Below are positions 1 to 64,000 of a DNA stretch of 64,000 bases, piece after piece. The notes beneath the pieces were generated by a model. That model was not told the DNA's origin and searched no databases. It was given only the letters and a program-made list of their open reading frames with translations. Source of the stretch: Actinomyces bovis (GTDB lineage Bacteria > Actinomycetota > Actinomycetes > Actinomycetales > Actinomycetaceae); NCBI RefSeq assembly GCF_900444995.1, contig NZ_UAPQ01000001.1, forward strand, positions 744,001 through 808,000, written 5' to 3'. Positions within the stretch are counted from its first letter, which is position 1. Each line of letters starts with the position of its first letter. A program made the position numbers and the translations under genes.

Positions 1-957
1 GACACGCTGGTGGAGTTGGCTTCCGCCACGCGCACCCGGCTGCCCTCCTCGTTTATCGACGGCGACCCACTGCACGTACCCGCCGACCACCGCGGCTGGT
101 TTCGTTTCCAACGCTCCTATGACACCGCCCGCGCGCTCGTCCGCAGCGAGGAGGTGATGCGCCGTCTGGTGCTGGAGGCTGCCTTGGATGACGCTGCTGA
201 GGGCTCTCGGCGCCTGGAGATTCAGGTGGACCCGACGTCGTATGCGCCCTATGTGGGTGGGATAACTCCGGCGCTGGAGATCATTCTGGATGCCGCTAAG
301 CAGGCCACTGTGCTCACTGGCGTGGAGGTGGCGGTGGTGGTGGCGGCATCCCGCATGCGGCACCCCTTGGATGCGCGGACGCTGGCGCGGCTGGCGGTGC
401 GGCATGCGGGCGACGGTGCAGGCCAGGTGGTGGGCTTTGGGCTGTCCAACGACGAGCGGGCTGGGGACACGGCGTCTTGGGGACCGGCCTTCGCGATTGC
501 GCGGCGCGCCGGGCTGGCTTCGCTGCCCCATGGCGGGGAGTTGCTGGGGCCGAAGCATGTGCGGGAGGTGGTGTCGGCTTTGGGGCCGACGCGCCTGGGG
601 CATGGGGTGCGGCTCAGTGAGGACCCGGCGCTGTTAGAGGCGGTGGCGGCAGCGGGAATCAGTCTGGAGGTGTGCCCGGCTTCCAATGTCTGCCTGGGGG
701 TGTACCGCGAGCCTGGTGATGTGCCACTCGGGACCCTGCTGGCGCACGGGGCGCAGGTGGCTTTGGGGGCGGACGACCCGCTGTTGTTCCAGTCGCGGCT
801 GGTGGACCAGTACGAGATCGCACGGGCGCAGGGTATGGATGACGCGGCACTGGCTGAGTTGGCGCGTGGCTCGATCCGGGCTTCCTTGGCTAGTGAAGGG
901 TCCAAGGCACGGTGGCTGGCTGAGGTGGATGACTGGCTGGCTAGCTCTGGTTCATAG
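1..957 (+). CDS. add: Adenosine deaminase, 5'-truncated by the window edge
   Basis: Hydrolytic deamination of adenosine to inosine in purine salvage (metal-dependent amidohydrolase family). The reading frame is open from base 1 (DTLVELA...), so the real start lies outside the window, together with the N-terminal HxH zinc ligands. The remaining 318 codons hold the rest of the active site: LPHGGE (third zinc His and catalytic Glu; usually HAGE), RLGHGV (catalytic His) and GADDPLLF (the metal-binding Asp pair, usually STDDP). A GTG at 10 is only an internal Val codon. The gene converges on the EamA gene, with an interspersed palindrome (976-1048) between them. The HAGE to HGGE and TDDP to ADDP changes are mild departures. 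An adenosine deaminase-like protein of slightly different specificity is possible. Confidence 0.88.
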   Translation, partial: DTLVELASATRTRLPSSFIDGDPLHVPADHRGWFRFQRSYDTARALVRSEEVMRRLVLEAALDDAAEGSRRLEIQVDPTSYAPYVGGITPALEIILDAAKQATVLTGVEVAVVVAASRMRHPLDARTLARLAVRHAGDGAGQVVGFGLSNDERAGDTASWGPAFAIARRAGLASLPHGGELLGPKHVREVVSALGPTRLGHGVRLSEDPALLEAVAAAGISLEVCPASNVCLGVYREPGDVPLGTLLAHGAQVALGADDPLLFQSRLVDQYEIARAQGMDDAALAELARGSIRASLASEGSKARWLAEVDDWLASSGS

Positions 958-975
958 GGCGGGAGCGCCCGTTTG

Positions 976-1048
976 TGTCGAAAACGCCCGTTTGTGACGA
1001 GTTCGCCCGCACTGCGGGCGTTTTGGTCACGAACGGGCGTTTTCGACG
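976..1048. repeat. Interspersed palindromic element, copy A
   Basis: Inverted repeat with 36-nt arms (976-1011 and 1013-1048) around a single C at 1012; 30 of 36 positions pair. The core is CGCCCGTTTGTGACG on the left arm, mirrored on the right. A further half-unit CGCCCGTTTGTG lies just upstream (966-977). It sits between two convergent genes, so it may also serve as a bidirectional terminator. Related copies are at 6956-7010 and 55363-55417. Confidence 0.85.
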
Positions 1049-1082
1049 TCGAGGCCTGAGGCAGCACTGGACCGAGCGGCGG

Positions 1083-2225
1083 CTAGGACTTGCGCAGTAC
1101 CGCAACCAATCGACGTCGTCGCAGCAAAGGCTCGAGCTCCGCCACCACCGAGCCGGCAAAGATCAACGAGCCACCCACCAGCAGCCGCAAGGTCACCAGT
1201 TCCCCAACCAATAGCACTGCAAAAACTGCGGAGAACACCGGTTCCATGGCCATGATGACTGCCGCCCGCGCCGCATCCATGCGCGCCTGCGCCCAGGTTT
1301 GCCCCAGCAGTGCCACGAGCCCACCGATCACTGCCAGGAACACCATGACGCCCCACTGTCGGGCCCCCTGCGGCAGCACCAGCCCGCCTTCCAAGGCAAG
1401 CGGCGCATGAATCACGGCCAGCGCAATCATCTGGATAGCGCCCAGCGCCAGCGCATTGCGCCCCACGCTCCACCGCCCCAGCAACACCACGTGGAAGGAA
1501 TAGCCGACGGCGCCGCTGACCAGCAGCAACTCACCCGCACCGACATGCAAACCCGCCAGACCGAGCACCGCAGCCCCCGCGAACGCCAGCAGCACCGCGA
1601 GCAGCGTCGAGCGGGCCAGCCGCACCCGCCACAGCAACCAGGCCACCACCGGTGTGCCCACCACGTACAGGGCGGTCAGAAAGCCAGATACCGACGCCGA
1701 AGCGCGGTCCAGTCCATAGGTCTGAAGGATTTGGGAGAGGGCGTAGACGGCGCCCAGGGCCACGCCTCGCCACCAGGTGCCCCAGTCGGCACGCCACAGC
1801 TGCGGGGCCAAAACCACCGCCCCCACCGCACCGGCAATCGCGAAGCGCAGGCCCAAGAAGTCCAACACGGGCATGCGCACCAGCAGGTCCTTGGTGAGGG
1901 GGAAAGAGGCGCCCCAGGCAGCAGCCACCACAATCAGCACTACTGCGGGCGCAAGTTGGGAGGCAGCGGAGGGCTGCACCCGGCGGTTGGCTTGGATGGG
2001 CTCGCCGCTGGCTGTGGGCTCGAAACTAACCGGCGCCTCCCGATCAAACAGTGGCGCAGCATCGGCTGCGGTGGTTTCGCCGTTAGGCGGAGTCTTGGCC
2101 TTGGCTGAGGTCGCCTCAGCGCTGGTCTGCGTGTCGGTAATGGCCTGCATATCGGCGCCCAGGTGCGGGATCGGGGTGGCGCCCGCCGACTCGACGCCCC
2201 CGGGCTCCAGGCTGGTGGCGCTCAC
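1083..2225 (-). CDS. EamA/DMT-family membrane transporter
   Basis: Drug/metabolite transporter superfamily permease, expected to have ten membrane helices from two EamA repeats and to export small metabolites; the substrate cannot be told. 380 aa from GTG. The first ~95 residues are a hydrophilic Ala/Thr/Pro-rich extension. The first helix begins near LAPAVVLIVVAAAWG and carries the AAWGASFPL signature typical of EamA repeats, followed by regularly spaced hydrophobic stretches to a short basic tail. The start overlaps the murB stop as GTGA (2222-2225), so it is probably translationally coupled to murB. An internal ATG further in cannot be ruled out because the N-terminal extension is low complexity. 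Confidence 0.85.
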   Translation of the reverse strand: MSATSLEPGGVESAGATPIPHLGADMQAITDTQTSAEATSAKAKTPPNGETTAADAAPLFDREAPVSFEPTASGEPIQANRRVQPSAASQLAPAVVLIVVAAAWGASFPLTKDLLVRMPVLDFLGLRFAIAGAVGAVVLAPQLWRADWGTWWRGVALGAVYALSQILQTYGLDRASASVSGFLTALYVVGTPVVAWLLWRVRLARSTLLAVLLAFAGAAVLGLAGLHVGAGELLLVSGAVGYSFHVVLLGRWSVGRNALALGAIQMIALAVIHAPLALEGGLVLPQGARQWGVMVFLAVIGGLVALLGQTWAQARMDAARAAVIMAMEPVFSAVFAVLLVGELVTLRLLVGGSLIFAGSVVAELEPLLRRRRLVAVLRKS

Positions 2226-3586
2226 CAGCCGACGTGCACGGGCTCGGGCACCAGGGTGACGCCGTAGCTCTCGCGCACCCCGGCAACGACGGCGTCGCGC
2301 AGGGCGGCCAGTTCGGCGGCGGTGGCACCACCACGGTTAGTTAGGGCCAGCACATGCTTGGTGGACAGGCTGGCGGCAGGCCCGGCCTTACCCCCGGTGG
2401 GCCCAGCGCCAGCCCCGGCGGGCGCGGCAGCCTGAGAGCCAGTTCCCCCGGCCCCGGCGTCGCCGTTAAGAGCCCAGCCTCTGCTGAAGCCTGCGTGGTC
2501 GATTAGCCAGGCGGCGGAGGTCTTCACCAGTCCCTCCATCCGGGGCACGCCGCTGGCGCTGGTGGTGCGGGAGTGGTCTGCCACGGGGAAGCGGGGGGCT
2601 TCGGCGGGCAGGGCCGCAGCTTCGGCGGCAGTCAGGATGGGGTTGGTGAAGAAGGAGCCGGCGCTCCAGGTGTCGTGGTCGGCGGAGTCCAGCACCATGC
2701 CCTTTGAACGGCGCAGCGCCAACACTGCCTCACGCACCTCGCGCATGGGCGCGCGCTCCCCCAGCTCCACGCCGAGCGCCTGTGCCAGCTGCTTGTAGGC
2801 GATGGGGGCGGAAAGCGTGGCCTGCCGGACGGCGAAGACCACCTGTAGCACCACCCAGCGGCCAGTGGGCCCCCAGATGCGCCCGCCACCCACGCTGGCG
2901 TCGGTCAGGGAGCGTTTAAGGGCGGAGTCACGGTAGCTGAGGGCCAGCTCGCTCAAAGGCAGGTGAACCGGCTGGTTCAGCGCACGGTCCCAGGCGCGCA
3001 CAAAGGCGATCAGCTCGGCGACCTCAGCGCCGTAGGCCCCAATGTTTTGCACCGGGGCGGCGCCCACGGTGCCGGGGATGCCGGAGAGCGGTGCGAATCC
3101 GCCCCATTGGCTGGCTACGGCTTCACGCACCAGCTCGTCCCAGGTGGTGCCAGCGGTGGCCTGCACTTCGACGCCGCCGCAGCGGTCGTCGGACAGGAGG
3201 CGCACCTGCGTGCGGGCGTCGCGGATGACCAGGCCGTCAAAGCCTGCGTCCGCAGCCAGAATATTGGAGCCCCCACCGATGACGAGGACGGGGGTGCCCG
3301 CCGCGTCGACGCCCCGCACGGCGTCGATGATTTCCGCCTCGGTGCTGGCCTCCAGGTATTCGCGCACCGGCCCACCCACGCGCAAGGTGGTGAGTTCAGC
3401 CAGGGTGGTGGGGGCGGGGCTGCTGCCCAGTGGGTGGGCTAGGGCCTCGACGGCGGGGGGCCAGGTGGCGGGGGCGGCGGGGCCCTCCGTCATGGGCAGT
3501 TCACAGGAGGCGGCGTCGGCGTGGGCCGGCAGGCTGCTGGAAGCCTGGGGATGGGCATCTGGCTGCTGGCGGGGAGACTGGGTCAT
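2222..3586 (-). CDS. murB: UDP-N-acetylenolpyruvoylglucosamine reductase
   Basis: FAD enzyme reducing UDP-GlcNAc-enolpyruvate to UDP-MurNAc, the second committed step of peptidoglycan precursor synthesis (cytoplasm). 454 aa, clearly longer than the usual ~300-370. After a ~60-residue Pro/Ala/Ser-rich lead come the FAD-binding segment TTLRVGGPV and VIGGGSNIL, the substrate-binding core with SYRDSALK (active-site Ser loop), and a C-terminal domain ending EPVHVGW. An inserted Gly/Ala stretch, about residues 375-405, interrupts the C-terminal domain just before STKHVLALTNRG. ATG with AGGA upstream. First gene of a two-gene operon with the EamA transporter. Family assignment is firm; the insertion is unusual. 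Confidence 0.95.
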   Translation of the reverse strand: MTQSPRQQPDAHPQASSSLPAHADAASCELPMTEGPAAPATWPPAVEALAHPLGSSPAPTTLAELTTLRVGGPVREYLEASTEAEIIDAVRGVDAAGTPVLVIGGGSNILAADAGFDGLVIRDARTQVRLLSDDRCGGVEVQATAGTTWDELVREAVASQWGGFAPLSGIPGTVGAAPVQNIGAYGAEVAELIAFVRAWDRALNQPVHLPLSELALSYRDSALKRSLTDASVGGGRIWGPTGRWVVLQVVFAVRQATLSAPIAYKQLAQALGVELGERAPMREVREAVLALRRSKGMVLDSADHDTWSAGSFFTNPILTAAEAAALPAEAPRFPVADHSRTTSASGVPRMEGLVKTSAAWLIDHAGFSRGWALNGDAGAGGTGSQAAAPAGAGAGPTGGKAGPAASLSTKHVLALTNRGGATAAELAALRDAVVAGVRESYGVTLVPEPVHVGW

Positions 3587-3748
3587 CTGGGTTCCTGTTG
3601 GTGGGGTTGGTGCTGCTGCCAGGATATCGGGGCGACGGCGTCAGGCGGTCATCCCCGCGGCTACTGCGCTTTGCTTCGGCTGCGGCGGGGAACCGCAGGG
3701 GCCGAGTCAGACAGCACCGGGGGCGGGGTAGCCAGGCGGCACGGGTGA

Positions 3749-3803
3749 GCTGGCCTGCGCTGGGGCATGCGACAGGTGCGCTGGCTTGCGCTGGGGCATG
3801 CGA
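3749..3803. repeat. Tandem duplication, 24 nt with period 31
   Basis: GCTGGCCTGCGCTGGGGCAT... at 3749-3772 is repeated at 3780-3803 with one C/T change. It lies in the 276-base gap between murB and the small ribosomal protein gene. No function is evident; a recent slip or duplication is likely. Confidence 0.8.
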
Positions 3804-3841
3804 AGGGCCCCGGCTGGAGACTTGGCTCTGCTCGGGGCCCT
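3804..3841 (-). terminator. Hairpin downstream of the bS22-like gene
   Basis: AGGGCCCCG (3804-3812) pairs perfectly with CGGGGCCCT (3833-3841) across a 20-nt loop. It lies 22 bases after the stop of the minus-strand bS22-like gene and ahead of murB. There is no T-run, as is common for actinobacterial terminators. Confidence 0.5.
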
Positions 3842-3862
3842 GCAATCACGCGAGTGCGCGCG

Positions 3863-3961
3863 TCACTTCTTGTTACGGCGCTGGTGACGGGTCTTGCGCA
3901 GAAGCTTGCGGTGCTTCTTCTTGGCCATGCGCTTGCGGCGCTTCTTGATGACGGATCCCAT
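3863..3961 (-). CDS. Small basic ribosomal protein, bS22 / AURKAIP1-COX24 domain
   Basis: A 32-residue, extremely Lys/Arg-rich protein ([18 protein letters not shown] then [14 protein letters not shown]). This is the hallmark of the tiny actinobacterial protein that carries the AURKAIP1/COX24 domain and was identified as ribosomal protein bS22 in mycobacteria. It would sit in the small ribosomal subunit near the decoding region. The start is an ATG with a strong GAGGAGA Shine-Dalgarno. It lies downstream of the excisionase-type HTH gene on the same strand, the same pairing I recall in M. tuberculosis (Rv0500A-Rv0500B). Confidence 0.92.
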
Positions 3962-4101
3962 GAGATCTCCTCGTAGTCGTGGTGAGCTAGCGCCCGGTTG
4001 GCCCGTGCCGGTCCGGCCGTGGTCTTATCGGGGTGTCAACCGGCGGCGCGCTGGCGCACGCAAGCACCGGCCACACAGTGACCGGGCGATTCTAACGGTT
4101 C

Positions 4102-4368
4102 TCAGGAGCCGGCGACTGCCTGATCCTCGTGTCCCCAGTCACCTAGTCCAGCAGACAGGTACTCCTCGATGGCGCGCTGCGGCACCCGGAAAGAGCGCCC
4201 GACCTGCATAGCCACCAGTTCACCGGAGTGAACCATGCGGTACACGGTCATCTTGGAGACGCGCAGAATCGCGGCCACCTCGGCCACGGTGTAGAAGGCA
4301 GGAGCGGCGCCGGCGCCGGCTGCTGAAGTAGGCAGACCCGAAGGCATGGGCAGATTTCCCGTCGTCAT
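4102..4368 (-). CDS. Excisionase-family (MerR-like) helix-turn-helix protein
   Basis: 88-aa DNA-binding protein of the excisionase / BldC type. After a ~23-residue flexible lead, FYTVAEVAAILRVSKMTVYRMVHSG forms the winged HTH and is followed by VGRSFRVPQRAIEEYL, typical of family HTH_17. It is probably a small transcription factor rather than a phage excisionase, since no integrase is nearby. ATG at 4368 was chosen; ATG at 4347 (MPSGL) is an alternative, with GGGAAA upstream. The open frame runs further 5' but without homologous-looking sequence. It diverges from trkH. The palindrome GACCGGCGGTC at 4409-4419 in the shared gap could be an operator. Confidence 0.85.
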   Translation of the reverse strand: MTTGNLPMPSGLPTSAAGAGAAPAFYTVAEVAAILRVSKMTVYRMVHSGELVAMQVGRSFRVPQRAIEEYLSAGLGDWGHEDQAVAGS

Positions 4369-4564
4369 GGGCGAATAGATGCGAACTTGAGCGGCCAGGA
4401 CAGTCGACCGGCGGTCAACTTCCTGACACCGTGCCAATATAGCCCAGTCACGCACACCACACAGGTACTTTTTTGTCACATAGTGCACATCCTGCGCAAT
4501 CGCACCGACGTCGTCGCCCTCCGCCACCCAAGTGCCACCCCACCAGGCCCAGGTACTTGCGCCG

Positions 4565-6049
4565 ATGGACCACAATAGGCGCGTGCCCGCCACGACAGAA
4601 GAGCTGACGCCTTCCACCAACCGAGATGGCAATGACAGCCAAGGCTCTCGGCTGGTCGCACGCGCAGCTGTACCGACCGGCTGGCGCGCCGCCGTCGCCA
4701 AACTCAACCCGCGCGGCTACGTGAACCGGGCCGCCCGCACCTCCCCCGCCCGCCTAGCCCTGCTGGTCTTCGCCACGATCATCGCCTGCATCACCGGCCT
4801 GCTCTGCCTGCCAATCGCCACCGCCAGCGGACATGCCGCACCCTTCGTGGAGGCCCTGTTCCAAGCCACCTCCGCCGTCTGTGTCACCGGCCTAACCACC
4901 GTGGACACTGCCACCTACTGGTCCACTTTCGGGCAGGCCAGCATCATCGTGGGCTCCGCCATCGGCGGCCTAGGCGTCATGACCCTGGCCTCACTGCTGT
5001 CCCTAGCCGTCTCCCGCCACGTGGGCCTGACGCAGCGCATGCTCACCGCCTCCGAGACCCAGTCTTCCCTGGGCGACGTCGGTTCCCTACTGCGCGCCGT
5101 CATCGGCACCTCCCTAGGCGTAGAAATCCTCCTGACCGCCGCCCTGCTGCCCCGATTCCTGACTCTGGGACTCCCAGTATCCGAAGCCTCCTGGTACTCC
5201 GTGTTCATGGCGCTGTCCATCTTCAACAACGCCGGATTCGTCATCATGCCGGAGGGGCTGGAGCCGCACGCCACCGACTGGTGGATGTGCATGCCGATCG
5301 TCATCGGCACCTTCCTAGGGGCGGTGGGCTTCCCTGTGATCCTGGACATCGTGCGCCGTCGCCACCGCCCCCGCGCCTGGACCCTGCACACCAAACTCAC
5401 GCTGGCCACCTATTCCCTGCTAAGCCTGGTAGCCGCCGTCAGCGTCGGGGCACTGGAATGGAATAACCCCCGGACCCTCGGCACAATGCCACTGCACGGA
5501 AAAGTGCTCTCCTCCCTGGTCAGTTCAGTCAACGCCCGCTCCTCCGGCCTGGCCACCACGCCGACCTCGGAGATGTACGAGACCACCTGGTTCCTGCAGG
5601 ACTTCCTCATGTTCATTGGCGGCGGCTCAGCCTCCACTGCTGGCGGCATCAAGGTGACCACCTTTGCGGTGCTGGTGCTGGCGATTATTGCGGAGGCGCG
5701 CGGCGACCAGGATATTGAGGCCTACGGGCGCCGCATTGGCCTATCCACCGTACGCCTATGCGTTGCCGTGGTCTTCATTGGGGCGACGGCGGTAGGCGCA
5801 GCCACCCTCCTGCTCCTCCAGCTCACCGACCTGGACTTGGACCACATCCTGTTTGAGACCATCAGTGCCTTCGCCACCGTGGGACTGTCCACTGGGGTGA
5901 CCCCCACCCTGCCCGACTCCGCCAAATATGTGCTGGTAGCCCTGATGTACATCGGGCGTGTGGGCACCATGACTATGGCCTCTGCCCTGGCCCTGCGCGA
6001 GCGGCGGCGCGTGATCCGGATGCCCGAGGGGCGCCCAATGATCGGTTAA
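4565..6049 (+). CDS. trkH: TrkH/KtrB-type potassium uptake channel subunit
   Basis: Membrane pore of a K+ (or Na+-coupled K+) uptake system. About 494 aa with the four pore-loop repeats of the Trk/Ktr superfamily, seen as CVTGL, NNAGF, SSGLATTP and ATVGLSTG, each preceded and followed by hydrophobic helices. The selectivity-filter Gly is present in the first, second and fourth. ATG at 4565 was chosen as the first ATG after the promoter gap; GTG at 4532 or 4583 is possible. Its gating partner TrkA/KtrA follows 206 bases downstream. The short N-terminus and single-RCK partner fit KtrB-KtrA better than enterobacterial TrkH-TrkA. Confidence 0.93.
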   Translation: MDHNRRVPATTEELTPSTNRDGNDSQGSRLVARAAVPTGWRAAVAKLNPRGYVNRAARTSPARLALLVFATIIACITGLLCLPIATASGHAAPFVEALFQATSAVCVTGLTTVDTATYWSTFGQASIIVGSAIGGLGVMTLASLLSLAVSRHVGLTQRMLTASETQSSLGDVGSLLRAVIGTSLGVEILLTAALLPRFLTLGLPVSEASWYSVFMALSIFNNAGFVIMPEGLEPHATDWWMCMPIVIGTFLGAVGFPVILDIVRRRHRPRAWTLHTKLTLATYSLLSLVAAVSVGALEWNNPRTLGTMPLHGKVLSSLVSSVNARSSGLATTPTSEMYETTWFLQDFLMFIGGGSASTAGGIKVTTFAVLVLAIIAEARGDQDIEAYGRRIGLSTVRLCVAVVFIGATAVGAATLLLLQLTDLDLDHILFETISAFATVGLSTGVTPTLPDSAKYVLVALMYIGRVGTMTMASALALRERRRVIRMPEGRPMIG

Positions 6050-6255
6050 ACCGCTACCGTGTAGGCCGTTGCCAAGCGGCCCGCCGCCTGGCAGCAGGCC
6101 GCCCTACAGCAAACCGTCGCACGCGGTCGTGGCGGCACCGCAGTGGCGCTGGCACACCAGCCATCACGGCCACCACGGCCAGACCGACGGCGTCGCCAAC
6201 AAAGCTCAGCCGACAGCCCACCACCAGCCCATCCACCACCAAACGAGGAGCCCTC

Positions 6256-6924
6256 ATGCCAGACCCGAGCGTTTACAACGACTCGACCCTTGTGATCGGG
6301 CTAGGCCGTTTCGGCTCCGCCATGGCCGCCACCTTGGACCGCCTGGGCCGCGAGGTGCTGGCGGTGGAGCATGACCCGGCCATCGTCCGCCAATGGTCCG
6401 GACGCATCCCCCTGGTGGAGGCTGACGCCACCGATATGGAAGCCCTAGAGCAGCTAGGCGCCACCGAGTTCGGCACCGCCGTTGTGGGCCTGTCCTCCTC
6501 GCTGGAGGCCTCCGTGCTCATCACCGGAAACCTGGTGGACCTGGGCACCCCACAGATTTGGGCCAAAGCCACCAGCCGCTCCCACGGGCGCATTTTGCGG
6601 CGCATCGGGGCGCATCACGTCGTCTACCCGGAGTTTGACGCCGGCCAGCGCGCCGCGCACCTGGTCTCGGGACGCATGCTGGACTACATCGAGATGGAAA
6701 AGGGCGGCTTCACGATTGTGAAGATGCACCCGCCAGCTGAGCTACACGGCTTCACCATTGGTGACGCCAAGATCCGCTCCCGCTACGGGGTGACGGTATT
6801 CGGTCTGATGAGCCCTGGGGAGCCCTTCGAGTACGCCAAAGCAGACACCCTGGTCAGCGCTGACGACGTGCTGGTGGTCGGCGGTGACGCCACCTTGCTG
6901 GAGCGCTTCGCTAACCGCAACTAG
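6256..6924 (+). CDS. trkA: TrkA/KtrA-type RCK regulatory subunit
   Basis: Cytosolic nucleotide-binding gating subunit for the TrkH channel just upstream. 222 aa: a Rossmann TrkA-N (RCK) domain with the dinucleotide motif VIGLGRFGSAMA and the strand-ending acidic residue of AVEHD, then a TrkA-C domain from about residue 140 (FTIGDAKIRSRYGVTV). There is one RCK module, as in KtrA, not two as in E. coli TrkA. ATG with GAGGAG six bases upstream. Presumably co-transcribed with trkH. Confidence 0.94.
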   Translation: MPDPSVYNDSTLVIGLGRFGSAMAATLDRLGREVLAVEHDPAIVRQWSGRIPLVEADATDMEALEQLGATEFGTAVVGLSSSLEASVLITGNLVDLGTPQIWAKATSRSHGRILRRIGAHHVVYPEFDAGQRAAHLVSGRMLDYIEMEKGGFTIVKMHPPAELHGFTIGDAKIRSRYGVTVFGLMSPGEPFEYAKADTLVSADDVLVVGGDATLLERFANRN

Positions 6925-6955
6925 CACTGGCGACGGCACCCCTTTCTGTCGAGAA

Positions 6956-7010
6956 CGCCTGTTTGTGACGAAAACGCCTGCACTGCGGGCGTTTTCGTCA
7001 CAAACGGGCG
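6956..7010. repeat. Interspersed palindromic element, copy B
   Basis: The cleanest member of the family: 27-nt arms (6956-6982 and 6984-7010) around C6983, with only two mismatches, both tolerable as G-U pairs in RNA. The core is CGCCYGTTTGTGACGAAAAC on the left arm, and its complement on the right. It lies between convergent trkA and the aldose epimerase gene, so it could act as a bidirectional terminator. Confidence 0.88.
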
Positions 7011-7036
7011 AATTGGCTGCGGCGGGCCCGCTCGGT

Positions 7037-7978
7037 TCAGTCTTCCTCGCGCAGGTTCCAGGCCAGGGTGTGCTCGGCGCCAAGCTCCAGCTCAATCAGA
7101 CTTTCACCGGTGTTAAAGGCATTCGCCGGGCAGGTCATGGGCTCTACCGCCAGGCCCCGACGGCCCATATGGTCAGCCGTGTAAATCTGCGCCCAGGGGG
7201 TATCGGCTGACAGCACGACGGCGGGGCCGCCTGCGGCGCAAGCCAGGCGAATCTCCCACACGCCCTGCGGCAGCCCGGTGAAGGCGTTATCCGCCAGAGT
7301 GGCGCCGATCCGCTTACCCGCACGCCAGTCTTGCTCCGTGCCCGCCACATCCCGCAGCTCAGTGGGGGTCAGCTGCGCATCCGTCTCCAACACCTTGGCA
7401 CCGGGCAGGGTCAACACGCAGTCGTCAATCTTCACCCCCCGGCTCAGGTACGGGTGGGCCGCAACCCCATAGGGCGCAGCCGCGAGCGCCCCGGTGGCCA
7501 GGTCCTCCGGGGCACCCACTGCGTCTACGGTCGCCAGCGCCGCCCCCACACAGATCGCCTGGGTGGTTACGGATAGGCCCGAGACGGGGTGCAGCCTATA
7601 AGTGGTGGTGACCAACAGGGCCCAGGGGTAGCCATAGGAGGCGGGCAGTAGGGTCTCAAAGCTGGCGGCGTCGGCAGATACTTCTGTGACTTCCCAGTCG
7701 GTCCAGGAGACCAGGCCGTGGTTGGCGGCGCCCCGCTCGGGCTCATTGCAGGCCACCTGGAAGGTGCGCCCACCGCGGGTGTAGGTGGACCCGGCGATGC
7801 GATTGGGCCAAGGCAGCATGGTCTTGCCTTGCCAGCCGGAGGGCAGAGTGGCCTCGGCGTCGAAAGGCACGATGAGGTCGCGGCCCTGGCGGCTCAGAGA
7901 GACCAGCATGCCGCCGCAGGAAGCCACTTCCGCCTGGTAGTCGCCGGCTGTCAGGGTGATGAGTTCTCCGTTAAGCAT
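7037..7978 (-). CDS. Aldose 1-epimerase family protein
   Basis: Galactose mutarotase-fold protein (313 aa) that would interconvert the alpha and beta anomers of a hexose or hexose phosphate. Visible signatures are NRIAGSTY and an Asn/His-bearing AANHGLVSW in the N-terminal half, HPYLSRG with the catalytic-type His in the middle, and AVEPMTCPANAFN, which matches the EP(M/L)T motif near the C-terminus. ATG with GGAGG five bases upstream. It diverges from transketolase. The exact sugar is unknown; the actinobacterial branch is commonly labelled 'aldose 1-epimerase family' rather than galM. Confidence 0.88.
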   Translation of the reverse strand: MLNGELITLTAGDYQAEVASCGGMLVSLSRQGRDLIVPFDAEATLPSGWQGKTMLPWPNRIAGSTYTRGGRTFQVACNEPERGAANHGLVSWTDWEVTEVSADAASFETLLPASYGYPWALLVTTTYRLHPVSGLSVTTQAICVGAALATVDAVGAPEDLATGALAAAPYGVAAHPYLSRGVKIDDCVLTLPGAKVLETDAQLTPTELRDVAGTEQDWRAGKRIGATLADNAFTGLPQGVWEIRLACAAGGPAVVLSADTPWAQIYTADHMGRRGLAVEPMTCPANAFNTGESLIELELGAEHTLAWNLREED

Positions 7979-8154
7979 GGTGTCCTCCTGGTGCGCTTGA
8001 CCCCAACGCTACGTCACGCTTGGGCACCGGGCGGACCGCCGACGCCGTCGTCCTGTTTGGGGCGGGGAGCAATCTTGCCGCCCCCTCAGCAGCGAGGCAC
8101 AATTCGGAGGCACCCACCCCAGGCGGCCCGCAGTGCCGCCGTAAAGGAGACGCT

Positions 8155-10314
8155 ATGCCCACCGAGGCCCTGAAGCTCACGGATCTCGACCTTCAAGCGA
8201 TTGCTACCGCCAAGGCCCTGACTGCCGACGCCGTCGAGAAGGCTGGCTCGGGCCACCCGGGCGCCGCTATCTCTCTGGCAGCTGTGGCTCATCTGCTCTA
8301 CCAGCACGAGCTGCGCGTGGATCCGGCGGACCCGGCTTGGCTGGGGCGCGACCGTTTCATCCTGTCTATCGGGCACGCCTCCTTGCTGCAGTACTGTGCG
8401 CTGCTTATGGCGGGCTTTGGTCTGGAGCCGGATGACTTCAAGACCCTGCGCCAGTGGGGTTCCCCCCTGCCGGCCCACCCTGAGTACGGTCACACCGCCG
8501 GGGTGGAGACGACGACGGGCCCGCTCGGCGCTGGCTTCTCCAACGCCGTAGGCATGGCTATAGCTGCACGCCGCCAGCATGGTCTCCTGGATCCGCAGGC
8601 GGCCCCCGGTGAGTCGGTTTTTGACCACTTTGTGTACACGATCTTGGGTGACGGCTGTATGCAGGAGGGCGTGACTGCGGAGGCTGCTTCCCTGGCCGGC
8701 ACCCAGCAGCTGGGCAACCTGATCGCCATTTACGACGACAACGACATTTCCATTGAGGGCTCCACCAATATTGCCTACACGGCGGACACCAGCGCCGAGT
8801 TTGCGGCCTACGGCTGGCAGGTTCTCGACGTCGACTGGCGTCGGGGGCCCGGGGGCTACGCCGAGGATCTGCAGGCTCTGCACGAGGCGTTGGTGGCTGC
8901 CCGGGCCGAGACTAAGCGTCCCAGCCTGATTAGGCTGCACACGATCATCGCCTGGCCTTGCCCCACCAAAGCTGGTAGCGCTGCTTCTCATGGTGCCAAG
9001 CTGGGTGCGGAGGAGGTCGCAGGGCTTAAACGCGAGCTGGGTTTGGATCCGGAGCAGAGCTTCGCGGTGCCCGAGGGCTTGCTGGCCGCCCAGCGGAGCC
9101 ACGCCGCTGAGCGCGCTGCTGTTCTCCGGGCGGACTGGGATGCCCGTTTTGCGGCCTGGCGCAGCGCCAATCCTGAGCGGGCCACCTTGCTGGAGCGCCT
9201 GCGGGCCGGGGAGCTGCCCGAGGGCTTCGACGCGGCCCTGCCGACTTTTGAATTGGGTACGAGCCTGGCAACCCGCTCGGTCTCCGGCAAAACCCTGGCT
9301 GCTTTGGCTCCCGTTATGCCTGAACTGTGGGGTGGTTCCGCAGATCTGGGCGGTTCCAACAACACCACTATGGCGGGGGAGCCTTCTTTCCTGCCCACTG
9401 AGTTGGCGCAGCGGGAGGGTGATGGCCCCTACGGGCGGACTCTCCACTTTGGGGTGCGCGAGCACGCGATGGGTTCGATCCTCAACGGCATCGCCCTGGA
9501 GGGCCTGACTCGCCCCTACGGCGGAACTTTCTTGGTGTTCGCGGACTATATGCGCGCGCCTGTGCGCTTGGCGGCGCTGATGCGAGTGCCTTCTATCTTT
9601 GTGTGGTCGCATGACTCGATTGGTGTGGGTGAGGACGGCCCCACCCACCAGCCGGTGGAGCATTTGGCCAGTCTGCGGGCTATCCCGGGGCTGGATGTGG
9701 TGCGCCCCGGTGACGCCAATGAGACGGTGGCTGCCTGGGCAGAGGTGCTGCGGCGTCGCGGTGGCCCAGCGGGCATGATCCTGACGCGCCAAAACCTGCC
9801 AGTGGTGGTGGAGCCTGCCGCCGCGCGCGCGGGCGTGCACAAGGGGGCCTATGTGGTGGCTGAGGCCACGGGGGGCGACGGCGTAGGCGCCGTGGAAGGC
9901 ACGGTTGCAGGTGCAGCTGGCGGCCCGGCGGGCGCTGGCCTGCCGGGTGCTAGCGTGCCGCGCCTGGTGCTGGTGGCTACTGGCTCTGAGTTGGCTGTGG
10001 CCTTGGGGGCGCGCGAGCTTCTGCAGGCCCAGGGGGTGCCCACGCGCGTGGTCTCTGCCCCTTGCTTGGAGTGGTTCGCTGAGCAGGATGAGGCCTACCG
10101 CGCCGCTGTGTTGCCGCGTGAGGCTGTAAAGGTCAGTGTGGAGGCGGGCATCGGCCTGGGTTGGCGTGAATACGTGGGCGACGACGGCGCCATCGTGTCC
10201 CTGGATCACTTTGGGGCTTCGGCGCCTGCTGCGGAGCTCTTTGAGCGCTACGGTTTCACGGCTGAAAAGGTGGCGAGCGTGGCGCAGGCGGCATTGGAGG
10301 CCGCTGGGCGCTGA
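8155..10314 (+). CDS. tkt: Transketolase
   Basis: Thiamine-diphosphate enzyme moving two-carbon units between ketose and aldose phosphates in the non-oxidative pentose phosphate pathway. 719 aa, close to the usual 660-700. The N-terminal ThDP domain shows SGHPGA, GPLGAGFSNAVGMA and GDGCMQEG...DDNDISIEG (ThDP/Mg binding). The Pyr domain carries RFGVREHAMG-like FGVREHAMG (catalytic Glu) and HDSIGVGEDGPTHQP. There is a Gly/Ala-rich insertion at about residues 575-600. The start is set by AAAGGAGA five bases before ATG 8155; the frame is open further upstream but without a ribosome site. Transcribed alone, divergent from the epimerase. Confidence 0.97.
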   Translation: MPTEALKLTDLDLQAIATAKALTADAVEKAGSGHPGAAISLAAVAHLLYQHELRVDPADPAWLGRDRFILSIGHASLLQYCALLMAGFGLEPDDFKTLRQWGSPLPAHPEYGHTAGVETTTGPLGAGFSNAVGMAIAARRQHGLLDPQAAPGESVFDHFVYTILGDGCMQEGVTAEAASLAGTQQLGNLIAIYDDNDISIEGSTNIAYTADTSAEFAAYGWQVLDVDWRRGPGGYAEDLQALHEALVAARAETKRPSLIRLHTIIAWPCPTKAGSAASHGAKLGAEEVAGLKRELGLDPEQSFAVPEGLLAAQRSHAAERAAVLRADWDARFAAWRSANPERATLLERLRAGELPEGFDAALPTFELGTSLATRSVSGKTLAALAPVMPELWGGSADLGGSNNTTMAGEPSFLPTELAQREGDGPYGRTLHFGVREHAMGSILNGIALEGLTRPYGGTFLVFADYMRAPVRLAALMRVPSIFVWSHDSIGVGEDGPTHQPVEHLASLRAIPGLDVVRPGDANETVAAWAEVLRRRGGPAGMILTRQNLPVVVEPAAARAGVHKGAYVVAEATGGDGVGAVEGTVAGAAGGPAGAGLPGASVPRLVLVATGSELAVALGARELLQAQGVPTRVVSAPCLEWFAEQDEAYRAAVLPREAVKVSVEAGIGLGWREYVGDDGAIVSLDHFGASAPAAELFERYGFTAEKVASVAQAALEAAGR

Positions 10315-10426
10315 CCCACAGGCGTGGGACGGGTGCGGCCTGCGGCAGGGCAGCGTTCTGGCGGCTTAGCAAATGTCTGTGCGGTGTGCCGGGATTCGTG
10401 TCAGTGGTCTGAAATAGCTTGGGGGC

Positions 10427-11935
10427 ATGTCTCCAGCAGTAAGCCCCACCCGCACCTCAGCTAGTACCGGCCCCGGCAGCAGGCCTGGCAGCAGATCTGG
10501 GTCTGGCGGCAAGCCCGGCGGCAGAGCCGCTAGGGCCCGGCTCAGTTATCTGTGCTCAGAGTGCGGCTGGTCCAGCCCCAAATGGCTTGGCCAGTGCCGT
10601 GAGTGCAAGGAGTGGGGCACCTTGGAGGAGTTCCACGAGCCCGGCGCGGCTGCCACCGCAGCTGCCGACGGCGCCGCCTTGGCCCAGGCCACCACGGTGC
10701 GACCGCTGGCGGCGGCGCTCCCGATTGGGCAGGTCAGTGCGGAGGCAGCGCAGGCGCGTTCCACCGGCGTCGGTGAGCTGGACCGGGTGCTCGGTGGAGG
10801 CATCGTGCCTGGGGCGGTGGTGCTGTTAGCTGGGGAGCCTGGGGTCGGCAAGTCCACGCTGTTGCTGGATGTAGCTGCCAAAGCTGCGGCGGTTTCTCAC
10901 CAGCAAGAGGTCGGGCCGGTGCTGTATGTGACCGGGGAGGAGTCCGCCAGCCAGGTGCGGCTGCGGGCAGAGCGTATCGGCGCCATTGACCCGGCTCTCT
11001 TGCTCGCCGCTGAGACTGAGCTGGGGGTGCTGTTGGGTCATGTGGAGGCTGCTAATCCCTCTTTGCTGGTGGTGGACTCAGTGCAGACCATTGCCTCCGC
11101 TCAGGTAGAGGGCAGTGCCGGGGGTGTCACGCAGGTGCGGGCAGTGACCTCAGCCCTGATTGCGGTGGCCAAGGCCCGCAGTATCCCGGTGTTATTGGTG
11201 GGGCATGTGACTAAGGACGGCGGGATTGCGGGCCCCCGGGTGCTGGAGCATCTGGTGGATGTGGTCTGCCAATTTGAGGGGGATCGTCATGCTCGCCTGA
11301 GGCTGCTGCGCGCGGTGAAGAATCGCTACGGGCCCACTGATGAGGTTGGCTGCTTTGACCTAGGTGAGCGCGGCATTGTGGGCCTGGCTGATCCCTCGGG
11401 CCTGTTCCTGTCTGCTGCCCGCAGTGAGGTGCCTGGCACCTGCGCCACCGTCACTTTGGAGGGGCGGCGCCCTATGCCGGTGGAGGTGCAGGCGCTTGTT
11501 GCCACCACGGGCGCAGCTTCGCCGCGGCGTACCACCTCGGGGGTGGATCACTCGCGAGTGGCTATGTCTTTGGCGGTGTTGGCTGCACGCTTGCGTGTGA
11601 ATACCTCGACGGCGGATGTGTATGTCTCTACGGTTGGCGGGGCCCGGGCGGTGGAGCCTGCCACGGATTTGGCGGTGGCTATTGCGGTGGTTAGTGCTGC
11701 CCGGAACCTACCTACTCCCCCAGGCTTGGTGGCTTTTGGGGAGGTCGGGTTGACCGGGGAGGTGCGGGCCACGGTGGGTATTCAGCGGCGGCTGGCGGAG
11801 GCGGCGCGGCTGGGTTTTGACCGAGCGATCGTGCCGCTGGCAGGCAGTAAGGAATTGCGTCCGGTTAAAGGCATGACCTTCCTGCCGGTCAGTCACGTGG
11901 GTGAGGCGATGGGCGCCGCCCTGCCCCGGGGGTAA
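10427..11935 (+). CDS. radA: DNA repair protein RadA
   Basis: RecA-like ATPase that promotes branch migration during recombination repair. 502 aa. A ~35-residue Ser/Gly/Pro lead is followed by a C4 zinc finger (CSECGW...CRECKEWGT), the RecA core with Walker A GEPGVGKST, the RadA-specific KNRYG motif (KNRYGPTDEVGCF), and a C-terminal Lon-protease-like domain whose catalytic Ser/Lys are not expected to act. Downstream disA, often a neighbour of radA in Gram-positives, is absent. Convergent with the next gene. Confidence 0.97.
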   Translation: MSPAVSPTRTSASTGPGSRPGSRSGSGGKPGGRAARARLSYLCSECGWSSPKWLGQCRECKEWGTLEEFHEPGAAATAAADGAALAQATTVRPLAAALPIGQVSAEAAQARSTGVGELDRVLGGGIVPGAVVLLAGEPGVGKSTLLLDVAAKAAAVSHQQEVGPVLYVTGEESASQVRLRAERIGAIDPALLLAAETELGVLLGHVEAANPSLLVVDSVQTIASAQVEGSAGGVTQVRAVTSALIAVAKARSIPVLLVGHVTKDGGIAGPRVLEHLVDVVCQFEGDRHARLRLLRAVKNRYGPTDEVGCFDLGERGIVGLADPSGLFLSAARSEVPGTCATVTLEGRRPMPVEVQALVATTGAASPRRTTSGVDHSRVAMSLAVLAARLRVNTSTADVYVSTVGGARAVEPATDLAVAIAVVSAARNLPTPPGLVAFGEVGLTGEVRATVGIQRRLAEAARLGFDRAIVPLAGSKELRPVKGMTFLPVSHVGEAMGAALPRG

Positions 11936-11988
11936 CTCCGTGGTCAAGGCGCCAGCCGCCTCAGGTGCTGCGCTGCCACGCGCTGGCT

Positions 11989-13530
11989 TCAGCGGACCAC
12001 GAAGACCTTATCCCCCAGCAGGTCGGCACCGTCCAGGCTCATGCTCAGGTGGTAGGTGCCGGCGGTGGAGACGGTCGCTTTATCCGCTGCACAGTCGGAG
12101 GCTGCGGTCTTTCCATCCCATTTCATGGATACCGTGGTGTCCGCAGCTAAGCCTGCTGCCGCCGGGGTCTTTGAAGCTCCCGGGTCCACTTTGGCCGTAT
12201 CCGTGCCTGGCAGCAGGAGCACCCCACCCGGGTCACCTGCCGGGCAGGTTTTGGAGTCCCACACGGTCTGACCGCCAGTGGTCACCAGCATGTTCAAGGA
12301 GGCCTTGGAAGTATCCAGCAGGCACGCCTCACTGCCCCGGTTTCTCAGTTCCAAGCTCACCGTCAAACCCGCCCCAGCAGAAACCGTGTCCGGCATAGTG
12401 GCTTTAACGTCCAGATTCTCCAGCTTGCAGTTGGAGGGGGCTGGATAAACGGTCTTTTGCGCTAAAGCAGCCGCCTCTGCGTTCTGCTGGTGAATCTGTT
12501 CCCGCAGCGCCTTGGTGCCTTCAATGAGTCCCGCAATCAGGCCGACCGCCACTAGCACCACCAGCACTGCAATCCCGGCATGCTTGAGATAGCGCTTCTC
12601 CTGCGCGGAGAGGACCCGCCGTGGACGTGCCGCTAAGCCCCGCTGCGACTGCCCGGGGCGGTGCTGCGGCGCTGGCCTGGCGCTCTGGGCTTGACGGCGC
12701 CCCCCACCGCCGGCAGATCTGGCTCGCTCATCACCTAGACGGGCCTGCGCCGTCGATCGGGGCTGGCGAGCCCCAGTTTGCGAAGCTCCGGCGCCCCGGC
12801 GCACCTGCCCCCGACCACCGCGGGCAGCACCTGCCTGGCTTTGAGCTGAAGTGCCGCGGCCACGAGCTCCGGCGGAAGCTGCGCCCGAGGCACCTCCGGC
12901 CTGCGCCCGAGCCCCCGGGGAGCCCGCAGCTGGCCTGCCTGCGGCCCGCTGTCCTGCAGCCCCAGCCCCGCGCTGCTCTGCCGCGCCAGTTCGGCGCTGA
13001 GCTGCTGAGGCACCGCTAGACGTTCCTCCGGCTGCGCCCCGAGCCGCGCCATTCCTTGAGTTGACCCGGGTACCGCCCGGCCTTTGCTGAGGGCCCGCTG
13101 CCGTAGGCTCACCAGCTCTGGTACCAGCCGCCCCTGCCCGAGCACCGCTGGCGGCGGGCCGAACCTGCTTGCCCTTAACGATGCGAGTAGTACCGGAGCG
13201 CGCTGGAGTTTTAGGTGCTGCGCCGCTGCGCGGCTGACTTCCACCAGCAACGGTGCCACCTGCACCCCTGCTCGGACCCTGAGCTGCGGTCTTTGGAGCG
13301 GCCTGCGCAGTCCCCTTAGCGGCCCCCTTCGCGGCAGCTTTCGGCTTAATTCTGCCGATCAGTCCACGGCTCCGACCGGCAGCGGCCACACGTTCCAAGC
13401 GAGAGGGACCGGAGGTCTCCGGCTCGCCAGCGGCGCGGGCTGCAGCCTTGCGGGCTCGGGCTTGTTGGGCGCCACGCTGGATAGGGACCCAGTCGGGCCC
13501 CCTGCCCTGCCTCCCACTGCCCGCTGCCAT
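11989..13530 (-). CDS. Ala/Arg-rich protein with one membrane helix and a Cys-containing C-terminal domain
   Basis: Unrecognised, ~513 aa. The first ~310 residues are disordered and very rich in Ala, Arg, Gly, Gln, Ser and Pro (many RAGA/AGAR-type runs; basic). Then comes one membrane helix (HAGIAVLVVLVAVGLIAGLI), a short coiled stretch, and a ~165-residue domain that must lie outside the membrane. That domain has four Cys (SNCK, EACL, KTCP, SDCA) and alternating beta-like strands, resembling an immunoglobulin-like or DUF4232-type secreted domain. Topology suggests a cytoplasmic basic tail that could touch DNA/RNA or acidic partners, and an extracytoplasmic beta domain. ATG 13530 was chosen; an earlier GTG exists. 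No function is assigned. Confidence 0.75.
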   Translation of the reverse strand: MAAGSGRQGRGPDWVPIQRGAQQARARKAAARAAGEPETSGPSRLERVAAAGRSRGLIGRIKPKAAAKGAAKGTAQAAPKTAAQGPSRGAGGTVAGGSQPRSGAAPKTPARSGTTRIVKGKQVRPAASGARAGAAGTRAGEPTAAGPQQRPGGTRVNSRNGAARGAAGGTSSGASAAQRRTGAAEQRGAGAAGQRAAGRPAAGSPGARAQAGGASGAASAGARGRGTSAQSQAGAARGGRGQVRRGAGASQTGARQPRSTAQARLGDERARSAGGGGRRQAQSARPAPQHRPGQSQRGLAARPRRVLSAQEKRYLKHAGIAVLVVLVAVGLIAGLIEGTKALREQIHQQNAEAAALAQKTVYPAPSNCKLENLDVKATMPDTVSAGAGLTVSLELRNRGSEACLLDTSKASLNMLVTTGGQTVWDSKTCPAGDPGGVLLLPGTDTAKVDPGASKTPAAAGLAADTTVSMKWDGKTAASDCAADKATVSTAGTYHLSMSLDGADLLGDKVFVVR

Positions 13531-13721
13531 GCTCTGCACTGTACCGGCCCGTGCTGGCCCCACCCGGGAGGCACGGCCCAGGACAAATGCACAGATCCAT
13601 CACCGCGACTTCCACCGCTCCCCCGCTGGCCGCCCCACCAGCAGCGCCCGACCTAGCGCCGGGTCTCCAGGCCCCTACCTGCACCACCAGGTGGCCCCAC
13701 CACCGCTTATCTGGCGCGGTC

Positions 13722-14732
13722 TCAACGGCTGCGGCGGGTCCGCCCCTGGCGATAATCGGGCAGCGCAATAATCGCCCGCGCCGTCGCCTCATCCACCACC
13801 AGGTCGGTAGCCACCCGGGCGCGCAAAGCTGCCAGCAGCGCCCGAGCCTTGCCAGTGCCGGCCACCACGCAGAGACGCCGGGGCACTTTGGCTAGCTGCT
13901 CAGGCGTGGGCCCGGTGGCGCGCCGGTTCAAAGGAATATCCCGCCAGGAACCGTCCGCCCGCAGCATCACGGTGCAAACGTCACCCACCACATCCTCATG
14001 CTGCAGCAGTAGCCGATCTGCGTCAGTCAAATGCCCTCCGGCGTAGACCTGACTGGGCAGGGTGGCGCCGTGGACTCGGCCTGGCACGGGCGCCGTCCCC
14101 ACCCCAAAGACCGCCAAATCCGCCTTCTGGGCCAGCATCAGCACGCGGCGCACGGAGCGTTCTGACCACATGGCCTCCCGGGTTGAGGCGTGGTCGAAGA
14201 AAGCTGGCACCGGGAAAGCCACGGTGCGTGCACCCAGCCGCTCATGGAAAGCAGCCAATACCTCTCCGGCGCTAGGGCCGACGCCGTCGGGATCTGAAGC
14301 ACCGTTGAGCTGGACTACGGTTAGGCCGGGCACGGCATTTGCTGGCAGGGCGGCGCAGACTTCGCTCATGGTGGTGCCCCAGGCGGTGCCAATCACCCCG
14401 TCGGTGGGAGCCAATTCGATCAGTCTGCGGGCGGCTACCGCTGCCACCTGTTCCAGGCGGTGAATCTCTGTGGTGCCCTCCCGCACCGGCACGATGCGCA
14501 CATCCACGCCAAAGGCTTCGCGCAGCTCAGACTCTAAGCTGCCGCGCCCGCCAGGCTCAGCCAGGGTGATGCGAACGATGCCTTCCTCGCGGGCACGAGC
14601 CAACAGTCGAGAGACGGTGGAGCGAGACGTCCCAAGGTGACGGGCAATGACCTCCATGGTCTCGCCTTGGACGTAGTACATGGAGGCAGCCTCGTAGCAC
14701 TGCGCGCGGTTCCTGGGTGGCTCAACAGGCAT
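13722..14732 (-). CDS. SorC-family sugar-binding transcriptional regulator
   Basis: 336 aa. An N-terminal HTH (MEVIARHLGTSRSTVSRLLARAREEGIV) is followed by the SorC / sugar-bind domain, which binds a phosphorylated sugar as effector (DGVIGTAWGTTM, FGVGTAPVPGR, VVAGTGKARALLAAL). ATG 14732 was preferred to GTG 14741 because AGGGGG lies eight bases before it. The gene lies downstream of and co-directional with glpABC (228-base gap). It is the obvious candidate regulator of the glycerol locus, with glycerol-3-phosphate or DHAP as plausible effectors (inference). The family also controls deoxyribonucleoside and glyceraldehyde-3-phosphate genes. Confidence 0.9.
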   Translation of the reverse strand: MPVEPPRNRAQCYEAASMYYVQGETMEVIARHLGTSRSTVSRLLARAREEGIVRITLAEPGGRGSLESELREAFGVDVRIVPVREGTTEIHRLEQVAAVAARRLIELAPTDGVIGTAWGTTMSEVCAALPANAVPGLTVVQLNGASDPDGVGPSAGEVLAAFHERLGARTVAFPVPAFFDHASTREAMWSERSVRRVLMLAQKADLAVFGVGTAPVPGRVHGATLPSQVYAGGHLTDADRLLLQHEDVVGDVCTVMLRADGSWRDIPLNRRATGPTPEQLAKVPRRLCVVAGTGKARALLAALRARVATDLVVDEATARAIIALPDYRQGRTRRSR

Positions 14733-14969
14733 CACACCCACCCCCTATGCTTTGCACGTCTGTTCAGGACTGCTGACCATGATCGCATATAGGTGGTGGA
14801 GCGGACACACTTTCCCGGAAAGCCTGCGTGCCCGCCGCAGCCGTTCCCACAGCACGCAGGTGCAAACTGGCGCAGCAAACCGCTGGGACGACGCGCCACA
14901 GCAGCCTGCCGCAAAGGCAAGCGCTCGGACCGCACGGCCCCCCCCGCAAGCGCGCGGCCCCGCAGTCGC

Positions 14970-16316
14970 TCAGTCCTCCTCCAGGCCCGGCAGACGGGAC
15001 AGGCCATAGCCAGCGTGAATCACCCAGATGGGGTGGACGGTGCGCACCCCAGAAGACTTCTGGATCTGCCAACGGCAGGTCTCGGTGTCACAGACAGCCA
15101 AGGCCGGGTTGACCTCACGCACCAGCTCAAACAGAGGCTCCCCCACTGCCTGCGCCACCTGGTACTTCTCCTTCTTGAGCCCATAGGTGCCAGCCATACC
15201 GCAGCAGGCCTTGCCGGATTCCACCACCTGGAATCCTGGCACCAGCTCCATGACCTCGATGGCGGGCAGCCCCATGTTCTGCCCGCGCAGCTGGCAGGGT
15301 GGGTGATAGGCCACGGTCGCCTCGATGCGCCGGAAGGTATGCGGCAGCTGCCCAGCCTCGTCCAAGTCCCGCAGCAGTTCCGAAAGTTCGACGGTGCGTG
15401 CGGACACGTCCGCCAGCGCCTCCGCCTCCACGCCCATGATCTCGTGCGCCTCATGCTTGAGCATTCCGGCGCAGGAGCCTGCCGAAGAGACAATCGTCAG
15501 GTCTTTGCCCGCCGCGCGCAGCTGTTCGCACAGGCGCACCACCGAGGCGCTAGCTTGCCCGTACAGGCCATTAGATTGGGCGGCTAGCCCGCAGCAGCCC
15601 TGCGGCGGCACCACGACGTCGTAGCCAATATGCTCCAGCACCTCAATGGCGCGCTTGGAGGTCTCCACCTCGAAGTAGCCGCCAGCGCAGCCGTGGAAGA
15701 AGACAATTGGGCCGCGTGATCCCGCGGGCACGGCGGTGTCAGTGAGCTTGCGGCGGTGCTTAAGCCAGTGGCACAGGGAGTGGCGCTCGGCTTTGGGCAT
15801 GGGGGCATCGCGGTGCACGCCGATGGTTTTCTCCATGGCTACCCGCACGAGCCGGTTGTCCAGGGCGGCGTTAGCAATGGGCGCCACCGGGGTCATAGCT
15901 TTGCCCATAAGGGTGGTCTGGGTAATCATGCGGTCGCGCAGGGGCACGGCGCCGGTCTGGGCGCGCATGACGGCACGGGCCTGGTTGTTGAGCTCAGCCA
16001 CCTTGACGCCCTGGGGGCATACCCGGGTGCAAGTGCCGCAGGAGGAGCAGTAGTCGATGGAGTGGTCCACGGTGGCGCCGTTGCGGTAGCGCTCCGCCTG
16101 GGGGCCCACAAATTTGGGGCCGGGGAAGAGTTCTGTGACGGCCATAACCGGGCACATGGTCTCGCAGATGGTGCACTTAATGCAGCAGTCCAGGCTGGCG
16201 CGGGCTAGGTTGTGCCCGGCGGTCTCCAGGGCGGCGGAGCCGGAGCGCACCTCGCGGCCACCGGCGCCGGGAAGAGGCAGGTCCCAGCGCTTGGCCAGGG
16301 TGTCCAGGTTGAACAT
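14970..16316 (-). CDS. glpC: Anaerobic glycerol-3-phosphate dehydrogenase subunit C
   Basis: Iron-sulfur membrane-associated subunit that passes electrons from GlpAB to the quinone pool. 448 aa. Two ferredoxin-type cluster motifs, CIKCTICETMCP and CSSCGTCTRVCP, lie in the first ~120 residues, followed by two CCG (cysteine-rich) domains recognisable from PQGCCGLA and ACCGMAGTYG. The start overlaps the glpB stop as TGATG (16314-16318). Last gene of glpABC; the SorC regulator follows. Confidence 0.95.
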   Translation of the reverse strand: MFNLDTLAKRWDLPLPGAGGREVRSGSAALETAGHNLARASLDCCIKCTICETMCPVMAVTELFPGPKFVGPQAERYRNGATVDHSIDYCSSCGTCTRVCPQGVKVAELNNQARAVMRAQTGAVPLRDRMITQTTLMGKAMTPVAPIANAALDNRLVRVAMEKTIGVHRDAPMPKAERHSLCHWLKHRRKLTDTAVPAGSRGPIVFFHGCAGGYFEVETSKRAIEVLEHIGYDVVVPPQGCCGLAAQSNGLYGQASASVVRLCEQLRAAGKDLTIVSSAGSCAGMLKHEAHEIMGVEAEALADVSARTVELSELLRDLDEAGQLPHTFRRIEATVAYHPPCQLRGQNMGLPAIEVMELVPGFQVVESGKACCGMAGTYGLKKEKYQVAQAVGEPLFELVREVNPALAVCDTETCRWQIQKSSGVRTVHPIWVIHAGYGLSRLPGLEED

Positions 16317-17746
16317 CAGTGCTCCTCGTTGTGCTCTAGTGCGGGCGCGGGGGCCGAGTTGGCGGTGGACTGGTGCTCCTGGCCCAGAGAGGCCAGGACG
16401 GCGTCAGCGGCGGCATGGGCTGAGCCCAGGGCGATGCCCTCGCCGGACATTTCAGCCCAGCGGACCGCCCCGGCCAGAACACTTCCGGCGGCGTACACGC
16501 CTTCCATGGCGGGCTCCCCATCAGCTCCCAGGGGCCGCATCTGCTGGTCTACCGCCACGCCCACCCGGAAAATCCCCTGAGGCATGCCCCAGTAGTCGCG
16601 GTGGATCAGACGGCGCAGGTTCTCGGCCCCCTCGGGGACCACTCCGGCCAGCGGCAGGCCGAGAATCGTCTCCGTGACATTCCCGTAGGAGTCCATGGCT
16701 AGTGCCCCGGACTCGAAGCCCCCGGCCGCTAGCACAAAGGCTGCCGCACGGTGCTCTCGGGGGCGCCCGGAGGCGGCACTGGTGACAGCCACCAGCCGCC
16801 CGTGCTCCACCCGACTGGAGACCACCCGCCCACCCATCACTACGCGCACGCGCTCGGTCATAGCCAGCTGCTCTAGGCGGTGCTCTAGGCGCAGGCCGGG
16901 AACGGAGGGCGGCACCAGGGGAATCTCCCCGACGGGCGTCCCCAGGCGCTCCTCCAGCTCTCGCTGGACGCCAGGCTGCTCCAGACCAAGCACGGCGGGC
17001 AGCAACACCGTCTCTCCGGGGCGTACTTGCCCGTCCAGCAGGCGGAGCAGTTGCTCCCGGCCGGCAGCGGTGTCCAGGGCGCGGGCGTGGCCGACGGCAT
17101 TGGTATCCGCCTCACCGGGGCGGGCCTCAAAGTCAATGGTTAGGGCTCGGGCCTGTACGCGCCCCCCGCCTGGCAGTTCGCTGCGGTTGAGGTTCCCGGC
17201 CACCAGTTGGGCGGTCAGGTCTTTGAGGCGGGATAGCCCCACCACCAGGTATTGCCCGCCGTCGCGCAGTGCGGAGGCAGCCATGGAGGGCTGAAGCACC
17301 AGGCTGGGGCGGATTGCGCCAACGGCAGTGGGCAGCCACTTGTTGGCGGGGCCCTCCGCGCTGGTGAGGCCCTCGGCCACTGTCGGGGCGGGCAGCAGCT
17401 CGGGGCCTACCAGCTCGCACAGTCCGGTGATTCCGGCGGCCGTGTGCTCGACGCCGATGCGGTGGTAGGGGTGCCCCTCAGGCAGCAGGCTGCCATCAGC
17501 GATGGTGGCGTAGGGGTGGGTTACTGCGCGCCGTTCCCAGCGCTCAGCCTCGGTGGCATCTGCTCCCGGCCCAGTGGGGCCAGCGGCGCCGCCTAGGCGT
17601 CCAAGTACGTCCAGGTTTCCGGTGGACAGAGGCAGTCCGCCCACGCCTTTGCTGACCAGGGTGACGCTGGCCCCGGCCCGCCGCAGGCGCAGGGCGGCAG
17701 CGTAGCCGGCAATTCCGGCCCCAATGACGACGACGTCGCTGCTCAT
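16316..17746 (-). CDS. glpB: Anaerobic glycerol-3-phosphate dehydrogenase subunit B
   Basis: FAD flavoprotein partner of GlpA in the respiratory oxidation of sn-glycerol-3-phosphate to DHAP. 476 aa (usual ~420). N-terminal Rossmann motif VIGAGIAGYAAALRLRRAG, GVGGLPLSTGNLDVLG next to it, and a C-terminal flavin-binding stretch VYAAGSVLAGA. The start overlaps the glpA stop by four bases (ATGA, 17743-17746), so the two are coupled. The N-terminal dinucleotide fold and the operon position between A and C make the call secure. Confidence 0.94.
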   Translation of the reverse strand: MSSDVVVIGAGIAGYAAALRLRRAGASVTLVSKGVGGLPLSTGNLDVLGRLGGAAGPTGPGADATEAERWERRAVTHPYATIADGSLLPEGHPYHRIGVEHTAAGITGLCELVGPELLPAPTVAEGLTSAEGPANKWLPTAVGAIRPSLVLQPSMAASALRDGGQYLVVGLSRLKDLTAQLVAGNLNRSELPGGGRVQARALTIDFEARPGEADTNAVGHARALDTAAGREQLLRLLDGQVRPGETVLLPAVLGLEQPGVQRELEERLGTPVGEIPLVPPSVPGLRLEHRLEQLAMTERVRVVMGGRVVSSRVEHGRLVAVTSAASGRPREHRAAAFVLAAGGFESGALAMDSYGNVTETILGLPLAGVVPEGAENLRRLIHRDYWGMPQGIFRVGVAVDQQMRPLGADGEPAMEGVYAAGSVLAGAVRWAEMSGEGIALGSAHAAADAVLASLGQEHQSTANSAPAPALEHNEEH

Positions 17747-19485
17747 GCGCGAACCTCCTGCGTCTCAACAACCTTCACTAGGGCTGGCAGTCCGCTTTCT
17801 GCGGCTACCACCGGTGGACCGGCCAGTGCCTGTGTGGCTAGTTCCAATTCTTCGGGCAGGGCCACGCCGTCCTCCACGCCCTCGATGGAGGTGGCCACGG
17901 GGGCTGGCAGGGTGGCGGCGACGGGCAGGTCCTGTACGGCGAGGGTGCCTTGCAGCATCCAGAAGTCCAGCGCCGCCTCGCGCAGCTGCTGGCCTTGCAG
18001 CACCGGCCAGATGCCTAGCCAACGGTGGCGCAGGAAGCTGCGCAGCATCTCGGTGGCGCCTGCGGAGTCTTGCCGCTCGCAAGAGGTGTGCAGCCCGGCC
18101 ACCCGGGCGGCACAGAATCCGCCTTGGCAGGGGCCCATGCCGATGCGCAGCTGGCGGCGCAGGTCATCGAAGGAGGCGTCCGGCTGCTCCTCCATAAGCG
18201 CGGTGATGGCTTTGCGGGGCACCAGTTCGCATTCGCAGATGGTCTGCTCTTCCCCACGCTTGGCCTCAGCAGCGGCGAGGCGCTTGGTGAGCACATAGTT
18301 GCGCCCCTCTTTGGAGCCGGGGACGGACTCGGTTTCCGTCAGGCAGGGGGTGGTTACTCCCAGTTCAGCGCAGGCGGCGTCCACGGCCTTCTTAGCCATA
18401 AGGCGGTAGGTGGTGAGCTTGCCGCCAGCCACGGTGAGCATGCCGGCGACGCCGTCGGCCTGTTTGTGGCTGATGACGGTCATGCCGCGGCTCATATTGC
18501 GGGTGTCGTCGCCGGCGACGCTCTTGTCCAGCACGAGCGGGCGCGCCCCGGCCCAGGCCCGCAGGACGCGGCTGTGCCGGAAGCCGGGGAGCAGCACGTC
18601 GCCCTTGTCTAGCATCTGGCCGACTTCTTCACGGGAGATGAGGATTTGATCGGGGTCGGGAACCCGCCGGTCGGTGGTGCCAATCACGCTGATGGTGTGG
18701 TTGGGGACGATGATGTCGCCGTCGGCAGGTTTGACGCAGCGGTTGATGACGTGGTTGACCAGCCGGTGGTTGACCGCCACCATGACGCCCGCCCCGGCCA
18801 CGATCTCCACGCTTTGGGAGCCGATCATCTCTGCGAGCTGGCCGCCCCAGGGCCCGGCGGCGTTGATAACCATGGGGCAGTTAATGGTCAGTTCCTCGCC
18901 GGTTTTGACGCCTCTGGCGCGCACCGCCGTGACGTGCCGCTCGTCGCCGTTGCCCTCCACGACGACGTCGGTGACCTTGTGGTAGGTCAGGATGCTTACG
19001 CCGTGCTCCTGCGCGGAGCGGGCGGCGCCCCAGACCATCTTCCAGCCGTCTACGGAGGCGTCATTGACGGCGAAGGCCCGTTTGATCCCCGGGTTGAGGC
19101 GCGGCTCCATGCGCAGGGCTTCAGCAATGCTGATTTCCTCGCAGGCCACTCCCGCATCGCCGGCTCCGGCCAGGAAACGGTCGGAGAAGTCCAGGTCATC
19201 CTCGGGGGTGACCACAAAGAGCCCGCCGGTGCGCTCGATGGCATCGGCGTGGATGCGGCTCATGATGAGGTTTTCTTCAGCGCATTCGCGGGCCGAGATG
19301 GGGTCGGAGACCACGTAGCGGCCGCCTGAGTGCAGCAGCCCGTGGAAGCGGCCAGAGGTGCCTTGGGCTAGGTCGGCTCGCTCAAGCAGCACCACTTTTA
19401 GGCCGCGCATAGCCGCATCGCGGGCGGCGCCGACGCCGGTAGCTCCACCACCGACCACCACTAGATCAGCATCCATGGTTTTCAA
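17743..19485 (-). CDS. glpA: Anaerobic glycerol-3-phosphate dehydrogenase subunit A
   Basis: Catalytic FAD subunit oxidising glycerol-3-phosphate. 580 aa: FAD motif VVGGGATGVGAARDAAMRGLK-type at the N-terminus (GGGATGVGAA seen), HGLLHSGGRY (active-site region of the GlpA/GlpD family), and a C-terminal BFD-like [2Fe-2S] domain with CECE and CQGGFC spaced as in the family. A TTG start at 19485 is favoured because AGGAGG lies six bases ahead; the ATG at 19476 would have a 15-base spacing. First gene of glpABC, divergent from glpF across a 401-base regulatory gap. Confidence 0.95.
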   Translation of the reverse strand: MKTMDADLVVVGGGATGVGAARDAAMRGLKVVLLERADLAQGTSGRFHGLLHSGGRYVVSDPISARECAEENLIMSRIHADAIERTGGLFVVTPEDDLDFSDRFLAGAGDAGVACEEISIAEALRMEPRLNPGIKRAFAVNDASVDGWKMVWGAARSAQEHGVSILTYHKVTDVVVEGNGDERHVTAVRARGVKTGEELTINCPMVINAAGPWGGQLAEMIGSQSVEIVAGAGVMVAVNHRLVNHVINRCVKPADGDIIVPNHTISVIGTTDRRVPDPDQILISREEVGQMLDKGDVLLPGFRHSRVLRAWAGARPLVLDKSVAGDDTRNMSRGMTVISHKQADGVAGMLTVAGGKLTTYRLMAKKAVDAACAELGVTTPCLTETESVPGSKEGRNYVLTKRLAAAEAKRGEEQTICECELVPRKAITALMEEQPDASFDDLRRQLRIGMGPCQGGFCAARVAGLHTSCERQDSAGATEMLRSFLRHRWLGIWPVLQGQQLREAALDFWMLQGTLAVQDLPVAATLPAPVATSIEGVEDGVALPEELELATQALAGPPVVAAESGLPALVKVVETQEVRA

Positions 19486-19886
19486 ACCGGACCTCCTGGG
19501 TAGCCGCGATGTGGGGAAAGCGGTCGGCGCCTAGTGCTGCGCCTTTGCTGCCTAACAAGAACTACACGCTGTCTGGAAATCGTGCACCCCACTTGGGCAA
19601 AGGTTCACACCTGGCGGCAACACCCCGCACTTTTTCCTGACACCCCGAAGGTTTACCGGTGACACCTTCTCGTTATTACAGTATTAAGTCCTGATGTGAC
19701 ACCTGCTCTATTGCGCCACCGCAAGGCCGCAAAGCCACTCGAAATGCCCACTAGAGCAACTTGCATCACGTACTTTCAGGGCTGCCGTCGGACTCCCAGC
19801 CGGAACCCACCTCAGGTCAAGCAGGGACCAGCCCTCGGCACCCCCACGAGCATCACGCACAAAGGCGTGTAGAAAGTGAGCTTGTA
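19486..19886. promoter_or_regulatory. glpABC / glpFK divergent control region
   Basis: A 401-base gap with unusually AT-rich patches compared with its surroundings. The heptamer TGACACC occurs three times in direct orientation: 19638-19644, within GGTGACACCT at 19659-19668, and within TGTGACACCT at 19695-19704. These may be repeated binding sites for the SorC regulator or a CRP-like factor (inference). A possible plus-strand promoter is GTGACA (19659-19664), 17 bases, TATTAA (19682-19687), which would be overlapped by the middle repeat. No open frame of interest is seen. Confidence 0.5.
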
Positions 19887-20621
19887 ATGAGCCTGACCCA
19901 GATCTTCCTGTCTGAGTTCTTCGGAACCTTCATCCTGATCCTCTTTGGTGCCGGCGTATGTGCCGCCGTCACCCTCCCCAAATCCAAGGCGAACGCATCC
20001 GGCTGGATCGTCATCACCTTCGGCTGGGGTCTGGCGGTCTTCATGGGCGTCTACGCCGCCTACGCCACCGGTGGCCACCTCAACCCGGCGGTAACCCTGG
20101 GGCTCGCAGTAGCAGGGAAGGACCTGGCCAGCGGGGTACCCGCCACCGCCACCAACGTGCTGGTCTACTGCATTGCCCAGATGCTGGGCGCGATCCTGGG
20201 AGCCGTCGGCGCCTGGCTGGCATACAAGAAGCACTTCGACGAGGAAGCCCCTGCCGCCTCCAAGCTCGGCTGCTTTGCCACCGGCCCGGCCATCCGCTCC
20301 TACGGTTGGAACGTAGTAACTGAGGCCATCGGCACCTTCGCCCTGATCGCCTGGGTGCTTTACAACGGCAAGTCCCCCTCCCAGATCGGCCCGCTGGCGG
20401 TCGCCTTCGTAATCGTCGCCATCGGTCTGTCCCTGGGTGGCCCCACCGGCTACGCCATTAACCCGGCCCGTGACCTCGGTCCCCGCATTGCCCACGCCTT
20501 CCTCCCCATCAAGGGCAAGGGCGAGTCGGACTGGGGCTACGCCTGGGTGCCGGTGGTGGGCCCGCTGGTCGGCGCCGTAATCGCTGGCCTGCTCATCCCG
20601 AATATGGCTGGCCTGTACTGA
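19887..20621 (+). CDS. glpF: Glycerol facilitator (aquaglyceroporin)
   Basis: MIP-family channel for passive glycerol uptake. 244 aa, six predicted helices plus the two re-entrant NPA half-helices: HLNPAVTLG (about residue 66) and YAINPARDLG (about 195). The Asp after the second NPAR (NPARD) is the aquaglyceroporin signature residue that separates GlpF from water-only aquaporins. ATG 19887 was chosen because the protein then begins with the usual short polar lead before SEFFGTFILI; AGAAAGTGAG lies upstream. glpK follows after 84 bases in the same orientation. Confidence 0.95.
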   Translation: MSLTQIFLSEFFGTFILILFGAGVCAAVTLPKSKANASGWIVITFGWGLAVFMGVYAAYATGGHLNPAVTLGLAVAGKDLASGVPATATNVLVYCIAQMLGAILGAVGAWLAYKKHFDEEAPAASKLGCFATGPAIRSYGWNVVTEAIGTFALIAWVLYNGKSPSQIGPLAVAFVIVAIGLSLGGPTGYAINPARDLGPRIAHAFLPIKGKGESDWGYAWVPVVGPLVGAVIAGLLIPNMAGLY

Positions 20622-20705
20622 GCAGACCGGCCCAGCCAGAACCATGGCTCGCGTCCAGACCGTGAGCCCCGCTATCCAGCCACAATGATGTGAAAGGACC
20701 CATCC

Positions 20706-22226
20706 ATGTCTGAAAAGCATTACGTCCTGGCAATCGACCAGGGCACCACCTCTTCTCGCGCGATTATTTTCAACCATGCCGGTGAGATCGTCTCCATTGG
20801 GCAGAAGGAGTTCACCCAGATCTTCCCCAACCCCGGCTGGGTGGAGCACGACCCGCAGGAGATCTGGGAGTCCGTGCGCTCCGTCGTCGCCGAGGCCCTC
20901 CAGAAGGCAGATATCAACCGCCACGCCCTGGCCGCCGTCGGTATCACCAACCAGCGCGAGACCACCGTCGTGTGGGACAAGCACACCGGCGAGCCGGTCT
21001 ACAACGCGATTGTCTGGCAGGACACCCGTACCGCCCCGATTTGCCGCGAGCTGGAGGGCGAGGTCGGCCCCAACCGCTTCCGCGACATCTGCGGCCTAGG
21101 CCTGTCCCCCTACTTCTCCGGCACCAAGATCCGCTGGATTCTGGACAATGTTCCCGGCGCCCGCGAGCGAGCAGAGGCCGGGGACCTGTACTTCGGCAAC
21201 ACGGACTCCTGGGTCTTGTGGAACCTGACCGGTGGTGTCGACGGCGGCGTGCACGCCACGGACGTCACCAACGCTTCGCGCACCATGCTGATGGATATCC
21301 GCACGCTGCAGTGGCGGGAGGACGTCTGTGAGGCCTTCGGGGTGCCCATTTCCATGCTGCCGGAAATCAAGTCTTCCTCGGAGGTCTACGGTTACGGCCA
21401 CAAGAACAGTCTGCTGATCGACACTCCGATCTCCGGCATTCTGGGCGACCAGCAGGCCGCGACCTTCGGGCAGGCCTGTTTTGAGAAGGGCATGGCCAAG
21501 AACACTTACGGCACCGGCTGCTTCATGCTGATGAACACCGGCACCGCCCCGGTGTTCTCAGACAACGGCCTGCTCACCACTGTGGCCTACAAGATCGGCG
21601 ACCAGGCTCCCGTGTACGCCCTGGAGGGCTCGATCGCTGTGGCCGGCTCTCTGGTGCAGTGGCTGCGCGACAACCTGGGCATGATCGTCAAGTCCTCGGA
21701 TATTGGCGAGTTGGCTGCAACCGTCCAGGACAACGGCGGGGTGTACTTCGTCCCGGCCTTCTCGGGACTGTTCGCCCCCTATTGGCGCGACGACGCCCGT
21801 GGCGCCATCGTGGGCCTAACCCGTTACGTCAACAAGGGACATATCGCCCGTGCCGTGGAGGAGTCCACCGCCTTCCAGTCCGCTGAGGTGCTGGACGCGA
21901 TGAACGCCGACTCCGGTGTGCCGCTCAAGGAGCTCAAGGTCGACGGCGGTATGACGCACGACGATCTGGTCATGCAGTTCCAGGCGGATCTGTGCGGCGT
22001 GGACGTGGTGCGGCCTAAGGTCATTGAGACCACCGCCCTGGGTGCGGCCTACGCCGCCGGTATGGCGGTGGGCTTCTGGAAGGGCACTGACGACGTCGTC
22101 GCCAACTGGCAGGAGGGGAAGCGCTGGACGCCGTCGATGGACACCGCCGAGCGTGACCGCACCTACCGCCTGTGGAAGAAGGCAGTGACCCGGACCTTCG
22201 ACTGGGTAGACGAGGACGTGCGCTGA
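20706..22226 (+). CDS. glpK: Glycerol kinase
   Basis: ATP-dependent phosphorylation of glycerol to sn-glycerol-3-phosphate, which traps it and feeds GlpABC. 506 aa, the standard length for this FGGY-family kinase. Motifs: [12 protein letters not shown] (phosphate-binding loop at the N-terminus), GVTNQRET as [22 protein letters not shown]-like [22 protein letters not shown], and the C-terminal [21 protein letters not shown] with AAAGGA upstream. The EIIA-contact loop of enteric GlpK is not evident. Second gene of glpFK; transcription ends at the hairpin at 22265-22309. Confidence 0.98.
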
Positions 22227-22264
22227 GGCACTAACTGCTGAGGTATATCTCTTCTAAACCTGCG

Positions 22265-22309
22265 TTTTCGCGCGGGGGCTGCGTTAACACCGCAGCCCCC
22301 GCGCGAAAA
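22265..22309. terminator. Bidirectional hairpin terminator between glpK and the CstR-like gene
   Basis: A perfect 19-bp stem, TTTTCGCGCGGGGGCTGCG (22265-22283) against its complement (22291-22309), with a 7-nt loop. The stem starts with TTTT on one side and ends AAAA on the other, so a U-run exits in both directions. It serves two convergent genes. Confidence 0.9.
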
Positions 22310-22336
22310 TTTCACTTTGGCGGGCGCCAGCAAACC

Positions 22337-22606
22337 TTAGGACAGGGCGAGAAACATCTTCTCCAGGCGGCTGACGTCCAAGCTTTGATCCTTCGGTTCC
22401 GCAGACAGGCAGGCGCGCATGCCGGTGGCGATCACCGTGAAACCCGCCCGGTCCACAGCCTTAGAAACTGCCGCGATCTGCGTAACCACCTCTTCGCAAT
22501 CTCGCCCCTCTTCCAACATGCGGATTACGGCGTCGAGTTGCCCGCGGGCGCGCTTGAGGCGCGTGATAGTGGGGCGTAACTCTGCCGGATCAAGGTTGAC
22601 GGCCAC
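22337..22606 (-). CDS. CsoR-family repressor, CstR (persulfide sensor) type
   Basis: 89-aa all-helical DUF156 repressor. CsoR senses Cu(I) with Cys-His-Cys spaced 25 and 29 residues apart. Here Cys37 and Cys66 keep the 29-residue spacing, but the His position is Gly62 (TGMRAC), the pattern of CstR, where the two Cys form di- or trisulfides on exposure to persulfide or polysulfide. GTG start, three bases after the stop of the CoA-disulfide reductase-rhodanese gene, which is itself a sulfane-sulfur enzyme. A matching operator lies at 24608-24625. The copper-sensor alternative is unlikely without the His and without a copper ATPase nearby. Confidence 0.88.
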   Translation of the reverse strand: MAVNLDPAELRPTITRLKRARGQLDAVIRMLEEGRDCEEVVTQIAAVSKAVDRAGFTVIATGMRACLSAEPKDQSLDVSRLEKMFLALS

Positions 22607-22609
22607 GGC

Positions 22610-24343
22610 TCAACCCAGCTCTGACTGGCCGGGCTCGGCGCCGACCACACCGGTGCCGTTCACAGCTGACCAGGTGCGGTAGCCGCCGTCGAGATTGCGC
22701 ACTTGGCGACCCAGCTGGCTGAGCACTCTGGCGGCCACGTGCCCGCGCAAGCCAACCTGGCAGGACACCACCAGGGGGCCTTCGGGGAGCTGGTCTAGGT
22801 GTTCCCGCAGGCCGTCCACACTGATATTGACGGCGCCGGGGATGTGCCCGCGCTGGTATTCGGCGGCGCTGCGCACATCCACCACGGTGGCTCCCTGGGC
22901 GACGGCGGCGTCGAGTTCATGCCACTGCAAGGTGTCGGTGAGGCCGGAGAGCACATTGTCAGCGATCAGCCCGAGCATATGCACAGGGTCTTTGGCCGCG
23001 CCGAAGGACGGTGCGTAGGTGGTCTCCAGGTCGGCTAGGTCGGTGGCGCTCAGGCCGGCACGGATGGCCGTGGAGATGATGTCTATGCGCTTGTCCACGC
23101 CAGATTCCCCCAGGCCTTGGGCGCCGAGGATGCGCCCACTGCCCGCTTCCGCCACGAGTTTGAGGCTCATGCCTTTGGCCCCGGGGTAGTAGCCGGCGTG
23201 GTCGGCGGGGTGGTTGTGGATGACGACGACGTCAAGGCCGGCGGCGCGGGCGCGGGTTTCAGACCAGCCGGTCATGGCTACCTGCAGTCCCAGCACACCC
23301 ACGATGGCGGTGGCGATGGTGGGTAGGGCCTGCACGGGGCGGCCCATGATGGAGTCGGCCACTAAGCGACCGTGGCGGTTGGCTACCTGTGCCAGGGGCA
23401 CCAGGGTTGGGGCGCCGTCGATGGCTCCGGTTTTGACGGCGGCGTCTCCGGCGGCCCAGATATGGGGGTCGGAGCTGCGTTGCTGGGCGTCGACGACGAT
23501 CCCGCCGCGCTCATTGACTTCCAGCCCGGCGGCGCGGGCGAGTTCGGTGTCGGGGCGCACGCCGACGGCGGCCACCACGATGTCTGCGGGCACGGTAGTG
23601 CCGTCAGTGAGCTGAGCTTCGCGCTCGGTGAGTTGGGAAATAGAGGTGGCGGTGCGCACGTCAATGCCGACGCCGGTTAGGCGGGCGGCTACGGGGGCGG
23701 CCATCTCTGGGTCTAGTGGCGGCAGGACGTGCTCGGCGAGCTCCACGAGGGTGACGGCTAGGCCGCGGTGGTGGAGGTTCTCGGCCATTTCTAGGCCAAT
23801 GAAACCGGCCCCTAGGACGACGGCACTGCGGGCGGGGCCGCCGTCGACTCCCCCGGTGGCGACGGCGGCAGCGAGGGCGTCGGCGTCGCGCACGTCGCGC
23901 AGGCTCAGGGCCCGCTCAATGCCGGGGATTGGGGGCACGAAGGGCTGGGCGCCGGGGGCGAGGACTAGGGCGTCGTAGGGTAGTTCGGCCTCGGTGGTGG
24001 TGCCGTCGGGACTGGTGGTGCGCAGCTGGACGGTGCGGGCGCTGCGGTCGATGGCCAGGGCTTCGGTGCGCACGCGCACGTCCAGGTTGAAGCGGGCAGC
24101 CAAGGATTCGGGGGTCTGCAGCAGCAGGTCCTCGCGCTGGGGAATGACCCCACCCACGAAATACGGCAGGCCGCAGTTGGCAAAGGAGACATGCTCGCCG
24201 CGCTCCAGGACGGTGATCTGGGCGCGCTCATCCAAGCGACGCAGGCGGGTGGCGGCGCTCATTCCGGCAGCCACGCCACCAATGACGACTACGCGGCGGC
24301 TGGGGACGGAGGCCGAGTTGGCTAACTCTGCGGCGGCGGTCAT
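22610..24343 (-). CDS. CoA-disulfide reductase fused to a rhodanese domain
   Basis: 577 aa. Residues ~15-450 form an FAD/NAD(P)H disulfide oxidoreductase: GGVAAGMSAATRLRRLDE at the N-terminus, the single-Cys active site SFANCGLPY typical of CoADR and NADH oxidase, VLGAGFIGLEMAENL for NAD(P)H, and VWAAGDAA-like IWAAGDAAV. The last ~100 residues are a rhodanese with active-site loop SCQVGLRG. CoADR-Rhd proteins reduce CoA-persulfide or polysulfide and CoA disulfide. Middle gene of an operon: Cys-rich protein, this enzyme, CstR-like repressor, with three-base gaps. Expected role: sulfide/persulfide homeostasis in the cytoplasm. Confidence 0.92.
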   Translation of the reverse strand: MTAAAELANSASVPSRRVVVIGGVAAGMSAATRLRRLDERAQITVLERGEHVSFANCGLPYFVGGVIPQREDLLLQTPESLAARFNLDVRVRTEALAIDRSARTVQLRTTSPDGTTTEAELPYDALVLAPGAQPFVPPIPGIERALSLRDVRDADALAAAVATGGVDGGPARSAVVLGAGFIGLEMAENLHHRGLAVTLVELAEHVLPPLDPEMAAPVAARLTGVGIDVRTATSISQLTEREAQLTDGTTVPADIVVAAVGVRPDTELARAAGLEVNERGGIVVDAQQRSSDPHIWAAGDAAVKTGAIDGAPTLVPLAQVANRHGRLVADSIMGRPVQALPTIATAIVGVLGLQVAMTGWSETRARAAGLDVVVIHNHPADHAGYYPGAKGMSLKLVAEAGSGRILGAQGLGESGVDKRIDIISTAIRAGLSATDLADLETTYAPSFGAAKDPVHMLGLIADNVLSGLTDTLQWHELDAAVAQGATVVDVRSAAEYQRGHIPGAVNISVDGLREHLDQLPEGPLVVSCQVGLRGHVAARVLSQLGRQVRNLDGGYRTWSAVNGTGVVGAEPGQSELG

Positions 24344-24346
24344 GGC

Positions 24347-24535
24347 TCAGCGACCTCCGAGCAGGCGGGACAGGAAACCACCGGAGGCTGCGGAGTTAGC
24401 ATCCACTTTGGGGGCGTTGCGGTCACAGGTGCACCACTGGCCCTTGGGCACGGAGGCTTTGACGCGGTCGACGTGCTGGCCGCAGCCAGCCCAGGTGGTC
24501 TTTCCGCATTGCTTGCAGGTGACGGGACGGCACAT
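24347..24535 (-). CDS. Small Cys-rich putative zinc-binding protein
   Basis: 62 aa. It opens with MCRPVTCKQCGKTTWAGCGQH and continues to KGQWCTC, so Cys 2, 7, 10, 18, 35 and 37 plus His21 could form one zinc-ribbon-like site; the last ~25 residues are a Ser/Gly tail. Similar small proteins (CRxVTCxxCGKxTWxGCGxH) are widespread but uncharacterised. ATG 24535 was preferred over 24547 because GGAG lies six bases upstream of it and none precedes the other. First gene of the persulfide operon, directly downstream of the CstR-like operator, so sulfur chemistry on its thiols is a fair guess. Confidence 0.82.
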   Translation of the reverse strand: MCRPVTCKQCGKTTWAGCGQHVDRVKASVPKGQWCTCDRNAPKVDANSAASGGFLSRLLGGR

Positions 24536-24605
24536 ATGACTCTCCATCTCACAGTTGATGCTGGGTCAGATTGCGGTGCCCGGATAGGCACCTGACCACC
24601 CCAAG

Positions 24606-24634
24606 CTTATACCCCCCGGGGTATATAGGAAGAC
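24606..24634 (-). promoter_or_regulatory. CsoR/CstR-type operator over a promoter
   Basis: TATACCCC-CC-GGGGTATA at 24608-24625 is a perfect 8-bp inverted repeat with a 2-base spacer, the classic G/C-tract operator of the CsoR/CstR family. On the minus strand its right half supplies a TATAAG -10 (24606-24611). The region at 24629-24634 (GTCTTC) is in -35 position but weak. Bound repressor would block the operon of the Cys-rich protein. The plus-strand lctP gene starts only 115 bases away, so it may be affected too. Confidence 0.8.
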
Positions 24635-24739
24635 TTTAGTCCTGAGATGGGTCGTAACCATGGTCACGTCTGTGCCAGTATGTGCGGGCAACTGGCGGCA
24701 GCGACGATGCCCCCGCCTAGCCCTATCCACGGAGCAGTT

Positions 24740-26422
24740 ATGACTCTTGCAGCCTTGTCGGGCCTTCACCAGGCCCTTCCTTCGGCCACCTTTACCCCGT
24801 CGACGACGTCAGTGGGCGGCAATGTCTTTGCCACCGCCGCCGTCGGCCTGCTGCCACTGGTGGTGTTCTTCGTCCTCATGGGCGCCTTCAAGGTGAAGAC
24901 GCATTGGTGCGCGATCATCTCCTTTGCGCTGTCAGCGCTGATCGCGATATTCGCCTTCAAGATGCCTGCCGGGATGACGATCATGTCCGGCACCCAGGGC
25001 CTGGCCCTGGGCTTCGTGCCGATCATCTACATCATCATCGCGGCCGTGTGGCTCTACAACCTCACGGAGACCTCTGGGCGCAGCCAGGACCTCAAGGCCG
25101 TTTTCAACACCATCGGCAAGGGTGACCAGCGCGCCCAGGCCCTGATCGTGGCCTTCTCCTTCTGCGGCCTGATGGAGGGCCTAGCGGGCTTCGGCGCTCC
25201 GGTGGCTATTACCTGCGCCATGCTGGTCGCCCTGGGCCTGCCGCCGGTAAAGGCCGCCATCGTCACCATCGTGGGTAATGCCATCAACGTGGGCTTTGGC
25301 GCCATAGCTATCCCGACGACGACGGCAGGCAAACTCGGTGGCCAGGATCCCACCCTGGTGGCACAGAATATGGGGCATATCTCCTGGATCATCGCCACCT
25401 TTATCCCGCTGATTCTGCTGTTCATCCTGGACGGCTCTCGCGGCATCAAGCAGCTTTGGCCCCTCGCCCTGGTTTCTGGCTTTGCCACCGCCGCCGGCCA
25501 CTTCTTCATCCCCGAGATTTCCTACGAGCTCACCGCCGTCGTCGCCTCCTTGCTGGGCTTGGCCGCCTGTTACGTGTTCCTGCTCGTGTGGACCCCCACC
25601 ACCCCGGAGGAGTACCGCACTGAAGTTGCCGCTGAAGACAAGCCCAACGGCCAGCGCGTGGCCTTGGCCCTGCTGCCCTATGTGCTCGTGGTGGTGATTA
25701 TCGCGATCACCAAGCTGTTCAAGAGCTTGTCCAAGGCTCTGTCCGCCACAGATATCAAGATCAAATGGCCGGGCGTCTACGGTGACCTGCTAAACGCCAA
25801 AGGCGAGCCCTCAGGTTCCGCGATCTACAACTTGCAGATCCTGTCCAACCCGGGTACCTGGATCTTCGTCACCGCCATCATCGTGGCGATCGTCTATGGC
25901 CTGAACTCCTCCGGCGGGCGCTACCAGACCAGCGTGGGCAAGATGTTCGCGGTGCTGCCCAAGACCATCTACAACCTGCGGCTGGCGATCCTGACCATCT
26001 CCATGGTGATGGCCCTGGCCTACGTCATGAACTTCTCCGGCCAGACCACCTCCATCGGCGCAGCCCTGGCCACCACGGGCGCCGCCTTCGGCTTCTTGTC
26101 TCCGATGCTCGGTTATGTGGGCACGGCCGTGGCGGGCTCGGCTACCTCCGCTGGTGCGCTCTTCGCCAACCTGCAGGCCACCGCCGCAGCAGGCGCTGGG
26201 CTGGACCCGCAGATCCTGCTGGCTGCCAACACGATTGGTGGCGGTATCGGCAAGATCGTCTCCCCGCAGAACCTGGCAATCGCGGCCACCGCGGTGAACG
26301 CGCCCGGCACGGATGCGGAGATCCTGAAGAAGGCTGCGCCATACTCCATCGGCCTGCTGCTGGTGCTGTGCACGCTGGTGTTCATCGCCTCGCAGGGATG
26401 GTTGGGCAGCTATATGCCGTAG
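24740..26422 (+). CDS. lctP: L-lactate permease
   Basis: Proton-coupled lactate (glycolate) symporter of the LctP family. 560 aa with about 12-14 hydrophobic helices. Family marks include EGLAGFGAPVAI in the middle and GSATSAGALFANLQ plus NTIGGGIGKIVSPQNLAIA near the C-terminus. The start at ATG 24740 is decided by GGAG five bases upstream; the frame is open from 24647 but runs through the promoter region. It heads the lactate region: lutABC follows 373 bases downstream after a terminator-like hairpin, so it may be a separate unit. Confidence 0.95.
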   Translation: MTLAALSGLHQALPSATFTPSTTSVGGNVFATAAVGLLPLVVFFVLMGAFKVKTHWCAIISFALSALIAIFAFKMPAGMTIMSGTQGLALGFVPIIYIIIAAVWLYNLTETSGRSQDLKAVFNTIGKGDQRAQALIVAFSFCGLMEGLAGFGAPVAITCAMLVALGLPPVKAAIVTIVGNAINVGFGAIAIPTTTAGKLGGQDPTLVAQNMGHISWIIATFIPLILLFILDGSRGIKQLWPLALVSGFATAAGHFFIPEISYELTAVVASLLGLAACYVFLLVWTPTTPEEYRTEVAAEDKPNGQRVALALLPYVLVVVIIAITKLFKSLSKALSATDIKIKWPGVYGDLLNAKGEPSGSAIYNLQILSNPGTWIFVTAIIVAIVYGLNSSGGRYQTSVGKMFAVLPKTIYNLRLAILTISMVMALAYVMNFSGQTTSIGAALATTGAAFGFLSPMLGYVGTAVAGSATSAGALFANLQATAAAGAGLDPQILLAANTIGGGIGKIVSPQNLAIAATAVNAPGTDAEILKKAAPYSIGLLLVLCTLVFIASQGWLGSYMP

Positions 26423-26795
26423 GCATTTCTGCGCTGGTGCCTTAAGCCAGGTAGGACAGTGGCGCCGGTGGGCCTTTGGGCTCTCCGGCGCCACTTTCTT
26501 CATGGGGCGAACCCACCTGCGCTTTTACCGCCAGGCAGGACCTCACCACGGCCTGGGTCTAGCCTCTGCCGGGCCTCAGTAACAAAACCCAAGCCGAGGC
26601 TTGCGCAATACCTCTGCGGCAGCCGGACTTTCTAGCTTCCCAGACGCCCACATATCTCCCACCGTCGCAAGACTTTTCCGCACCATCACGGCCTTTCGTC
26701 CTAGTGAGCGCGCTGTGGCGCAGGCGCCCGTACGAAAGCGGTCTACGGCGTCAATATTCTGAGCCCGACCCGTCAACGACGCCGTGGAGGTAACC
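26423..26795. other. Gap between lctP and lutA
   Basis: 373 bases. The first part holds the lctP terminator (26458-26500). A possible -10 for lutABC is TATTCT at 26755-26760, without a convincing -35. Two copies of ACGSCGT (26745-26751, 26779-26785) occur. No convincing gene. Confidence 0.5.
26458..26500 (+). terminator. Hairpin terminator of lctP
   Basis: AGTGGCGCCGG (26458-26468) pairs perfectly with CCGGCGCCACT (26485-26495), loop 16 nt, followed by TTCTT. It ends the lctP transcript and separates it from lutABC. Confidence 0.8.
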
Positions 26796-27599
26796 GTGCG
26801 CATTGCACTCTTCGCGACCTGCCTAGCCGACACCATGTTCCCGCAGGCAGCGCAAGCAACCGTAAGCATTCTGGAGCGACTCGGACACGAAGTCGTCTTC
26901 CCTGAGGGGCAGGTGTGCTGCGGTCAGATGCACGCGAACACCGGCTACTTCAAACAGGCAGCAGCCATCACCCGCAATCACATCAAAACCTTCGCCCCAG
27001 TCCTCGACGGCGAGTGGGACGCCATCGTGGTCCCCTCCGGCTCCTGCACCGGAGCTGCGCGCCACGAGCAGGAGATCGTAGCCAAGCACGTTGGCGACGA
27101 CGATCTAGCCAAGCAAGTTGAGCGCATCGGCGCCCACACCTACGACCTATCCGAGCTGCTGGTGGATGTGCTCGGCCTGGAGGACGTCGGCGCCTACTTC
27201 CCCCACACCGTCACCTACCACCCCACCTGCCACTCCATGCGCGTAGCCAAGGTTGGGGACCGCCCCTACCGCCTGCTCAAAGCGGTGGAGGGCCTGACCT
27301 ACATTGAGCTGCCTGAGCAGAACGTCTGCTGCGGCTTCGGCGGCACCTTCTCCGTGAAGAACTCGGATGTTTCCACCGCCATGCTTGCGGACAAGGTCTC
27401 CAATGTGCTTAGCACCCGCGCTGAGGTGCTGTGCACCGGCGACTACTCCTGCCTGATGAACATTGGCGGCGGCCTGTCCCGCCTTAAGTCCGGTGTGCGC
27501 GTGATGCACCTGGCCGAGATCCTGGCCTGCACCAAGGACGCGCCTTTTGCCGGCAATATCTCCTTCGCCCCCGCTAGCTCACAGGTGGTGTCACGATGA
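26796..27599 (+). CDS. lutA: Lactate utilization protein A
   Basis: Cysteine-rich (CCG-domain) iron-sulfur subunit of the LutABC L-lactate dehydrogenase. 267 aa with two CCG motifs: VCCGQMHANTGY at about residue 45 and VCCGFGGTFSVK at about 180, plus HPTCHSMR. GTG 26796 was chosen because GGAGG lies five bases upstream and the protein then begins at RIALFATCL like its homologues. The stop overlaps the lutB start (ATGA), so translation is coupled. Confidence 0.95.
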   Translation: MRIALFATCLADTMFPQAAQATVSILERLGHEVVFPEGQVCCGQMHANTGYFKQAAAITRNHIKTFAPVLDGEWDAIVVPSGSCTGAARHEQEIVAKHVGDDDLAKQVERIGAHTYDLSELLVDVLGLEDVGAYFPHTVTYHPTCHSMRVAKVGDRPYRLLKAVEGLTYIELPEQNVCCGFGGTFSVKNSDVSTAMLADKVSNVLSTRAEVLCTGDYSCLMNIGGGLSRLKSGVRVMHLAEILACTKDAPFAGNISFAPASSQVVSR

Positions 27600-29218
27600 C
27601 GCAGACATACCTCGGCATGCCTCAGGCAGCCGACCCGAACGAGGTCCACACCGGCGGTTGGCGCACCAACGTCACCATCCCGGAAGACACCCTGCGCTGG
27701 GGCCCCACCTTCCAGGAGGGGGCGCGCAAAACCCTGGCCAACACTCAGATGCGCCGCAACCTGGGCCACGCCACCCGCACGATCCGTGGCAAGCGCCAGC
27801 AGCGCGTGGATGAGATGCCCGACTGGGAGCAGCTCCGCGACGCCGCCGAGGCCGTCAAATTCGAGGTGGCCTCCCGCCTCCCCGAGCTTCTAGAGCAGTT
27901 TGAACGCAATGTCACCGCCCACGGTGGCATCGTTCACTGGGCACGCGACGCCGCCGAGGCCAACGCGATCGTCACGGAAATCCTGAAGTCCAAGGGCTGC
28001 GACGACGTCGTCAAGGTCAAATCCATGGCCACCCAGGAAACCAACCTCAACGAGCACCTGAAGTCCGAGGGCATCACCGCCCACGAGACCGACCTGGCCG
28101 AGATGATCGTTCAGCTGGCCGACGACATGCCCTCCCACATCGTGGTTCCCGCGATCCACCGCAACCGCTCCGAGGTCCGCGGCATCTTCCTGGACCGCAT
28201 GGATGACGCCCCCAAGGACCTCTCCGACAAACCCGAAGAACTGGCCGGTGCCGCCCGCGCCCACCTGCGCAAGAAGTTCCTGCACGCCCCGGTGGCCATC
28301 TCCGGCACCAATATGGGTATTGCCGAAACCGGCACCGTATCCATCTTTGAGTCTGAGGGCAACGGCCGCATGTGCCTGACCCTGCCGGATACGCTCATCA
28401 CCCTGATGGGTATCGAGAAGCTGGTGCCCCGCTACCAGGACGCGGAGATCTTCGCCCAGCTGCTGCCGCGCTCCGCCACCGGCGAGCGCATGAACCCCTA
28501 CACCTCCATGTGGACCGGCGTCACCCCTGGTGACGGCCCCAAGGAGTTCCACCTAATCCTCATGGACAATGGCCGCACCAAGGTCCTCACGGACCCGATC
28601 GGCCGCCAGGCCCTGGCCTGCATCCGCTGCGGCTCCTGCATGAATATCTGCCCCGTGTACCAGCACACCTCCGGTCACGCCTACGGCTCGGTGTACCCCG
28701 GCCCCATTGGCGCAATCCTCACGCCCCAGCTCACGCAGGGCCTGGCGGACAAGGATCCGGTGCACACCCTGCCCTTCGCCTCTTCACTGTGTGGGGCTTG
28801 CGGTGAGGTCTGCCCCGTCAAGATCGACATCCCCACGATTCTTATCCACCTGCGCGCCCGCAGCGTGGACGTTAAGCGGCGGCTAATCCCGGATGTGTGG
28901 GACCTAGCCATGAGCGCCACCAGCCCTGCCATGAGCAACAAGCTGCTTTGGGGCGCCCTGGCGCAAGGGGCTAAGGCCACCCGCCTGGTAGGTAGGAAGA
29001 AGGGCCGGATCGGCCATATACCCGCACCGGTTATCAAGGGCTGGACGGCTGCGCGCGACATCCCGGTCACCCCCAAGGAGACCTTCCGCCAGTGGTGGCA
29101 CCGCACCCACCCGGGTTCGGATGCCAACGCCCCCCGTACCGACGCTCCTGCCCGTGGCTTGCCACTGGCCAGCGCTGAGGGCATGACCACCCGCACCAAC
29201 GACCAGCCGGAGGCCTGA
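27596..29218 (+). CDS. lutB: Lactate utilization protein B (LldF family)
   Basis: Iron-sulfur subunit of LutABC. 540 aa. The N-terminal two thirds is a LUD domain (GTNMGIAETGTV, TLITLMGIEKLVP), then two ferredoxin-type motifs CIRCGSCMNICPVY and CGACGEVCPVKI (about residues 345-410), and a C-terminal DUF3390-like part. It transfers lactate electrons onward with LutA and LutC. Longer than the usual ~475 because of an extra ~40-residue N-terminal segment and a hydrophilic C-terminal tail. Overlaps lutA by four bases; lutC follows after one base. Confidence 0.95.
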   Translation: MTQTYLGMPQAADPNEVHTGGWRTNVTIPEDTLRWGPTFQEGARKTLANTQMRRNLGHATRTIRGKRQQRVDEMPDWEQLRDAAEAVKFEVASRLPELLEQFERNVTAHGGIVHWARDAAEANAIVTEILKSKGCDDVVKVKSMATQETNLNEHLKSEGITAHETDLAEMIVQLADDMPSHIVVPAIHRNRSEVRGIFLDRMDDAPKDLSDKPEELAGAARAHLRKKFLHAPVAISGTNMGIAETGTVSIFESEGNGRMCLTLPDTLITLMGIEKLVPRYQDAEIFAQLLPRSATGERMNPYTSMWTGVTPGDGPKEFHLILMDNGRTKVLTDPIGRQALACIRCGSCMNICPVYQHTSGHAYGSVYPGPIGAILTPQLTQGLADKDPVHTLPFASSLCGACGEVCPVKIDIPTILIHLRARSVDVKRRLIPDVWDLAMSATSPAMSNKLLWGALAQGAKATRLVGRKKGRIGHIPAPVIKGWTAARDIPVTPKETFRQWWHRTHPGSDANAPRTDAPARGLPLASAEGMTTRTNDQPEA

Positions 29219-29219
29219 G

Positions 29220-29879
29220 ATGGATGCCAAGACCACAATCCTCACTCGTGCCCGTGACGCCATCGCCCGCTCTCAGGAGGGCCGTCCCGTCCGGGAGATT
29301 CCACGCGACTACATCCGCAAGGGTGAGCACGCGCCCGGCTCCGAGCCCGTCGTCGCCGATATGGTGGAGAAGCTGGAGGACTACTCCGCGAAAGTGACCC
29401 AGGCCGTCAAGGAGGCCGAGGTAGCCGACGCTATCGCTGCCTTCTTGGATGAGGCTGGCGCCAAGAGCGTCGTAGTGCCCACCGGCCTGCCGGAGGCCTA
29501 CAAGCAGGCCGCCGCGCGCGCGGGCCGCACCGTCCACGAGGACTCCCGGGAGACGCCGATCCCCACCTTGGAACTGGACACGATCGACGCCGTCGTGACC
29601 TGCTCGCGGGTGGGCATCGCCCTGTCCGGCACCATCTGCCTAGATGGCGAACCGGACCAGGGCCGCCGCGCCATCACCCTGGTTCCAGACACGCATGTGG
29701 TGGTCCTGGAGCGGGAGATGATCATGCCCACCGTCCCGGAGGCGGTGGACGTGCTGGGTCAGAACCCCACTCGCCCCACCACCTGGATCGCCGGTGGTTC
29801 CGCCACCAGTGACATCGAGCTGGTGCGCGTCAACGGTGTGCACGGCCCGCGAAACCTCAGGGTGGTCATCGCGCACTGA
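29220..29879 (+). CDS. lutC: Lactate utilization protein C
   Basis: LUD-domain protein, 219 aa, third subunit of the LutABC complex. Seen: SRVGIALSGTICLD and the closing GGSATSDIELVRVNGVHGP, the conserved C-terminal signature of LutC/YkgG. ATG immediately after the lutB stop. The transcript probably ends at the hairpin at 29930-29970. Confidence 0.95.
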   Translation: MDAKTTILTRARDAIARSQEGRPVREIPRDYIRKGEHAPGSEPVVADMVEKLEDYSAKVTQAVKEAEVADAIAAFLDEAGAKSVVVPTGLPEAYKQAAARAGRTVHEDSRETPIPTLELDTIDAVVTCSRVGIALSGTICLDGEPDQGRRAITLVPDTHVVVLEREMIMPTVPEAVDVLGQNPTRPTTWIAGGSATSDIELVRVNGVHGPRNLRVVIAH

Positions 29880-29929
29880 GCGCCACTTTGCTAGTGGCAC
29901 TGCGGAAAAGCCGTAGCGTCACTGATTAG

Positions 29930-29970
29930 CACCTCGCCCCGTCGGCTGCATAAGTCGGCGGGGCGAGGCG
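29930..29970 (+). terminator. Hairpin terminator of lutABC
   Basis: CACCTCGCCCCGTCG (29930-29944) against CGGCGGGGCGAGGCG (29956-29970): 15-bp stem with two non-Watson-Crick pairs (A-C and G-U in RNA), loop 11, then TCTTT. Confidence 0.75.
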
Positions 29971-30192
29971 TCTTTGGGAGACTTGTAGGCCCGCCGCTGT
30001 GCGGCTCTTTGCTAGGCCTGCGTGGTGGCGCTGCGGCCCGCACTCTCGCGCCAGCACGCGCCTTAGACACTAGAGGGCTGCTAGCCTCTTTGCTGTTCAA
30101 GGTGGATGGCAGCCCACAGCCCCAGGGCTAGGTTGATGTCCGCCACCGCCCTGTCCCGGGATCGGCGTCGATCCTGGACCTGAAACTAGATC

Positions 30193-30220
30193 TTGAATCA
30201 CCGGACCTGCACCGGATAAT
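30193..30220 (+). promoter_or_regulatory. Probable housekeeping-sigma promoter for the DivIVA-repeat gene
   Basis: TTGAAT (30193-30198), 16-base spacer, GATAAT (30215-30220). This implies a ~130-base 5' leader before ATG 30357 and gives the gene a promoter independent of lutABC. Confidence 0.6.
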
Positions 30221-30356
30221 TGAAACGCCTCGCGCACCTGCCCCTGCAGCCTGAGGTCATACGGCCTGGGCGCACCGGTTGGTGCCACCGCGCGAAATCC
30301 CCGGTGCCCGCCCCCTGGCGGCCGCACCACCACAGCACCACATCGAGGACCCTGAC

Positions 30357-30977
30357 ATGCTGCTGACCTCCACCCAAGTGACAGAATCGCGGTTCCCCGC
30401 CACTGAGCTGGTTGACGGCTACGACATCCACTCCGTGGACACCTACCTGGACCAGATCGCCAACACGCTGCGAGCCTGGGAAGTCGGCGCCAGCGGTGAC
30501 ACCGGACAGGCCATTCTGCGGGCCCAGGATGTCAACGACGTCGTCTTCCCAGTGACCACCGCGGTGGACGAGGAGGGCTACTCCGTGGAGCAAATCGACG
30601 ATTTCCTAGACGAGGTAGTGCGCACCCTGCAGCACTACGAGGCCCGCGCCACCGCCAGCGCCGCCGGCTCCACCGAGGGCCGCCCACTGACCGCAGAGGA
30701 CGTCAGCCACCTGGCCTTCACCACCGTAAAGCTCCAGGAGGGTTACGACCGCGAGCAGGTGGACACCGTGCGGGACAAGATCACCCTGACCCTGCGCGCC
30801 CGCGAGACAGGCACCTGGGTGGGCGGTCCCTTTGGGATGCTCACCTCCACTGACGTGCGCAAACTCGGCTTCCAACGCACCATGTTCCACACCGGCTACG
30901 AGCCCAATGAAGTCAACGCCTTCCTGGACGACGTCGCCCGGACGCTGGCCGAGTATGAGGCCAAGGCCTGCGCCTGA
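30357..30977 (+). CDS. Protein of four DivIVA-type (DivI1A) repeats
   Basis: 206 aa, built almost wholly from four ~40-residue repeats (about 3-42, 53-96, 110-150, 161-202). Each has the form 'T..(D/Q)V....F.......GY....VD..LD.I..TL', for example FPATELVDGYDIHSVDTYLD in the first. This is the N-terminal membrane-curvature/lipid-binding module of DivIVA/Wag31/GpsB, but there is no long coiled-coil tail and the usual copy number is one. ATG with GAGGA seven bases upstream. It lies between lutABC and lldD with its own promoter. Possible roles are a membrane or pole adaptor, or a competitor of real DivIVA; function unknown. Confidence 0.85.
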   Translation: MLLTSTQVTESRFPATELVDGYDIHSVDTYLDQIANTLRAWEVGASGDTGQAILRAQDVNDVVFPVTTAVDEEGYSVEQIDDFLDEVVRTLQHYEARATASAAGSTEGRPLTAEDVSHLAFTTVKLQEGYDREQVDTVRDKITLTLRARETGTWVGGPFGMLTSTDVRKLGFQRTMFHTGYEPNEVNAFLDDVARTLAEYEAKACA

Positions 30978-31069
30978 GACCCGAGCGCTGGGCCCCACGC
31001 GCTGGTTCTTGCGCCGCAAGCGCGGCGGCGTAGGGACGGATCAGTCTCGGGCTATACACCATCTTGCAC

Positions 31070-31088
31070 TTAGGTATGCCTGACCTTA
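31070..31088 (+). promoter_or_regulatory. DtxR/IdeR-like iron box upstream of lldD
   Basis: TTAGGTATGCCTGACCTTA matches the 19-bp DtxR/IdeR consensus TWAGGTTAGSCTAACCTWA at 16 positions, and AGGT/ACCT forms the dyad. TTGCAC at 31064-31069 is a possible -35, so the box would cover the spacer and -10 area. It is the only clear match noticed in the window. Iron-loaded DtxR would be expected to repress lldD (inference). Confidence 0.65.
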
Positions 31089-31173
31089 GTCTCAGTGCGG
31101 GCATCCGGGACTGCCCTCCATACGTACTCCCAGCCCACTTCAGCACTGTCCGTCAACAACGAAATCGGTCACT

Positions 31174-32442
31174 ATGGTCAAACGTCAGCTCCCCAATCCG
31201 TCTGAAATCTTCGAGCTCCTCCACTTCAAGACACCCGACTTCAACGCCCGCCGCCGTCGCCTCACTGCCGCCCAAACCATCTGGGACCTGCGTGCCATCG
31301 CCAAGCGGCGCACCCCCGCCGCCGCCTTCGACTACACCGACGGCGCCGCCGAGGGCGAAATCTCACTGCGACGCGCCCGCCAGGCCTTCCGCGACGTGGA
31401 GTTCCACCCCGACATCCTGCGGCCGGCGGTCGACGTCGACACCTCCTGCCAGATCCTCGGCGGCCCCTCGGCCATGCCCTTCGGCATCGCCCCCACCGGC
31501 TTCACGCGACTGATGCAAACCGAAGGGGAGATAGCCGGGGCCGGCGCCGCCGGAGCCGTCGGCATCCCCTTCACCCTCTCAACCCTGGGCACCACCTCCA
31601 TTGAGGACGTGCGCGCCGCCAACCCCCACGGCCGCAACTGGTTCCAGCTCTACGTCATGCGTCAGCGCGAGATCTCCTACGGGCTGGTCGAACGCGCCGC
31701 AGCGGCCGACTTCGACACCCTCATGTTCACGGTAGACACCCCCGTGGCCGGCGCTCGCCTGCGCGACAAGCGCAACGGCTTCTCCATCCCGCCCCAAATC
31801 ACGGCGGGAACCGTCCTCAACGCCATCCCCCGCCCCTGGTGGTGGTTCGACTTCCTGACCACACCCAAACTCGAGTTCGCCTCACTCAGCTCGACGGGCG
31901 GCACCGTGGGCGAGCTGCTCAACTCCGCCATGGACCCCACCATCAGCTACGAGGACCTTGAGGTCATCCGGGGAATGTGGAACGGCAACATCGTCATCAA
32001 GGGCGTCCAGAACATCCCCGACGCCAAGCGACTGCTGGACCTGGGCGTGGACGGCATCATCCTGTCCAACCACGGCGGGCGCCAACTGGACCGGGCCCCG
32101 GTGCCCTTCCGCCTGCTGCCCGAGCTGGTGCGGGAGGTCGGAGACGACGCCACAGTCATGATCGACACCGGGATCATGAACGGCGCCGACATCGTGGCCG
32201 CCACGGCACTGGGCGCCAAGTTCTCCCTCATTGGACGCGCCTACCTCTACGGGCTCATGGCCGGTGGTCGCGCCGGCGTGGACCGGACCATCGCGATCCT
32301 GCGCGAGGAACTCGTGCGCACCATGAGGCTCCTGGGCGTCTCCAGCCTTGAGGAACTCGAGCCGCGCCATGTCACCCAGCTGACCCGGCTGGTGCCGGTG
32401 CGCCCGCAGGTCAAGGCCGCAGCAGACGCCGTCTCCCGCTGA
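31174..32442 (+). CDS. lldD: FMN-dependent L-lactate dehydrogenase (alpha-hydroxy-acid oxidase family)
   Basis: Oxidises L-lactate to pyruvate with FMN, donating electrons to quinone. 422 aa, TIM barrel. Markers: [11 protein letters not shown] near the N-terminus, [40 protein letters not shown] (FMN-phosphate contact Lys), SNHGGRQLD with the catalytic His and Arg, and [19 protein letters not shown] with [12 protein letters not shown] closing the barrel. ATG 31174 has no clear Shine-Dalgarno. A DtxR-like box lies ~85 bases upstream. It duplicates the reaction of LutABC without iron-sulfur clusters. Confidence 0.95.
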
Positions 32443-32506
32443 TCACCGCCAGCTGACCGCCTCGGCCTCGTCATGAATACCCGGGGCGGTGCGAGTGAGC
32501 TTCCAG

Positions 32507-32551
32507 CTCATGGGCAGGTGCCTCTTACTGCTACAGGCACCTGCCCATGAG
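32507..32551. terminator. Hairpin between convergent lldD and lysS
   Basis: CTCATGGGCAGGTGCCT (32507-32523) pairs perfectly over 17 bp with 32535-32551, loop 11 nt. No U-run. Position between two converging genes supports a shared terminator. Confidence 0.8.
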
Positions 32552-32596
32552 GCGGGTCGGGTGAGGCGAGACTGACCAGTGCGCCCGCCGACGCAC

Positions 32597-34309
32597 TTAG
32601 GAACGCCTGACCAGCGGGAAGGTGATGGTCTCGCGAATGCCCTGGCCGGTCAGGGCCATCAGCAGTCGATCAATGCCCATGCCCATGCCGCCACAGGGCG
32701 GGAAGCCCTGCTCCATGGCCACCAGGAAGTCCTCATCCAGCACCATGGCCTCCGGGTCACCGTTAGCGGCAGCCAAAGCCTGCGCCTCAAAACGCTGACG
32801 CTGCACCACCGGGTCAGCCAACTCAGAGTAGGCAGTGGCAGTCTCGAAACCACGAATGTACAGGTCCCACTTCTCAGTCAGGCCCGGCTTTGAGCGGTGG
32901 TAGCGGGTCAGCGGGGAGGTGTCCTCCGGGAAGTCATATACAAAGGTCGGCTCCCACAGGTCATCGCCCACCGTGACCTCAAAGATGTCCTCCACGATCT
33001 TCCCGGCGACGGCGTAGTCATCCACCTCCAGATCCAGCTTTTCCGCCAGCTTGACGAGCTTCTCCCGTGGAGTCTCCACGGTGATCTCCTCCCCCACGCC
33101 CTCAGAGACCGCGGTGTAGAGGTCAATCTTGCGCCACTGGCCGGACAGGTCGTATTCAGTGCCGTCAGCCAGGGTGACGACCTCCTGGCCCTCCTCCAGA
33201 CCGAAGGCATCGCGGGCGGCCTGCTGCACTAGATTGCGGGTCAGGTCCGCCATGCCGTTGTAGTCCGAGTAGGCCTCATAGGCCTCCAGGGCGGTGAACT
33301 CTGGGGAGTGGGAGGAGTCGGCGCCTTCGTTGCGGAAGTTCCGGTTGATCTCAAAGACGCGGTCCACACCGCCCACCACCGCGCGCTTGAGGTAGATCTC
33401 CGTGGCGATGCGCAGGTAGAGGTCCAGGTCAAAGGCGTTCATATGGGTGGTGAAGGGGCGTGCGGCGGCACCACCGTGGATGACCTGCAACATGGGGGTC
33501 TCCAACTCCACGTACTCGCGGCGGTGGAAGTTCTCCCGCAGGGAGCGGACCACGGCGGCACGCGTGCGCACCATGTCGCGGGCCGCCGGGCGCGTCAGCA
33601 AATCCAGTTCACGGCGGCGCACCCGGTTGTCCTCAGACAGGGTGACGGCCTCGCCTGCCTCATTGGTCCAGGTTTTGGGCAGGGGCCGCAGCGCCTTAGA
33701 GGCAATGCGCCAAGCGGGGGTGGCGACGGCGTCGTCACCGAGCTCGGGCAGCGCAGCCGGGTCGGCGCCGTCTACCAGGGCAGTCTCCGCGAAGACAGAA
33801 AGCTCACCGCGGCGCGAGGAGATCACGCGGCCGTGGACAAAGAGGTGATCCCCTAGGTCTACGTCCGCTTTGAAGGCTGCCAGGCTGGTGTGCCCCTGGC
33901 CGGGCAGGGACTTGGCGGAGAGCATGGCCTGAATGGTGGCGCCCGCGCCGTCCTGCAGCGTCACAAAGCAGAGCTTGCCGCTGTTGCGCAGGAAGACCAC
34001 CCGGCCAGCCAGGCCTACTTCCTCCTGCGTCTCCTCGCCCGCTTCCAGGTGGGAGTAGGCGGCGCGGACCTTGGCGATGGTGGTGGTGATAGGCAGTTGG
34101 ACAGGGTAGGGCTCCCAGCCTTCCGCGCGCAGGCGCTCGCGTTTGGCGGCGCGGACCTCGAACTGCTCGCCGGGGCCGGGGTCAGCCTTGGGTGCTTTAG
34201 GGGCCTGGTCAGTCTGCTTGGGCTTGCCGGACTGCTCAGCCTGGGGGGCGGCGGCCTTTGCCTCGGCAGGGAGGGGAGTGTTCTCGGGCTGGTTCTGCGC
34301 GTCAGTCAC
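32597..34309 (-). CDS. lysS: Lysine--tRNA ligase (class II)
   Basis: Charges tRNA-Lys. 570 aa: a ~50-residue Lys/Pro/Ala-rich N-terminal tail, the OB-fold anticodon-binding domain (GRVVFLRNSGKLCFVTLQDG), then the class II catalytic domain with motif 2 in FEINRNFRNEGAD and SHSPEFTALEAYEAYSDY, and motif 3 GMGMGIDRLLMALTG. The GTG start has AGGA seven bases upstream. Follows panD by 34 bases on the same strand, as in other actinobacteria. The extended N-terminus and SHSPEF motif are typical of the actinobacterial type. Confidence 0.97.
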   Translation of the reverse strand: MTDAQNQPENTPLPAEAKAAAPQAEQSGKPKQTDQAPKAPKADPGPGEQFEVRAAKRERLRAEGWEPYPVQLPITTTIAKVRAAYSHLEAGEETQEEVGLAGRVVFLRNSGKLCFVTLQDGAGATIQAMLSAKSLPGQGHTSLAAFKADVDLGDHLFVHGRVISSRRGELSVFAETALVDGADPAALPELGDDAVATPAWRIASKALRPLPKTWTNEAGEAVTLSEDNRVRRRELDLLTRPAARDMVRTRAAVVRSLRENFHRREYVELETPMLQVIHGGAAARPFTTHMNAFDLDLYLRIATEIYLKRAVVGGVDRVFEINRNFRNEGADSSHSPEFTALEAYEAYSDYNGMADLTRNLVQQAARDAFGLEEGQEVVTLADGTEYDLSGQWRKIDLYTAVSEGVGEEITVETPREKLVKLAEKLDLEVDDYAVAGKIVEDIFEVTVGDDLWEPTFVYDFPEDTSPLTRYHRSKPGLTEKWDLYIRGFETATAYSELADPVVQRQRFEAQALAAANGDPEAMVLDEDFLVAMEQGFPPCGGMGMGIDRLLMALTGQGIRETITFPLVRRS

Positions 34310-34343
34310 GAGCTGATCCTACCGGGGCGAGGCCCCTACCTGG

Positions 34344-34799
34344 TCAGCGGCGAGCTTCAGTCAGCTTAGTGCCGGAGGATTTGAGGCCCTGCAGGCGGGC
34401 GACCTCCGAGTCTTCGGGCACCTGCCCGGGTTCAGTGCCACGCTCCACGATGTGGTTTTCCGCGTCCACAAAGACCACCTGTGGCAGGTAGCTGCGCGCG
34501 CTGGCGTCATCCAGCTGTGAGTAGCCGATGAGGATAACGACGTCGCCAGGCTGCACCAGGTGGGCGGCGGCGCCGTTGATGCAGATCTCGCCGGCGCCGC
34601 GCTTGCCGGGGATCACGTAGGTGGACAGGCGGTTGCCGTTGGTGCAGTCGCAGATGTCTACGCGCTCGCCGGGCAGGAAGCCGGCGGCGTCTAGCAGCTC
34701 TGCGTCCACGGTGATGGAGCCGACGTAGTCCAGGTCAGCTTGGGTCACGGTGGCGCGGTGAATCTTGGACGTCATCATCGTCCGCAGGCGGGTGCTCAT
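34344..34799 (-). CDS. panD: Aspartate 1-decarboxylase
   Basis: Makes beta-alanine for pantothenate. 151 aa with the self-cleavage site YVGS (Gly-Ser cleaved to give the pyruvoyl group), SKIHRATVT with the substrate Lys and His, and [24 protein letters not shown] 34799 is preferred (GGAG four bases upstream); ATG 34778 also works. A hydrophilic C-terminal tail of ~20 residues extends the usual ~130. Lies between panC and lysS. A perfect 30-bp inverted repeat (34902-34976) sits between panC and panD. coaX, often next in actinobacteria, is absent. Confidence 0.96.
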
Positions 34800-34901
34800 C
34801 GACTCCAGCCTATGGCCGGGAGCTCGGAGCATTGAAGTGGCGGCGCGGGAAAGTGGCAGAGCAGACAGGCTGCCCTCGCCTCGCCCCCCGCCCCACCCTC
34901 G

Positions 34902-34976
34902 TTCGGACAACCAAACGCCAAACGGACAACCATGCACCTGGTCGTAGGTTGTCCGTTTGGCGTTTGGTTGTCCGAA
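34902..34976. repeat. Perfect 30-bp inverted repeat between panC and panD
   Basis: Arms 34902-34931 and 34947-34976 are exact complements over 30 bases, with a 15-nt loop. Each arm contains GTTGTCCG twice around TTTGGCGTTTG. On the transcribed (minus) strand it follows the panC stop by 21 bases and precedes the panD start by about 100, so it may terminate or attenuate transcription, or be a mobile palindrome. Confidence 0.9.
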
Positions 34977-34997
34977 AAGGAGAAGACGGGCTGGGCC

Positions 34998-36056
34998 TCA
35001 GCTGAGCTTGACGATGGCGTTGTCGATCAGGCGGGTCTTGCCGACCTTGGCGGCCAGAGCCAACAAGCCAACAGCCGGCACGGGGGCAGCGGCGTCGGCG
35101 GGCAGTCCGAGGCCAGCGCCAGCCAGATCCACAAAGGAATCCGGGTCTACCAGCGCCACATAGTCGACCTCCACGCCGGGGGCAGCCTGCAGATGCTTAA
35201 GCGCGGCAGCACGCACGGCGACGGCGTCGGCCCCCTTAGCAGCAGCCTCAAGTCCAACCGCAAGCGCCTGGGAGAGAGCGAGCGCCTGTTGGCGTTCGGT
35301 AGCGGAAAGGTAGGCGTTGCGCGAGCTCATGGCCAGGCCGTCCCGCTCGCGGCGGATCTCTACCGGCACGATCTCCAGGGGGACGGAGAGGTCGCGGACC
35401 ATGGCGCGCACAATGGCGAGTTGCTGGGCGTCCTTGCGGCCAAACAGTGCCCACTGCGGGCTGGTCAGGTGCATGAGGCTTAGGACCACCTGACACACGC
35501 CACCAAAGTGCGTGGGGCGGGTCTTGCCCTCCAGGACGGTGGCGATCGGGCCGGGGTCGATACGCACGGCGGGGTCGCCGTCTGGGTACATGACCTCCGG
35601 GGTGGGGGCAAAGACCACCAGGCGGCCCACGCGCAAGGCGCCGTCGGGAGCGGTGAGGGTGGCGGTTAGGCCGGCGACGTCGGCCTCTAAGGTGCGGGGG
35701 TAGGCCTCCAAGTCCTCCCCGGCAGCAAATTGCAGCGGGTTGACAAAAATCGTGACGACGACGGTGCCCTGGTCACCGACGCGGCGGGCTGCCTCCGCAA
35801 CCAGGTCGAAGTGCCCCTGGTGAAGGGCACCCATGGTCATGACGACGGCCCGTGGGGCGGTGTCAGTACTGAGGGCGGCGGCTAGCTCAGCGCGGCTGCG
35901 GGCCAGCGTGGCGGCGGGAGGGAGGGCCGCAGGCGGGAGAGCGGCGGCCTTGCGGGCCGCACGGGCGGCGCTGGCGGCGTCGGCAGAGGCTGCAGGGGTT
36001 GCCGGGGAGGTCGCGGCGGTTGCAGGGGCGGTGGGCTGGTTGGACTCGGTGGTCAT
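34998..36056 (-). CDS. panC: Pantothenate synthetase
   Basis: ATP-dependent condensation of pantoate and beta-alanine. 352 aa, of which the first ~60 are an Ala/Pro-rich extension not found in most homologues (usual ~280-300). The core begins at TLARSRAELAAAL and shows the nucleotidyltransferase motif MGALHQGH, FVNPLQF, and MSSRNAYLS (KMSKS-equivalent). A TAATTT -10-like hexamer lies about seven bases before the ATG, so the message may be leaderless. Downstream of the DUF2520 gene. Confidence 0.96.
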   Translation of the reverse strand: MTTESNQPTAPATAATSPATPAASADAASAARAARKAAALPPAALPPAATLARSRAELAAALSTDTAPRAVVMTMGALHQGHFDLVAEAARRVGDQGTVVVTIFVNPLQFAAGEDLEAYPRTLEADVAGLTATLTAPDGALRVGRLVVFAPTPEVMYPDGDPAVRIDPGPIATVLEGKTRPTHFGGVCQVVLSLMHLTSPQWALFGRKDAQQLAIVRAMVRDLSVPLEIVPVEIRRERDGLAMSSRNAYLSATERQQALALSQALAVGLEAAAKGADAVAVRAAALKHLQAAPGVEVDYVALVDPDSFVDLAGAGLGLPADAAAPVPAVGLLALAAKVGKTRLIDNAIVKLS

Positions 36057-36118
36057 ACAGCCAAATTAGTCCGCCCACTGGCACCGCCGAAACCGCCCGC
36101 CTTTGCTTGGCGGCGCGT

Positions 36119-36232
36119 TCAACTCAAGCAGGCATCGCCGCGAACGTCCCGGCTTGCTCAATTCAAGCAGGCATCGCCGCGAGCGCCCCGACCTGCTTTA
36201 CGGCAAGCTCAACTCAAGCAGGCAGAGCCAAA
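36119..36232. repeat. Three imperfect tandem repeats between panC and the DUF2520 gene
   Basis: TCAAYTCAAGCAGGCATCGC begins at 36119, 36158 and 36209 (the third diverges after AGGCA), at 39 and 51 bases spacing. Neighbouring GCTTG/CAAGC pairs could form small hairpins around each copy. In the 212-base gap; function unknown. Confidence 0.7.
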
Positions 36233-36268
36233 ACCTCCCCCGTTGACTGTGCTGCACCGGCCAGGCTC

Positions 36269-37192
36269 TCAGTCGCGCGAGTCAGGCTCCTCCAAGACCT
36301 CGCGCACCGCCTGGGCCTGCTCACCGCTGATCCGCCCGCTCGCCTCACAGCGCTGCGCCGTCGCTGCAGCCAGCACCCGATAGGTGGCGACGACGTCGCC
36401 CAGCGCCTGCCCTTCAGCGTCGCGCAATTCCTGCAAAGCCTCTAGATGTGCGGCCACCGTCCCGGCGTCGCCGCGCGAGACTGGGCCGGTCAGCCCCGCC
36501 TCGCCCTCAGACAGGGCCCGCTCCAGCGCTGCCGCAAGCAGCGGGCGCAAGGTAGCGGCGCCGTCTTCAACTCCCACGGCGGCCAGCACTCGCACCGCCT
36601 GCCCCACCAGCGTCACCAAGTGGTTAGCGCCGTGCGCCAGGGCCGCGTGATAGGCAGGGCGGGCTGATTCTTCCAGCACAAAAGGCTCGCCCCCCAGCTC
36701 CACCGCAAGTGCCTGAGCGATTGGCAGCACCGCCGCGGGTGCGGTGACGGCCATGGGGCAGCCGACCAGGCGGGCGACGTCGGTAGAAAAGCCACCAAAG
36801 GTCATAGCGGGGTGGATCGCCAGAGGAATAGCTCCGGCTTGACGCGCAGGCTCTAGGACGGCGGTGCCGTAGCGGCCTGAGGTATGCACCACCAGTTGTC
36901 CGGCCTGCCAATGGCCGAGGTCTGCGGCGCCTTGAATTAGCGGCCCGAGGGCGTCGTCGGGGACAGCCAGTAAAACCAGTTCTGCGCGGCGCAGGATCTC
37001 GGGGACTTCCAGCAGTGGCACGCCTGGCAGCAGAACTTCGGCGCGCTCCTGACTTGCAGCTGAGACGGCGTGCACGCCAACCACTTGGTGCCCGGCGGCC
37101 CGCAAGGCTGAACCCAGGACGGCGCCAACGCGCCCAGCTGAGATGATGCCGACGCCGAGGCGCCCCGGGCGGGAAGAGTTGCCTGCACTCAT
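36269..37192 (-). CDS. Rossmann-fold, DUF2520 domain protein
   Basis: 307 aa. An N-terminal NAD(P)-binding domain (GVGIISAGRVGAVLGSALRAAG, LVLLAVPDDAL, VHTSGRYG) is followed by the helical DUF2520 domain (HPAMTFGG, ARPAYHAALAHGANHLVTL, GPVSRGDAGTV). The fold resembles hydroxyacid and ketopantoate dehydrogenases. It stands directly upstream of panC, a pairing conserved in actinobacteria, so a pantoate-pathway oxidoreductase role is tempting but unproven. From memory M. tuberculosis Rv3603c occupies the same place. Confidence 0.88.
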   Translation of the reverse strand: MSAGNSSRPGRLGVGIISAGRVGAVLGSALRAAGHQVVGVHAVSAASQERAEVLLPGVPLLEVPEILRRAELVLLAVPDDALGPLIQGAADLGHWQAGQLVVHTSGRYGTAVLEPARQAGAIPLAIHPAMTFGGFSTDVARLVGCPMAVTAPAAVLPIAQALAVELGGEPFVLEESARPAYHAALAHGANHLVTLVGQAVRVLAAVGVEDGAATLRPLLAAALERALSEGEAGLTGPVSRGDAGTVAAHLEALQELRDAEGQALGDVVATYRVLAAATAQRCEASGRISGEQAQAVREVLEEPDSRD

Positions 37193-37345
37193 GGCTTGAC
37201 CCTATCCCGGGGGCAGCAGCGTTCTCAGTGGCGAAGGCGAGCGGCCATGCGGCGTGGTGGCCCAGTGAGGTGGCGTGGCAGGGGTGATCTCGCGGCGCGG
37301 CGCTCTCAGCGCGAAGCAGTCGCTGCGCCGCTGGCTCTCCTGAGC

Positions 37346-39097
37346 TTAGGCGGTGGCTCGGGCCAGCCAGCGGTCCAGCTGCTCCTCGCTGCGGCGGATC
37401 AGCGCCCGCTCGGAGATCACCTGGGCCAGGAGAGCGGCGTCGGCCAGGCTCAGATTGCTTAGCGAGCGGACCATTACAGCGTCCACCATGTCCAGGTGAA
37501 TCGCCGCCAGACCACGCCGACGTGCAAAAGGCCCCTGAGCGACCCGCAAGGACTGAATGCGTTCAAAGGGAATCACGCTGGTGCGCCGCCAAAAACGCCC
37601 CAGACGCAGCACCACACAGGTGTCCGTCAGGGCAATTCCCTCGCGTCGCCAAGCGATCGGAGAGAATATGCGCCCCCGCGGGGAGATGCCCATAAAGCGA
37701 GGGGCTGATGCACCAGCGCCGACGCCGTCAGCACCTCCGGAGGCAGGGTGCGTAAGCCCATCACCGAGAGCTTCAGCCAGGAAGGCGTCAGGATCGGGGA
37801 CCCCCAACTTGGGCACCACCAGCCATAGCGCGCGCAGGGCAGTATCCCGCTCCCCCACCGGCAGCAACACGTTCACCCCCGTGTACTCCACCCCGCTGCT
37901 ACTGGGCTCCGCGGCCTGCCTCCCGGCGACACTGGTCTCCACCCGCCACCAGTCCGGCCCCCGCCAAAACGGCCCCTGGGAAAGCTTGACGCCGTGTACA
38001 CGCCCGGGCGGCAGCGTGGAGGAGGTCTCGGAAGTCAAGCCGAAACGCATACGGATTCCCGCCGGGGTGGCGGCGGCCCGGAAGCGCCAGCCCTTGTCAA
38101 AAAGGGACCAGACGTAGCCGCCGAGCGCCAGGGGGGCAGCTAGGGCCGGCAGCAGCGCAGACAGTCCAGCGGCTGCGGCACCGCTTCCTTCCCCAAAGAC
38201 AAACCCGGCCACGGTGAAGCCCAGGCTGACCGCAATCAGGATCAACACAGATACCGTCGCCCCGGAGCGCAGCATGGAGAGGATCAGGACCTTGGTGTTC
38301 ACCTCGTAGAGGTAGTGCTCATTAGATTCCACCAGCCCCGTGCGCAGCCGCTGCGCCCCCAAAGCATCCTCAAAACCGCGCGGCGCAGCCACACTGCTGC
38401 CCGCCGCGGCGCCTGCCGGCACCGCAGCTGCGCCGTCACTGAGCAGTGGTTTCTGTGGAAGCGCTCCCGCATCTGGCCTGCTGGCGCCAGCAGTGCCGAC
38501 GACGGCGTCGCCGCGCAGCTCCTGGCCGGCTGCCAGTGACAGGATCTGGTCGCGCAGGGCAGTAAGTTCGCGGCTGCGCAAGAAACCGATGATTACGTGG
38601 GAGTCTGCGCCCCCAGCTACCTCCACGGTGAGCCGCCCCAGACCGAAGATGCGTCCCAGCAGGGGGTGGACTACGTCGACGGACTGGATGCGAGGTAGGC
38701 GGGCAGTACGCAGTTGCTTGTTGAACACGCCGGTGCGCAGGTAGACGGCGTCGCGGTCTACGGCGTAGGAACGCATCCGCCAGGACAGCCAGAGGCTCAG
38801 GGCCAGCGTGACGAAAACGGCCAGGGCACCCACCGCCACCCAAGGCAGACTTCGCGAGAAGGTATTCGAGTCGCTGTCCTGTATAGCCTCGTAGACCTTG
38901 GAGGCCGCCTGGATGTTCTGGAACACGATCAAGGCGAAGATCGCGGTGATGAACTTCCAGCCTTCTAGCAGGGGCGTAATCGGGTGGACTCGGTGCCATT
39001 GGACGTCGGTGGGCAGGGCGATGCGCCGCTCTTGCACATCACCTCGACCTTTGCGGGCCGACGGCTCAGCCCCGCCGCTTATAAGCCCGCCGTTCAC
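37346..39097 (-). CDS. Membrane protein with bacterial PH (DUF304) domains, YdbT-like
   Basis: 583 aa. Begins with a ~25-residue polar lead (GTG start), then paired membrane helices near residues 40-100, and three bPH2-like modules recognisable from repeated '(A)VYLRTGVF...LPRIQSVDV', 'GLTSETSSTLPPGRVHGVKLSQG' and 'ICVVLRLGRFWRRTSVIPFERIQSLRVAQG'-type segments (shortened here), separated by a second helical pair around residues 275-330. Overlaps the stop of the shorter PH gene (GTGA, 39094-39097), so both are probably made together. YdbS/YdbT homologues have been linked to membrane stress and bacteriocin tolerance; role here unknown. Confidence 0.88.
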   Translation of the reverse strand: MNGGLISGGAEPSARKGRGDVQERRIALPTDVQWHRVHPITPLLEGWKFITAIFALIVFQNIQAASKVYEAIQDSDSNTFSRSLPWVAVGALAVFVTLALSLWLSWRMRSYAVDRDAVYLRTGVFNKQLRTARLPRIQSVDVVHPLLGRIFGLGRLTVEVAGGADSHVIIGFLRSRELTALRDQILSLAAGQELRGDAVVGTAGASRPDAGALPQKPLLSDGAAAVPAGAAAGSSVAAPRGFEDALGAQRLRTGLVESNEHYLYEVNTKVLILSMLRSGATVSVLILIAVSLGFTVAGFVFGEGSGAAAAGLSALLPALAAPLALGGYVWSLFDKGWRFRAAATPAGIRMRFGLTSETSSTLPPGRVHGVKLSQGPFWRGPDWWRVETSVAGRQAAEPSSSGVEYTGVNVLLPVGERDTALRALWLVVPKLGVPDPDAFLAEALGDGLTHPASGGADGVGAGASAPRFMGISPRGRIFSPIAWRREGIALTDTCVVLRLGRFWRRTSVIPFERIQSLRVAQGPFARRRGLAAIHLDMVDAVMVRSLSNLSLADAALLAQVISERALIRRSEEQLDRWLARATA

Positions 39098-39606
39098 AGT
39101 CCGGCCATTCGCTGTTCGCCGCGCTCGGACAGCAGCTGGCGCAGGTGTTCGGCCTCCGCTACTGGGAGCCCGTTGATGGTGGCGTCAGTGGAGGCAGAAG
39201 CGGTGTGCAACTTGACTTCCGCGATGCCCAGGTAGCGGGCCAGCGGCCCCTGGGAGGTGTCCACAAACTGCATGCGCCCGTAGGGGATCACGCAGATACG
39301 GCGGAACATAATGCCTTTGCGCCACAGCAGGTGGTCGTCGGCTAGGGCGTAACCCATGGCTCGCACCTGGCGGGGGATCAGCCACAGCTCCCACAGTAAG
39401 CTCAGCGCACCGAGTACAGCACCCGCGTAGAACCAGGGGTTCACCAGCACGCCGGCCACGGCAAAGCCCACGATGCAGGCCAGGTCCAGCACCACTGCGG
39501 GGATTAGGCGGGCGGTGGCTAAGCGTGGGGAGATGGGGTGGAAGGTGACCGCTTCTGGCGCGAAGGGGTCGGCGCTGCGGCTGGGGTTGGCCGAGGTGGG
39601 TGTCAT
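39094..39606 (-). CDS. PH domain membrane protein, YdbS-like
   Basis: 170 aa with two adjacent membrane helices (LIPAVVLDLACIVGFAVAGV and FYAGAVLGALSLLWEL), then one bPH2 domain with the family hallmark RRICVIPYGRMQFVDTSQGPLARYLG. ATG 39606 was set by GGAGAG upstream. Partner of the larger PH protein that overlaps its 3' end. Confidence 0.9.
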   Translation of the reverse strand: MTPTSANPSRSADPFAPEAVTFHPISPRLATARLIPAVVLDLACIVGFAVAGVLVNPWFYAGAVLGALSLLWELWLIPRQVRAMGYALADDHLLWRKGIMFRRICVIPYGRMQFVDTSQGPLARYLGIAEVKLHTASASTDATINGLPVAEAEHLRQLLSERGEQRMAGL

Positions 39607-39724
39607 GCGCTCTCCTAAGGATTCTCTGGCTAATCTTCGCGGTGCGCAGCGGCCCGAGCATCCTCCTGCAGAAGGGTTCGGCGTCCTGAACTGCACCGGT
39701 CACGCCGTCGCCGCTGGCCGGAGT

Positions 39725-40258
39725 TCAGCGCTGCTTGCGCGGCGGCGACGCCGTGCGGGCAGCGCCGCGCGCAGCGTCGGGGGACTCACTGCCAGGTGCG
39801 CCTGCACCGGGATCGTCGTCGTCACCTTCACGAATCGCGCACCAAAACTCCACCAGTAAGCCCACGCCGCACCACAGGAGGCAGGCAATCAGGCAGATGC
39901 CGGAGGTCCAGGCCAGTGAGCTCATGGCCGGGGAGTCGTCGGCGCTCAGGGCGATCACCAGCTCGGCGGCGTAGACGCCCCCGACCACGGCGCCCACGAT
40001 TGCGGAGGCTTGGGCGGCGACCGCGGTCCAGGCGGCGCCGATCGGCGTGATCCAGGTGCGTTCGCGTGCCCGCAGGCGCCGCACGGCCAGGCCGCGCCAA
40101 AGCACGACGGCGGCCACGAGCACCGCCAGCACCGCCCCCCAGGCGGTGAGTGCAGGCACCCACCCCTGGTAAAGCAGCACTAGGTCAAGCAGTGTCCAAG
40201 CAACTACTCCCGAACCGAGGAAGCAGGCGAGGACACTGGTCCACCGCGTACGGGTCAT
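39725..40258 (-). CDS. DUF3180 family membrane protein
   Basis: 177 aa with four predicted membrane helices in two pairs: TSVLACFLGSGVVAWTLLDL, LTAWGAVLAVLVAAVVLW, a middle pair around SAIVGAVVGGVYAAEL and ICLIACLLWCGVGLLVEFW. The short loop RERTWITPIGAAWTAV is characteristic of DUF3180. The ~30-residue tail is acidic then Ala/Arg-rich. ATG 40258 overlaps the stop of the folB-folK gene (ATGA). Almost always found after folK in actinobacteria; function unknown. Confidence 0.9.
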   Translation of the reverse strand: MTRTRWTSVLACFLGSGVVAWTLLDLVLLYQGWVPALTAWGAVLAVLVAAVVLWRGLAVRRLRARERTWITPIGAAWTAVAAQASAIVGAVVGGVYAAELVIALSADDSPAMSSLAWTSGICLIACLLWCGVGLLVEFWCAIREGDDDDPGAGAPGSESPDAARGAARTASPPRKQR

Positions 40259-42483
40259 TCCGCTCCCTGGTTGCCGCCCAGGACGTCCTTCCAAGCGACA
40301 GGAGCACCCCAGCCAGCTTCATCAGCATCTTCGGGGGCGTCAGCCAGCTCAGGGGCGGAGGCCATCGGGGTGCCCGCCGCAGGCACCTCCTCGATCAGGC
40401 CGTTTCCTGGATTGGCGGCCAGCACGGCGGCCTGGGCTGCCGCCTCGTCCTCCGGTAGGGGGGCCGGAGCGGGGGCCACCGGTGCCTCGTTGGCGGAGCC
40501 GCTGGAGAGAACCTCGTCGGCCACCAGCGGCGGCGCCACGTACTGGCCGGTGGGCAGGGCCGGGAGGCTGTCGGATTCCTCCCAGTCCAGGGCGAGCCAA
40601 CGCACGCCGTCGCGGTCGGGGGCGTTCTCCGCGAGCATGGCCACTGACTGGCCGCCGATCTCCGCGAGGTCATCTACCTCCGCCCAGGGCGCCAGCACGA
40701 AGGCCCGCTGCATGGCGCGCGGGTGCGGGATGGTTAGCTCAGGATCGGAGGAGACGACGCCGACGTAGTCGATGATGTCAAGGTCCAGGGTGCGCGGGCC
40801 GTGAACCTGCGTGCGGACACGGCCAGCGTCTGCCTCTAGGCTGCGGACCACCTCCAGCAGTTCCATGGGCGAGAGCACTGTCATGCCTAGGACCACTGTG
40901 TTCAGGTAGTCGGGCTGGGGGCCGGAGCCCGGGTCGGTGACGGCGGCGGTACGGGCCAGCGGCGCCACCTGCATGATCTCCAGGCCCACGGTGTCGCGCA
41001 GGCTGGCGACAGCCTTGCGCAGATTGGGCAGCACCGCGCCGACGTTGCCTCCCAAGGCTAGGACGAAGGCAGTGGGCTGGGCCGGGCGGGTCCGCAGCGG
41101 GTCGACCGGAGCTGCGGGCGCTGCCTGGTCAACCTGAGCAGCCGGCACTTCAGCAGCCGCGGCGGCATCGGCGGCGACGGCGGCGGCTGGCATGCCCAAG
41201 GAAGGCGTCCCGGTAGGCGCAAAGCCCTCTGCGGCCGCCTCAGCGTCAGCGGCAAAGCCCTCAGCGGCGACCGCGCCCCCCATGGCGGGGTCCAGGCCCA
41301 TGGCGGGGTCGCCACCTGGGACGGGCTCCAGGCCGGGGGCGTAGTCCGTAGCCTCGCCGAAGTCCCGCGCCAGAGCGGCTTCAGCAGCATGGGCGTCAGC
41401 GATTAGGGCGTCGACGCCTTCTGCGGCGGCACCCGTGGCAGCGCTGCCAGCGGCAGCCGCAGCCATACCTTCAGCGGCAGCCGCCCCAGCCCCCAGAGCA
41501 CCTGCCCCGAGTGCACCGGCCCCTGCGGCGCTAAGCAGATCCGCACCCAGGCCGGCGGCGTCATCAGCTGCGCCCCCGACGGCGTGGGCGGCGGCGCCAG
41601 CCATATCGGCACCAAAGTGGCCGCCGGGAATCTCGGCCTTGCCAGCAGCGGCATCTGGGAACTCGGGCGCCTGCACGCCAGGCACCTCGTACTCAGCTTC
41701 GGTGGCCGAGTCAGCAGGCTCAGACTCGAAGCTGCTCACGTCAAAGGGGGCCGGGGCCGGTGCGGCCAGCGCGGCGGCTAACTCGGGGTCTATTGGCGCC
41801 TCGGCAGCAGCGGCACTGTCAAAGGGGCTGGTACTGGCGTCAAAGGCTGGCATCTCCGCCTCAGCAGCGGGAGCGGACGGCTCCGGGAAGGCCGGGGCTA
41901 CGGCGTCTGCAACTGGTGCCGGGCTCTGTGCGGCAGCAAAGGCCTCGGCAGCCCCAGCTGCACCAACCGCAGCCGCGCCAGCGGCGGGCGGGGCGTAGTC
42001 CGACTCGGAGGCGGGCGCCGCAGCAGGCACAGCGCTAGGCCTGGCAGATGCCTCGGCAGCCGCGGTGGCCGGGGTCGGCGCCAGCTGGACCGCCAGTTCA
42101 CCGCGAGTGATGGTCACGGCGACGTCGTCAAAAGCTACGTCCAGGGGCGCCTCAGGCTTGTGCACCGTGACCTCCACGGAGCGCACTTGCGGGAAGCTCA
42201 GCACCACATCAGCCACGCGGGCAGCTAGCGTCTCGATCAGGTTGACGCTGGGCCCCTCGATCACGGTGATGACGGCGCTGGCCACGGCGGAGTAGTCAAC
42301 TGAGTCCGCCAACTGGTCGCTGGTACCAGCGGCGCGCACGCCTTGCGGCCCCAAGCCCATGGTTAGGTCCACCACAAAGAGCTGTGCTTCTTCACGCTCC
42401 ATCGGCAGGACCCCATGGCGCCCGCGCGCGGACAGGCCCTTCAAGCAGATCCTGTCAGCGGCTCCGGAGAGGTTGACACTCAT
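40255..42483 (-). CDS. folB-folK: Dihydroneopterin aldolase / HPPK fusion with a ~335-residue linker
   Basis: 742 aa. Residues 1-~130 are FolB (ICLKGLSARGRHGVLPMERE, SVDYSAVASAV, LIETLAARVADVVL), cleaving dihydroneopterin to 6-hydroxymethyl-dihydropterin. Residues ~465-634 are FolK (LALGGNVG, RTQVHGPRTLDLDIIDY, IPHPRAMQRAFVLAPW), which pyrophosphorylates that product for FolP. Between them is an Ala/Pro/Glu-rich, apparently disordered linker, and a ~105-residue acidic tail follows. The start is ATG 42483, with AAGGAG eight bases upstream, overlapping the folP stop as TGATG. Fusion of consecutive enzymes is common; the linker length is not. Confidence 0.93.
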   Translation of the reverse strand: MSVNLSGAADRICLKGLSARGRHGVLPMEREEAQLFVVDLTMGLGPQGVRAAGTSDQLADSVDYSAVASAVITVIEGPSVNLIETLAARVADVVLSFPQVRSVEVTVHKPEAPLDVAFDDVAVTITRGELAVQLAPTPATAAAEASARPSAVPAAAPASESDYAPPAAGAAAVGAAGAAEAFAAAQSPAPVADAVAPAFPEPSAPAAEAEMPAFDASTSPFDSAAAAEAPIDPELAAALAAPAPAPFDVSSFESEPADSATEAEYEVPGVQAPEFPDAAAGKAEIPGGHFGADMAGAAAHAVGGAADDAAGLGADLLSAAGAGALGAGALGAGAAAAEGMAAAAAGSAATGAAAEGVDALIADAHAAEAALARDFGEATDYAPGLEPVPGGDPAMGLDPAMGGAVAAEGFAADAEAAAEGFAPTGTPSLGMPAAAVAADAAAAAEVPAAQVDQAAPAAPVDPLRTRPAQPTAFVLALGGNVGAVLPNLRKAVASLRDTVGLEIMQVAPLARTAAVTDPGSGPQPDYLNTVVLGMTVLSPMELLEVVRSLEADAGRVRTQVHGPRTLDLDIIDYVGVVSSDPELTIPHPRAMQRAFVLAPWAEVDDLAEIGGQSVAMLAENAPDRDGVRWLALDWEESDSLPALPTGQYVAPPLVADEVLSSGSANEAPVAPAPAPLPEDEAAAQAAVLAANPGNGLIEEVPAAGTPMASAPELADAPEDADEAGWGAPVAWKDVLGGNQGAE

Positions 42484-43376
42484 CAGCTGTGCTCCTTCCA
42501 AAGAGCGGAGGTTCGTACCGCGTCCAGGTTGGACGGAACGTCGTGAACGCGGACGGCCCAGGCGCCAACGGCGGCAGCCAGGGCAGTGGTGGCGGCGGTG
42601 ACGGCGTCACGCGCCGTCGGCTCCGTCGGAGCACCAGTCCCAGCCGCCTTCAGGGCAGCGGCCAGGAAGCGTTTGCGGGAAGCGCCGATCAGCACCGGCA
42701 GGCCCAGATCCCTTTGGAGGCGAGCGGTGGCGGCAAGCAGTTCCCAAGACTGCGGGTGGGTCTTGGCGAAGCCTAGACCGGGGTCAAGGACCACTTGGCT
42801 GCGGGCGACCCCGGCTGCGTCGAGCTCAGCCAGCCGCTGGTTGAGCTCTGCCTCCACTCCTGCGACGACGCCGCCCGGGTAGTCGGTGAGCTGATCCATG
42901 GTCTCGGGGGTGCCACGCCAGTGCTGGCAGATGTAGACGACGCCGGTTTGCGCCACCACTTGGTGCATCTGTGGATCGGCCAAGCCACCAGAGACGTCGT
43001 TGATAATCAGGGCACCGGCCTTGACTGCGGCGAGGGCTGTCTCCGCGTGAATCGTGTCAATAGAGACCACCAGGCCAGCGTCTGCCAGACCACGCACGAC
43101 CTGCTCCACACGGGCCGTCTCTTCAGCGGGGGTGACGCGTTGGGAACCGGGCCGCGTGGACTCACCGCCGACGTCGATAATGTCCGCGCCCTGCTCAGCT
43201 AATTCAAGCCCGTGTGCCAGGGCGGCCGGCGGCGTCGCCCAGCGGCCACCATCAGAGAAAGAATCTGGGGTGACATTCAGAATGCCCATGAGCAGGGTGC
43301 GTCCGGCTGCGCTGGCTTGGGTCAGCTGTGCGGGCAGCGGCGTCGGTGCGGCTATGACATTCGTTGACACAACCAC
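42483..43376 (-). CDS. folP: Dihydropteroate synthase
   Basis: Joins p-aminobenzoate to the pterin pyrophosphate; the sulfonamide target. 297 aa TIM barrel with GILNVTPDSFSDGG, GADIIDVGGESTRPGS, INDVSGG, DPGLGFAKT and LIGASRKRF, all expected active-site loops. GTG 43376 was used; a second GTG two codons on is equally possible and neither has a clear ribosome site. First gene of folP-folBK-DUF3180 and now separated from folE by an oppositely oriented ATPase gene. Confidence 0.96.
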   Translation of the reverse strand: MVVSTNVIAAPTPLPAQLTQASAAGRTLLMGILNVTPDSFSDGGRWATPPAALAHGLELAEQGADIIDVGGESTRPGSQRVTPAEETARVEQVVRGLADAGLVVSIDTIHAETALAAVKAGALIINDVSGGLADPQMHQVVAQTGVVYICQHWRGTPETMDQLTDYPGGVVAGVEAELNQRLAELDAAGVARSQVVLDPGLGFAKTHPQSWELLAATARLQRDLGLPVLIGASRKRFLAAALKAAGTGAPTEPTARDAVTAATTALAAAVGAWAVRVHDVPSNLDAVRTSALWKEHS

Positions 43377-43500
43377 AGGCTAACGGACTAACAGGCTGGT
43401 GGACCGTAACGACGGCGTACCGTTCCGCGCCTAGCGCACAGCCAGGACTCCCGGCTGCCGGTCGATTTCCGGCGCACACCGGGGCGCGCTCTACCGCAGC

Positions 43501-43550
43501 CAACTTTATTAGCCGTAGATAAAGCCGAGTAAAGTAATTAAACTCGTCCT
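43501..43550 (+). promoter_or_regulatory. AT-rich leader of the AAA ATPase gene
   Basis: 32 of 50 bases are A or T, against a GC-rich surrounding. CTTTAT (43504-43509) and ATAAAG (43519-43524) form a dyad with a 9-base spacer, a possible operator. TAATTA at 43535-43540 is in -10 position for a near-leaderless start at GTG 43551. Confidence 0.45.
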
Positions 43551-44768
43551 GTGGACAACGTACACAACCCATACACCCCGAACGCGGGCGCTACCCCAGA
43601 GGCCCTCATCGGACGAGACGGCCAGACAGAAGCCTTCATTGTGCTGCTTGAACGCCTGCGCCGAGGACGGACCGAGCAGTCCATGATCATCACCGGCCTG
43701 CGCGGAGTCGGCAAGACCGTCCTGCTAAACAAATTCAGCAACCTCGCAGAAGATGCTGGCTGGGAGGTCATTGACCTTGAAGCCTCCAAACATGACGAGC
43801 ACGCCTTCCGCCAAGCGATCTTTTCCAAGTTTCGCACCGCCTTACTCCACCTCTCACCACGCCAGCGCTGGACCGACCGGGCACGCCATGCAGCTGCAGT
43901 CCTGAGTTCCTTCGCCCTGTCTATGAACCAGGAGGGAACTTTCTCAGTCAGCTGGGATGTTCCACCCTCGGATGGCTACGGCGACCACGGAGACCTAGGT
44001 CTGGACCTCACAGACATATTCCTGGCCGTCGGGGCGGTGGCGAAGGAGAAAAAGACCGGTATCGTCCTGCTAATTGATGAGGTTCAGTTCCTCACGACCA
44101 GCCAGCTCGAGTCCTTAATCCAAGCCGTGCACAAGGCGGTGCAGAAAAACCTTCCCATCACCTTGGTCGGTGCCGGACTGCCACAGATCGCCGAACTCGC
44201 GGGGGATGCTAAGTCTTACGCCGAGCGGCTCTTTACTTTCCCGCGCATCGACTCGCTCGGCCCCGCGGATGCGCGACGGGCCCTCATCGAGCCTGCACAC
44301 GCCGAGGGGGTAGTTTTCACCGAGGATGCTGCCGCTCTTGCGGTAAGCATCACCCACGGATATCCCTATTTCCTCCAGGAACTCGGCTACCAAGCCTGGA
44401 TCATCGCAAAAGACGCCCGCATTGAGCGAGCCGATATCCTCGCTGCCCGCGAAGCCTACGAAGTTAAACTCGACAATTCGTTCTTCAAAGTCCGCCTCGA
44501 CCGCGCCACTCCGCTGCAAATAGCCTATATGCGGGCAATGGCCGAGCTTGGACCGGAGCCACAGAAAGCCGCCGACGTTGCCGCTCTCATGGGACGCGAA
44601 TCGCCTCAGGTAGCTCCTATCCGTTCCCAACTCATAGACATGGGACTCCTGTATACACCACAGCATGGGTACGCAGCTTTTACGGTGCCCGACTTCGATG
44701 CTTTCATGCTCCGAGCCGTCCCAAAGCTGCAAGTACCGCAACCGCGCTCTAGTCGCCGCGGCCGCTAG
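43551..44768 (+). CDS. AAA-type ATPase with C-terminal winged helix, inserted in the folate operon
   Basis: 405 aa STAND/archaeal-ATPase-like protein. Walker A GLRGVGKT (residues 49-56), Walker B IVLLIDEVQ (171-179), a Gly-rich sensor-like GAGLPQIAELAG, and the HGYPYFLQELG motif typical of the archaeal ATPase/AAA_16 lid, then a predicted winged helix with a basic RSSRRGR tail. Its base composition and codon use look less GC-extreme than the neighbours. It lies on the plus strand between folP and folE, which otherwise run together on the minus strand, with four bases to the folE stop. Looks like an acquired single gene; such ATPases often accompany mobile or defence loci. Function unknown. Confidence 0.85.
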   Translation: MDNVHNPYTPNAGATPEALIGRDGQTEAFIVLLERLRRGRTEQSMIITGLRGVGKTVLLNKFSNLAEDAGWEVIDLEASKHDEHAFRQAIFSKFRTALLHLSPRQRWTDRARHAAAVLSSFALSMNQEGTFSVSWDVPPSDGYGDHGDLGLDLTDIFLAVGAVAKEKKTGIVLLIDEVQFLTTSQLESLIQAVHKAVQKNLPITLVGAGLPQIAELAGDAKSYAERLFTFPRIDSLGPADARRALIEPAHAEGVVFTEDAAALAVSITHGYPYFLQELGYQAWIIAKDARIERADILAAREAYEVKLDNSFFKVRLDRATPLQIAYMRAMAELGPEPQKAADVAALMGRESPQVAPIRSQLIDMGLLYTPQHGYAAFTVPDFDAFMLRAVPKLQVPQPRSSRRGR

Positions 44769-44772
44769 CGGT

Positions 44773-45420
44773 TCAGGACCGGCGACCCAAGATCAGGCTC
44801 ATGGCCTCCGAACGGGTTGCCGCCTTACGCATCTGGCCGCGCACCGCACTGGTAACCGTATTGGAGCCAGGCTTGCGCACGCCCCGCATAGACATGCACA
44901 GGTGCTCGGCTTCAACCACCGCCAGCACACCCCGCGCCCCCAAATGCTCCACCACCGCGTCAGCCACCTGCGCGGTAAGCCGCTCCTGCACCTGCGGGCG
45001 ACGCGCGTAACCATCCACCATGCGCGCAATTTTGCTCAATCCCGTTACGCGCCCCTCTTCATTCGGGATATAGGCGACATGCGCCACCCCGTGAAAGGGC
45101 AACAGATGGTGCTCACATACGGAATACAGAGGGATGTCACGCACCAGGATCATCTCCTCGTGCCCGACGTCAAAAACCCGCTCTAAATGCTCACCGGGAT
45201 CTTCCGCCAGCCCGGAGAACATCTCTGCATAGGCGCGTGCCATGCGGTCAGGGGTCTCGCGCAGACCATCACGGTCCGGATCCTCCCCGACGGCGACCAG
45301 CAGGTCGCGCACCGCACGCCGCACCCCCTCAGCGTCATAAGGGCGCGGGGGGCAGGTGGGCACAGCGGCAGTCACGGGCCTACTCCCTTCAGGCTCCTGC
45401 CCGGCGACGCCGTCGCTCAT
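44773..45420 (-). CDS. folE: GTP cyclohydrolase I
   Basis: Converts GTP to 7,8-dihydroneopterin triphosphate, the first folate step. 215 aa with zinc/active-site motifs [24 protein letters not shown] and [18 protein letters not shown], and [13 protein letters not shown] in the N-terminal half. ATG 45420 overlaps the ftsH stop as ATGA, so it is coupled to ftsH, the usual actinobacterial arrangement. Confidence 0.97.
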
Positions 45421-47519
45421 ACCTGCTCCGGCTGCACGTTAGCACCGCCAGCAGGCAGGCCGTATACCTCCTCCGCCGCCGTCGGCTTAGGCGCCCGGCG
45501 CGGGGTGCGGGAACCAGCAAAGTAGTCACCGGCAGCCAGCGCCGGGTCCAGCACCAGGGCGTCGTCGGAGTGCCACAGAGGCCGCTCTGGCTGCTTGACG
45601 ACAGTAGCGAAAATGCGCTCCAGTTCCTTCTCCAGCAGGGTTTCCTTGGCGAGCAGCTGCGTGGCGAGCTCCTCCAGCACCGCGCGGTTGCGGGTGAGAA
45701 TCTCCCAAGCCTCACGGTGAGCGACGTCGATCAGTTCGCGGACCTCAGCGTCAACTGTGGCCGCAACCTGCTCGGAGAAGTCCCGGTTGGTGGCGGAGAG
45801 GCCAAGCACCGTCTCATTCTCGGTGGTGCCCAGCTTGACGGCGCCCACGGAGCGGCTCATGCCAAAGTCCATGACCATCTTGCGAGCGGTGGCGGTGGCC
45901 TTCTCAATGTCATTGGAGGCACCGGTGGTGGGGTCGCGGAAAACGAGTTCCTCAGCCACGCGCCCACCCATGGCGTAGACCAGTTGGTCCAGCAGCTCGT
46001 TGCGAGTGGTGGAGTACTTGTCATCCGCAGGCATGACCATGGTGTAACCCAGGGCTTTGCCGCGCGGCAGAATCGTCACCTTAGTGACCGGATCCGAGTA
46101 GGCCCCGGCGGCGGCGCACAGGGCATGGCCTGCCTCGTGGTAGGCGGTGACGGCTTTCTCGTGCTCGTTCATGACCCGAGTGCGCTTCTGTGGGCCAGCG
46201 ATCACGCGGTCAATGGCCTCGTCCAGGGCGCGGTTGTCAATCAACTGGGCGTTGGAGCGGGCGGTCAGCAGGGCGGCTTCGTTCAGGACGTTGGCCAGGT
46301 CCGCGCCAGTGAAGCCGGGGGTGCGCTTGGCCACTAGGTCCAAGTCCACGTCATTGGTCATGGGCTTGCCCTTGGCATGCACTCGCAAAATGGCGGCGCG
46401 ACCATTCATATCCGGGGCCTCCACGGCCACCTGCCGGTCGAAGCGGCCGGGGCGCAGCAGGGCCGGGTCCAGCACGTCGGGACGGTTGGTGGCGGCGATA
46501 AGAATGACATTGGTGGTGGCGTCGAAGCCGTCCATCTCCACCAGGAGCTGGTTGAGGGTCTGCTCGCGCTCGTCGTGCCCACCGCCCATACCGGAGCCAC
46601 GGTGACGACCAACGGCGTCGATCTCATCCACAAAGATAATCGCGGGGGCGTTCTCCTTGGCCTGTTCGAACAGGTCACGCACACGCGAGGCACCCACACC
46701 CACGAACATCTCCACGAACTCTGAACCGCTCATGGAATAGAAGGGCACACCCGCCTCACCGGCCACAGCCTTAGCCAGAAGAGTCTTACCGGTGCCGGGC
46801 GGGCCGTAAAGCAGCACGCCCTTAGGGATCTTGGCGCCCACGGCCAGGAACTTATTGGGCTCGGAGAGGAACTCGCGGATCTCCTCCAACTCTTCCACGG
46901 CCTCGTCTTCGCCAGCGACGTCGTCGAAGGTAACGTCAGGCATCTCCTTGGAACCCACCTTGGCTTTGGACTTGCCAAAGCCCAGCGCGCCGGAGCGGCC
47001 TCCCTGCATGGAGCGGAACATCCACCACATCAGACCCACCAGCAAAACCGTGGGAATCAAGAGCTGCAGCATGGAGCCCCACCAGGAGTTGGTGGGCACC
47101 ACGGTGTTGAAGCCACCGGTGGGGTTGGCGGCCTGAATCAGCTCATCTACCTGCTTGGCCTGAGCCAAGGAGTAGGAGAACTTGACCTTCTTGCCTAGGA
47201 CCTGCTCGGTCTGCCCTTCCTTCTTGGGCTTGGCGGTGTATGGCTCGGTGAGGGTGAGCTCCACGGCCTGATTGCCATCCACCACGGTGACCGACTCGAT
47301 GGTCTTGTTCTCCTTGAGGAGGGCCAGACCGTCGGAGGTGTCGATGGCGCGGAAGCCGCCCAGGGAACCGACCAGCAGCCAGGTGAGGGTGGCGATCAGG
47401 ATCACTGGGAGGAGCCAGAAAAGTGGACTTCCCAGGGGGCCACGCCGTTTGCGTAGATCTGGGCGGTCCTTACCGGGCTCCTTGCGACGGGAGTCCTGCG
47501 AGGGCTTCTCGTTCTTCAT
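45417..47519 (-). CDS. ftsH: ATP-dependent zinc metalloprotease FtsH
   Basis: Membrane-anchored AAA+ protease for quality control. 700 aa: N-terminal basic segment, first membrane helix [18 protein letters not shown], periplasmic domain with the second helix [22 protein letters not shown] core with [23 protein letters not shown] and the SRH arginines (RPGRFDRQ), then the zinc protease motif HEAGH. Gly/Pro-rich C-terminal tail. Start ATG 47519 (MKNEKPS); the frame is open upstream but without homology-like sequence. Overlaps folE. Confidence 0.97.
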
Positions 47520-47668
47520 AGTGGTGTCCTGTGTCCCTTCTGGCTTCCTGCCAGTGAACGCTAGTCGACGCCGGGGGGCGTGCGCTGCCACAGGGAGTAG
47601 TTTTCGCGCCCGGCGTGGCGGGAATATGCGGAAGTCACAGGAAGGTCTCAATGTGTGAGTCTCATTAA

Positions 47669-47687
47669 GGCCCACCGGTGATGGGCC
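47669..47687 (-). terminator. Possible hairpin after the AIM24 gene
   Basis: GGCCCA (47669-47674) and TGGGCC (47682-47687) with a 7-nt loop; on the minus strand it is followed by TTAAT. Lies between the AIM24 stop and the ftsH start. Confidence 0.4.
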
Positions 47688-47785
47688 GGGAGCGGCAGCG
47701 CGGGCTAGCGGAAGACCCGCTCGGAGGCCCTGGGTAAGCACTGCGCTGAGACCACTGCCGGGCTCCGCCGTCGTCAAGCAGCAGC

Positions 47786-48454
47786 TCAGGAAGGGCCGAC
47801 CACCGGAATGCCTTCAGAGGGCTGAACCACCACAAAGCCCGGCCCGTGGAAGCCCAGCTGGAAGGACTCGCCAGAACCGCGACCAATGAGCGAACCCATC
47901 TTGAAAGTCGACTTGATCTGCGGCTGCAAATTGGCCGACCAACACACCGCCGCCTGTGGATCCACGAAAGTCGGCTGCTGGGAGCAGTCCAAAACCATCG
48001 GTGTGCCATCGGAGGAGATCGCAGCTACCCCAAACCCCTGCAAAAGCAGGTTGAACAAGCCACCAGCGAGGAATCCAGCATTACTCATCATGCGGATGTC
48101 GTACTGGAGAGTGGCGTCAAAAGCCAACAGGGAGCGGGTGTTGATGGTGATGGCATCCCCCTCGAGCTGCAGCAGGAAAATCTGCTGGGCAGAACGCGCA
48201 AAAAACACCTCCCCCTGACCGGCGACACGCATGAGGTTGCCGCCCTCACCAGAGACCGCCTTCTTAAGCATGCCGCCCAGGGAGCCAGCGCCCTTGTAGC
48301 TGAAGTCAATGTTGCCTTGATAGGCGACCATCGCGCCCTGGGCGGCTACGACCTCCGGGCCAAGGAGGACGCGAAGCATCTTCTTGGACTGGAGGGTCCA
48401 GCGTTCCTGGCTCTGCTGCTCGGCGTGGGACTGATCAAAAATAGGGCTGCGCAC
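47786..48454 (-). CDS. AIM24 family protein
   Basis: 222 aa, beta-rich TRAP-like/AIM24 domain throughout: ML(R)[49 protein letters not shown], and [10 protein letters not shown] near the end. Bacterial members have no defined reaction. The GTG start at 48454 is decided by GAGGAG six bases upstream; the frame continues upstream without a ribosome site. Monocistronic, upstream of ftsH on the same strand after a 266-base gap. Confidence 0.9.
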
Positions 48455-48776
48455 GAGGTGCTCCTCTCGGCGGGCAGGGTGTCGCATCCAAGCTAACTGA
48501 TAGTCAAATGGGGCGGGGTGGTACTGCGGGGCGGGGTTGGTCAGGGTGGTTGGACTCATGACCCGGCACCGGAACACCGGGGAGTGAGGCGGGGGCGCTG
48601 AGCTTGCCGAGCGCCTTCGCTCTTACCTCGGGCTTTTCTCTAGCTTAGGTATTCAAGGCGACCGAAGGCAGTTGACGCGAACAAGGGCCTTAGACGGTGG
48701 GCGCCCCATGAAACATCTTCTTCAGCGACACAGACCGGCATTGAAACCGGCATTTAGGCGACATATCATTGACTTC
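48455..48776. other. Gap between AIM24 and the antitoxin gene
   Basis: 322 bases. Apart from the antitoxin promoter at 48741-48769, no gene or strong structure is seen. Confidence 0.5.
48741..48769 (+). promoter_or_regulatory. Strong promoter giving a leaderless antitoxin message
   Basis: TTGAAA (48741-48746), exactly 17 bases, TATCAT (48764-48769), with the ATG at 48777 seven bases after the -10. Transcription should begin at or within a base of the start codon. This fixes the start of the antitoxin gene. Confidence 0.82.
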
Positions 48777-49151
48777 ATGGCGGCATCATCACTTGTGCAG
48801 GCTCGTAGTGCCCACCGGAGAACCACTACAACTGACTGGCGTACCGTCACCAACACCCTGGTTGACGCTCTAGGTTCCGGATTGGTGGCCCTGATCGTCA
48901 GCGTCTCCCCAGAGACCGTCGCACGCTGGGCCAAGGGCACCTCCTCCAGCCCGCGCGAGGCCAACGAGCGACGTATGCGCGAGGCCTACCGCATTTACCT
49001 CGAACTCGTGGATACGGACTCGCCACACACCGTGCGCGCCTGGTTCATGGGCGCCAACCCTGAGCTCGGCGACGACTCCCCCTGCGAGGCCCTGGCAGCT
49101 GACCGCTTCAAGGAGACCCTCGCAGCCGCACGGTCATTCCAAACCCAGTGA
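48777..49151 (+). CDS. MbcA/ParS/Xre-family antitoxin (DUF2384-type)
   Basis: 124 aa. The middle carries an Xre-like HTH (LVALIVSVSPETVARWAKG), and the C-terminal ~55 residues are the DUF2384/MbcA toxin-binding domain (YRIYLELVDTDSPHTVRAWFMGANPELGDDSP). Such proteins neutralise RES-domain toxins that degrade NAD+. The start is set by a leaderless promoter. The expected full-size RES gene is missing: only a 55-codon frame overlaps the stop as GTGA. Confidence 0.85.
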   Translation: MAASSLVQARSAHRRTTTTDWRTVTNTLVDALGSGLVALIVSVSPETVARWAKGTSSSPREANERRMREAYRIYLELVDTDSPHTVRAWFMGANPELGDDSPCEALAADRFKETLAAARSFQTQ

Positions 49152-49315
49152 GACCTGGATGCACGCCACCCCAAACGGTCCGATGTGGCGGGGAGCATGA
49201 GTGCTGGGCCATCTTCGACGGCACCGAGTGGTGTTCTGCCGGTGTTGTCCGGATCGAGGCCAGTAATCCGGCATACCGCAAAGCCTGTCAGGAACTAGAC
49301 CTGGTCGCCCACTGA
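49148..49315 (+). pseudogene. Short frame, possible C-terminal remnant of a RES-domain toxin
   Basis: GTG at 49148 overlaps the antitoxin stop (GTGA) and reads 55 codons to TGA 49313-49315. The peptide contains TVRCGGEHECWAIFDG, resembling the closing 'SVR..GG.CwAlF' strand of RES toxins, then VVRIEASNPAYRKACQELDL. A RES toxin is normally ~150-200 aa, so the catalytic N-terminal part (Arg, Tyr, Glu residues) would be gone. No Shine-Dalgarno was identified beyond the overlap. It could instead be a chance frame. Confidence 0.45.
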
Positions 49316-49359
49316 ACGGCGCAAGGCCCCATCCGCCCTGCGCCGCGCCCACGGCGTTG

Positions 49360-49914
49360 TCAGTGCTCGTAAACGTGGGGGGCCAGCGTGCCGATGAAGG
49401 GCAGGTTGCGGTAGCGCTCGGCGTAGTCCAAGCCGTAGCCGACCACGAACTCCGTGGGGATATCAAAGCCCACGTAGCGCACATCCACCTCCACCTTCAT
49501 GGCCTCCGGTTTGCGCAGCAGCGTGGCGATCTCCACGCTCGCGGCGCCGCGGCTCGAGAGGTTGCCCAGCAGCCAGGACAGGGTCAGGCCGGAATCGATG
49601 ATGTCCTCCACGATCAGGACGTGGCGGCCAGTGAGGTCAGCGTCCAGATCTTTGAGGATGCGCACCACACCGGAGGACTTGGTGCCGGAACCATAGGAGG
49701 ACACAGCCATCCAGTCCATGGGGGCGGAGCGGCGCAGGCGGCGAGAGAGATCCGCCATGACGTAAACAGCGCCTTTAAGCACGCCTACCAGGAGGACATC
49801 CTTGCCCTCATAATCCGCGTCGATCTGCTGGGCCATCTCGTCCAGGCGGTGCCCGATCTGCTCCTCAGTGATCAGCACCTGCTGGAGGTCGTCACCCATG
49901 TCTGCTGCCTGCAT
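49360..49914 (-). CDS. hpt: Hypoxanthine phosphoribosyltransferase
   Basis: Purine salvage: hypoxanthine/guanine + PRPP to IMP/GMP. 184 aa with the PRPP loop VLIVEDIIDSGLT, LKGAVYVMADL, VGFDIPTEFVVGYGLDY and the closing YRNLPFIGTL. ATG 49914 with GGAGAG seven bases upstream; the frame is open further 5' but without support. In M. tuberculosis (from memory) tilS stands between hpt and dacB; here there are only 199 bases without a gene. Confidence 0.96.
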   Translation of the reverse strand: MQAADMGDDLQQVLITEEQIGHRLDEMAQQIDADYEGKDVLLVGVLKGAVYVMADLSRRLRRSAPMDWMAVSSYGSGTKSSGVVRILKDLDADLTGRHVLIVEDIIDSGLTLSWLLGNLSSRGAASVEIATLLRKPEAMKVEVDVRYVGFDIPTEFVVGYGLDYAERYRNLPFIGTLAPHVYEH

Positions 49915-49986
49915 CCTGCCGCTCTCCTTCTGGTTGGGACGCCACCCGGCGTCAGCCCAAGCCTGCCACAGCTGGCAACTGGCACA

Positions 49987-50095
49987 GAATGCAGTACTTT
50001 GACCGGCGGCAGGCTCTGCGGCCTCCATCGCTTGGCGTCATTGCAACGATTTGCTTGGGCCGATTCCAGAGCCCAGCTTCAAAGTGCTGCATTTC
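49987..50095. repeat. Separated inverted repeat between hpt and dacB
   Basis: GAATGCAGTACTTTGA (49987-50002) is the near-exact reverse complement of TCAAAGTGCTGCATTT (50079-50094), with two mismatches in 16 and 76 bases between. The arms are AT-richer than their surroundings. Could be a small mobile-element remnant or scar. Confidence 0.6.
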
Positions 50096-50113
50096 AGGAC
50101 AGTTTTGGCACCG

Positions 50114-51493
50114 TCACAGTGCCGCCAGCGGAATGACTAGGTCCTCATCCATTGCGGAGCGGACAGTCATGAAGTCCTCATTCTTAAAACCCTCGATAAT
50201 CACTGCAAAGGCTAATAACCGCCCGCTCTTGGTGACCACGATCCCACTGAAGGACATGGCTTCCTCCAGCGATCCAGTCTTCGCACGCACCACCCCGGCG
50301 GCCCCGGTCTCCAGATACCGGTTGTGCAAAGTGCCTTCCAAGCCCGCCACGGGCAGATCAGCCACGAGTGAGCGCCCTACGGTGCCACCTTCACCCCCGG
50401 CGCCGCGCGCCACCATCTGCGCCAGCAGCAGCGGCGAGACCCGGTTGCCTTTGGCCAGCCCGCAGGCGTCCTTCATGGTGACGCTGGAAAGGTCAAAGCC
50501 CTGCTCCTTGAGCTGCGCCAGCACCGCCCGCATGCCCCCGGCGAAGGTCGGCTCCTCCCCCTTGGCCAGGGCCACTAGCCGCGCCTCGACCTCCGTCATG
50601 GTGTTCTCGGACTTCTTGAGAGAAATGCTCAGCACATCAGCCAGGGGTGCGGAGCTGACCGAGGCAAGTTGGCTGGCGTTTGCGGGCGAGGCGGCGCGGG
50701 TGGTTTCCCCCTGCACGGTGATTCCGGCGGCGGCCAGCTGCTTGGCAAAAGTCTGCCCGGCCTGCAGGCCGGGGTCAGCGGGATAGCCGCCGTAGGGGCG
50801 GGCGCTGATATTCACCATGATCGGGTGGACCTTGGTGACGTAGACAGTGCGCGCCGCCTCCCACTCGGGACTCCAGTCCGGGCCAGTGAAAAGCGTGTCG
50901 TCCAGGGCCACGCTGACGGTGGTAAGGCCCTGCGCCTTGAGCTGTTCTGCAGTGGCGCGCGCCAGGTCGCCTAGGCCTGCGTGCCCCGCGGTGGCGGTCG
51001 GATCGCCCTGGTCTTCAGCAAGCAGCACATCACCTCCGCCCACCAGGGTGACGGTGGTGCCAGACAGGGTGGTCTTGGTTTCCAGGCGGTGGTCGCCGCC
51101 CATAAGCGACAAGGCCGCCCAGGCGGTGAGCAGTTTGATGGAGGAGGCCGGGGACATCGCGGTGGCAGCAGACTGGTTGACCAACTCTTTGCCAGTGGAG
51201 ACGTCGATAACGCTCAGCCCCGCGTGGGCGCCGGAGAGCTTGGGGTCGGCAGCCAGGGTGCGACCCAGTGCGGCAACGGCATCGGCTTCCGGCAAGGGCG
51301 CGTCGGTCACTCCCGCGGCTGGCTGGGGGTCAGCAGCGGGAGGCGTGAAGGCGGGGAAAGGTGCGGCCTCAAGGCGCTCACCGGCGGCAGTCAGGGGACC
51401 GGGCACCAGGTCTAGGGCGTCAGCCAGCCCGTAGAAGCCGACAGCGACCACCACACTAGCGGCAGTCAAGGCCCTGACGGTGCGCTGGCGCAT
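50114..51493 (-). CDS. dacB: D-alanyl-D-alanine carboxypeptidase / endopeptidase (PBP4 type)
   Basis: Exported peptidoglycan hydrolase of class C low-molecular-weight PBPs. 459 aa: signal/anchor segment (TVRALTAASVVVAVGFYGLA), Pro/Ala stalk, then the serine-peptidase domain with SSIK (SxxK), SEN (SxN) and KTG triads in order, plus the inserted domain of the DacB type containing VTLVGGGDVLL. ATG 51493 has GGGAGG four bases upstream. Divergent from ppa, as in other actinobacteria. Confidence 0.95.
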   Translation of the reverse strand: MRQRTVRALTAASVVVAVGFYGLADALDLVPGPLTAAGERLEAAPFPAFTPPAADPQPAAGVTDAPLPEADAVAALGRTLAADPKLSGAHAGLSVIDVSTGKELVNQSAATAMSPASSIKLLTAWAALSLMGGDHRLETKTTLSGTTVTLVGGGDVLLAEDQGDPTATAGHAGLGDLARATAEQLKAQGLTTVSVALDDTLFTGPDWSPEWEAARTVYVTKVHPIMVNISARPYGGYPADPGLQAGQTFAKQLAAAGITVQGETTRAASPANASQLASVSSAPLADVLSISLKKSENTMTEVEARLVALAKGEEPTFAGGMRAVLAQLKEQGFDLSSVTMKDACGLAKGNRVSPLLLAQMVARGAGGEGGTVGRSLVADLPVAGLEGTLHNRYLETGAAGVVRAKTGSLEEAMSFSGIVVTKSGRLLAFAVIIEGFKNEDFMTVRSAMDEDLVIPLAAL

Positions 51494-51824
51494 GGTCCCT
51501 CCCGGTGTTGGTCGCCCGCAGCTTGGTGACGGCGCGCAGGTAGGCGGGTCCCGCGGGCCGGGCGGCGTCATGGCGGTTTGATGGCGGTCTGGGCGGCTGC
51601 GACGGCGGATTTACCCGGTGGCACGACGCCGTCGCCGCCGTGCCGGTTCAGCCAGCTGCTCCCGCGAACGGCGCTCGTAGTCCACACTAGTGCCATACGC
51701 AACCGCCACGCCGCCCGGCGGTGGGGACTCCGGCCCAGCCTTCTGGCTGTTTCGGCGCTCCGCGTCGGCGGCAACCCCGGGCACCGCCCACCTGCATATG
51801 CACGGCACAAGACAAGGAGCATCC
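51494..51824. other. Divergent dacB/ppa gap
   Basis: 331 bases. Holds both ribosome sites and a GACGCCGTC word at 51625-51633; no clear promoter hexamers or gene were made out. Confidence 0.4.
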
Positions 51825-52325
51825 GTGGAGTTCGACGTCACCATTGAGATCCCCAAGGGGAACCGCAACAAGTACGAGGTCGACCACGAGTCGGGGCGCA
51901 TCCGCCTGGACCGCATGCTCTTCACCTCCACGCGCTACCCCGACGACTACGGCTACATCGACGGCACCTTGGGTGAGGACGGTGACCCGCTGGACGCGCT
52001 GGTGCTGCTGGAGGAGCCCACCTTCCCGGGCTGCCTGATCCGCTGCCGCGCCCTGGGCATGTTCCGCATGCGTGATGAGAAAGGCGGGGATGACAAGGTC
52101 TTGTGCGTGCCCGCCGCGGATCAGCGCGCCTCCTGGCGTACAGACATCGAGGATGTCTCCGAGTTCCACCGTCTGGAAATCCAGCACTTCTTTGAGGTGT
52201 ACAAGGATCTAGAGCCCGGCAAGAGCGTTGAGGGCGCCCACTGGGTGGGCCGCGAGGAAGCTGAGGAGGAGATCCGCCGCTCCTACGAGCGTGAGGCTGA
52301 GCGCCTCAAGCACGAGGGCCACTGA
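51825..52325 (+). CDS. ppa: Inorganic pyrophosphatase
   Basis: Family I soluble pyrophosphatase hydrolysing PPi from biosynthesis. 166 aa, typical for actinobacteria. Metal and active-site residues lie in [34 protein letters not shown] (the DGDPLD signature) and [11 protein letters not shown]. The GTG start is fixed by AAGGAG five bases upstream; the longer open frame has no other support. Confidence 0.97.
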
Positions 52326-52346
52326 GGCAGGCCCGCTGGGGCTAGC

Positions 52347-53756
52347 TCATAGGCGGACGGCGTAGGGCATGAGCTGGCTGTAGCGCATCGGCCCGACCCG
52401 TACTGACTGGCCGGGCCGGGGCGCGTCGATCATCTGGCCGTTGCCGACGTACATGGCGACGTGGTGGATGTCGGCTGTGCCGCCGTAGGAGAAGAAGAGC
52501 ATGTCGCCGGGTTGCACCTGGCTGACAGGCACTTTGGTGCCTCGGTTGTACTGGTAGGCGGCAAAATGCGGCAATTTGATGCCAAGCTTGGCCCACACCA
52601 CCATCATCAGGCCCGAGCAGTCCACGCCCGAATCTGAGGCACCACCCCAAACGTAGGGCACCCCCTGGTATTGCAAGGCGATCTGCACGGCCTGCGCCCC
52701 TAGTCCTGATCCCGACGCCGAAGCGGGCGCTGGTGCCGGAGCGGGCGCTGGCGCTGGCGCTGGCGCGGGGTTTCTAGGCGCAGGCGGGTTCCAACTCGGC
52801 GGTTCTGCGGTGGGCGCCGGGGCTCCGGTGGCTTCGGCGGCTCCTGTTGCCGGTTGGGGTGCGGCTGCCGCATTTGCCTGCGAGTTCGCCAGGGCCGGGC
52901 TGCTGGCGCTCTGCTGCGCTGCTTGACCTGCCGCGTCCTGCACCGCCCCAGCTTCCAGGCTGCGGCGCGCAGCCTCTTCCTGAGCCTGTTGGCGAGTGGC
53001 CTGAAGCTGGTCTTGCCGCTGGGTCTCCAGTTCCACGGTGGTGTGGCGCTGGGCGGCAAGCTGCGCAATCAATTCGCTTCGGCGCCCTTGCGCTAGCTGG
53101 ACGGCGGTGCGTGCGGTCTGGGCGGCGGTGTCTGCCTGAGTTTTGGCGGTGTCGGCCTGAGTGGCGGCAGTCTGCTGGGCTGCCTGCTGGCGGTTAGCGA
53201 CGGCGCGCATGGTGTTGGCAACGGTCTGCATTGCCTCTACCTGTTGCAGTTCGGCATCGGTGTTTTCCGCCATCCGGTCCAGGTGCGCCTTGGCTTCGGC
53301 AACCTCTGTGAAAGTGGAGGCGCCAAAGTAGGGAGCTAGGAACTGTAGGGGGTCGGAGCCCTGCTGATAGGTGGCAACGACGACGTCGGCCAGAGCGCCG
53401 CGAGCCTCTTTGGTGGCTTGAGCGGCCTGGTCTGCTGCTTGGGTGGCGCTGGCGGCCGTGGACTGGGCGGTGCTGAGGTCGTCGTGGCTGCGCAGGTAGT
53501 CCTGATTGGCGCGCTCGGCTTGAAGCTCGGCGGCTTGGGTGTCAGCGGTGAGCTGGGCCAGGGAGGCTTCGAGTGCACCGATGGAGGCGGTGGTGGTCTG
53601 CTCGGCAGATTTGGCTTGTTGAACCTGGGCTTCGGTGACTTCATCGGCTCCGGCGGCTGGGCTGAGTGCTCCCGCGAGCGCCAGCACGAGCGCGACGGCG
53701 GCTGCCCTCAGACCGTACCGGCGTTTAATTAATGCCAATGAGTCGGATGAAATCAC
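52347..53756 (-). CDS. Secreted NlpC/P60 peptidoglycan endopeptidase
   Basis: 469 aa cell-wall hydrolase of the RipA/NlpC type. GTG start, signal peptide (AVALVLALAGALSPAAGA), a ~230-residue Gln/Ala-rich coiled-coil domain, a Pro/Ala linker, and a C-terminal C40 domain with catalytic Cys in VDCSGLMM, His in IHHVAMYVG and a third polar residue after MIDAPRPG. The coiled coil probably occludes the active site until septal activation, as in RipA (family knowledge). Convergent with ppa after 21 bases. Confidence 0.92.
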   Translation of the reverse strand: MISSDSLALIKRRYGLRAAAVALVLALAGALSPAAGADEVTEAQVQQAKSAEQTTTASIGALEASLAQLTADTQAAELQAERANQDYLRSHDDLSTAQSTAASATQAADQAAQATKEARGALADVVVATYQQGSDPLQFLAPYFGASTFTEVAEAKAHLDRMAENTDAELQQVEAMQTVANTMRAVANRQQAAQQTAATQADTAKTQADTAAQTARTAVQLAQGRRSELIAQLAAQRHTTVELETQRQDQLQATRQQAQEEAARRSLEAGAVQDAAGQAAQQSASSPALANSQANAAAAPQPATGAAEATGAPAPTAEPPSWNPPAPRNPAPAPAPAPAPAPAPASASGSGLGAQAVQIALQYQGVPYVWGGASDSGVDCSGLMMVVWAKLGIKLPHFAAYQYNRGTKVPVSQVQPGDMLFFSYGGTADIHHVAMYVGNGQMIDAPRPGQSVRVGPMRYSQLMPYAVRL

Positions 53757-53947
53757 GAGGTCACGCTAACAACAGGAACATCATGAGGGAACACCTTTCA
53801 CATTAGTCACAGGCGTCATTTTGATGACGGCGTGGTCGCGCGGCGATCACACCCACCGGCAGCCCGGCGCCGTCGTCGTTATGGTCGAACCGCCCACTAC
53901 GCGGGCAGCCCTCCTCCACGCCGCACCCCGCCAGTTATCGTCCAGGC

Positions 53948-55309
53948 ATGCCTGAAAACCACGACGCCGCCCCCACCCTGCCCACCGCCGCCAACCCCAC
54001 CGGCTGGCGCTTTGAGACCAAGCAAGTCCAAGCCGGTCATATCCCCGACGCCGACACCGGCGCCCGCGCCATCCCGATCTACCAGTCCACCTCCTTCGTC
54101 TTCCCCGACGCCCAGGAGGCCGCCGACCGCTTTGCCCTCAAATCCCTAGGCCCCATCTACACGCGGCTGGACAACCCCACCAACCAGATCGTGGCCCAGC
54201 GCATCGCCGCGCTAGAGGGAGGCGTGGGGGCGCTGCTGGTGGCCTCTGGCCTGGCCGCCGAGACCCTGACCTTCCTGACTCTGGGCGGGCAAGGCTCCAA
54301 TATCGTGGCCTCCCCTTCCCTGTATGGCGGCACCACCAACCTGCTCACCTACACACTGCCGCGCCTGGGCATTGAGACCCGTTTTGTGACGGAGCCCAGC
54401 GACCCCGCCGCCTGGGCAGCCCTGGCCGATGAGCGCACTATCTGCTTCTTTGGCGAGTCCATTCCCAACCCCAAGGGCGACATCCTGGATATTGAGCCCA
54501 TCGCGGCCACCGCCCACGCCCAAGGCATCCCCCTGGTAGTGGACAACACCATGGCTTCCCCGTACCTGATCCGCCCCATTGAATGGGGCGCGGATATTGT
54601 GGTGGAGTCCGCCACCAAGTTCTTGGGCGGGCACGGTTCTTCCGTGCTGGGCGCGATCGTAGACGCCGGAAACTTTGACTTTGCTAAGTATCCTGAACGA
54701 TTCTCCGGCTTCAACACTCCCACTCCCTCCTACAACGGGCTCGTATATGCCCGTGACCTTGGTGTAGGCGGGGCGCTGGGCGCCAACTTGGCCTTCATCC
54801 TGAAAGCCGTCACCGAGGGCCAGCGGGATATGGGCTTTGCCGCCTCCCCTATGAATGCTTTCCTGGTGGCCCAGGGCGTGGAGACCCTCTCCTTGCGCAT
54901 GGAGCGGCACGTGGACAACACCCTGGCGGTGGCTCGCTGGTTGGAGGCGCGCCCGGAGGTGGCTGAGGTGCGCTACTCCGGCCTGGAGTCCAGCCCCTAC
55001 TACCAGTTGCACCGCAAGTACTGCCCGCGTGGGGCTGGCAGCGTCTTTGCCTTTGACTTGGCTGGCGGGCGTGAGGCCGGGGAGGCCTTCATGGATCACC
55101 TCACGCTCTTTTCTAACCTGGCGAATATTGGCGACGTGCGTTCCCTGTGCGTGCATCCGGCCAGCACCACGCACTCCCAGCTTGACGACGCCGGCCTAGC
55201 CCGGGCCGGGATCACCCCTGGGACAGTGCGCCTGAGCATCGGCATCGAGCATATTGATGACATCCTCGCGGATCTGGAGCAGGCCCTCGACGCCGTCGCC
55301 AAGCTCTAA
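53948..55309 (+). CDS. metY: O-acetylhomoserine aminocarboxypropyltransferase (sulfhydrylase)
   Basis: PLP enzyme making homocysteine from O-acetylhomoserine and sulfide. 453 aa Cys/Met-metabolism family with ARAIPIYQSTSFVF, YTRLDNPTN, SLYGGTTNLL, VVDNTMASPYLIRPIEWGAD and the PLP lysine in SATKFLGGHG; SLCVHPASTTHSQL near the C-terminus. The NPTNQIVAQRIAALEGG pattern and length favour MetY over MetB. metX follows, giving a two-gene direct-sulfhydrylation unit. The gap upstream (53757-53947) shows no confirmed riboswitch. Confidence 0.94.
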   Translation: MPENHDAAPTLPTAANPTGWRFETKQVQAGHIPDADTGARAIPIYQSTSFVFPDAQEAADRFALKSLGPIYTRLDNPTNQIVAQRIAALEGGVGALLVASGLAAETLTFLTLGGQGSNIVASPSLYGGTTNLLTYTLPRLGIETRFVTEPSDPAAWAALADERTICFFGESIPNPKGDILDIEPIAATAHAQGIPLVVDNTMASPYLIRPIEWGADIVVESATKFLGGHGSSVLGAIVDAGNFDFAKYPERFSGFNTPTPSYNGLVYARDLGVGGALGANLAFILKAVTEGQRDMGFAASPMNAFLVAQGVETLSLRMERHVDNTLAVARWLEARPEVAEVRYSGLESSPYYQLHRKYCPRGAGSVFAFDLAGGREAGEAFMDHLTLFSNLANIGDVRSLCVHPASTTHSQLDDAGLARAGITPGTVRLSIGIEHIDDILADLEQALDAVAKL

Positions 55310-55362
55310 GGAGTGGGAGACGGCACCCCAGCTTTAGCCATGGCACCCAAAGCTGACCAATT

Positions 55363-55417
55363 CGCCCGTTTGTGACGTAAACGCCTGCAGTGCGGGCGAA
55401 CTCGTCACAAACGGGCG
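55363..55417. repeat. Interspersed palindromic element, copy C
   Basis: 27-nt arms (55363-55389 and 55391-55417) around G55390; 22 of 27 pair. It shares CGCCCGTTTGTGACG with copies A and B, and continues at the right with GTTTACGTCA, a partial extra unit as in copy A. It lies between co-directional metY and metX, so termination between them is possible. Confidence 0.85.
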
Positions 55418-55437
55418 TTTACGTCAGAATCTTGAGC

Positions 55438-56619
55438 ATGACGAGCAGCCCAGACGCCCCCGTGCCCGCTGTCTCCTCCGCCTCCCTAAAACTCAGGCAA
55501 CGGGCAGCGGGCAGCCCCACCGGCGCTTGGCGCCCTGGCGCAGACCCCGGCGAACGCCAATTCCTAGAGATCGGCGACCTCCCACTGGCTTCCGGAGAGA
55601 CCCTGCCCGACACTGTGCTCGCCTTCGAAACCTGGGGTGAACTCAGCCCTGCCCGCGACAACGCCGTCCTAGTCCTACATGCCCTGACCGGCGACTCCCA
55701 CGTCACCGGTGAAGCTGGACCCGGCCACCCCACCCCCGGCTGGTGGGCCGACGTCGTAGGCCCCGGCAAGGCTGTGGACACTGAACGCTTCTTCGTGGTG
55801 GCCGCCAATATCCTGGGCGGCTGCCAGGGCACCACCGGCCCCTCCTCCACCGCCCCCGACGGGCGCCCCTGGGGCTCCCGCTTCCCCTGGCTGACCACCC
55901 GCGACCAAGTGGAAGCCGAGCGACTCCTGGCTGACGCCCTGGGGATTGAGGCCTTCGCCGTCGTAATTGGCGCTTCCCTAGGCGGACACCGCGCCATTGA
56001 GTGGGCCGTGACTTACCCTGAGCGAGTCCGCAACCTAGTGCTGGTAGCCACCGGCGCTTCCACCACCGCAGACCAGCTGGCCTGGTGCCACTTGCAGGAG
56101 CTCGCCATCGTCGGGGACGCGGCCTTCCAGGGAGGGGATTACTACTCTCACCCCACCGGCCCTATCCGCGGACTGGGCTTGGCTCGCGCCATCGCCCACA
56201 CCACTTACCGCTCTGCAGCCGAGCTGGACGCACGCTTTGGCCGGGCCCACCAGGGCAGTGAAGACCCAGCCGTGGGTGGCCGCTACCAGGTTGAGTCTTA
56301 CTTGGACTATCACGCGGGCAAGCTCCTGGGCCGCTTTGACGCCAACACCTACCTGATCGTCACCCACTCCATGATGGTTCACGATGTCGGCATTGGGCGC
56401 GGCGGCACCCAGGCGGCTTTGGGACGAGTCACGGCGCGCACCTTGGTGGTGGACGTGGACTCTGACCGCCTCTTCCTAACACCTCAGGCCGACCAGCTAG
56501 AGCACTGCATTCCCGGGGCGCAGCGCGCCACCGTGCACTCCCTGTATGGGCACGACGGTTTCCTGATCGAATCCGAGCAGATGAGCCGCATCCTCTCCGG
56601 CTTCCTGGCGGGCGTCTGA
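55438..56619 (+). CDS. metX: Homoserine O-acetyltransferase
   Basis: Acetylates homoserine to supply MetY. 393 aa alpha/beta hydrolase: LHALTGDSHV, GPGKAVDTERFFVVAANILGGCQGTTGPSS (abbreviated signature GGCQGTTGP), the nucleophile elbow GASLGGH (usually GGSMGG), VDSDRLF for the Asp and GHDGFLIE for the His. ATG 55438 (MTSSPDAP) was chosen; the frame is open back into the palindrome. Confidence 0.94.
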   Translation: MTSSPDAPVPAVSSASLKLRQRAAGSPTGAWRPGADPGERQFLEIGDLPLASGETLPDTVLAFETWGELSPARDNAVLVLHALTGDSHVTGEAGPGHPTPGWWADVVGPGKAVDTERFFVVAANILGGCQGTTGPSSTAPDGRPWGSRFPWLTTRDQVEAERLLADALGIEAFAVVIGASLGGHRAIEWAVTYPERVRNLVLVATGASTTADQLAWCHLQELAIVGDAAFQGGDYYSHPTGPIRGLGLARAIAHTTYRSAAELDARFGRAHQGSEDPAVGGRYQVESYLDYHAGKLLGRFDANTYLIVTHSMMVHDVGIGRGGTQAALGRVTARTLVVDVDSDRLFLTPQADQLEHCIPGAQRATVHSLYGHDGFLIESEQMSRILSGFLAGV

Positions 56620-56745
56620 CGCTTGCGCCCAGGCCTGGGCACCTGCCCGAACCCACGCCGCAGCGCCCGCCGAGCACCGTCCCGCACGCCCTACTAGTGG
56701 TCAAGCAAGATTCGCGAACAGTCGGCGAGCAAAGTGGGCGGTAGC

Positions 56746-58071
56746 TCAGCGCTGCTCGCGACGACTGCGCCTACTGTCGGCAGCGCCAGCCGCGCCGTCG
56801 GTGGCCTGCTGCTCAGTGCCCTGTGTTTTTGTGACCTCATCGAGGGCTTCGCGCAGACTCGGACCACGCACCCCGAAGCGCCACACATGCCAGCCGTCAG
56901 CATCCTGGGTGCCTTGAGCGGCATCGGCGGCAGCACTGGGGTCGGTGAAAGTGCGCCCATCAGCCAGGGTAATGACGCCTTGCGGGGAGAGCGTCGCCTC
57001 GTGGAAGATGCCCCGGCGCAGACGCTGCCAGACAATGGCTGTGTCCCGTTCGAGCACGGTGCCAACTATTTGCAGGGCAGCCGTGGCTTCCGTCTCGCTC
57101 ATGCGGGTGAAGCCCTCCACCGGAGTGGGGGCGTCACCGTGCGAAGGCGCGGTTGGTGGCGCAGGCTGGGCAGCCTCGGGGGAGTCCGCGGAAACACCCG
57201 TAGTTCCGCCCACATTTGAGACAGTGGGGGCGTCCAGCGTGATCTCGATGTCCTCGTCAGGGGACTGGTCTGCGGGGGGATTGGGCGCCACCCGCGCTGA
57301 CTTGACCGGCGCAGGCAGGCTGGAGGCAGGCGCCGCAGCCTGGCCACCGCCCTGGATCCCCTGGGCGGGGGTAACGGGCGTCTGCGCAGTGTCAGGCGTC
57401 GGCGTCGGCGTCGATTGAGTTGAGGCGACGACGTTGTCCCCCTGCGCCTCTGGCTCTTCATTCACCACGGAGGTGTCCCCGGCGATCACCGGGCGCGCAG
57501 CCCGACGGGAGGCCAACAGTCGCGCCGACTGGGAGAAGACCTGCGGCTCCACCCGCTGCAGGTCCACCAACCGCCGCCCGGAAGAGAACTCCCGCACGGA
57601 CAGCAGCCGCAACTCCACCCCTGAAGTGGCCAGAACCGCCAGGGAAGAACGCACCGAGTCAGTAATCCGGGTGGCCACGATGATCAGACGCGGCCCCGGT
57701 TCCACCCGCCCGGGCATGGACTCGCGGAACTCGTTCCAGTCTTCCCGGAAGGTCTGCAAACCGCCGGGGTAACGCTTAGCTAGGTCCGCCCAGCCAGCAG
57801 AAGCCACGGTGGCCAGATGCGCCATAGAGGCGACAATCACGGAAGGGTCAAGCTCCTCAATGACCTCCACCGCCACCACCTGCCCGGCTGGGTCAAGGGC
57901 TGTCAGGACGGTTCCGGCGTCGTTCCAACAGACAGGAAATAGCGGGGCGGAGAGGATCTCCACAATGTGATGGCGCACCTGGTCCAGGGCCTCACGACGG
58001 GCAGCCTCTCCAGCCTCGTGTCCGAGACGCGCTGGAGCCAAGCCTCCGTCGTGGAGCTCGAACAAAGCCAT
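56746..58071 (-). CDS. Unknown protein with a C-terminal RAMA-like domain
   Basis: 441 aa. Residues ~1-190 are a conserved-looking alpha/beta domain (VRHHIVEILSAPLFPVCW, VVAVEVIEELDPSVIVASMAHLA, RLIIVATRI, VELRLLSVREF). A ~130-residue Pro/Thr/Ala linker follows, then a ~75-residue domain (RLRRGIFHEATLSPQGVITLADGRTFTDPS, HVWRFG; cut here) that resembles the RAMA domain of restriction and methylase-associated proteins: a G-rich turn, 'dGr.f.sPSaAA' and a closing W..W/F. A nuclease-like fold in the N-terminal domain is conceivable but no D-ExK triad is evident. ATG 58071 has AGGAGG eight bases upstream. Confidence 0.7.
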   Translation of the reverse strand: MALFELHDGGLAPARLGHEAGEAARREALDQVRHHIVEILSAPLFPVCWNDAGTVLTALDPAGQVVAVEVIEELDPSVIVASMAHLATVASAGWADLAKRYPGGLQTFREDWNEFRESMPGRVEPGPRLIIVATRITDSVRSSLAVLATSGVELRLLSVREFSSGRRLVDLQRVEPQVFSQSARLLASRRAARPVIAGDTSVVNEEPEAQGDNVVASTQSTPTPTPDTAQTPVTPAQGIQGGGQAAAPASSLPAPVKSARVAPNPPADQSPDEDIEITLDAPTVSNVGGTTGVSADSPEAAQPAPPTAPSHGDAPTPVEGFTRMSETEATAALQIVGTVLERDTAIVWQRLRRGIFHEATLSPQGVITLADGRTFTDPSAAADAAQGTQDADGWHVWRFGVRGPSLREALDEVTKTQGTEQQATDGAAGAADSRRSRREQR

Positions 58072-58283
58072 TTCCACGTCCTCCTAGTCTGCGGTTTCAC
58101 CTAGGGCTGCCTGGGGAGCTCGGCGGGCCTAAGGGTGACCTGCCCATACTCTCACGTCGAGCCCCTAAGCACCTGCCGAGGCTCAGCCCCCGCAATGCAC
58201 CTCTGCTCACAAATGTGCAGTAATTGCGGGCACATTGCGCCACCTTGCGCTTTTTTACCGCCGTCCCAGCGGCGCGCCGCGGT

Positions 58284-58323
58284 GCGCCCCAGACCCAAGC
58301 AGCGCGCCCCAGGCCCAGGCAGC
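58284..58323. repeat. 20-nt tandem duplication
   Basis: GCGCCCCAGRCCCARGCAGC twice, 58284-58303 and 58304-58323, differing at two positions, immediately before the ppdK terminator stem. Confidence 0.8.
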
Positions 58324-58358
58324 GCGCGGGGCCAGTGGTCGGTCCACCGGCCCCGCGC
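58324..58358 (-). terminator. Hairpin after ppdK
   Basis: GCGCGGGGCC (58324-58333) pairs perfectly with 58349-58358; after one mismatch GTGG/CCAC extends the stem, loop TCGGT. Lies 66 bases past the ppdK stop on the minus strand; no U-run. Confidence 0.65.
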
Positions 58359-58423
58359 AGCTCATTCAGCCCAGCGGGAGGAGGGCGCGCTCTACGCCGT
58401 CGCTCCGCCAGATTCCAGCAGGC

Positions 58424-61129
<2,706 letters not shown>

Positions 61130-61235
61130 CTTTGCCTCTTTCTGTTCGGTGTTCGTGTGGAACAGGCAGAACGGCGCCGCGCAGGCGCACATGACCCACT
61201 GTATGTGTCGGAGGTCCCATCTCCAAGGGCAAAGG

Positions 61236-61265
61236 TGAGGGGCTGACCCGTTTGGGTCAGCCCCT
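61236..61265 (-). terminator. Hairpin terminator after clpC
   Basis: GAGGGGCTGACCC (61236-61248) pairs perfectly over 13 bp with 61253-61265, loop GTTT. It lies 26 bases after the clpC stop and ~107 bases before the ppdK start. Confidence 0.85.
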
Positions 61266-61290
61266 CTAGCCCTAATCAGCTTGAGGTCGC

Positions 61291-63984
61291 TCAGGCGCCC
61301 GGCTGCGCACCGCCCTCAGGTAGGCCGGTGGCAGGCTCAATGGACGCTGCGGGCTCAGCAGGTGCCGCCGGCTCAGTTACCTCCGCCGCGGCGGCCTGGA
61401 CGTCACCAGTGCCTTCAGCCGCACCAGCCCCGCCGTCGGCACTGCCGCCACTGCCCCCCTGGGCCTCGTCTACGGCGGCGACCGCGGCCTCAGCGGCAGC
61501 AACCGCAGCGTCATCAGCCTTCATGCGGTCCGTCCAGGGCTCGCCTTTGAAGATGAACTCCCCGAGCAGGCCCTCACCCTGAGCGTCGACCGTGACCTTC
61601 TGGCCCCGCTCGATCTCCCCGAAGAGAATCTTCTCGCTCAGGGCATCCTCAATGTCGCGCTGGATGGCACGGCGCAATGGGCGGGCGCCCAGCACCGGGT
61701 CAAAGCCGCGTTCGGCCAGCAGCTCTTTGGCGGCGTCGGTCAGGGCGATGGTCATTTCCTGCTCTGCCAGGCGCTGGTCCAGGCGCGCGATCATCAGGTC
61801 GACGATCTGGCGCACCTCCGGCTTGGTCAGCTGCGGGAAGACGATCAGTTCGTCCACACGGTTGAGGAACTCCGGGCGGAACTGCTGCTTGAGCTCACGG
61901 TTGACGTGGTTCTTCATCTCCTCGTAGTCCATGGTCCCACCCTGGGTGGACTGGAAACCAGTGGCCACAGACTTGCCGATGTCCTTAGAACCGAGGTTCG
62001 TCGTCATGATGATGACGGTGTTCTTGAAGTCCACCACGCGGCCCTGCGCATCAGACAGGTGCCCGTCCTCCAGGATCTGCAACAGCGAGTTGAAGATATC
62101 CGGGTGGGCCTTCTCCACCTCATCAAAGAGGACCACGGAGAAGGGACGACGGCGTACCTTCTCGGTCAACTGGCCACCCTCGTCATAGCCCACGTAGCCG
62201 GGGGGCGCCCCGAAGAGCCGGGAAACAGTGTGCTTCTCCGCGAACTCGGACATATCCATCTGGATAAGCGCGGCCTCGTCGTCGAAAAGGAACTCTGCGA
62301 GAGCCTTAGCCAACTCCGTCTTACCCACACCGGTGGGGCCAGCGAAGATAAAGGAGCCGCCTGGGCGCTTGGGGTCCTTCAAGCCTGCGCGGGTGCGGCG
62401 GATGGACTTGGACAGCGCCTCAATGGCCTTGTCCTGCCCAATAATGCGTTTGTGGAGCTCAACCTCCATATTGAGCAGCTTGGCGGACTCAGCCTCAGTC
62501 AGCTTGACCACCGGGATGCCGGTGCTCATGGCCAAAACCTCAGCGATCAGGTTCTCGTCCACCTCGGCGACCTGGTCCAGATCCCCGTCCTTCCAAGCTT
62601 TCTCCTTGGCGGCACGCTGCTCGTTCAGGCGATGCTCGTCGTCACGTAGGGCAGCGGCGCGCTCAAAGTCCTGATCGTCAATCGCGGATTCCTTCTCCCG
62701 CTTGACGGCGGCGATCTGGTCGTCGATTTCGCGCAGCTCCGGCGGGGCGGTCATGCGGCGGATGCGTAGCCGGGCACCCGCCTCATCGATCAGGTCAATG
62801 GCCTTATCCGGCAGGAAGCGGTCATTGATGTAGCGGTCCGCGAGCTTAGCGGCGGAGTCGATGGCCTCGTCGGTGATGACGACGCGGTGGAATGCCTCAT
62901 AGCGGTCACGCAGCCCCTTGAGGATCGCAATGGTCTCCTCAATGGTGGGCTGGTTGACGGTCACCGGCTGGAAGCGGCGTTCCAAGGCGGCGTCCTTCTC
63001 AATCTTGCGGTACTCATCCAGGGTGGTCGCACCGATGGTCTGCAGTTCACCGCGCGCCAGCATGGGCTTGAGAATGGAGGCGGCGTCCACGGCGCCCTCG
63101 GCGGCCCCGGCGCCTACCAGGGTGTGGATCTCGTCGATGAACAGGATGATGTCACCGCGAGTGCGCACCTCCTTGAGCACCTTCTTGAGGCGCTCCTCAA
63201 AGTCACCGCGGTAGCGGGAGCCCGCCACCAGGGAGCCCATATCCAGGGAATACAGGTGCTTGTCACGCAGGGTCTCCGGAACATCGCCGTGGACAATCGC
63301 CTGAGCCAGTCCCTCGACGACGGCGGTCTTACCGACGCCAGGCTCACCAATCAGCACCGGGTTGTTCTTGGTGCGGCGGGACAGGATCTGCATAACCCGC
63401 TCCCGCTCCTCAAAGCGGCCAATCACCGGGTCCAGTTTGCCCTCACGGGCTGCGGCGGTGAGGTTGCGGCCAAACTGGTCCAGAATTGCCGAGCCGGAGG
63501 GTGTGCCTTCTTTGGAAGGGCCACCGGCGTTGACGGTCTCTTTGCCTTCGTAGCCGGAAAGCATCTGCATAACGGTCTGGCGGACGGAGGACAGGTCCGC
63601 GCCCAGGTTGGTCAGAACCTGAGCGGCCACGCCCTCACCCTCGCGCAGCAGGCCCAGCAAGATGTGCTCGGTGCCGATGTAGTTGTGGGACAGCTGCAGG
63701 GCTTCGCGCAGAGAAAGCTCTAGGACTTTCTTGGCGCGCGGGGTGAAGGGGATGTGTCCGGTGGGGGCGGACTGGCCTTCGCCAATGATCTCAATGACCT
63801 GGGCGCGAGTGGCGTCCAGGGAGATATCCATCGACTCCAGGGCCTTGGCGGCCACGCCCTCACCCTCGTGGATCAAGCCAAGAAGGAGGTGCTCCGTGCC
63901 GATGTAGTTGTGGCTGAGCGCGCGCGCCTCGTCCTGGGCCAGGACGACAACTCGGCGGGCGCGGTCGGTAAAGCGTTCAAACAC
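61291..63984 (-). CDS. clpC: ATP-dependent Clp protease ATPase subunit ClpC
   Basis: HSP100 unfoldase feeding ClpP. 897 aa: two Clp-N repeats (each [13 protein letters not shown] / [14 protein letters not shown]), first AAA with GEPGVGKT and [18 protein letters not shown], the UVR-type middle region ([15 protein letters not shown]), second AAA with GPTGVGKT and [17 protein letters not shown] ~60-residue Ala/Gly/Glu-rich C-terminal tail is appended. The GTG start has AAGGAG six bases upstream, at the window's right edge, so the promoter lies outside. Confidence 0.97.
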
Positions 63985-64000
63985 TGGTTTCTCCTTGGCA

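Follow-up and report, generated by a model that had tools for sequence, protein, structure and literature searches.

Tandem arrays of DivIVA-like domains were described in 2023 by Martinez-Goikoetxea and Lupas, who defined the DivIVA-like domain and named PolyDIV those actinobacterial chains that carry two to eight such domains in tandem, mostly four (PMC9858780, in the sections considered here). According to these sections, PolyDIVs are widespread in Actinobacteria, lone DivIVA-like modules dimerise, and AlphaFold monomer models show domains 1 and 2 as well as domains 3 and 4 paired inside a single chain, whereby the residues ahead of the GYD motif vary and UMP kinase is encoded near most clusters. 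A hub role was proposed for PolyDIVs in this work, which is computational and contains no bench experiment in the parts considered (PMC9858780). The module is also known from proteins with one copy per chain. In DivIVA the domain binds lipid and it is held to do likewise in Wag31; Phe17 in the loop of Bacillus subtilis DivIVA touches lipid, and the loop of Wag31 is lined by the conserved residues Lys15, Lys20, and Arg21 (PMC7340271, in the excerpt consulted). In GpsB, D35 contacts the peptide backbone and the arginine finger sits in an acidic cavity (PMC6335420, likewise in excerpt). NCBIfam lists a DivIVA domain repeat protein as TIGR03543 (divI1A_rptt_fam). A whole-word literature search for PolyDIV gave PMC9858780 as the only paper relevant by title. 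Besides this paper, nothing relevant by title was returned for Actinomyces together with DivIVA, nor for DivIVA tandem repeats, and the queries “DivIVA domain repeat protein” and DivIVA domain-containing protein together with UMP kinase returned nothing.

Here, we analyzed a gene with four such modules within the window, that is, the whole 64,000-nucleotide stretch of DNA under study. The gene and its surroundings are organized as follows.

29220..29879, + strand: lutC-like gene (LUD domain), neighbour on the upstream side (Pfam)
30345..30349, + strand: GAGGA, likely ribosome-binding site, with the ATG seven bases on (sequence)
30357..30977, + strand: PolyDIV-family protein of 206 aa with four DivIVA-like modules (ORF, profile matches, model)
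30360..30485, + strand: module 1, residues 2-43, loop LVDGYD (own module model)
30516..30644, + strand: module 2, residues 54-96, loop DEEGYS (own module model; 2wuj superposition)
30684..30809, + strand: module 3, residues 110-151, loop LQEGYD (own module model)
30837..30962, + strand: module 4, residues 161-202, loop FHTGYE, top single TIGR03544 match (profile and own module model)
31174..32442, + strand: lldD-like gene for an FMN-dependent dehydrogenase, neighbour on the downstream side (Pfam)
32597..34309, − strand: lysS, which marks the locus stably throughout the genus (comparison of genus genomes)

The initial annotation had described four tandem DivIVA N-domains that make up nearly the whole protein, encoded between lactate genes, and this description was confirmed. 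The protein matches TIGR03544 (NCBIfam DivIVA domain) with an E value of 1.3e-32 and PF05103 (Pfam DivIVA) with an E value of 1.5e-16, in each case in four stretches. Such four-module matches with two independent libraries exceed chance by far, and the identity of the ORF as a four-module DivIVA-domain protein is near certain. The module borders, which were taken from a local model built on the family's own modules and shifted to the ATG, are approximate; beyond module 4 there is a tail of four residues. The ATG start is supported by the GAGGA motif and by the frame of the relative G009, which starts just three codons ahead of this methionine. The reading frame is intact in the window genome (G000), G009, and G013. 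Pfam assigned the lactate neighbours to a lactate permease, a LutA-like CCG protein, LutB-like and LutC-like LUD proteins, and the FMN-dependent dehydrogenase, of which the permease LctP also scored above its NCBIfam cut-off.

With four DivIVA-like stretches in one chain, the protein lies within the range of two to eight and is a member of the already described PolyDIV family. Thus, the view that this architecture has no prior description was not borne out, four modules being the commonest form in the published account (PMC9858780, in the sections considered). The pattern GY[DN]xx[QE]V[DN], which was used there for the first collection, fits one of the four modules (module 3, GYDREQVD), and the extended pattern GY[DN]xx[QE]V[DN]xx[ILV]xx[ILV] fits none of them. 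The latter does not exclude the protein, because the extended pattern is applied there at the level of clusters and concerns at least half of the sequences of a cluster (PMC9858780, same sections). The proximity to UMP kinase, which holds for most clusters but is not strict, was not observed, since pyrH is located at about 341 kb of contig G000:C2 and the window gene at 774 kb. The scores were below the cut-offs of TIGR03543 (59.3 bits, cut-off 154.2) and of the NCBIfam equivalog for GpsB, NF010725 (50.4 bits, 91 needed), and four modules plus the four-residue tail stand in place of the single N-domain and long coiled coil of DivIVA and Wag31. As a side observation from another genus, a Murinocardiopsis ORF directly in front of a four-module PolyDIV (L056:5621-5950) itself contains two RGYDR-type motifs.

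The gene near lysS represents a second PolyDIV paralogue, which is divergent and lineage-specific. The same genome codes for Wag31 (contig C10), an open frame of 466 aa that matches Pfam DivIVA once, and a core PolyDIV of 182 aa, which is encoded between rlmN-like and dxr genes about 6 kb from pyrH and reaches 213 bits with TIGR03543 (cut-off 154.2). The core PolyDIV exceeds this cut-off in all 49 genus genomes searched; among 296 genomes drawn across the phylum, six passed it. Wag31 of the window genome is 77% identical to that of A. urogenitalis, and for most proteins encoded next to wag31 the nearest named kin is from Actinomyces (best 80 of 102 matches). A first scan of named genomes gave no match, and a scan with alignment A1 gave mostly single-module DivIVA proteins among the best 80 of 102 matches. 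A few genus genomes contain, a few hundred bases from wag31, one more short ORF with a DivIVA domain, the open frames spanning about 90-140 aa, e.g., at G014:C4:168134-168286 and G066:C38:60731-60883.

lysS is present in 49 of 49 genus genomes, and a DivIVA-domain match was detected within 5 kb of it in 32 of them (on the other side of lysS in G018 and G070). The stretches fetched revealed DivIVA-domain ORFs near lysS in 30 of the 49 genomes, namely 34 ORFs with one (3; G023, G034, and G024), two (23), four (7), or six modules (1). Matches that span the window-family alignment occurred in seven of the 49 genomes: G000, G009, G013, G015, and G022 (366-400 bits), from which the alignment itself was built, as well as G028 (181 bits) and G029 (148 bits). 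Actinomyces belongs to the order Actinomycetales, and 198 genomes of the order, six of them from this genus, were also searched. The best match from outside the genus reached 63.5 bits at half coverage, and one near-full-length match had 58.9 bits (G379).

Structure prediction from the single sequence was unusable (pLDDT 36.3). AlphaFold2 with five sequences (window protein plus four relatives, alignment A3) yielded a model with a mean pLDDT of 77.1 and a pTM of 0.47, in which a short helix, a loop, and a long helix are repeated four times. The long helices (residues 24-42, 77-104, 132-151, and 183-205) span 19-28 residues, one per module. The protein had been annotated as lacking a coiled coil, which holds true for the long C-terminal coiled coil only, since each module contains a helix of its own. 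In a comparison with VIA-align, 11 of the 15 top rows were N-domains of DivIVA, GpsB, or Wag31 with Z scores of 4.0-4.7, which is middling by the scale of the tool, and DivIVA 2wuj was superposed on model residues 54-107 (module 2) with an rmsd of 1.6 over 50 residues. These matches fall chiefly on module 2, and the fold of the other modules is assigned from sequence and predicted secondary structure. The row ranked first was a poly-HAMP chain (Z 5.1, rmsd 17.8), which we regarded as a fortuitous match between helices and did not consider further. Foldseek gave nothing for the model at E ≤ 0.001, with GpsB rows at E 2.2-4.9 only. When solved structures were searched by sequence, matches to GpsB and Wag31 reached only E 0.11-0.82 and were ranked below DsrF, whose match (E 0.0035) was taken as chance. 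No inter-module contacts were seen in the AlphaFold2 model, whose pTM of 0.47 is compatible with several arrangements.

The spacing and identity of the modules were compared, and both point to modules 1-2 and 3-4 probably being paired inside one chain. For eight four- or six-module ORFs, three of which are near-copies of one lineage, the mean spacing of the GY anchors inside a pair is 53.4 (16 values; a seventeenth could not be measured), compared with 62.1 from one pair to the next (9 values). The difference is clearest in G028 (51, 53, and 54 within vs. 78 and 78 between pairs), whereas G059 (70, 52) contradicts pairing and the spacings of the window protein (53, 55, 51) are neutral by themselves. 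Among 22 modules from five proteins, near-copies being left out, the identity is 0.44 for modules of the same parity and 0.36 for those of different parity, a difference that was as large in 1 of 2000 permutations. By our own heptad score, a C-terminal zipper follows a Gly/Ala/Tyr-rich linker in 14 of the 23 two-module and one of the three one-module ORFs; none of the eight four- and six-module ORFs, whose tails have 2-9 residues, carries one. Since the 14 ORFs sit in 12 genomes, mostly of one clade of the tree, they represent few independent events. This suggests, but no more than that, that two modules plus dimerisation can replace four modules in one chain. It would be a rather doubtful further step to assume that a four-headed DivIVA hub is built in two ways at one locus of the genus, either by a two-module chain dimerised via its zipper or by a four-module chain without zipper, and that the hub of the window lineage also lost its membrane-facing charge and became a soluble regulator of ordinary DivIVA proteins.

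Two sequence features were identified upstream of the gene.

30071..30090, + strand: upstream element TAGAGGGCTGCTAGCCTCTT, an imperfect palindrome, conserved before the gene in three species
30193..30220, + strand: sigma-70-like promoter match TTGAAT-16-GATAAT (one found, shuffles mean 0.1)

The first 18 bases of the upstream element are exactly kept in the three species despite a different upstream gene (lutC, a pentapeptide-repeat gene, or lldD), and, with up to two mismatches allowed, the genome contains this 18-base core only once. An RNA leader was considered and rejected, because there was no Rfam match up to E 1 within 29850-31200 and the element folded no better than shuffles in the three species (z −1.10, 0.00, and −0.36). 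The promoter of its own that the initial annotation had ascribed to the gene agrees with the sigma-70-like site; however, it is plausible only, since this stretch is missing in G009.

Two proposals for the function of the protein had been made in the initial annotation. One is a multivalent membrane or pole scaffold, whose four membrane-binding tips would provide avidity for curved membrane, in line with the lipid binding of the domain in DivIVA and, as is held, in Wag31 (PMC7340271, excerpt) and with basic loops such as FREGY, which are kept in most lysS-locus relatives and in the own Wag31. Within the window lineage (three related species, 12 modules), however, none of the 12 modules has K or R among the three residues that precede GY, compared to 62 of the 71 other modules at the lysS locus; this loss belongs to the history of a single lineage. 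In module 3, a lysine is located one position further out (KLQEGY), and position −3 is still hydrophobic in three of the four window modules. The net charge of the window protein is −18, that of the own Wag31 −12, and that of the core PolyDIV −2. The distant four-module relatives G022 and G015 have net charges of −20 and −21, yet three of the four modules of each retain their basic loops, and therefore it is the loops, not the overall charge, that set the window lineage apart. Thus, the idea of a multivalent scaffold stands while its membrane part is weakened; a membrane scaffold is unlikely, a soluble multivalent adaptor appears favoured over it, and on the basis of the loop residues we lean towards a protein without membrane anchoring. 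The positions of GpsB D31 and D35 are occupied by D/D, D/D, D/D, and N/D in modules 1-4, whereby aspartate at the D35 position occurs in all four window modules and in 54 of 83 modules overall. This conservation fits a peptide-holding role, but it could also be structural. Arg18 of DivIVA and Tyr25 of GpsB are further sites of interest. The other proposal is a DivIVA antagonist; in the form considered here, such an antagonist or decoy would cap or sequester Wag31 or the core PolyDIV through pairing of its modules with these proteins. Both possible targets are encoded in the same genome and single DivIVA-like modules dimerise (PMC9858780, sections considered), but intramolecular pairing would bury the dimer face, which makes an antagonist improbable.

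It might also be that the product is an accessory of the lactate locus, e.g., a holder of LldD or Lut proteins, given that the gene lies between lutC and lldD. lldD is present in 28 of the 49 genus genomes, and a DivIVA match near lysS was found in 27 of these 28 vs. 5 of the 21 without lldD. When checked against the lysS tree, this co-occurrence came down to three independent pairs on well-supported branches (six on all branches; on average 1.8 the same way and 1.0 the other way), which are too few to test, so that a lactate function deduced in this way is unsupported. In addition, lldD is lacking in G009 and G022 although both carry the gene, G025 has lldD (95% identical) but not the gene, and the genes between lysS and lutCBA differ from species to species. 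A lactate accessory is thus very unlikely, and the lactate neighbourhood is treated as position only. It is likewise hardly probable that the gene is a relic of little function, drifting within a family of modules that duplicate, although presence, copy number, and module number (1, 2, 4, 6) vary, single-module ORFs exist in three genomes, and dN/dS between G022 and G015 is 0.62. In our own counting script, the window gene yielded a dN/dS of 0.137 vs. G009 and 0.142 vs. G013, and therefore it is under purifying selection in its three-species lineage, where the frame is intact and the upstream element is conserved. The values vs. G022 (0.58) and G015 (0.54), together with that between these two, indicate that the constraint on the wider family looks weaker.

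Other genes of the lysS locus were inspected as well. Pentapeptide-repeat and PadR-ABC-FtsX genes lie beside two-module forms in many genomes, yet they are also present at the locus without a DivIVA ORF (e.g., G012, G014, G064), and a link with them was rejected; they were not found at positions 20001-40000 of the window (20 kb searched). In L047:4191-9958, genes for a PadR regulator, an ABC ATPase, an FtsX-like permease, a pentapeptide-repeat protein, and two two-module PolyDIVs form a row on the same strand, whereby the start codon of the first PolyDIV gene (ATG at 8799) and the end of the pentapeptide-repeat gene overlap, and similar rows exist in several other genus genomes. Adjoining these PolyDIV genes (L047:9961-11869), there is an AAA_21 ATPase and RloB pair, possibly a defence pair at the lysS locus, whose relatives occupy the same position in eight other genomes. 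A small uridine-kinase-like ATPase (L040:8532-9257; 32 bits, uridine kinase cut-off 180) recurs at the lysS-lut locus of many genus genomes.

Overall, we favour, with a probability of roughly 0.55, that the window protein, encoded by a second, lineage-specific PolyDIV paralogue, acts as a soluble multivalent connector whose two DivIVA-like heads are formed intramolecularly. Modules 1-2 and 3-4 would pair within the chain, each pair copying the homodimer head of DivIVA or GpsB, and the protein would therefore be monomeric, with a flexible linker between its two heads. The replacement of basic tip residues by acidic or neutral ones, together with the net charge of −18, would preclude membrane anchoring, and we infer that the connector may hold at least two protein partners close together in the cell-envelope growth machinery. 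Candidate partners would be other proteins of the DivIVA family or basic peptides, comparable to the arginine-bearing tails to which GpsB binds. In Actinomyces, a single locus provides a compact series of natural variants, with 1, 2, 4, or 6 modules, with and without zipper, and with and without basic loops; as it stands beside a core copy in 49 of 49 genus genomes searched, this series could be used to ask which purpose the repeats serve.

Compared with known systems, the window protein shares the module fold with DivIVA and Wag31, which have one module plus a long coiled coil and whose lipid-facing loop contains Phe17 in B. subtilis DivIVA or Lys15, Lys20, and Arg21 in Wag31 (PMC7340271, excerpt). 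It shares the fold also with the N-terminal domain of GpsB, the aspartates at the D31 and D35 positions being mostly kept; in contrast, GpsB has one module per chain, and arginine-tail binding is a feature of GpsB that is only a candidate for the window protein. The TIGR03543 family has tandem DivIVA-type repeats as well and a true member in the same genome (213 bits), but the window protein stays at 59.3 bits against 154.2. The two-module ORFs of other Actinomyces have the genomic place and the module type in common with the window gene and differ by their two modules, with 14 of 23 having the linker and heptad zipper (own score) and 9 of 23 lacking them. With regard to PolyDIVs, the window gene differs in its distance from pyrH, in the motif being confined to module 3, and in loops without basic residues, and the orders listed in the sections considered do not include Actinomycetales (PMC9858780); shared are the tandem DivIVA-like domains in one actinobacterial chain and four as the commonest number, and a pairing of modules 1-2 and 3-4 is probable for the window protein, too.
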